Virus record (IMG/VR): IMGVR_UViG_3300005264_000121
Span: 1-24,872 of that record
From: a virus
Length of the DNA stretch: 24,872 bases
Direction: 5' to 3' (one strand)
Shown: positions 1 to 24,872 of the stretch, piece after piece
Position numbering within the stretch: position 1 is the first letter of the stretch
How the letters are laid out: every line of letters starts with the position of its first letter
The notes under the pieces: generated by a model
The model's input: only the letters and a program-made list of their open reading frames with translations
Told to the model about the DNA's origin: nothing
The model's database searches: none
Position numbers and translations under genes: made by a program

Positions 1-2
1 AG

Positions 3-65
3 AAGACTCGTATGGAGAAAGCTGAGAAATATTATGATGAGAGGAAGAAAGAACAGGAGAAATAA
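3..65 (+). CDS. 3' end of an unidentified upstream gene (partial, left arm)
   Basis: Frame 3 is open from the window edge to TAA at 63-65 and encodes KTRMEKAEKYYDERKKEQEK. This is a lysine- and glutamate-rich stretch of the kind often found as a helical C-terminus. The stop lies one base before the ATG at 67, and the ribosome binding site of the next gene sits inside its last codons. That tight spacing is typical of a phage operon. The rest of the gene lies outside the window, so its function is unknown. An identical fragment is present at the right end. Confidence 0.5.
   Translation, partial: KTRMEKAEKYYDERKKEQEK
55..60 (+). promoter_or_regulatory. Ribosome binding site AGGAGA, left arm
   Basis: AGGAGA lies 6 bases before the ATG at 67. 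It decides the start of the small gene at 67 against the in-frame ATGs at 34 and 37, which have no such site. The identical site is present in the right repeat at 24813-24818. Confidence 0.8.
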
Positions 66-66
66 C

Positions 67-324
67 ATGGCTGGTAAATTAGGACGTCCCCGGAAGGATG
101 TGAACCGTTGTAATATAATAGTTGGAGATGAACAACGATCTATTATAATGAATAGTGTTATGGATTTGTTACAAGGAATTCCAGTTGGGAATATTGATTC
201 ATTGAGTCCAAAAGCATTTGTAGATTTAGCTACATTTATTTTAGGTGATAATAGTGGAGGAAAAGAAGAATCCAAAGAAACTCCATTAGATCTTTTTGGT
301 AATAATATTGTGGAGATGAAGTAA
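67..324 (+). CDS. Small AT-hook-like protein, 85 aa
   Basis: I do not recognise a family. The N-terminus MAGKLGRPRKD contains GRPRK, the core of an AT-hook, which suggests binding in the minor groove of AT-rich DNA; this is inferred from a short motif only. The rest is a small, mainly helical, acidic domain ending in an Asn/Gly/Lys-rich stretch. I chose the start at 67 because of the AGGAGA site 6 bases upstream, although the frame is open from the window edge. The first 12 codons lie inside the terminal inverted repeat and are duplicated at the right end, where the copy stops after 17 codons. The next gene begins one base after this stop, so the two are probably translated together. Confidence 0.75.
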   Translation: MAGKLGRPRKDVNRCNIIVGDEQRSIIMNSVMDLLQGIPVGNIDSLSPKAFVDLATFILGDNSGGKEESKETPLDLFGNNIVEMK

Positions 325-325
325 T

Positions 326-1522
326 ATGTGTATACATGATGAATATGATCACTATGTAGAATTAATTCCCAACAATCCTCAAATCATTGAGGAAGTTCCA
401 GTTGAAGAACGAACTCTTCCTATGTATTTAGCATACGCTGCTTTTTCAGATAGAGGTATGTTCCTATTACCTGCCCAATATCATACTTCTGAATTTTTCA
501 ATACCATGGTATATACTTTTCCATCTTCGGCATATAAAGTTCCAAGAGATCTTTTAACATCAGAAATTGTGCAAGCTGGGGCAACAGCTCTTCCAGAAGA
601 TGTTTATCTTTTTCCCGAGGAGTTTTTAACTCAAGAGATGGTTGAAATTGCATGCGAACTTCAACCTAAAAACATTCAACTCTTTCCAGACCAATTTTTA
701 ACTCAAGAATTGATTAATACTTCATTGACTTATGATCCTTCTTGTATTTATGGTATCCCTATTGAAATGCGCACTCGAGAAATATGCTTAATGGCATGTT
801 CTTTGCAAGGATCAAATTTAATAGATAATGTTCCAAAAGAGTTTATAGATTATGAAATGTGTTTAACGGCATGTTCTTCTGATGGGCTCGTTATTAAAAA
901 TGTTCCTACCAAATTTATTGATTTCAAAATGGTAGAAATAGCTGTGCAAAGTAATATTTTAGTTATTCCTTGGGCAGATGTCCATCACGAAAACTTGGTT
1001 TCACAAGGAATGTGTGATTTTGCATTTTCAATAGGGCATGAAACGATTAAGATTATCCCAAAAGATCTACAAACATTAGAGCAATGTATCATTGTTTCTA
1101 AAGAAAGTCCTCAGTACTTTATATACTTTAGCGACAAGTTCTTGACTGAAGAAGTTATTGAAAACATCATTAATCAGAATCCAGAATATCTAATGTTAAT
1201 GCGAGTTGGTAAATTAACAAAGAATTTATTCAATATTTTTCTAGAAAAAACAACAAATTTAGACTTGCGTTTTTATTTTGATAATATAGATAATGATGAA
1301 GAAAATAGTATAATTGTAGATAATAAAGTAAAACCTTTTACTTTTTATATAGATGATTATATCGATTCTGATACTTATGAATTGATAGAAGAAAGTTTTA
1401 ATGAAGAAGGTTTCGCTATTCGCACTGCCACTGATGAATCGAGTAGTGAAGGAGAGACAGATGATGAAGGAGAGTCAAGTAGTGAAAGTGAATCAAGTAG
1501 TGAGAGTGAGTCAAATAATTAA
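326..1522 (+). CDS. Helical-solenoid repeat protein, DUF4116-like, with Ser/Glu-rich tail
   Basis: This 398-residue protein is built of about eleven imperfect repeats of about 24 residues from roughly residue 22 to 300. The pattern is (L/I)-x-(V/F/I)-P-x-x-(F/L)-x-(T/D)-x-E-(M/I)-(V/C)-x-x-A, with clear units such as LFPEEFLTQEMVEIACELQP and DNVPKEFIDYEMCLTACSSD. The spacing and pattern resemble DUF4116 repeats, known mainly from intracellular bacteria and giant viruses, so I expect a curved alpha-solenoid that binds another protein. The last 27 residues are almost all Ser, Glu, Asp and Gly, encoded by an 18-bp tandem DNA repeat. GGAG at 312-315 precedes the ATG. No signal peptide or membrane segment is visible. 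The role is unknown; an effector or host-interaction protein is a guess from the repeat class and the accessory position. Confidence 0.8.
   Translation: MCIHDEYDHYVELIPNNPQIIEEVPVEERTLPMYLAYAAFSDRGMFLLPAQYHTSEFFNTMVYTFPSSAYKVPRDLLTSEIVQAGATALPEDVYLFPEEFLTQEMVEIACELQPKNIQLFPDQFLTQELINTSLTYDPSCIYGIPIEMRTREICLMACSLQGSNLIDNVPKEFIDYEMCLTACSSDGLVIKNVPTKFIDFKMVEIAVQSNILVIPWADVHHENLVSQGMCDFAFSIGHETIKIIPKDLQTLEQCIIVSKESPQYFIYFSDKFLTEEVIENIINQNPEYLMLMRVGKLTKNLFNIFLEKTTNLDLRFYFDNIDNDEENSIIVDNKVKPFTFYIDDYIDSDTYELIEESFNEEGFAIRTATDESSSEGETDDEGESSSESESSSESESNN
1472..1519 (+). repeat. 18-bp tandem repeat coding for the ESSSES tail
   Basis: Units at 1472-1489 and 1490-1507 differ at two bases (GAGTCAAGTAGTGAAAGT and GAATCAAGTAGTGAGAGT), followed by a partial unit at 1508-1519. 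It encodes the repeated Glu-Ser-Ser-Ser-Glu-Ser end of the solenoid protein. Such tracts change length easily by replication slippage. Confidence 0.8.
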
Positions 1523-1546
1523 AAAAAACAATTAAAGGAATATGAC

Positions 1547-2185
1547 ATGGCAGAATCAGAATTTGTAGGATCAGTATTAAATTCTTTACCTCTTGATAAA
1601 ATGATAGCATCTCCTTTGAATGCTATGATTCAAGCGCAAATATCAGCAAGTCATCAATATGCTGAATTTTTAATGAGTGTTTGTGTTAAGGATGGTGAGG
1701 CTGTTAATGTTCAATTTAAGTATGATGAAATATTAACAGATCAAGAAGGTCAGTATACAGGTAATCGTGAACGCACAATGACTATTCCATTAATTGCTGC
1801 TATTTCTCATCCTAATATGGGTATAGAACGAGGAACTATTGATTTTGATATTACAGTACACAATGTTTCTGAAAGTCGAACAACTGATTCAAAATCCGGA
1901 GGCTTAAATGCTTCTGTTGGATGGGGTCCATTTAAAGTTGCTGTTCATGGTAGCTTGTCTCACAAATCAGAGCAAACACGTAAAACAGATACAACAGCTA
2001 AATATTCTGTGCATACTGAAGTAAAACGTATTGAACCACCTGAAAGTCTTATGAAAGTTATTGATTTTATGACACAGGCATCATTAAAACCTGTTGTAAC
2101 TGGCAAGTTGGATAGTGGCGAATTACCTTCTCGTAAACTTTTACAGATGCCTAATCATAGGTCTCATTCAAAAGCAGCTCAATAA
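1547..2185 (+). CDS. DUF2589-family protein, 212 aa
   Basis: The N-terminal stretch at residues 8-45 has the layout I know from DUF2589: a short Leu-Pro-Leu start, then SPLNAMIQAQISASHQYAEF, an alanine-rich helix joined to a beta-sandwich-like part. The middle holds TIPLIAAISHPNMGIE, the second conserved block (x-x-P-L-x-A-(I/L)). The C-terminus ends with PPESLMKVIDFM. The family has no known function. The protein is soluble-looking, with no signal peptide. AAAGGA at 1534-1539 lies 7 bases before the ATG. The next gene is a paralogue 3 bases downstream, so the pair is probably co-expressed and may form a hetero-oligomer (inference). Residues 120-150 form a Ser/Gly/Lys-rich insertion that the partner lacks. 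Confidence 0.72.
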   Translation: MAESEFVGSVLNSLPLDKMIASPLNAMIQAQISASHQYAEFLMSVCVKDGEAVNVQFKYDEILTDQEGQYTGNRERTMTIPLIAAISHPNMGIERGTIDFDITVHNVSESRTTDSKSGGLNASVGWGPFKVAVHGSLSHKSEQTRKTDTTAKYSVHTEVKRIEPPESLMKVIDFMTQASLKPVVTGKLDSGELPSRKLLQMPNHRSHSKAAQ

Positions 2186-2188
2186 ATC

Positions 2189-2710
2189 ATGGGATTTTTT
2201 AAAAAGTCCAATAAACATAGTATATCAGATATCATTAAGGGCATTCAACATGCTGCTGACAGTGCAAGAGAAATAACTACTCATAATCATATTGAATTAA
2301 TGGATAAATTTTTCGATGTTGCTCCTGATGGGTCTTTTCATGCTAAAATGGTAAAGCTGTCTTTGTCACAAGACGATTCTGAACTATTGGTGCCATTAGT
2401 AGCTTTAATTCCTCCTTCCTCAATGCGTCTTGAAAAACTAAATGTTAAAATGAAAGTTAATGCTATAGGGGAATCCTTGGAAACGGATTTAAAATCTATC
2501 GAAGGTCACAATACATCTAGAACCCATTTTGATGTTTCAACTAATGTATCTGGAAAAAGAGGATTAGTTTCTATAGAAACAACTTTTGCTTCTTGTGAAT
2601 TGCCAGAATCTTTAATGAAAATTATAGATAGATTTACTGATAATATAAAGCCTGTCAATAACATTGACACAAAAAAGATTAATCTTGTAAGGGGCGTTAA
2701 GCCGAAATAA
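2189..2710 (+). CDS. Second DUF2589-like protein, 173 aa
   Basis: This is a diverged paralogue of the gene just before it. Matching blocks are an N-terminal helix (SISDIIKGIQHAADSAREI), a central LVPLVALIPPSSMRLEKL against TIPLIAAISHPNMGIERG, and a C-terminal LPESLMKIIDRF against PPESLMKVIDFM. It begins with a short basic segment (MGFFKKSNK) instead of the Leu-Pro-Leu start. The gap to the previous stop is 3 bases and there is no strong ribosome binding site, so translation is probably coupled. Function is unknown. A heteromeric partner of the neighbour is the simplest reading of a conserved pair. Confidence 0.68.
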   Translation: MGFFKKSNKHSISDIIKGIQHAADSAREITTHNHIELMDKFFDVAPDGSFHAKMVKLSLSQDDSELLVPLVALIPPSSMRLEKLNVKMKVNAIGESLETDLKSIEGHNTSRTHFDVSTNVSGKRGLVSIETTFASCELPESLMKIIDRFTDNIKPVNNIDTKKINLVRGVKPK

Positions 2711-2723
2711 AGATAATATATCT

Positions 2724-5700
2724 ATGACTATTAAAATAAAAAAAGGCATTGTAATAAACGATATAGTTTTAAGAAATATCGGTAATGATGCAACAGCGAT
2801 TCATTGGGATGTTAAGAATGAATTTGTTCATATGGATGAAAAATTACATCCAATTTCTGATGATTGGATTATGATTGAGGATTCTGAAAATGAAGATGCA
2901 AAGAAAAGGATAAAATTTTCTACTGTTGGAAATCAAACTGCACAAAATATTGGTGATTATGGAGTAGGGATTTATAAGAATGATACTACTGATCCTACAG
3001 TTTTTGAATTCAAAAAAATAGTTATAGGACCGTTACTTCCTGCAGGGTTATCTCCATTAGAAATAGATTCTACCGACACTGAAGTTGTATTAACTTTTAT
3101 AGCTGCAAATCTATCTATTGATGATATTGGAGATGGAATAACATATAAAAAATATCTTGCTGAGGAGCGATCTAAATTATCTGGAATTGAACCATTAGCA
3201 GATGTTACAACAATAGAGCGAGTAGAAACTGCTGAACACAGCATACTGGTTAGTAGTCACCAAGATATTTCTGCTCCTGGACAAGATATAGACGATGCTG
3301 CAGCAAAAAAACATACCCAAGGAACAGATACTACACTTGGTGTGATGACCGAAGCTATCAATATGGGTGGGTTTAGGGTTCAAAATGGAGCAGATCCAAT
3401 TTTAGACACTGATTTTGTTACAAAGCATTATATGGATGGTAATGTAACTGACACCGAAGCTATACATGTCGATGAAATTAATGAAATATATAATCTTAAT
3501 CCAGTTACAGTAACAGAAGATGATATTGTATTTGTTGTAGAAAAACCTGGAAGTGGGACTCCTCCTAACTGGTTTAAAAGAAAACTTAGTTTATCTCAAA
3601 TATATAGTCATTTTGATAATCTGCATGTAGTACATACTGATAAACCAAATGAATTTGTCAGTGCACCAGAGACAACCATAGCATCTAATTCTGATATATA
3701 TTTAGTAGAAGTGTATGATTCTGTTACATCGAGTTTTAATAAAAGAAGAATTACATTCCAGACTATGTCTAGCGGATTTGCATCAGATGTTTTTCATTAT
3801 CACACACCCAATGAGTTTTTCAATCTGATAGATAAAAAAGATGGTCCTTTTAGTGCTGATGATAGACTAGTTATGGAAGACTCTGATGATGAATATACAA
3901 AGAAATATATTAATTATGGTGATTTAGTAAATGATGCTACTGATCCAAAAGCCATTCATTATGATGGTGTAGGTGAGTTTGATACTATTGTCCATGAAAC
4001 AACTGTAGCAACAACAGATGTTTTTATTATAGAAAAACCAATGGACGATCTCACCAACCCTGGTGAAAAACGTAAAATTACTTTTGGTCAAATTCCAACT
4101 GGACATGATGCTTCTGCTGTTCATATGGAAGGAGTCAATGAGTATGCTGGTGTAGAACGTAAATCAAGTTCTCTTGATGCATCATATCTTTTATTAGAAG
4201 AATCTGAGGAAGAAACTCCATCAAATAGAGTTAAGAAACGAGTGCGAATCAGTGATCTACCTACCGGAGGAGGAGGTCAAGTTAACTATGGTATCAATCA
4301 AGGCGGAGACACTCCAATATATGACGGAAAGAGTGGTAGTGGTCTTATTTTCAGAACCATTAAATTAGGTACTGGATTTAAAGATCCGGGAGATGGTGAT
4401 GCAGTTGAGATTTCTTTAGACTTCGATAAAATAAAATCTGAACTTAATCTTCACCTAAAGGATGTTAAGAATGATGGTGTATTGTTTTGGGATGATAGAA
4501 AATCAGCTATGTGGCAGCACATGCTTTGGGATGCAGCAAGTGTTACTTCTATTGCAGTAGCAGCAGTAGCTGCTGGTAATTCAGCAGCAATAACAGTGCT
4601 AGAGGGTGAATTGGGTGCTCTTACCACCACTGTTGAAGGGATTCAGACAGAAATAGATGCTATGGATCTTAGAATCGCAGATAATAGTGAAGATATTGTC
4701 GGTTTAGATGAAAGAGTAACTGCTATAGATGATAATATGGTTATGGATGTTGTATCTGTTAATCCTAATTACACTAATATTTTAAAGGGGATTGTTTACG
4801 GAAAGGATGGAAATTATGTTAAATTAAAAAATATAGGAGTTTATGATAGTTTTATAAAGCCAAATACTCTTCAAATAACTGATGATTTTTTAAACGAAGC
4901 AGTAGAACTCAAGAGTGTAAATGTTGTTAGAAATATTCACAAAACTGCTGTAACCGGTTTGCTTCCAGGGCAATATTTTAATGTTATGTCGAATCAAATC
5001 ATAGACGTAGATGGATTGTATAATTTTAATGTTGCAAGTATAGTTCCTGGATGGGGAATGTCTTATGCATGGTTGAATGCAGGTGGTCTTCCATATCCTC
5101 CATACCAAAGAGTTCATATGTTTAATTCATTTGAGCCAAGCTCGTTTTCGCATCAAGATATAATTTTTCAATTAATTGATCCACCTCTCGATAGAACTAT
5201 TCCTAAAATACCAGGATTACAAGGACCTACAATTAAATCTATTGGAAAATGGTTTCAAGACGATGCTCAACATCTTGATTGGTCTCGTAGAATACACATT
5301 GAATTAGGAGGTCCAGTAGGAGCACCTTATTTACAACTTGTACCATTAGGATATGAAGCAATTGGTGTTGGGCCACAAGATAGTATTCCATTAGTTATAG
5401 GAAAAGAATTTGATGCAGTTAATTATAAGAATATCATAAAAATATCTAATATTCTTTTACCAACTACCACTAATATCGATAAAACATCTGCATTATACCA
5501 TGAGAGAAGTCCGGAGGGAGATGTGGCACTTAGTTACCCAATGTGGATGCCAATGATTGAAGATCCAGCCTACGATTCAACTATTTATGGCACAAATCGA
5601 ATGGGTAATATTTCTATTAGTGGAAATGTTCCTGATTATATACTTAAACTTATTACTCCCTTAGGAAGAAGACAGTATAATATAGGATATCCTCATGCTG

Positions 5701-5819
5701 GTTTTAGGTTTATGAGTTTGTTTACAGTATCTGAATATGAAGTTGATGCACATGTGGATGGAAAAAAAATAAAAATCTTCCTGAAAATTATGCTGTTGAT
5801 TTTTTACAAGGACAATTAG
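2724..5819 (+). CDS. Large modular fibre-like protein, N-terminal part (frame 0 of a probable frameshifted gene)
   Basis: This is a probable tail-fibre or virion-surface protein. The 1031-residue frame contains six copies of a roughly 45-residue repeat at about residues 25-66, 246-290, 303-345, 357-400, 409-455 and 465-511. The pattern is A-x-H-x-D-x-x-N-E-F ... D-x-x-(I/L)-(I/M)-E-(D/K)-S ... K-K-R-I-x-(F/I). Between copies 1 and 2 is a shared module (GITYKKYLAEERSKLSGIE, then HTQGTDTTLG, then NMGGFRVQNGADP) found in many phage fibres. A coiled coil spans about 625-672, typical of a trimeric shaft, and a beta-rich region follows. The last 16 residues (IKIFLKIMLLIFYKDN) read as out-of-frame sequence after an A8 run, and the natural continuation is in the -1 frame. 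The start is ATG with only a weak upstream AAAGATA. Confidence 0.8.
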   Translation: MTIKIKKGIVINDIVLRNIGNDATAIHWDVKNEFVHMDEKLHPISDDWIMIEDSENEDAKKRIKFSTVGNQTAQNIGDYGVGIYKNDTTDPTVFEFKKIVIGPLLPAGLSPLEIDSTDTEVVLTFIAANLSIDDIGDGITYKKYLAEERSKLSGIEPLADVTTIERVETAEHSILVSSHQDISAPGQDIDDAAAKKHTQGTDTTLGVMTEAINMGGFRVQNGADPILDTDFVTKHYMDGNVTDTEAIHVDEINEIYNLNPVTVTEDDIVFVVEKPGSGTPPNWFKRKLSLSQIYSHFDNLHVVHTDKPNEFVSAPETTIASNSDIYLVEVYDSVTSSFNKRRITFQTMSSGFASDVFHYHTPNEFFNLIDKKDGPFSADDRLVMEDSDDEYTKKYINYGDLVNDATDPKAIHYDGVGEFDTIVHETTVATTDVFIIEKPMDDLTNPGEKRKITFGQIPTGHDASAVHMEGVNEYAGVERKSSSLDASYLLLEESEEETPSNRVKKRVRISDLPTGGGGQVNYGINQGGDTPIYDGKSGSGLIFRTIKLGTGFKDPGDGDAVEISLDFDKIKSELNLHLKDVKNDGVLFWDDRKSAMWQHMLWDAASVTSIAVAAVAAGNSAAITVLEGELGALTTTVEGIQTEIDAMDLRIADNSEDIVGLDERVTAIDDNMVMDVVSVNPNYTNILKGIVYGKDGNYVKLKNIGVYDSFIKPNTLQITDDFLNEAVELKSVNVVRNIHKTAVTGLLPGQYFNVMSNQIIDVDGLYNFNVASIVPGWGMSYAWLNAGGLPYPPYQRVHMFNSFEPSSFSHQDIIFQLIDPPLDRTIPKIPGLQGPTIKSIGKWFQDDAQHLDWSRRIHIELGGPVGAPYLQLVPLGYEAIGVGPQDSIPLVIGKEFDAVNYKNIIKISNILLPTTTNIDKTSALYHERSPEGDVALSYPMWMPMIEDPAYDSTIYGTNRMGNISISGNVPDYILKLITPLGRRQYNIGYPHAGFRFMSLFTVSEYEVDAHVDGKKIKIFLKIMLLIFYKDN
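5762..5769 (+). other. A8 slippery site, probable -1 frameshift (programmed, mutational or sequencing)
   Basis: In frame 0 the codons are GGA AAA AAA ATA, so 5762-5768 form the heptamer A AAA AAA, the X XXY YYZ type used for -1 slippage. A -1 slip here leads straight into an open frame (AAT AAA AAT CTT CCT GAA) that continues without a stop to 7819. The fused product would be about 1,698 residues. I see no strong downstream hairpin. A missing base in the A run, from sequencing or a real mutation, would look the same. Confidence 0.6.
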
Positions 5820-5842
5820 ATGCGCAAAAAGAAGAAGTTATA

Positions 5843-7819
5843 TTGAAAGGATTAGGTATTGTAATTGGTCTTTTGTTGTCACCACATACAAGAAATGAAG
5901 CAATGGAAGGAACTCCAACTTCCTGTTTTTGGGGCCTTCTACAAGAAGATAGGCCAGATCCTGAATATTATATTGGTAATATAAAATTTATGAACATTAA
6001 TATGGATAACCCGTATGAACCAATTGGAACTATATCTTTAGGAACTTATGATAATAATACTCCGGGTGATACTATAAAAATCAAAATAGACCCTTTGCAG
6101 ATAAAGCGTCTTGGAATACAAGTTGAATCCTTAGATATGGGTAATAATAGTATTCATAATGTAGTAACTCCAACACAAGCAGAACTTAATAATGCTGCTA
6201 CTGTAGAGTATATTGAAAATGCTCTGATACCCCTTAGAGCTTTATCTCATGAAAAAGATCATGACGATGGAACTGACCCATTAGATGAAGATCTTGATAT
6301 GGGTGGTGATGAAGCACAAGGTGAAGGTGTTGTTATTCCTCATCGTATTGTCAATATGCGAGACCCTGATCCCTCCATTGGACATCACGGTGTTAACATG
6401 AGTTCTATGATTGACTATGTGAATCAACATGGTTCTGGTACCGATCCATATGCAGTACACTATAATGCTTCTGATGAAATCAATAGCAATGTTACATTAA
6501 AAAGCAACCCAACCGAATTAGATATTATTCTTATAGAAGATGCTTCTGATTCTTTTGCAAAAAAGAAAGCATATTTTTCTGGTGGCACTTCTACTCCTGG
6601 ATATACAATAGTTAATACAGCATCTTCACTTAATTTAACATCAGGTGATTATTGGAAGCAATATCTATGTGATAGCTCACAAAATGACATTATCATAACA
6701 TTGCCAATTATAGACAGTTCAACATCTGGACAATCTATTGTAGTAACATCTAAGCAAACATCCCTAACCACTTCACTTAAAGTAGAAAGTGGTTTCAGTA
6801 ATTTTATCAACGGAGGAGATATTTTTATTGGATTAACTCTATCATGCACTTTTATTCATGATGGTATAGATACTTGGACACTCTTGTCTAAAAATAGTTG
6901 GGAAAATCAATGGTTATATGCTCGTAATTTTGTATCAACTCATGGTGATGGAGGACATGCTGAAGGATCTTTATCTATGATTTTTAGTGATATGCCTCAC
7001 CAATATAATATCACTATATCTAATTTACACCATAATCAGGATTGTATGTATTACCTTCCAGATCCCAATGTCCAAGCAGCCACATTTGTTGTATCAAACT
7101 CTTTAAACAAAGTAACTTTTAATAATAGTGCAGATATATTACTCACAACTCCATCAACAAGCGGAACTCTAACAACAGAAGATTACCCTGGAATCATAAC
7201 AGCCATTCATTCAGGAACACCTGATGAAATACATAACATTCCAGAAAAGACTACAGTTGAATCAAATGACGTTGTACTTATAGAAGATAGTGCTGATGGT
7301 TGGAGTAAAAAAAGAGTTAAAACTACTTCTTTTATGGGTGAAAGTGATTTAACTATTCGGCATTTAAATGCAACATCTGATAGTTTAGATTTACCAGATG
7401 ATGCATTCGGGTGTTTATATATTATTGATATGAGTACAGATTTATATGATTTTGGTAGTATGCCCCAAATCAAATCAGAAAATGCTGGTAAAAGTATTTA
7501 TATAAAAACAAAAGGAAGTAGCGATAAGAATTGGGTGGGAATGAATGCATTTGTTGGACAATCAATTGATGACACTCAAATGACATATGCAATTTGGAAT
7601 ACCCATACTACTCAAAGATTAATGAGTGATGGAGTGTCGAATTGGATTATAATTAGTTCAAATGCAACCGTTGGTACTCCATTTATTGGTGGTGGTACAT
7701 TTCCAATTCCAGAATTTGCAGATAATGCATCTGCAATAGCTGGGGGATTATCAAATGGAGCGATGTATAGAACTGTAGATGTTTTAAAGGTAGTCCATGA
7801 ATCACAACTAATATTATAA
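5843..7819 (+). CDS. Modular fibre-like protein, C-terminal part (in -1 frame of the preceding gene)
   Basis: The only start for separate translation is TTG at 5843 with no clear ribosome binding site, and the frame is open back to at least 5768, so this is probably the second half of the gene at 2724. Modules by residue from the TTG: LDMGNNSIHNV at 98-107, a fibre motif; an IEDS repeat at about 203-246 (AVHYNASDEI ... ILIEDASDSFAKKKAYF); a beta-rich domain at about 255-350; a second beta-rich domain at 353-440; another IEDS repeat at 454-494 (AIHSGTPDEIHNIPEKTT ... VLIEDSADGWSKKRV); and a C-terminal domain ending ADNASAIAGGL ... MYRTVDVLKVVH. That ending is a widespread phage virion-protein C-terminal motif, absent from the upstream frame, which supports a single gene. 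Confidence 0.78.
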   Translation: MKGLGIVIGLLLSPHTRNEAMEGTPTSCFWGLLQEDRPDPEYYIGNIKFMNINMDNPYEPIGTISLGTYDNNTPGDTIKIKIDPLQIKRLGIQVESLDMGNNSIHNVVTPTQAELNNAATVEYIENALIPLRALSHEKDHDDGTDPLDEDLDMGGDEAQGEGVVIPHRIVNMRDPDPSIGHHGVNMSSMIDYVNQHGSGTDPYAVHYNASDEINSNVTLKSNPTELDIILIEDASDSFAKKKAYFSGGTSTPGYTIVNTASSLNLTSGDYWKQYLCDSSQNDIIITLPIIDSSTSGQSIVVTSKQTSLTTSLKVESGFSNFINGGDIFIGLTLSCTFIHDGIDTWTLLSKNSWENQWLYARNFVSTHGDGGHAEGSLSMIFSDMPHQYNITISNLHHNQDCMYYLPDPNVQAATFVVSNSLNKVTFNNSADILLTTPSTSGTLTTEDYPGIITAIHSGTPDEIHNIPEKTTVESNDVVLIEDSADGWSKKRVKTTSFMGESDLTIRHLNATSDSLDLPDDAFGCLYIIDMSTDLYDFGSMPQIKSENAGKSIYIKTKGSSDKNWVGMNAFVGQSIDDTQMTYAIWNTHTTQRLMSDGVSNWIIISSNATVGTPFIGGGTFPIPEFADNASAIAGGLSNGAMYRTVDVLKVVHESQLIL

Positions 7820-7832
7820 AGATAAAATTATG
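7815..7832 (+). repeat. 18-bp leader repeat, first copy (TATAAAGATAAAATTATG)
   Basis: This sequence, ending in the ATG of the gene at 7830, recurs exactly at 8246-8263 ending in the ATG of the next fibre gene. Its first 10 bases overlap the end of the upstream gene and the short gap. It has no strong Shine-Dalgarno core; the A-rich tract may serve as a translation enhancer, or it may be the edge of a duplicated module. Confidence 0.7.
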
Positions 7833-8222
7833 GGTGACTCTCCATTAAAGATAGTTCATTTTGAAGTAGCTGTTACTGGTGCATTGTATGTACTGGATGA
7901 AGATGTAAATACTTGTTTTCTTATAGATCTGGCCACATTTCCTTATAGTCTAGGATATATGCCTAAAATAACACCTGAAAATGCTGGATTTAGATTTTAT
8001 TTTAAAATCAATGCTCCTATTGATAATAGTGTTAGTATGTATATGGCAGGTTCTGGGGGTGATAGCATAAATCATCATCCATCTTCTTATAGGGTTATCA
8101 ATACAAGTATTACATATTGTTTTATGAGTGAACAGTTTACAGATAATGCATCAGCTAAAACAGGTGGATTGTCTGTTGGTGAATTATATAGAACCGTAGA
8201 TGTTTTAAAGGTAGTACATTAA
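7830..8222 (+). CDS. Small virion-type protein, duplicate of the fibre C-terminal domain, 130 aa
   Basis: This short protein matches the C-terminal domain of the gene before it. Shared features are an N-terminal strand region ending (Y/F)LIDLATFPYSLGYMP-(K/Q)-I, corresponding to YIIDMSTDLYDFGSMPQI, then ENAG, a variable middle, and the final DNASAKTGGL ... LYRTVDVLKVVH, which ends exactly at the stop codon. It lacks the IEDS repeats and the other modules of a full fibre. It could be a capping or decoration protein that uses the same anchor, or the remnant of a second fibre gene lost by recombination. It starts 10 bases after the previous stop with the AAAGATAAAATT leader. Confidence 0.65.
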   Translation: MGDSPLKIVHFEVAVTGALYVLDEDVNTCFLIDLATFPYSLGYMPKITPENAGFRFYFKINAPIDNSVSMYMAGSGGDSINHHPSSYRVINTSITYCFMSEQFTDNASAKTGGLSVGELYRTVDVLKVVH

Positions 8223-8245
8223 CTATAAACAATTAACATAAAAAA

Positions 8246-8263
8246 TATAAAGATAAAATTATG
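8246..8263 (+). repeat. 18-bp leader repeat, second copy (TATAAAGATAAAATTATG)
   Basis: This is identical to 7815-7832 and again ends in the start codon of a fibre gene. The gene at 2724 has a related leader (ATAAAGATA, 2709-2717). The gap 8223-8260 holds only A/T-rich sequence and this repeat. Confidence 0.7.
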
Positions 8264-10300
8264 ATAGAAATAGTAAATGGTGGAAGTTTTGATGAGGATG
8301 CTGTGCATTTGCACAGATCAAATGAAATTAGTATCTTAGATGAAGCCTCTATCCCATTGGATAATTCATCATGGATGATTATAGAAGATCCGCGAGCTGG
8401 TTTTCTGAAACGTAAGGTAAGTTTAACTAATCTATTAAATGCCAACCCTGTAACTCTTTCTTTGGACGTTGGTCAACAATTTGGTGAAATACCAGAAAAA
8501 ATTACATTAAATGGATTAGATCATCTCTTAATAGAAGATTCAGAGGATAATTTTGCAAAAAAACATATTGATATTTCAAGTATACCAATTGAAGAACTAA
8601 CAGATGGTGTTATCTATAAAAAGTATCTCGATACTGAACGCACTAAATTGACTGGTATTGAGGATGGGGCAGATGTAACTAATGCAACTAATGTCACAAC
8701 GGTTTTAAATACTCTAAGTGTAAATTCAATGGCTGATATCACATCTTCAGGAGCAGATATAGAGGATGCTGTAACTCTCAAGCATACACAAGGGTCCGAT
8801 ACTACCGTTGGAGTACAAACTGCATCTATTGATATGGGAGGAAATGCAATCGTAGATGTTGCTGATCCTACTCAAGCTCAAGAAGTAGCTACAAAAAATT
8901 ATGTTGACAATATCGGTTCACATGATCCAGAAGCATTTCATAAAAATATTTTAGATGAATTTGGACCATTACCTTTGAAAAGTGGAATTATAGATATAAT
9001 TGACAATTTCTTAATAGAAGATAGTGATAATTCTAACAGCAAAGCTCGCGTCAGTTTTATTAAATTGCAGCAAAGCATTACTTCTTTAGCCACTCAAGCT
9101 GAATCTTTAAATATGGGTAACCATTATATTAATAATGTCTTAGATCCTCAGTTTCTCCAAGATGCAACTACCAAAAATTATGTAGATACTTCACTGTTAA
9201 CAAAACAAGATGTTTTAACTAATGGTGTAGATACAGTAACGGCTGCTGAAATAGATCAGATTAAAAATATTGGTACTACAGTAATATCAGAAGATCAATG
9301 GACATCATTATCAAATACCAATACTGATTTTAGACTTGTTTATACAGCAACTACCACACAAGACTATTATTATACTTTCAGACCCAATATATCTGATACT
9401 TCTTCAGAATATGGATTATTTCATTTTATGATGAGAGCATCTGAACCTGGTGGATCTTATGAAGAATTATATGAAATAAAGGTATTTGTTCCAAAAGATT
9501 GTTACTATGATCAAATATCAAATCCTCCTATCATCTCAATAAAAGGCAACACACATTCAACATCCCCAGTTTTTCTTGGGTTATTACCAACTGCTCTAAA
9601 CACAAACTATCAATTTAATTTTTATGTTCATTTTAATGATTCAATAGTTGGTTTAGAATTATCTATTTATGATTTAGATGATGCAACCCTGAGAATGGGG
9701 AATACTACTGATACGGGAGGTTCTTCGTATCCTTCTGATGCAATTAGCACTCTTTCCTTTAAGAAAAATCAAAAAGTTTCTAATACTGATAGCATGGGTA
9801 GTGTTAAAATAGTTTCTAATGTTGATACGAGTGAACCGACATATAATTTAGTTGTTGGTACTGATCAACAACTAATTTATTCAAATCCTCTCTTAGACTC
9901 ACAAACTTTTTTCCCAGAAACAGCTCCAATTAAAGATGTGTCTTCTATCTATGCTGATGTTGGAGGTTATAATGGTATTTTTCTAGAAAATCCTATTTTA
10001 GGCCAACCTCAATATTGGAGAATCTCTTTTGATTATAGTGGAAAAATTTTAAATAGAAATGCTGGATTATATGTTAAATTAATCAATCCCTTGTCTGGAT
10101 TCACCAGAAGGCTTCTCCTTACTCTTCCAGATGGAGAAATAGAACAAACCTTCATAACTGTAGATATTTCTACTTATTCTGATATAAATAGTTTGGCCGC
10201 TCCATTTGGATCTGGTTTAGGGGGATATCAGATATGGTTTGAAGTCGTTAGTGATGATATGACTGTAATTATAAGAGATGTTACTCGATTGAATTACTGA
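8261..10300 (+). CDS. Modular tail-fibre-like protein, 679 aa
   Basis: Probable receptor-binding or fibre protein. Three IEDS repeats lie at about residues 14-56, 63-106 and 225-266 (cores MIIEDPRAGFLKRKV, LLIEDSEDNFAKKHI and FLIEDSDNSNSKARV). Between the second and third is the module GVIYKKYLDTERTKLTGIE, then HTQGSDTTVG, then DMGGNAIVDVADPTQAQ with ATKNYVD. It is the same order as in the gene at 2724. A second MGNHYINNVLDP/ATTKNYVD unit sits at 284-308. The last 330 residues are beta-rich with no repeats and probably form the binding tip; they lack the DVLKVVH ending of the two genes before it. The stop codon region overlaps the convergent minus-strand gene by 7 bases. Confidence 0.75.
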   Translation: MIEIVNGGSFDEDAVHLHRSNEISILDEASIPLDNSSWMIIEDPRAGFLKRKVSLTNLLNANPVTLSLDVGQQFGEIPEKITLNGLDHLLIEDSEDNFAKKHIDISSIPIEELTDGVIYKKYLDTERTKLTGIEDGADVTNATNVTTVLNTLSVNSMADITSSGADIEDAVTLKHTQGSDTTVGVQTASIDMGGNAIVDVADPTQAQEVATKNYVDNIGSHDPEAFHKNILDEFGPLPLKSGIIDIIDNFLIEDSDNSNSKARVSFIKLQQSITSLATQAESLNMGNHYINNVLDPQFLQDATTKNYVDTSLLTKQDVLTNGVDTVTAAEIDQIKNIGTTVISEDQWTSLSNTNTDFRLVYTATTTQDYYYTFRPNISDTSSEYGLFHFMMRASEPGGSYEELYEIKVFVPKDCYYDQISNPPIISIKGNTHSTSPVFLGLLPTALNTNYQFNFYVHFNDSIVGLELSIYDLDDATLRMGNTTDTGGSSYPSDAISTLSFKKNQKVSNTDSMGSVKIVSNVDTSEPTYNLVVGTDQQLIYSNPLLDSQTFFPETAPIKDVSSIYADVGGYNGIFLENPILGQPQYWRISFDYSGKILNRNAGLYVKLINPLSGFTRRLLLTLPDGEIEQTFITVDISTYSDINSLAAPFGSGLGGYQIWFEVVSDDMTVIIRDVTRLNY

Positions 10301-12492
10301 TTTATATTATTACTGATTACCTGTGCAGTACTAAAACCAAGAGTAGCTATTAATTGATTTATTAAGAGTTCTTTATTTTTATTGCTTTCATATTCAGCAG
10401 ACATTGCAGCTAATTTAGAACCTATATTAGGGTCCCAAAGTATATCTACAAATTGCTTAACTCCTTTTTTAGTAACTATAGATTGTATAGCATCTGCCAA
10501 AATAGTTTCTTTTGAGATAAATGGCTTCAACGATCTCAAAGCAGGGGAAATGAATCTAGATTTAATATCGGTATTGCTAACACCTTTTTGAGGTGGAATA
10601 GTTAAACCTGTTTTACGAATCAAATTAAAAAATGTATAAAAATCATGATATTGATCTGGTCTTAGAGCAACTTTCATAACATCTGATTTCGCTTTACTTC
10701 CAAAAATTGATTTCCACATTTCTCCACCAATATCTGGATTCATTTTTCCTGTTGTGGGGATATTTCCAAATTGATATAAAATATGATCTCCTACAATACT
10801 CTTCCATATCTCTTTACCATTTTCTCTTGTATAAATAGCATTCTTTACTGCATTAGCAATTGTAGGATCGCTATTTTTTGTAGATAAAATATAACTTCCA
10901 ATATCTCTAATATCTTCATCAGGAATTTTAGAAGTCTTCATTAAAAGATTTTTTTTGTTCTTTAATTGATCACCTAATTGAGCATATTTTTTAGCTTCTG
11001 TGGAAGATGTTTTTCCTAATTTTGAACTTCCCTCAAATATTAAAGAAGCTATTTCTCGAGCATGCTTATATTCAGGTGATATTTTATCAGCCTCAGACAA
11101 TATATCTTTTTTTAGAGTGTCTAATTCTTTGTTGACAACCTTTTTAAATGAAGACATATTTTCTAATTTTTGACTGTAAATACCTTCATCAATTTGTTTT
11201 TTGATTTTATCTATTTTTTTAATCGGGATATCGTAACTATATACATTTTCCCCTTTAACACTTTTGACTTTTATCAAATCTCTTGTAATTTTTTTTAAGG
11301 CCGATGCTTCTGCCACTGTAATGTTTTGTCTATCTATCTTTTCTGTTATTTGATCAACTATTTTTTTGGTATTTATGGTGGGGGATTTTTCAAATGCCAA
11401 TTCATAAAATGGTCTGATTAATTTTGCAGCTTCTTTTGACAATCCTTCTAACTCTTGGTTTACATATATTTTTGCTGAAAAATTAGGATTTTTTGTTGAT
11501 TTTGGAAGTAGATTCGTAACAAATCTTGGAACTCTTTCCATAAGATTATCTACTCTTTGTTCATAAATCTTTCTTGTCTCTCTAGAATTTAAATTTTTAA
11601 TAGTGCTTATGGCTTCAATGTTTTCTAATTTTTCAGCTATATTTAATGGAATACCAAATCTATTTGCTTGAAATTCTATATCAGATATTTTTTTGATATT
11701 TTTTTTATCAAAAACATTCATTTTATCCAAGATACTATTAATTCTTGCGTTTTTACTACCAGGAGTAGGAATATTGAGAAAGTCTAATGTTTTTTTACTT
11801 CCCCATTTTAAAACTCTACCAACTCCTTCTCCAGCTAATCCCAGTCCAACTACTGTTCCAGCATCCCATGCATCTTGAGACATAGGTCTATCTTCTCCCA
11901 ACTCATATTTAGCATATTGTTGCTTAGCTGTTTCACCTAAATATGCTCCAAGAGCTTCAGTAGCTGGAACTGCTAATTTAGCACCAAAAGTAGCTGCTTT
12001 TTGAGTTGCTTTTCTTGCTAATACGCCAGCCCCACCTGTCATATATGTTGTAGGATCAAGCGCTATTTTATTTCCCTCTCTACGTAAGAAATTTACAACC
12101 CCAGAACTTTCTTCCGAATACAATGTACCATCTTTATCTCTAAAAACTATTTCTCCATTTTGAATAGCATAATCATCCGGAGATAAATCTCGATACTTTG
12201 CAAAAATTTCTATTTTTTTATTGGGATCATGCACCATATTAGCTAATCCAATAGCAATTGGAGATGTTACTTTTAAAGGATTTGATATTTCAAGTTCTTG
12301 TAATTGACTTGGATAATCAATTATGTCTTCTTCTCCCACCAGAGATTCAGAAATACCAGAAACACCAAACATCCCAACATCGTGATTTTTTTTAGAAAAT
12401 TGTTGGACACGATTTAATAAAGAGTTGTCTTCTACAGGAGACAGATAATCTTGATTGAAAGTTTGTATTTTATTTAATAATTCTTTATCCAT
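10294..12492 (-). CDS. Large ejection/internal virion protein, P22 gp16-like position, 732 aa
   Basis: This is the last gene of the morphogenesis operon and probably the largest of three proteins injected with the DNA. P22 has gp7, gp20 and gp16 (609 aa) in this order; the assignment rests on position, size and character, not on a clear motif. Residues 150-230 are rich in Gly and Ala with hydrophobic stretches (GGAGVLARKATQKAATFGAK and GTVVGLGLAGEGVGRVL) that could associate with or cross a membrane. The segment DYAIQNGEIVFRDKDGTLY at 107-125 resembles modules I associate with podovirus internal proteins. The middle and C-terminus are long charged helices. I see no lytic transglycosylase active site. 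The start overlaps the preceding stop as TAATG. Confidence 0.7.
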   Translation of the reverse strand: MDKELLNKIQTFNQDYLSPVEDNSLLNRVQQFSKKNHDVGMFGVSGISESLVGEEDIIDYPSQLQELEISNPLKVTSPIAIGLANMVHDPNKKIEIFAKYRDLSPDDYAIQNGEIVFRDKDGTLYSEESSGVVNFLRREGNKIALDPTTYMTGGAGVLARKATQKAATFGAKLAVPATEALGAYLGETAKQQYAKYELGEDRPMSQDAWDAGTVVGLGLAGEGVGRVLKWGSKKTLDFLNIPTPGSKNARINSILDKMNVFDKKNIKKISDIEFQANRFGIPLNIAEKLENIEAISTIKNLNSRETRKIYEQRVDNLMERVPRFVTNLLPKSTKNPNFSAKIYVNQELEGLSKEAAKLIRPFYELAFEKSPTINTKKIVDQITEKIDRQNITVAEASALKKITRDLIKVKSVKGENVYSYDIPIKKIDKIKKQIDEGIYSQKLENMSSFKKVVNKELDTLKKDILSEADKISPEYKHAREIASLIFEGSSKLGKTSSTEAKKYAQLGDQLKNKKNLLMKTSKIPDEDIRDIGSYILSTKNSDPTIANAVKNAIYTRENGKEIWKSIVGDHILYQFGNIPTTGKMNPDIGGEMWKSIFGSKAKSDVMKVALRPDQYHDFYTFFNLIRKTGLTIPPQKGVSNTDIKSRFISPALRSLKPFISKETILADAIQSIVTKKGVKQFVDILWDPNIGSKLAAMSAEYESNKNKELLINQLIATLGFSTAQVISNNINQ

Positions 12493-13847
12493 TATAGATT
12501 TCCAGATTGTTCTTGTTGAAAGAATTGATTGGTAATCTGATCAATTTCTTCTTCGTTTAAATTTGGGTTTAATCTAGCAAACTCATTTCTAGCTATTTGA
12601 TAATTTTTGTTATTTTGAGTTTTAGATTCATTTATTTCTTTCATATTCTCTAGAGTAATTGGATTTTCTTCTTGATCTAAAAATGCAATTGGTTTACCTT
12701 CATCATCAAACATAATACTACCATTTTTCAATGCATATGTATATCTATCAGATATTAATGTCATATTATTGATAGTAGCATCTAATTTAGCAACAAATGT
12801 TCTTCCGTCATCTGATTGTAAAAATCTTTTCCATCCCATTTCTGTATTGATGTTGGGGAACATTGCTGTTACCCTTTTGACTTCTGTAGGAGTTAAAGCA
12901 CTTCCATATAATCTATGAACTTCCTCTCCAATTGTTTGCATATATGTTGACACCAACCCAAGATATTTATCATAAGCTTGTTCATCAGTATCACTGCTCT
13001 TGACTCCAAGTTTTCTTTTTAATGATAAAGTTGCACTTTTTAATTGCCCTGGAACAGATAAGAATTGTGTAACAGATGGAGTTAATTGCTTCTTAGTTTC
13101 TTTTAAACCAGATAAACTATTTTTAATGTTCATAAGATTTTTTTGTAAATGATTTTTAGTGCTTTTACCCATATCTATATTAATGTTTGTTCCAGAAGAA
13201 CTAGCTGCTTTATCTTTGGCTAAATCGTATAGTTCATATTCTTTTGATTTAGAATCATATTGTTTTTGTTCTGCAATTAATTTACCAAGATTAGATTGAG
13301 TCTGCTTTGTTTCTTTTGGAAATAATTCTTGTTTTGCAATATCAAAAAATTCTTGCATCCCCTTTGGCGGTTCATCTCCAAACATAGCCAATGCCTCAAA
13401 GTATGCTTGTGCCATACCATTTTTATCATTATCTTTTTTAGAATTTAAATAAGTTCCTAAAATACCACCTATTGTTTTAATATTGTTACCTGTTTGTGTA
13501 GAAAGTGATTCAGCAAAACTTTTTATTGCTTGTGGAGAATTTTCTAAAAATGGCATTTTGGAAATATTTTCCATATAGGTTGTTCCAGCAGCTGTATTGG
13601 CCACAGGTCTAAAACCTTTCAAATATTTATCTAATAATGTCAATGAATTATCAAAATGTACTTGTTCTTGTTTGTTTATAGATTCTTGTTCTTTAAGTTG
13701 AAATTCACGTTCTTGTTGAATAACTTGCAATTGCATCATTTGAGATTGAATTTTCTTTTCTTTTTTTCGTTGTGCTATTCCAAATCCTTTTTCAAGACCA
13801 CTTGCAAAACCTTGTACACCTGCCCCTATTCCAGTTAAACCTGACAT
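12492..13847 (-). CDS. Ejection/internal virion protein, P22 gp20-like position, 451 aa
   Basis: Residues 1-24 are glycine-rich (MSGLTGIGAGVQGFASGLEK), common at the front of podovirus DNA-transfer proteins. A strong coiled coil follows at about 26-65. A conserved-looking segment at about 305-332 (EEVHRLYGSALTPTEVKR followed by an FPN) resembles a block seen in internal proteins of many podoviruses. The rest is helical and charged. P22 gp20 is 471 residues and occupies the same slot. AAAGGA 7 bases before the ATG fixes the start. It probably forms part of the extended ejection channel. Confidence 0.68.
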   Translation of the reverse strand: MSGLTGIGAGVQGFASGLEKGFGIAQRKKEKKIQSQMMQLQVIQQEREFQLKEQESINKQEQVHFDNSLTLLDKYLKGFRPVANTAAGTTYMENISKMPFLENSPQAIKSFAESLSTQTGNNIKTIGGILGTYLNSKKDNDKNGMAQAYFEALAMFGDEPPKGMQEFFDIAKQELFPKETKQTQSNLGKLIAEQKQYDSKSKEYELYDLAKDKAASSSGTNINIDMGKSTKNHLQKNLMNIKNSLSGLKETKKQLTPSVTQFLSVPGQLKSATLSLKRKLGVKSSDTDEQAYDKYLGLVSTYMQTIGEEVHRLYGSALTPTEVKRVTAMFPNINTEMGWKRFLQSDDGRTFVAKLDATINNMTLISDRYTYALKNGSIMFDDEGKPIAFLDQEENPITLENMKEINESKTQNNKNYQIARNEFARLNPNLNEEEIDQITNQFFQQEQSGNL

Positions 13848-13860
13848 TATATTATCCTTT

Positions 13861-14667
13861 TTAGCCTAAGAAAGATCCAAGTCCCATACCGGCAATATTC
13901 CCTACTCCACTGAACAATGAGCCCATCATACTAGATTCGCTCTGAGCATTCGACATGCTGGCCTGTGTTTGTAAATTTCTTTGGTTTTGATACGGCTGTA
14001 ATGCTCCCTGGTATGTTGGTATCAAAGAACTAGAATAACCAGTGATCCCACCAATTTGTTGAGCTGACTGGCTTGGAGTAAGACCATATATCTGATTCCC
14101 TTGGAGACCAAGACCACTATATTGAGATATGGCATTGTTTCTGGCTTGTTCTCGCATCATTTCAGCGTTTCTATTGAATTCTTGGCTGCTTTGTATGCCT
14201 GCGCTGCTTTGAGCCCAATTTGACCCCAATCTTCGACTCAGATCATCATCTAATGCTTGACGTTGAGAAGATATTCCTTTTTCCAATGCTGCTGATACAG
14301 GTAATTCTCCTTTAAGAGCTCTGTTGGCTTTATCCTGAATCAATTCTAAATTTTCATACTGTATTTTCATTGCAGGATTAAGAGTTTCTAAGTACTCTTC
14401 ATATGGCATTTTAACTAATTTATTATCATCATCATATTTATATCCAGAGGTTTCCATTAGTAACGGCATAAATTTGTCTTGAAGAGATCTTGAGTCTTGT
14501 AATTGTGAAAGAATTTCTTTTTGTATTTGTATCTCTTCTGAAGTGGGAGGTGGAACACTGGCACCGCCGCCTTTACATTCCACTACAGGTCCTTGATATT
14601 CATATGATTCTTCAAAGATAGTCTCTCCTGTAACCATATCAATAATTATTTTATTATAAATTTTCAT
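13861..14667 (-). CDS. Ejection/internal virion protein, P22 gp7-like position, 268 aa
   Basis: The N-terminus (residues 1-36) reads KIYNKIIIDMVTGETIFEES then YEYQGPVVECKGGGAS. This 'tG...eeSYeY.GPv..CkGG' opening is one I associate with small internal or ejection proteins of podoviruses. The centre is helical and the last 90 residues are rich in Gln, Ser, Gly and Met, ending in a glycine-rich hydrophobic tail (GVGNIAGMGLGSFLG). P22 gp7 is 229 residues and also precedes gp20 and gp16. The start overlaps the preceding gene by 4 bases (ATGA), so translation is coupled. Confidence 0.66.
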   Translation of the reverse strand: MKIYNKIIIDMVTGETIFEESYEYQGPVVECKGGGASVPPPTSEEIQIQKEILSQLQDSRSLQDKFMPLLMETSGYKYDDDNKLVKMPYEEYLETLNPAMKIQYENLELIQDKANRALKGELPVSAALEKGISSQRQALDDDLSRRLGSNWAQSSAGIQSSQEFNRNAEMMREQARNNAISQYSGLGLQGNQIYGLTPSQSAQQIGGITGYSSSLIPTYQGALQPYQNQRNLQTQASMSNAQSESSMMGSLFSGVGNIAGMGLGSFLG

Positions 14668-15104
14668 ATTTTAATATCCTTAACACCAACAAGAAAATAA
14701 CTATTATTTTTTGTAATTTTATATGGTGATGTTTTAGTTATACATCTAACAAATTTAGATAAATATTTAAATTTATCATTATGTTTTACATCAACAATAA
14801 TCCGATTAATATGATTATCAAGTAAAAATTGTATAAGAAATCTTATCATTTTTAATAATGTATTGTTTACCTTTTTTCTTTTGTCTTGTTTTATCCAAAA
14901 ATATTCTAAGACAGGATAGATTGACTCTTTTAAAGAGATACTAAAAAAACCATATATAGTACTTTTATTTCTATTAATACATAACCAAAAAATTCGTTCA
15001 CTTGTATCAGTGAAGAGTTCATTGTCTGTTAACCCTTCATGTTTTAAACTATATTTAATAAAATCAAAATGTTGTTTATGCCATGCTTGAATAAAATATA
15101 ACAT
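14664..15104 (-). CDS. GNAT-like acyltransferase-fold protein, P22 gp14-like position, 146 aa
   Basis: This small basic protein sits between the fibre or needle gene and the first ejection protein, the slot of gp14 in P22 (172 aa). Its layout (an N-terminal helix with Trp/His, IFWLCINRNKSTIYGFFSIS as paired strands, VLEYFWI, then a long helix with KMIRFLIQFLLDNHINRIIV) fits a shrunken GNAT fold. GNAT-like proteins occur at this place in several podovirus operons. The usual acetyl-CoA loop (Q/R-x-x-G-x-G/A) is replaced by DKRKKVNN, so enzymatic activity is doubtful. It overlaps the previous gene as TAATG and the next as ATGA. Confidence 0.5.
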   Translation of the reverse strand: MLYFIQAWHKQHFDFIKYSLKHEGLTDNELFTDTSERIFWLCINRNKSTIYGFFSISLKESIYPVLEYFWIKQDKRKKVNNTLLKMIRFLIQFLLDNHINRIIVDVKHNDKFKYLSKFVRCITKTSPYKITKNNSYFLVGVKDIKI

Positions 15105-16141
15105 TATTCATCAATTTCAATTTCTTCAATCCTCATACTAGATGATTGAGTTCCATTAAAGTAATCATTAAGTATAAATGGAGCGCTTTCTGGTATTGCT
15201 AAATTTGATCCAAGTCTAATGTATATATTTAAAACATCTAATGATGTTACTGTATATTCATGTCTAATACTAGATATTTCAGTTTGATTTGCCCATGGAG
15301 GTATAAAAGAAGCAACAGAAGCAGATGCGTTAGTATCAGCATTGAAAAACATTGCAATTATTAAATCTGGTTGACCACTCCAATGAGAAGTTCCACCACA
15401 AACAAAAGATATTATTAATTTATTGCCAATTCTTTTAGGTGTATACGCGTAATGCATATACTGTAAACCTTCAGTATTTTGTGGTATTGTGTCATCTAAT
15501 GGAATAATATTGGTACCAAAAATTTCAAACTTACTTGAATCTTGGATGTAAACTGAATTAACAACTGATCCAGAGATAAATGCAAGCTTTTCTTTAGTTA
15601 TTGATCCATCTTCATATGCATCTGTGCCAATCAATGCTCCTCCACCATCAATACCAACACCAGTATGATCATGTAAATTCCCACCGTCAACAGAATTATC
15701 TACAATTTCTACTTGAAGTTCTTCAATACTTTTAGAAGGCAATTCATACCAATATGATTTACCTATAATTATATTAAGTTGATATCTTAATTCTTCTAAC
15801 TCTTGACGCAATGAATTAGATAGATATGGGCTACCTCCTGGAAATGGATTTAATGTTGCTTGCATATTAGAAACATCTTCAGAAGATCCTCCTACTCCAT
15901 CTGGATTGCAGTTATTAATAACATTTTGGAATTCATCATTCCACTTTGCAGCATAAATTGTTTCAAATGGAATAGCTGGACTTTTCATACTCCAATTACC
16001 AGATGATCTTAAGGTGGAATTGGGAATATTTTCTATTTGAGTGTTAAATAGATCTAACTGTTGTTTAATAGAATTTAATTGATTTCGTAATGAATTATCA
16101 CTATTTATTACGTCAGAAAAAATTTTTTGTCCATATTTCAT
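15104..16141 (-). CDS. Short tail fibre or tail-needle-like protein, 345 aa
   Basis: Residues 12-40 form a heptad-like coiled coil (LRNQLNSIKQQLDLFNTQIE), suggesting a trimer. Residues 66-128 contain WNDEFQNVINNCNPDGVGG, MQATLNPFPGG and LRQELEELRYQLNIIIG, a block I recognise from many phage fibre proteins. LHDHTGVGIDGGGALIG at about 157-173 is another common fibre motif. The last 150 residues are beta-rich and look like a compact knob. In gene order it takes the place of the P22 tail needle gp26, some relatives of which also end in a globular knob. Needle and short fibre remain equally possible. Confidence 0.65.
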   Translation of the reverse strand: MKYGQKIFSDVINSDNSLRNQLNSIKQQLDLFNTQIENIPNSTLRSSGNWSMKSPAIPFETIYAAKWNDEFQNVINNCNPDGVGGSSEDVSNMQATLNPFPGGSPYLSNSLRQELEELRYQLNIIIGKSYWYELPSKSIEELQVEIVDNSVDGGNLHDHTGVGIDGGGALIGTDAYEDGSITKEKLAFISGSVVNSVYIQDSSKFEIFGTNIIPLDDTIPQNTEGLQYMHYAYTPKRIGNKLIISFVCGGTSHWSGQPDLIIAMFFNADTNASASVASFIPPWANQTEISSIRHEYTVTSLDVLNIYIRLGSNLAIPESAPFILNDYFNGTQSSSMRIEEIEIDE

Positions 16142-16152
16142 AATATTTCTCT

Positions 16153-17811
16153 TTAAATTTTAAGTCTTGAAGCTATAGGTGTTATATCTAGCATATTAGA
16201 TATAACCTCAAATTGATTATATGTTATATTGTCTCTAGGAAATGTTGCTTCATCCCATTTAGATACATCATATTGAGATAATTTATCTATACTATGTGGA
16301 GAAAATATAAATGTTTGTTGTAACCCTACCCCTATTAAATTAATATGATATCGCATACGTTGTATTGGTCTTCCGCCAGCAAACTTTGCAACATCCCATT
16401 TAGCTTCATCAAATACATCATTTGGACTTGATATTGAATGATGAACAAATTTATGTTTACTGTTTAAATCTGTTTTCATTCTAATTGAAACATTAATTGG
16501 ACTATTGCATGATAATTCTAAATAACCTCTTTTAAAACGCTTAGTAACTCTTGGATTATCAACTGATATAATAGGTGTGGTTAATGACATTTCAAAAAGA
16601 TTATTACCATCTTGAATAGTATCTGTTTCTAGTTCCCATATATTACCATTATAGTCACCAGTAATAATGATATATGTATTATGCTCAGATAAAACAACAG
16701 AACTACAGTTTGCATCATAACCTGAATCGTATAATGTATTGTTATGCACTGGACCCCATCCAGTTTCTGGTGTTTTATCTATAAAATATACAAATGCTAT
16801 ATCATTATTTATAGATACTGATGAAGAGCAAAATATCTTAATGCATCTTAAATATGGATCATAAAGCATATGGATATTATTAAGTTGAGATTTATTGATA
16901 TAATCTTTAAAATAATCATCAATTGAAGCTTGTTCTGTTATAGATGATATTTTATAATCTCCATACTCAGTTACAGCTGTAACAGAATAAATTGTACCAT
17001 CTTCTGTCATGGCTAAAATATCATTTTCTGTAGCAATAACAGTATTTTGTGATATTGTACCACCTTTCCACTGAGCTTCTATATATCCCCAATTAGCTGT
17101 TGATGACGAAGAATCATCAATAATGAAAGCTTGAGACGCACTAAAAACAATTAATCTATCTCCAAAATTAATAATCGCTGTTAATGGTTCATTGTTTATT
17201 GTAGATATAAAGAAAAAACCTCCATTACCAACACTAAAATCAGGAGAAGATGTGATTCCATCATTTAATTTTGAATAATATATAGTATTTTTTCTTAATC
17301 CCTCACCTATTGCCCAAGCTCTTACAGATGTTCCTTTTCCATATAGTTGCATTATTTTAGGATAAGTATTGTCAGATATCCAATCAGCAGACATGTGTTC
17401 TGATGGAAAATCAATGGTAGAAACAGATGATCTATCCCAAATTTGAGGTGTATTTAAACCCCAATTGACTATAATACTACCGTTCCAATTTACATAAGTA
17501 GCTTTACGTATATTTGATACATCAGAATGCAACAAACTATTATTCCAATATATTTTACCATTATCATTAGTATGTAATAATCCACCTTCATTGGATATAT
17601 TACTAACTTGGTATATTGATGATACTGGTGAATTCTCCGGAGAATCTAAAATAATTTTAGTTCCACCTCTAGATCGCAAAGAATTCTTTAACACATTAAA
17701 ATTGATACTATATGGTAATACACAACTTGGGTGCATATTAGAAATATTAGCATCATAATTTAACCCAGCAGATCCTATACCATATTTAAAATATTCTGTA
17801 CTATATGGCAT
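16153..17811 (-). CDS. Tail hub / DNA-stabilisation protein, P22 gp10-like, 552 aa
   Basis: It follows the gp4-like connector and precedes the fibre gene, as gp10 does in P22 (472 aa), and probably plugs the portal and carries the tail. The sequence is beta-rich throughout with repeated Trp/Gly/Asp strands and an early NVLKNSLRSRGGTKII, the 'N.LR.R.GT' block common in this family. Two similar pieces near the end (FDEAKWDVAKF and YDVSKWDEATF) look like a repeat. I chose MPYSTEYFKYGIG at 17811 because it begins 1 base after the upstream stop. The longer frame to 17865 would add a hydrophobic, unconvincing 18 residues (MILEILHIVIIMHWILFN) overlapping the previous gene. Confidence 0.7.
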   Translation of the reverse strand: MPYSTEYFKYGIGSAGLNYDANISNMHPSCVLPYSINFNVLKNSLRSRGGTKIILDSPENSPVSSIYQVSNISNEGGLLHTNDNGKIYWNNSLLHSDVSNIRKATYVNWNGSIIVNWGLNTPQIWDRSSVSTIDFPSEHMSADWISDNTYPKIMQLYGKGTSVRAWAIGEGLRKNTIYYSKLNDGITSSPDFSVGNGGFFFISTINNEPLTAIINFGDRLIVFSASQAFIIDDSSSSTANWGYIEAQWKGGTISQNTVIATENDILAMTEDGTIYSVTAVTEYGDYKISSITEQASIDDYFKDYINKSQLNNIHMLYDPYLRCIKIFCSSSVSINNDIAFVYFIDKTPETGWGPVHNNTLYDSGYDANCSSVVLSEHNTYIIITGDYNGNIWELETDTIQDGNNLFEMSLTTPIISVDNPRVTKRFKRGYLELSCNSPINVSIRMKTDLNSKHKFVHHSISSPNDVFDEAKWDVAKFAGGRPIQRMRYHINLIGVGLQQTFIFSPHSIDKLSQYDVSKWDEATFPRDNITYNQFEVISNMLDITPIASRLKI

Positions 17812-17812
17812 A

Positions 17813-18526
17813 TTAAATAAAATCCAATGCATGATTATGACTATATGGAGAATTTCCAAAATCAAATCGTGCTTGAGGAACTTTCTTTTGGCATAATCTT
17901 ATGATTCCATCTAATGTTTCTTTCGCTTTTACAGCAACCGACATAGATACTTCAGTTGCATACTCAGAAGCTAATTCTATGGCTAAGTTATATTTTAAAG
18001 CATTTAAATATGGAGATGGAAGGGTTATTAAAGAATCGATTGAAATACTATCATCTAAAGTATAATTTTTATACGATGATATTGTGATAATATCTCCGGA
18101 TGTAGATGGGATTGGAAACATATAAAAAGTTCCATTTGGATATCCAAATTGGTAGTAATAATATTTATATGAATTAGAAGAATATTGTTTGTTTATGATA
18201 CTATAATATTCAGTTTGACTAATTGGATATAATGTAATATCAATACTATTAGATGTTGAAACATATACATTTGCTATTGATTCAGGTGTCTCTACAACTA
18301 AATCACCCAAAGGGCCTATGGTGAATGAGTTTTTGTTTGCAACTAAAGAATATTGATCTGCAATTGTAGTAAATGATAATAATTCACGAGTACTCCAAGA
18401 AGATATTAACATTTGTAGTGCAAGAAGAGCACCTGACTCAATACCCGAATCAGATGACTCTTCTCCTTGATCTACAACTTGAATCAATCTTAATGAGCTG
18501 TATATTAATTGACGCGCTGTAGTCAT
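17813..18526 (-). CDS. Head-to-tail connector, P22 gp4-like, 237 aa
   Basis: The N-terminus TARQLIYSSLRLIQVVDQGE ... ESGALLALQMLISSW fits the start of gp4-like connector proteins: a helix, a short turn with Gly-Glu, then a second helix ending in Ser-Trp. A beta-rich middle with P(N/S)GTFYMFPIP and a C-terminal helix (LKYNLAIELASEYATEVS) are also usual. P22 gp4 is 166 residues; many relatives are of this greater length. It would bind the portal ring after packaging and receive the gp10-like hub. No peptidoglycan hydrolase motif is visible, although gp4 of P22 is reported to have that activity. Confidence 0.72.
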   Translation of the reverse strand: MTTARQLIYSSLRLIQVVDQGEESSDSGIESGALLALQMLISSWSTRELLSFTTIADQYSLVANKNSFTIGPLGDLVVETPESIANVYVSTSNSIDITLYPISQTEYYSIINKQYSSNSYKYYYYQFGYPNGTFYMFPIPSTSGDIITISSYKNYTLDDSISIDSLITLPSPYLNALKYNLAIELASEYATEVSMSVAVKAKETLDGIIRLCQKKVPQARFDFGNSPYSHNHALDFI

Positions 18527-18544
18527 TGGTATTATCCTATATTA

Positions 18545-18898
18545 TTAAACTACTTTGTTTTCTTCTACTTTATTTTCTTCTACTTTATCAGGAACTGACA
18601 TTCTTACAAATTTTTTAATGAACATTTCTTTCGAGTAAAATTTAACAGTTCCAGTTTGAAGGCCCTGAGTAATAAAATGAGTAAATTCTTTAAAGCAATT
18701 TTTAGTTATTTCTTTATCAAATTCAACGATAGTAATAGTTCCATCATCATCAATATTAGTAGTGATAGATAAGAAAGCCTTATCAATGATTGCTAAATTG
18801 TCTCTTGTAATCTCAATAGCTTTCAATGGTTCTGGTCTCTTGATCACTGTAATTACTGATTCGTTTTCTACATTATCTGTAGTTGTTTCAAGTGTCAT
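18545..18898 (-). CDS. Unidentified virion-operon protein, 117 aa
   Basis: I do not recognise this protein. It lies between the coat and connector genes, with 18-base gaps on each side, so it is expressed with the structural genes. It has a small mixed alpha/beta core (residues 18-100) with basic and acidic patches. The C-terminus repeats the five residues VEENK twice (positions 106-115), encoded by a 15-bp tandem repeat. AAGGGA lies upstream of the ATG. P22 itself has no gene here; a head decoration or assembly cofactor is possible from position only. Confidence 0.55.
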   Translation of the reverse strand: MTLETTTDNVENESVITVIKRPEPLKAIEITRDNLAIIDKAFLSITTNIDDDGTITIVEFDKEITKNCFKEFTHFITQGLQTGTVKFYSKEMFIKKFVRMSVPDKVEENKVEENKVV

Positions 18899-18916
18899 TT
18901 TCTTTCCCTTAATTAA

Positions 18917-20185
18917 TTATTCTTTACTAATTACACGTACAGCCATTTCCGGACGCGTTGTTTTCATGCCATATAATACATCCATTCTAGTGGGAGATGT
19001 ATCACTCATAAACTGATACTGTCTTAAAATTCTAGTGTTAACACCCTCAATTGTTTCTGATGCACCGTAATCTACTCCTCCTTGAATAGGAAGATTAGCT
19101 GACACAAAGCAAAAAGCTTCCTCATGAAAGCAAAGATTCACAGCGTAAGTCGTATTTTCTTCAACTTCAAAAGATACTGTATCTGCTGCAGATGCTAATG
19201 CAGATACGTTCTGATATGGATCTGTAGGACTGGCAATTGGAGTAGGAGAAATAGTACAAGTCATATCACTATTACCAGAATCCCACGTAGCACTTTTGAT
19301 TGTAAACTGTTGAGATAGACCCACTGTTTGCTTATTAGACATATTAACAGCATCAACACCTGCAATAGAAATAATATCTCCTACTGCGAATGATGGTGTT
19401 CCAGAAACACCTGCAAAAGTATCGATAACAATCTGATCACTACCTTCAACCATATTTACTTTTAATTCAGCAGAAGTTCCATAATTTCCACTCGTATGCT
19501 TTTTCATATTCTGAGACATTTCAAACTGAAATCCACCAGTAATACCCAACATACCACTTCTATACTGCTTTCCAATCAAACCAGAGTCTTGAAATAAACC
19601 CTTCAAAGCATCTACCATTGATCCCATGGTTGCTGAAGTTAGGGTGGCCCATCTACTGCCATCACGAGCAACAGAATTATTATCCAAAACAGTTCCAGCA
19701 TCTAAAAATAATTTAAGACTACTTGGAATCGCTGTTGCTGAACCCACACAATTATAAACATCTTTATAAAGATCAGCAGCATCAAAATCAATATCATTAG
19801 CCATTTGAGTAGCAGCAGGAGATAAAAACAATTTATTAAAATCATCAATATAAAGAGAAAAATCCTGTGTGGTAGCACCAAGAGCCATTTTTCTTCGAGT
19901 TGTCAATTGAACAGGAACTGAGATTTCATCAACTGAGCTTAGTTCATTAGTTCCAATTTCTGCTCCTAATGAACTTTTAAACCTATTAGGAAGTCTAACT
20001 CTAAGGGTGTCACCTTCTTTTGGATTTGCATTTCCATAATTATTCTCAGAATAACCTTTATAGCAATGTTTAACCATTACAAGATTATTTGTCAACGTAC
20101 TGAGATATTCTCTTGTGATTTCAATTGGGTGAAGAAAATTATTAGGCGTTGATGCTCCTGGCATATTAAATACTGAATCTGTCAT
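18917..20185 (-). CDS. Major capsid protein, P22 coat type, 422 aa
   Basis: This would form the icosahedral shell. The length is close to the 430 residues of P22 coat protein, and it follows the scaffold gene directly. The N-terminal arm reads NNFLHPIEITREYLSTLTNN. The segment GDTLRVRLPNRF ... VPVQLTTRRKMALGATTQDF at 58-108 has the pattern of P22-type coats (P-x-x-(F/Y), then a V-x-x-x-x-x-(R/H)-x-x-x-x-x-x-x-x-(E/D)-(F/L) stretch). Residues about 225-345 are beta-rich with a Gly/Asp-rich SFAVGDIISIAG, where P22 coat has its inserted telokin-like domain. The C-terminal part (EEAFCFVSANLPIQGG, MDVLYGMKTTRPEMAVRV) is typical of the fold's last strands. AAGGA lies 13 bases upstream of the ATG. 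Confidence 0.85.
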   Translation of the reverse strand: MTDSVFNMPGASTPNNFLHPIEITREYLSTLTNNLVMVKHCYKGYSENNYGNANPKEGDTLRVRLPNRFKSSLGAEIGTNELSSVDEISVPVQLTTRRKMALGATTQDFSLYIDDFNKLFLSPAATQMANDIDFDAADLYKDVYNCVGSATAIPSSLKLFLDAGTVLDNNSVARDGSRWATLTSATMGSMVDALKGLFQDSGLIGKQYRSGMLGITGGFQFEMSQNMKKHTSGNYGTSAELKVNMVEGSDQIVIDTFAGVSGTPSFAVGDIISIAGVDAVNMSNKQTVGLSQQFTIKSATWDSGNSDMTCTISPTPIASPTDPYQNVSALASAADTVSFEVEENTTYAVNLCFHEEAFCFVSANLPIQGGVDYGASETIEGVNTRILRQYQFMSDTSPTRMDVLYGMKTTRPEMAVRVISKE

Positions 20186-20194
20186 CTTGTTTTA

Positions 20195-20992
20195 TCATCC
20201 TTTTTTTTTATGAGCCAACCATTCAGAAGTTGTCATCTCATGAACTGACTTATTTTTAATCGCACCATTAGTACCTCTTAATGGTTTAATTGGCTCTATA
20301 TTATTTGTATTGTGTTTAGTTGTTGTTTTTGATTTTACTTGGTTTTCTATATTCAACAAAGCTGGTACTAATTCATGTGGTGGTAAAGTAGACAATGAAT
20401 GTGCTACATCTATATTTTTACCAAGATAATAAGCTATATTTGGACCATTATCCATACTTTCTAATATTAAACCTAAATTATTAGATGAGTTACTATATAA
20501 ATCTAACATAGTAGGAGATTTTGCTATAGTGTCAAAATCGCTTATTTCTTTTTTTAAGATATTAGCTTTCTGATCAAATTTATGTTTATTAGCAATAATC
20601 TTATCGTTACTAGCACTCTTTCTAATTTCACTTTGAATAGTATCTTGAATATTGGTTTGCTTAACTTCCCAACTAACAAGATCAGTTATATATTTCTGTT
20701 CATCATTATAATTATTTGGATCTGGTTTAGTAGCATTATTATCATATCGTATTTTTTGAGCTTGTTCTGATTTATATTTTAATTTATCATTTTCAGAACG
20801 TTGTTGCTGAATAAAATCTTCTTTATGTTGCAATCTATCTTCAAGATCTTTAATTTTTTGTTCATTATTAATTTGATCTATCGTTTGTTTTTCTTCTTCT
20901 TGTTTTTCTGGTTGAATGGTCTCTTCAACTCTTTCTTCTGACAAGCCATCTGATTCCTCCTGGTTATCAATTTGTGAACCTATTGCTTCCAT
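20195..20992 (-). CDS. Scaffolding protein, P22 gp8-like, 265 aa
   Basis: An acidic, almost wholly helical protein between portal and coat, with a Glu/Gln-rich N-terminus (residues 10-55) and a coiled coil at about 45-80. The C-terminus MTTSEWLAHKKKG is a short basic helix, the part that binds coat in P22 scaffold. P22 scaffold is 303 residues. It would guide coat assembly and then leave the shell. AAAGGA lies 7 bases before the ATG. The 142-base gap upstream is the longest in the operon, so a promoter for the capsid genes may lie there. Confidence 0.8.
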   Translation of the reverse strand: MEAIGSQIDNQEESDGLSEERVEETIQPEKQEEEKQTIDQINNEQKIKDLEDRLQHKEDFIQQQRSENDKLKYKSEQAQKIRYDNNATKPDPNNYNDEQKYITDLVSWEVKQTNIQDTIQSEIRKSASNDKIIANKHKFDQKANILKKEISDFDTIAKSPTMLDLYSNSSNNLGLILESMDNGPNIAYYLGKNIDVAHSLSTLPPHELVPALLNIENQVKSKTTTKHNTNNIEPIKPLRGTNGAIKNKSVHEMTTSEWLAHKKKG

Positions 20993-21134
20993 TATATAAT
21001 CCTTTCATTTTTGAGGTGTCTTTATAATATGTTAACTTATAAAATAATTTTTTATAAAATCCTTTTGCAGGTGTATCTATAAAGAGTGATCATTATTATA
21101 AAATATATTATAAAAAGTTCATTAAATAGTTGTA
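20993..21134 (-). promoter_or_regulatory. AT-rich intergenic region before the scaffold and coat genes
   Basis: This is the only gap above 100 bases. On the minus strand it contains several TATAAT-like boxes, for example TATAAT about 30 bases after the portal stop and TATTATAAAG about 35 bases before the scaffold ATG. It also holds a perfect inverted repeat at 21037-21057 (arms TTATAAAA and TTTTATAA, 5-base loop) and two ATTATAAAA copies 12 bases apart at 21095-21115. The hairpin is all A/T, so it is a weak terminator candidate. A promoter or processing site raising capsid expression is plausible but unproven. Confidence 0.35.
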
Positions 21135-22853
21135 TTATTTATTTTTAACATTTTGTTGTTGTTGTTGTTGTTGATCAGATGCTTCTATTTTTGCTGCAAT
21201 TTTTTCAGCACCTTCCCAATCCATTAACTTTGCAATTTCAGGAGCCATAATACCACCATACTGAGGTACAAACTGTATAAAGTCAAGCATTGATGATAAA
21301 GTTTCCATTCTCTTCGTAGCATAATTAGGTCCAACTACTGGAACCATGTCATATCTACCAACAGTCATATCATTTAATACTTTTTCTATTAGAGTACCTG
21401 GGTCCTTGGTTGGAAAATTTAATTTTAATTCATTCAATCCTCCGTCTTTAGCTAATGTTCTAATTATTCTTTGAGCATCATACACTTCTGGAATCATATT
21501 CAAAATAATTTTATGACTAAAAATTAAAGCATTATGAAAATTATTCACAAATGTATATGTAGTATTATCACCTTTTTTTTGTCTAGCCAATATAGCTCTT
21601 CCACTACGTTCATTAGAAGGTTGACCCATATTAGAAGCATACAATCCAATTGTATCTTGTATGTCATTTGTTGCTGAATTAGCTTCATTTATAGATGCTA
21701 TTGGAGGAGGTGTTGATGCTTTAGGAATAGGGGGTGGTTCCCCTGGAATATGGTTATACAATATATATGGAGAAGGAACTAAATGAGTTACATCCCATTG
21801 AGCCTGATGTCCTTCAATTTGTTGTGCAGTTAGCATGTATGGTGTCTTTGGAGATAAAGCAATACTTTCAGCATTGTATGTTTTCCAATAATTATACATC
21901 CTAACGGCGTCTATACTATCATATATTAATCCCCTGAATCTACGACTACCATTATCGTTAAATTCATATCCCAACATCGGAACAATAGGAATATATGTAC
22001 CAGGAAATTTTGTAGGCCCTTCCAATATTGAATTTCCAGTCATTTTAGCCCAATAAATCTTATCCTGCTCAACTATTCTTTTTTTAGGCTTTGTGGCTAA
22101 AATATCCTCTAATATTGTAGTGTCTTTAATTTTTTCAATATCTTCTGGTTTTAATATAGTACCATCTTCTAATTTCCATATTTCTACAGTTTCAGTTTCT
22201 TTCCAAAAATATTCTGCAATAGTTATGTTATTTTCAGTAAACCAATTCTCCATTCCATTTATTTCTGTAAAAGGTGTCATATCATGATCAGGATACATTT
22301 CTTGAAATTTATCCCTTGACATATGTTTCATAACAAATGCGTATCTACCATCTTCATACGATGGCATTTCTGATGTTTGATCTAGTATTACGCTAAATCT
22401 ATTAGGAATTCTTTTTAAAATAATATTTTGATCAAATGATTCATTATCATATTCTGTTACTATTCTCCAATACCCATACCCACCTTCTAAGGCACTTAAT
22501 AGAGCAGTATCATATATCACATCTGATGTAGAAATAAATTCTATATGTCTTATTAAATCATCTCTAACCATTGCTCCTGGAATATCAGATTGATCATCCA
22601 TAGGTCTTACTTTAAGACCAGGTCTATTTTGCTGTAATTCACCTAAAACTTGAAGAATATATTTTCTAAGTTTATTGATAGTTAGACATGGTCTTCGCTG
22701 AGCCCTTCTACTATCTTTCATTGTTTCTGGCCATTGATTTCCATCAATAAACTGAGAAGTCATTTCAGCATCACGCCTATTATCAAATTCTAATCTATAA
22801 CTTTCATCAAATTGAGATATAGCAGATGATAAAATGTCATCATTATTTTTCAT
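21135..22853 (-). CDS. Portal protein, P22 gp1-like, 572 aa
   Basis: It forms the dodecameric ring through which DNA is packed. Directly follows terL. P22-type portal features, numbered from the upstream ATG at 22865: GNQWP at 42-46, the RPCLTINKL block at 58-66 (r-P-x-L-x-x-N), QNRPGLKVRP at 79-88, and the glycine-rich GGYGYWRIVTEYD at 128-140. RSGRAILARQKKGD in the last third is also typical. P22 portal is 725 residues, with a long C-terminal barrel that is shorter here. The end is a Gln tract (seven Gln) from a CAA run. The start at 22853 gives the usual ATGA overlap with the terminase stop; the ATG at 22865 adds MDGN. Confidence 0.85.
   Translation of the reverse strand: MKNNDDILSSAISQFDESYRLEFDNRRDAEMTSQFIDGNQWPETMKDSRRAQRRPCLTINKLRKYILQVLGELQQNRPGLKVRPMDDQSDIPGAMVRDDLIRHIEFISTSDVIYDTALLSALEGGYGYWRIVTEYDNESFDQNIILKRIPNRFSVILDQTSEMPSYEDGRYAFVMKHMSRDKFQEMYPDHDMTPFTEINGMENWFTENNITIAEYFWKETETVEIWKLEDGTILKPEDIEKIKDTTILEDILATKPKKRIVEQDKIYWAKMTGNSILEGPTKFPGTYIPIVPMLGYEFNDNGSRRFRGLIYDSIDAVRMYNYWKTYNAESIALSPKTPYMLTAQQIEGHQAQWDVTHLVPSPYILYNHIPGEPPPIPKASTPPPIASINEANSATNDIQDTIGLYASNMGQPSNERSGRAILARQKKGDNTTYTFVNNFHNALIFSHKIILNMIPEVYDAQRIIRTLAKDGGLNELKLNFPTKDPGTLIEKVLNDMTVGRYDMVPVVGPNYATKRMETLSSMLDFIQFVPQYGGIMAPEIAKLMDWEGAEKIAAKIEASDQQQQQQQNVKNK
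21152..21172 (-). repeat. CAA trinucleotide run in the portal C-terminus
   Basis: A run of CAA codons (GTT on the plus strand) encodes seven consecutive Gln near the C-terminus of the portal. A run of this kind can vary in length by slippage. Confidence 0.7.
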
Positions 22854-24451
22854 ATTCCCATCCATCCCTCATTATGCATTTGCGGTATTATAGGGACTAT
22901 ATTTTTGGTTGATGTTGTAGGGATTCTCCATTGGAATCCAAAATCATCTAATATATTATAAATAAATGATAATGCGTCTATACCATCATCATTCCCTAAC
23001 GGATGACGAGACATCTCATCTTTCAATGCATCTATATATTTAATTGTTACATTGTTAGAGATATACAATTTACCATGTAATAAAGGTAGCCTAAGAGCAC
23101 TAGTAATTCTATTTTTTTTCTCTCTTCCCTGCGGAGTTATAATCCTAATATTTTTAGTTTCCTCTGATAATGATATTCCATGAGATTTCATAGCATTTTG
23201 AAAGTGAACTATCCATCCAGGTGTTACTTTGTTAACTGATTCGTACGCAACTTGTTCTATAATTCCATTACGTCTATACATACTACTTAATATATAGACT
23301 ATTTCTGACTCATTAGCTTTGTCTATAAATGAGTCTAATATATAGATATTGCTTGCACCAATGTCATCCATAATGGGCTCAACTCCAACGATGTGTATAC
23401 CCCAAGAATCAGATCGTTTTGTAACGATTCCACCAGACGGATCGATTACCATAAATTTAAAAATATTAATTGGAATATCATTAGCTGATATATATAATAA
23501 TAATGATGGATCTAATGTCAAATCATGTATTGGAGTTGGATCACATAATTGTTGTGAAAAAAAAGTTGGAAGTGTTTTTAGTTGATCTAATTTATTCTGA
23601 GATATTAAAACAGGAACTCCATCGATAGTTCCGTCATCCGTTGCTGCATATTTCCTATAAGAATAAGCATCATCTCCATAAATTGTTTTATGATCTTTAA
23701 TTCGTACCAATGGTCCAAGATGAGAATAAAATGTTCCCACGACCCGTTCAATGTCATCATCTAATCCAGTACCAAGGTTAACAGACATACAAAATTTATC
23801 ATAACACTTATCCATTTGTTCTCGTGAATCTTTCATATCATCAGTTTCAATATCATCATACAATCTACGTTCGAAATGATCGCCTTGTAACATCCCTTCT
23901 ACCAATCCTGATGCTTGAACAGTTCTTTGAGGTCTAGATTTATTAGATCTTTTAATGGTAATTCCATTTACTAAACTCCAAGATCCAGACTCTCTTCCAG
24001 GATTAGCATATAATTTATCAGGGAAAAGATTTATTAAAAAATCTGATTCAAAAGCTCTTCTTATTGAACTTACAAATTTTTCTGCAGCTGCTTTTTTGTA
24101 TGAAAAAATACAGGTGCATTTTTCTGGATATTTTAAATGAAATTGTATGGTTTCTGCTATAGTTATAATTGTAGATTTAAAATGATACCTAGGCCATACA
24201 TCCAAAGTATTGGTCACAGGACCATTCTGAACTTCTTTGCATCTATCAACAATAAAAGGATGATTAGCCACTTCAATTTTTAATATAAAATAAACAATAA
24301 AAAATAAATCATTCTCAATTATATCACGTAATATTGCAACTTGTTCTTGTGATGTAGATTCTATTAATTGCTTGTGTACCTTAATATAATCATATTGATA
24401 ATTACAATCAATATTCTCATTGAATTTCATATTATTGAAGTGGATAGTCAT
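22850..24451 (-). CDS. terL: Terminase large subunit, 533 aa
   Basis: The ATP-driven motor and nuclease that packs the genome. Motor motifs: a Walker A variant PRYHFKST at 87-94 (the 'R.h.KS' form usual in this class), Walker B LYDDIE at 197-202 with the catalytic Glu202, and the coupling block VVGTFY at 237-242. The RNase H-like nuclease has VIDPSGG with Asp337, AYES with Glu404, and NDDGIDAL with Asp488/489 and Asp492. Length fits the family. The start at 24451 lacks a strong ribosome binding site; an in-frame ATG at 24430 is an alternative. No small subunit is found in the window. Confidence 0.9.
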   Translation of the reverse strand: MTIHFNNMKFNENIDCNYQYDYIKVHKQLIESTSQEQVAILRDIIENDLFFIVYFILKIEVANHPFIVDRCKEVQNGPVTNTLDVWPRYHFKSTIITIAETIQFHLKYPEKCTCIFSYKKAAAEKFVSSIRRAFESDFLINLFPDKLYANPGRESGSWSLVNGITIKRSNKSRPQRTVQASGLVEGMLQGDHFERRLYDDIETDDMKDSREQMDKCYDKFCMSVNLGTGLDDDIERVVGTFYSHLGPLVRIKDHKTIYGDDAYSYRKYAATDDGTIDGVPVLISQNKLDQLKTLPTFFSQQLCDPTPIHDLTLDPSLLLYISANDIPINIFKFMVIDPSGGIVTKRSDSWGIHIVGVEPIMDDIGASNIYILDSFIDKANESEIVYILSSMYRRNGIIEQVAYESVNKVTPGWIVHFQNAMKSHGISLSEETKNIRIITPQGREKKNRITSALRLPLLHGKLYISNNVTIKYIDALKDEMSRHPLGNDDGIDALSFIYNILDDFGFQWRIPTTSTKNIVPIIPQMHNEGWMGI

Positions 24452-24462
24452 GAGTAAATATC

Positions 24463-24756
24463 TTAAAATTCGTCTGTAAATTCTACAAAAACTGATGATG
24501 TTTTAGCAGGATTAGTACTAACTGCTTTAAAATCCTCGATATCCTTCTGTCCTCTAACTGTCACTGACGATCCTATAGGAGCTATTAATCCTGATGTTTC
24601 AGTAGGTTGAATCACAGAACTAACTCTAATAGAATTATTCTCTACAATAAAAAAAGCTCTTGTGGGAGATGTCAATGAATTTGGTCTAATAATGCTATCA
24701 TCAAATCCTACTGGTGTATTCCCAATTACGAGTTGTTGAGTGGCATATGAACTCAT
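24463..24756 (-). CDS. Small beta-rich phage protein upstream of terL, 97 aa
   Basis: A small protein with no signal peptide. The run ATQQLVIGNTPVGFDD ... RAFFIVENNSIRVSS ... IAPIGSSVTVRGQKDIEDFK resembles a short beta-sandwich protein found near head genes of many phages (pattern: A-x-(F/I)-x-V-E-x-x-x-I-R ... G-x-x-(I/V)-x-(L/V)-x-x-x-x-D-I-x-x-F-K). I recall these as proteins of unknown function with a probable virion role. AAGGTGAT at 24763-24770, close to a perfect Shine-Dalgarno, lies 6 bases before the ATG. The start overlaps the stop of the 17-codon leader frame by ATGA. Confidence 0.6.
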   Translation of the reverse strand: MSSYATQQLVIGNTPVGFDDSIIRPNSLTSPTRAFFIVENNSIRVSSVIQPTETSGLIAPIGSSVTVRGQKDIEDFKAVSTNPAKTSSVFVEFTDEF

Positions 24757-24806
24757 GTTTTTATCACCTTCACATCCTTCCGGGGACGTCCTAATTTACC
24801 AGCCAT
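24753..24806 (-). CDS. 17-codon leader peptide or truncated copy of the gene at 67
   Basis: The frame begins with the AGGAGA site and the start codon inside the inverted repeat and encodes MAGKLGRPRKDVKVIKT. The first 12 residues are identical to the 85-aa protein at the left end; after the repeat edge the frame runs five codons and stops. The stop TGA overlaps the ATG of the next gene. It could be a leader that couples translation of the terminase operon, or simply the stub left by the duplication. Too short to be called by most software. Confidence 0.45.
   Translation of the reverse strand: MAGKLGRPRKDVKVIKT
24763..24770 (-). promoter_or_regulatory. Ribosome binding site AAGGTGAT spanning the repeat edge
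   Basis: On the minus strand AAGGTGAT lies 6 bases before the ATG at 24756 and fits the 3' end of bacterial 16S rRNA well. Its first two bases are the last two of the inverted repeat, so the repeat boundary lies inside a functional site. Confidence 0.65.
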
Positions 24807-24872
24807 GTTATTTCTCCTGTTCTTTCTTCCTCTCATCATAATATTTCTCAGCTTTCTCCATACGAGTCTTCT
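24769..24872. repeat. Right copy of 104-bp perfect terminal inverted repeat
   Basis: This is the reverse complement of positions 1-104 with no mismatch. Read on the minus strand it again gives the 3' end of a charged reading frame, the AGGAGA site and the start MAGKLGRPRKDV. Past the repeat the two arms differ: here the frame closes after five more codons and the terminase operon begins. The edge of the repeat falls within the AAGGTGAT ribosome binding site of the next gene, with only the leading AA inside the repeat. Confidence 0.97.
24808..24870 (-). CDS. 3' end of the same unidentified upstream gene (partial, right arm)
   Basis: This is the mirror copy of the 20-codon charged frame at the left edge, read on the minus strand and stopping at 24808-24810. 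Having the same gene end at both borders means either that this gene is duplicated in inverted orientation, or that the assembly entered one shared locus from both sides. Small-terminase genes often sit just upstream of terL, so this gene could be one. Nothing in the 20 visible residues proves it. Confidence 0.45.
   Translation of the reverse strand, partial: KTRMEKAEKYYDERKKEQEK

Follow-up and report, generated by a model that had tools for sequence, protein, structure and literature searches.

Phage lysis cassettes with their holin, endolysin and spanin genes are the closest described systems for the gene pair studied here, as relatives of this pair adjoin endolysins and small membrane proteins and are found at the end of late operons; the two proteins themselves, named A and B in the following, are however neither holin, endolysin nor classical spanin. 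Type 10 secretion and lysis-cassette-mediated release, for example in Yersinia entomophaga (PMC10847048), likewise involve bacterial islands with lysozyme, holin-like proteins and exported enzymes, although the pair is not known to be a component of those systems. With beta-pore-forming proteins, A shares S/T-rich flanks, an alternating hydrophobic hairpin and an aromatic tip in a low-confidence prediction, but it has no sequence or fold match to solved members. Both proteins match the curated Pfam profile PF11655 (DUF2589), a family that is known in phages, bacteria and archaea and that itself has no assigned function. In the literature searched, which covered few subscription journals and no bioRxiv preprints, no functional claim for DUF2589 was found, and the family is named solely for an expression change in Archaeoglobus, with A. 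fulgidus possessing a cluster of DUF2589-related genes (PMC3949148); that study is silent on an A/B pairing and on a link to peptidoglycan hydrolases. The results described below give this functionally blank family a concrete, testable role.

The window analysed here is the complete stretch of 24,872 nucleotides of a viral IMG/VR record (IMGVR_UViG_3300005264_000121). On its minus strand lie the portal, scaffold, coat and adaptor-like genes of a head and connector module together with further late genes, which bears out the phage setting that the first-pass annotation had assumed. A and B belong to a cassette on the plus strand, in which a DUF4116 gene precedes them and the tail-fibre genes follow (Table 1); three bases separate the stop of A from the start of B, and 13 bases the end of B from the tail-fibre gene. 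As the first-pass annotation had proposed, A and B are DUF2589 proteins, scoring 84.3 and 40.6 bits against a curated cut-off of 23 bits, and the alignments comprise profile positions 1-153 and 2-153 of 154, respectively, so that nearly the full profile is covered in B as well and the domain is spanned in both. The motifs quoted there were confirmed, with TIPLIAAI and PPESLMKVID occurring in A and LVPLVALI as well as LPESLMKIID in B, and the view that the two genes are diverged adjacent paralogues is supported by BLASTP (31% identity over 107 residues, E 2e-7) and by the comparison of both proteins as profiles with hhalign (probability 96.5, E 8.4e-10). No Pfam domain besides DUF2589 was detected in A or B at E values up to 1, and no PHROG family, including virion families, matched significantly. 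Compared with the only close relative of the window that was found, the IMG/VR contig L001 of 25155 bases, dN and dS are 0.07 and 0.83 for A (dN/dS near 0.08) and 0.16 and 1.31 for B (dN/dS near 0.12), and these low ratios indicate that A and B are real genes under purifying selection.

Table 1. Features of the DUF2589 gene pair and of its surroundings in the window
Feature	Position	Strand	Remarks
Unknown ORF, 96 aa, opening the plus-strand module	34-324	+	Start inside the terminal repeat
DUF4116-repeat protein, 398 aa, upstream of A on the same strand	326-1522	+	PF13475 E 2.5e-12; 54% identical in L001
DUF2589 type A protein, 212 aa, soluble	1547-2185	+	PF11655 E 1.5e-23; 87% identical in L001
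A, N-terminal amphipathic helix, residues 16-46	1592-1684	+	Predicted helix; conserved LP, IxxPL, Q31, F41
A, central TIPLIAAI block, residues 79-86	1781-1804	+	P81 invariant, A84 nearly invariant
A, S/T-rich flexible hairpin, residues 106-147, tip GWGPF	1862-1987	+	Low pLDDT, 36-47
A, most conserved polar motif SHKSEQTRKTDTTAKY, residues 138-153	1958-2005	+	R145, D148, A151, Y153 invariant
A, PPESLMKVID, start of C-terminal helix	2036-2065	+	E166 invariant, D173 99%
DUF2589 type B protein, 173 aa, soluble, helix-sheet-helix plan without the hairpin of A	2189-2710	+	PF11655 E 4.2e-10; 75% identical in L001
B, VPLVALI block	2390-2410	+	P69, L70 invariant
B, PESLMKIID motif	2603-2629	+	P139, E140, M143, I146 invariant
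Tail-fibre-like genes directly downstream of B	2724-10300	+	PHROG tail-fibre matches for 8261-10300
terL-size protein (putative, by size only)	22850-24451	-	

An AlphaFold model of A based on 63 sequences predicts the N-terminal helix followed by strands at residues 54-64, 70-81 and 95-106, the flexible stretch, a further strand at 149-160 and a C-terminal helix at 166-180, with a pLDDT of 79-86 in the core (residues 21-80). Within the flexible stretch, hydrophobic and polar alignment columns alternate at residues 118-137 around the tip G(W/F)GPF, which is flanked by S/T-rich segments in the same 63 sequences, and the segment that comes after these residues is the best conserved one of the family (E142, T144, R145, D148, A151, Y153). 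B appears to have the same plan as A minus the hairpin, as judged from elements of a low-confidence read-through model. Neither protein contains a signal peptide or a membrane segment according to hydropathy; the largest 19-residue mean is 0.93 in A and 1.11 in B, so that the membrane-spanning segment of a holin is absent. Also a peptidoglycan hydrolase or peptidoglycan-binding domain, as expected for an endolysin, is lacking by Pfam, and so are the hydrophobic N-terminal segment, the anchor and the lipoprotein signal of spanins. No solved structure matching A or B by sequence or fold was found. The model of A gave no Foldseek match at E 0.001 or better, and its best fold similarity, to a helix-plus-sheet segment of MscK, had a Z score of 4.4; SecB/EagR-like and MscS-like fold matches were set aside as too weak. 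A complex model of A and B was calculated from 12 naturally in-frame A-B read-throughs, leaving out mixed fused and single alignments, in which MAFFT placed A-only rows on B, and it was too poor for judging an interface (pLDDT 46, pTM 0.35).

The occurrence of the pair was analysed with separate profiles for A and for B in 54 loci that are non-redundant at 85% identity of A. These loci come from GTDB genomes, plasmids, viral contigs and a single faecal phage scaffold. By direct score, a second DUF2589 gene adjoins A in 49 of these, in the order A-B (32 loci) or B-A (17 loci) and usually with gaps of 4-125 bases. In four of the five remaining loci the neighbor clusters with DUF2589 by BLAST, and the three that were searched with Pfam (L013, L085, L087) were found to contain a second adjacent DUF2589. 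Exactly two DUF2589 genes, adjacent to each other, are present in each of eleven bacterial genomes and one plasmid, and among 398 sampled genomes of one phylum only 9 possess DUF2589, in 7 cases as an adjacent pair. A and B are distinct subtypes of DUF2589 that are almost always neighbors in phages as well as in bacteria, and it follows from these counts that DUF2589 is rare and inherently two-part and that the pair is not confined to phages. The conservation in other phages that had been anticipated was recovered in several phage groups, namely the type of the window, a GC-rich type and a large group of marine contigs (L110-L174). In the GC-rich phages (L002-L008, L096, L107), A and B precede a 205-residue protein, which is followed by the portal gene. 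This protein (6077-6694 in L003, and relatives) directly follows B and has no Pfam match; H and C motifs discerned by eye may represent a permuted papain-like (NlpC/YiiX-type) pattern. Just upstream of A, these phages encode a coiled-coil protein (L003, 4339-4911) that ends in a C-terminal membrane segment and is possibly a lysis or anchor protein. In the human faecal phage-like scaffold MT839761.1, two DUF2589 genes are split by a gene for a 259-residue protein and are followed downstream by genes for a zinc-ribbon-like protein and then a peptidoglycan-binding N-acetylmuramidase.

The surroundings of the pair were unexpected. Bacterial loci inspected by hand contained phage-type lysozymes, an N-acetylmuramidase, a CHAP protein, GH19 enzymes and pesticin-type muramidases. 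Protein searches over all loci located a peptidoglycan hydrolase within 3 kb in 58 of the 85 loci from bacteria or plasmids; among marine viral loci, 36 of the 39 that have flanks of 2.5 kb or more on both sides had one as well. After removal of redundancy the bacterial loci comprised 18 of 41 with and 23 of 41 without a detected hydrolase within this distance. Up to 2 kb from the pair there are 0.171 hydrolases per kb, as against 0.006, 0.003 and 0 further out, an about 27-fold fall beyond 2 kb that serves as an internal control, since these distances were searched with the same queries. A Pfam scan of 114 same-strand neighbors within 3.3 kb, which were taken from greedy longest-ORF calling so that some genes are missed or spurious, detected Phage_lysozyme seven times, Muramidase and GH19 twice each, GH108 once and Mor-type activators eight times, to which the one CHAP protein is added; among the families listed (25 of 66) for 82 control genes more than 5 kb away in the same loci, none of these hydrolases was found. 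The lysozymes of Burkholderia and Ralstonia were found by protein search only, and a neighbor on the Vibrio plasmid L012 that had been considered as a peptidoglycan-binding protein was rejected, as Pfam detected no such domain. At least five unrelated families are represented among the enzymes near the pair (phage lysozyme, pesticin-type, N-acetylmuramidase, GH19 and CHAP), and the link can therefore not be the inherited synteny of one operon; as non-homologous enzymes occupy one slot, it argues for function rather than shared descent. Endolysin-type proteins of pair-carrying phages have matches among the PHROG lysis families. In a marine phage of 73 kb, B and A come after portal-size, coat-size and tail-fibre-like genes and a short hydrophobic protein, and they are followed by two small genes and a peptidoglycan-binding endolysin, with all of these genes on one strand. 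The linkage to hydrolases expected of a lysis-associated module is thus present in relatives, whereas no peptidoglycan hydrolase was recognized in the window record or in L001.

In bacterial genomes the pair also occurs apart from recognizable virion genes. Islands in Leminorella and at locus L188 contain, next to the pair, a lysozyme, a peptidase-like protein, an RNase-A-like toxin domain (RNAse_A_bac, CdiA-CT), a LuxR regulator, two small membrane proteins of holin-like make-up and a secreted RNase that resembles barnase (PDB match E 4.7e-6). In soil Pseudomonas, the gene directly upstream of the pair encodes a Mor-family activator, and one clade of these bacteria has a pesticin-type muramidase on the opposite strand. 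Barnase-like secreted RNases adjoin the pair at L038 (9774-10262), L058 (9690-10172) and L188 (3687-4160); they were missed by Pfam and matched to barnase by PDB search.

On this basis we think, with a probability of roughly 45%, that A and B form an ancient module that works together with peptidoglycan degradation as an accessory of lysis or release, and a lysis or release module is our best reading, more likely than a part of the virion. It fits the interchangeable hydrolases, the late-operon position in phages and the holin-like and exported proteins in bacteria. A and B would act jointly and probably form the heteromer that the first-pass annotation had supposed; as soluble proteins without a leader, they should accumulate in the cytoplasm, and they would act when the hydrolase acts. 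The amphipathic hairpin modelled in A suggests a membrane step and most likely would disturb the envelope, which is the weakest link of this proposal. That the hairpin perforates or destabilizes an envelope membrane and thereby lets very different peptidoglycan hydrolases and exported nucleases act or escape, which would make A and B an unrecognized two-component lysis factor common to phages and bacteria, we regard as rather unlikely in this specific form. Archaeoglobus fulgidus possesses no peptidoglycan. Its DUF2589 cluster, the hydrolase-free bacterial loci and the hydrolase-free window make a strict tie to peptidoglycan doubtful. The two-gene unit stays close to enzymes that break the cell wall, also where an unrelated enzyme has taken the place of another, and, if confirmed, it would represent a new type of component for phage lysis and for bacterial lysis-dependent release.

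The phage-specific role in virion structure or host interaction that the first-pass annotation had envisaged is not supported for the family, since the pair is widespread in bacteria and is found most often beside peptidoglycan hydrolases and further genes of lysis type. For the window phage itself such a role is possible, because a tail-fibre gene follows 13 bases on and the record contains no hydrolase, and a function in host interaction is conceivable because the plus-strand cassette has diverged more than the core head genes, as host-range regions do. In this explanation, A and B would be packaged or injected, either as minor structural proteins or in association with the tail fibres, which would agree with their place in a fast-diverging module (69-87% nucleotide identity to L001, compared with about 95-97% for most core head genes) and next to portal or fibre genes in other phages. 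However, many bacterial loci hold the sole copy of the pair in the genome without virion genes, A and B match no PHROG virion family, and the link to hydrolases is left unexplained, so that we consider virion proteins to be distinctly unlikely.

The contents of the bacterial islands could also be taken to mean that A and B, either released themselves or as carriers of released proteins, act together with muramidase and RNases on competitors, as several hydrolase types are found at one place and a secreted barnase-like RNase, the CdiA-CT domain and the pesticin-type muramidase are nearby; A and B possess no secretion signal, though, an immunity gene was not found, and the phage copies reside in late operons with endolysins, which renders such an antibacterial or exotoxin island unlikely. 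Improbable, in our view, is a cytoplasmic chaperone or restraint in the manner of SecB or EagR that holds the hydrolase or another cargo until release. Soluble proteins encoded beside the gene of an enzyme would be suited to this task, and the model of A has weak structural similarity to SecB, SciW, EagT6 and DcrB (Z 2.3-3.0), but every fold match stays below Z 5 and is not distinctive, and the unrelated folds of the partner enzymes argue against a common binding surface.

The comparison with L001 also concerns the architecture of the window. The plus-strand module (34-10300) has 69-87% nucleotide identity to L001, with 94% in fibre3, while the minus-strand module (10294-24756) mostly has about 93-97%, with two genes at 88-90% and most core head genes at about 95-97%, and this inequality indicates that the two convergent modules have different histories and were subject to mosaic exchange. 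The DUF4116-repeat protein upstream of A has an acidic, Ser-rich tail and is encoded by the fastest-diverging gene between window and L001 (dN/dS about 0.36). The fibre gene at 2724-8222 consists of three ORFs with breaks near 5.82 and 7.82 kb, and its counterpart in L001 is a single intact ORF of 1751 residues (2718-7973); the split may result from a frameshift, from decay or from an assembly error. The window is bounded by a perfect inverted terminal repeat of 104 nt (1-104 and 24769-24872), and a search for contigs running past this repeat yielded only the known relative. The inverted repeats are either the true ends of a linear genome, which would then be a 25-kb genome with virion genes and without recognized replication or lysis genes, or they mark an assembly break at inverted repeats. 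The window's relative IMGVR_UViG_3300013101_000085 has its own perfect inverted terminal repeat of 123 nt at the same place, and the sequences of the two repeats differ.
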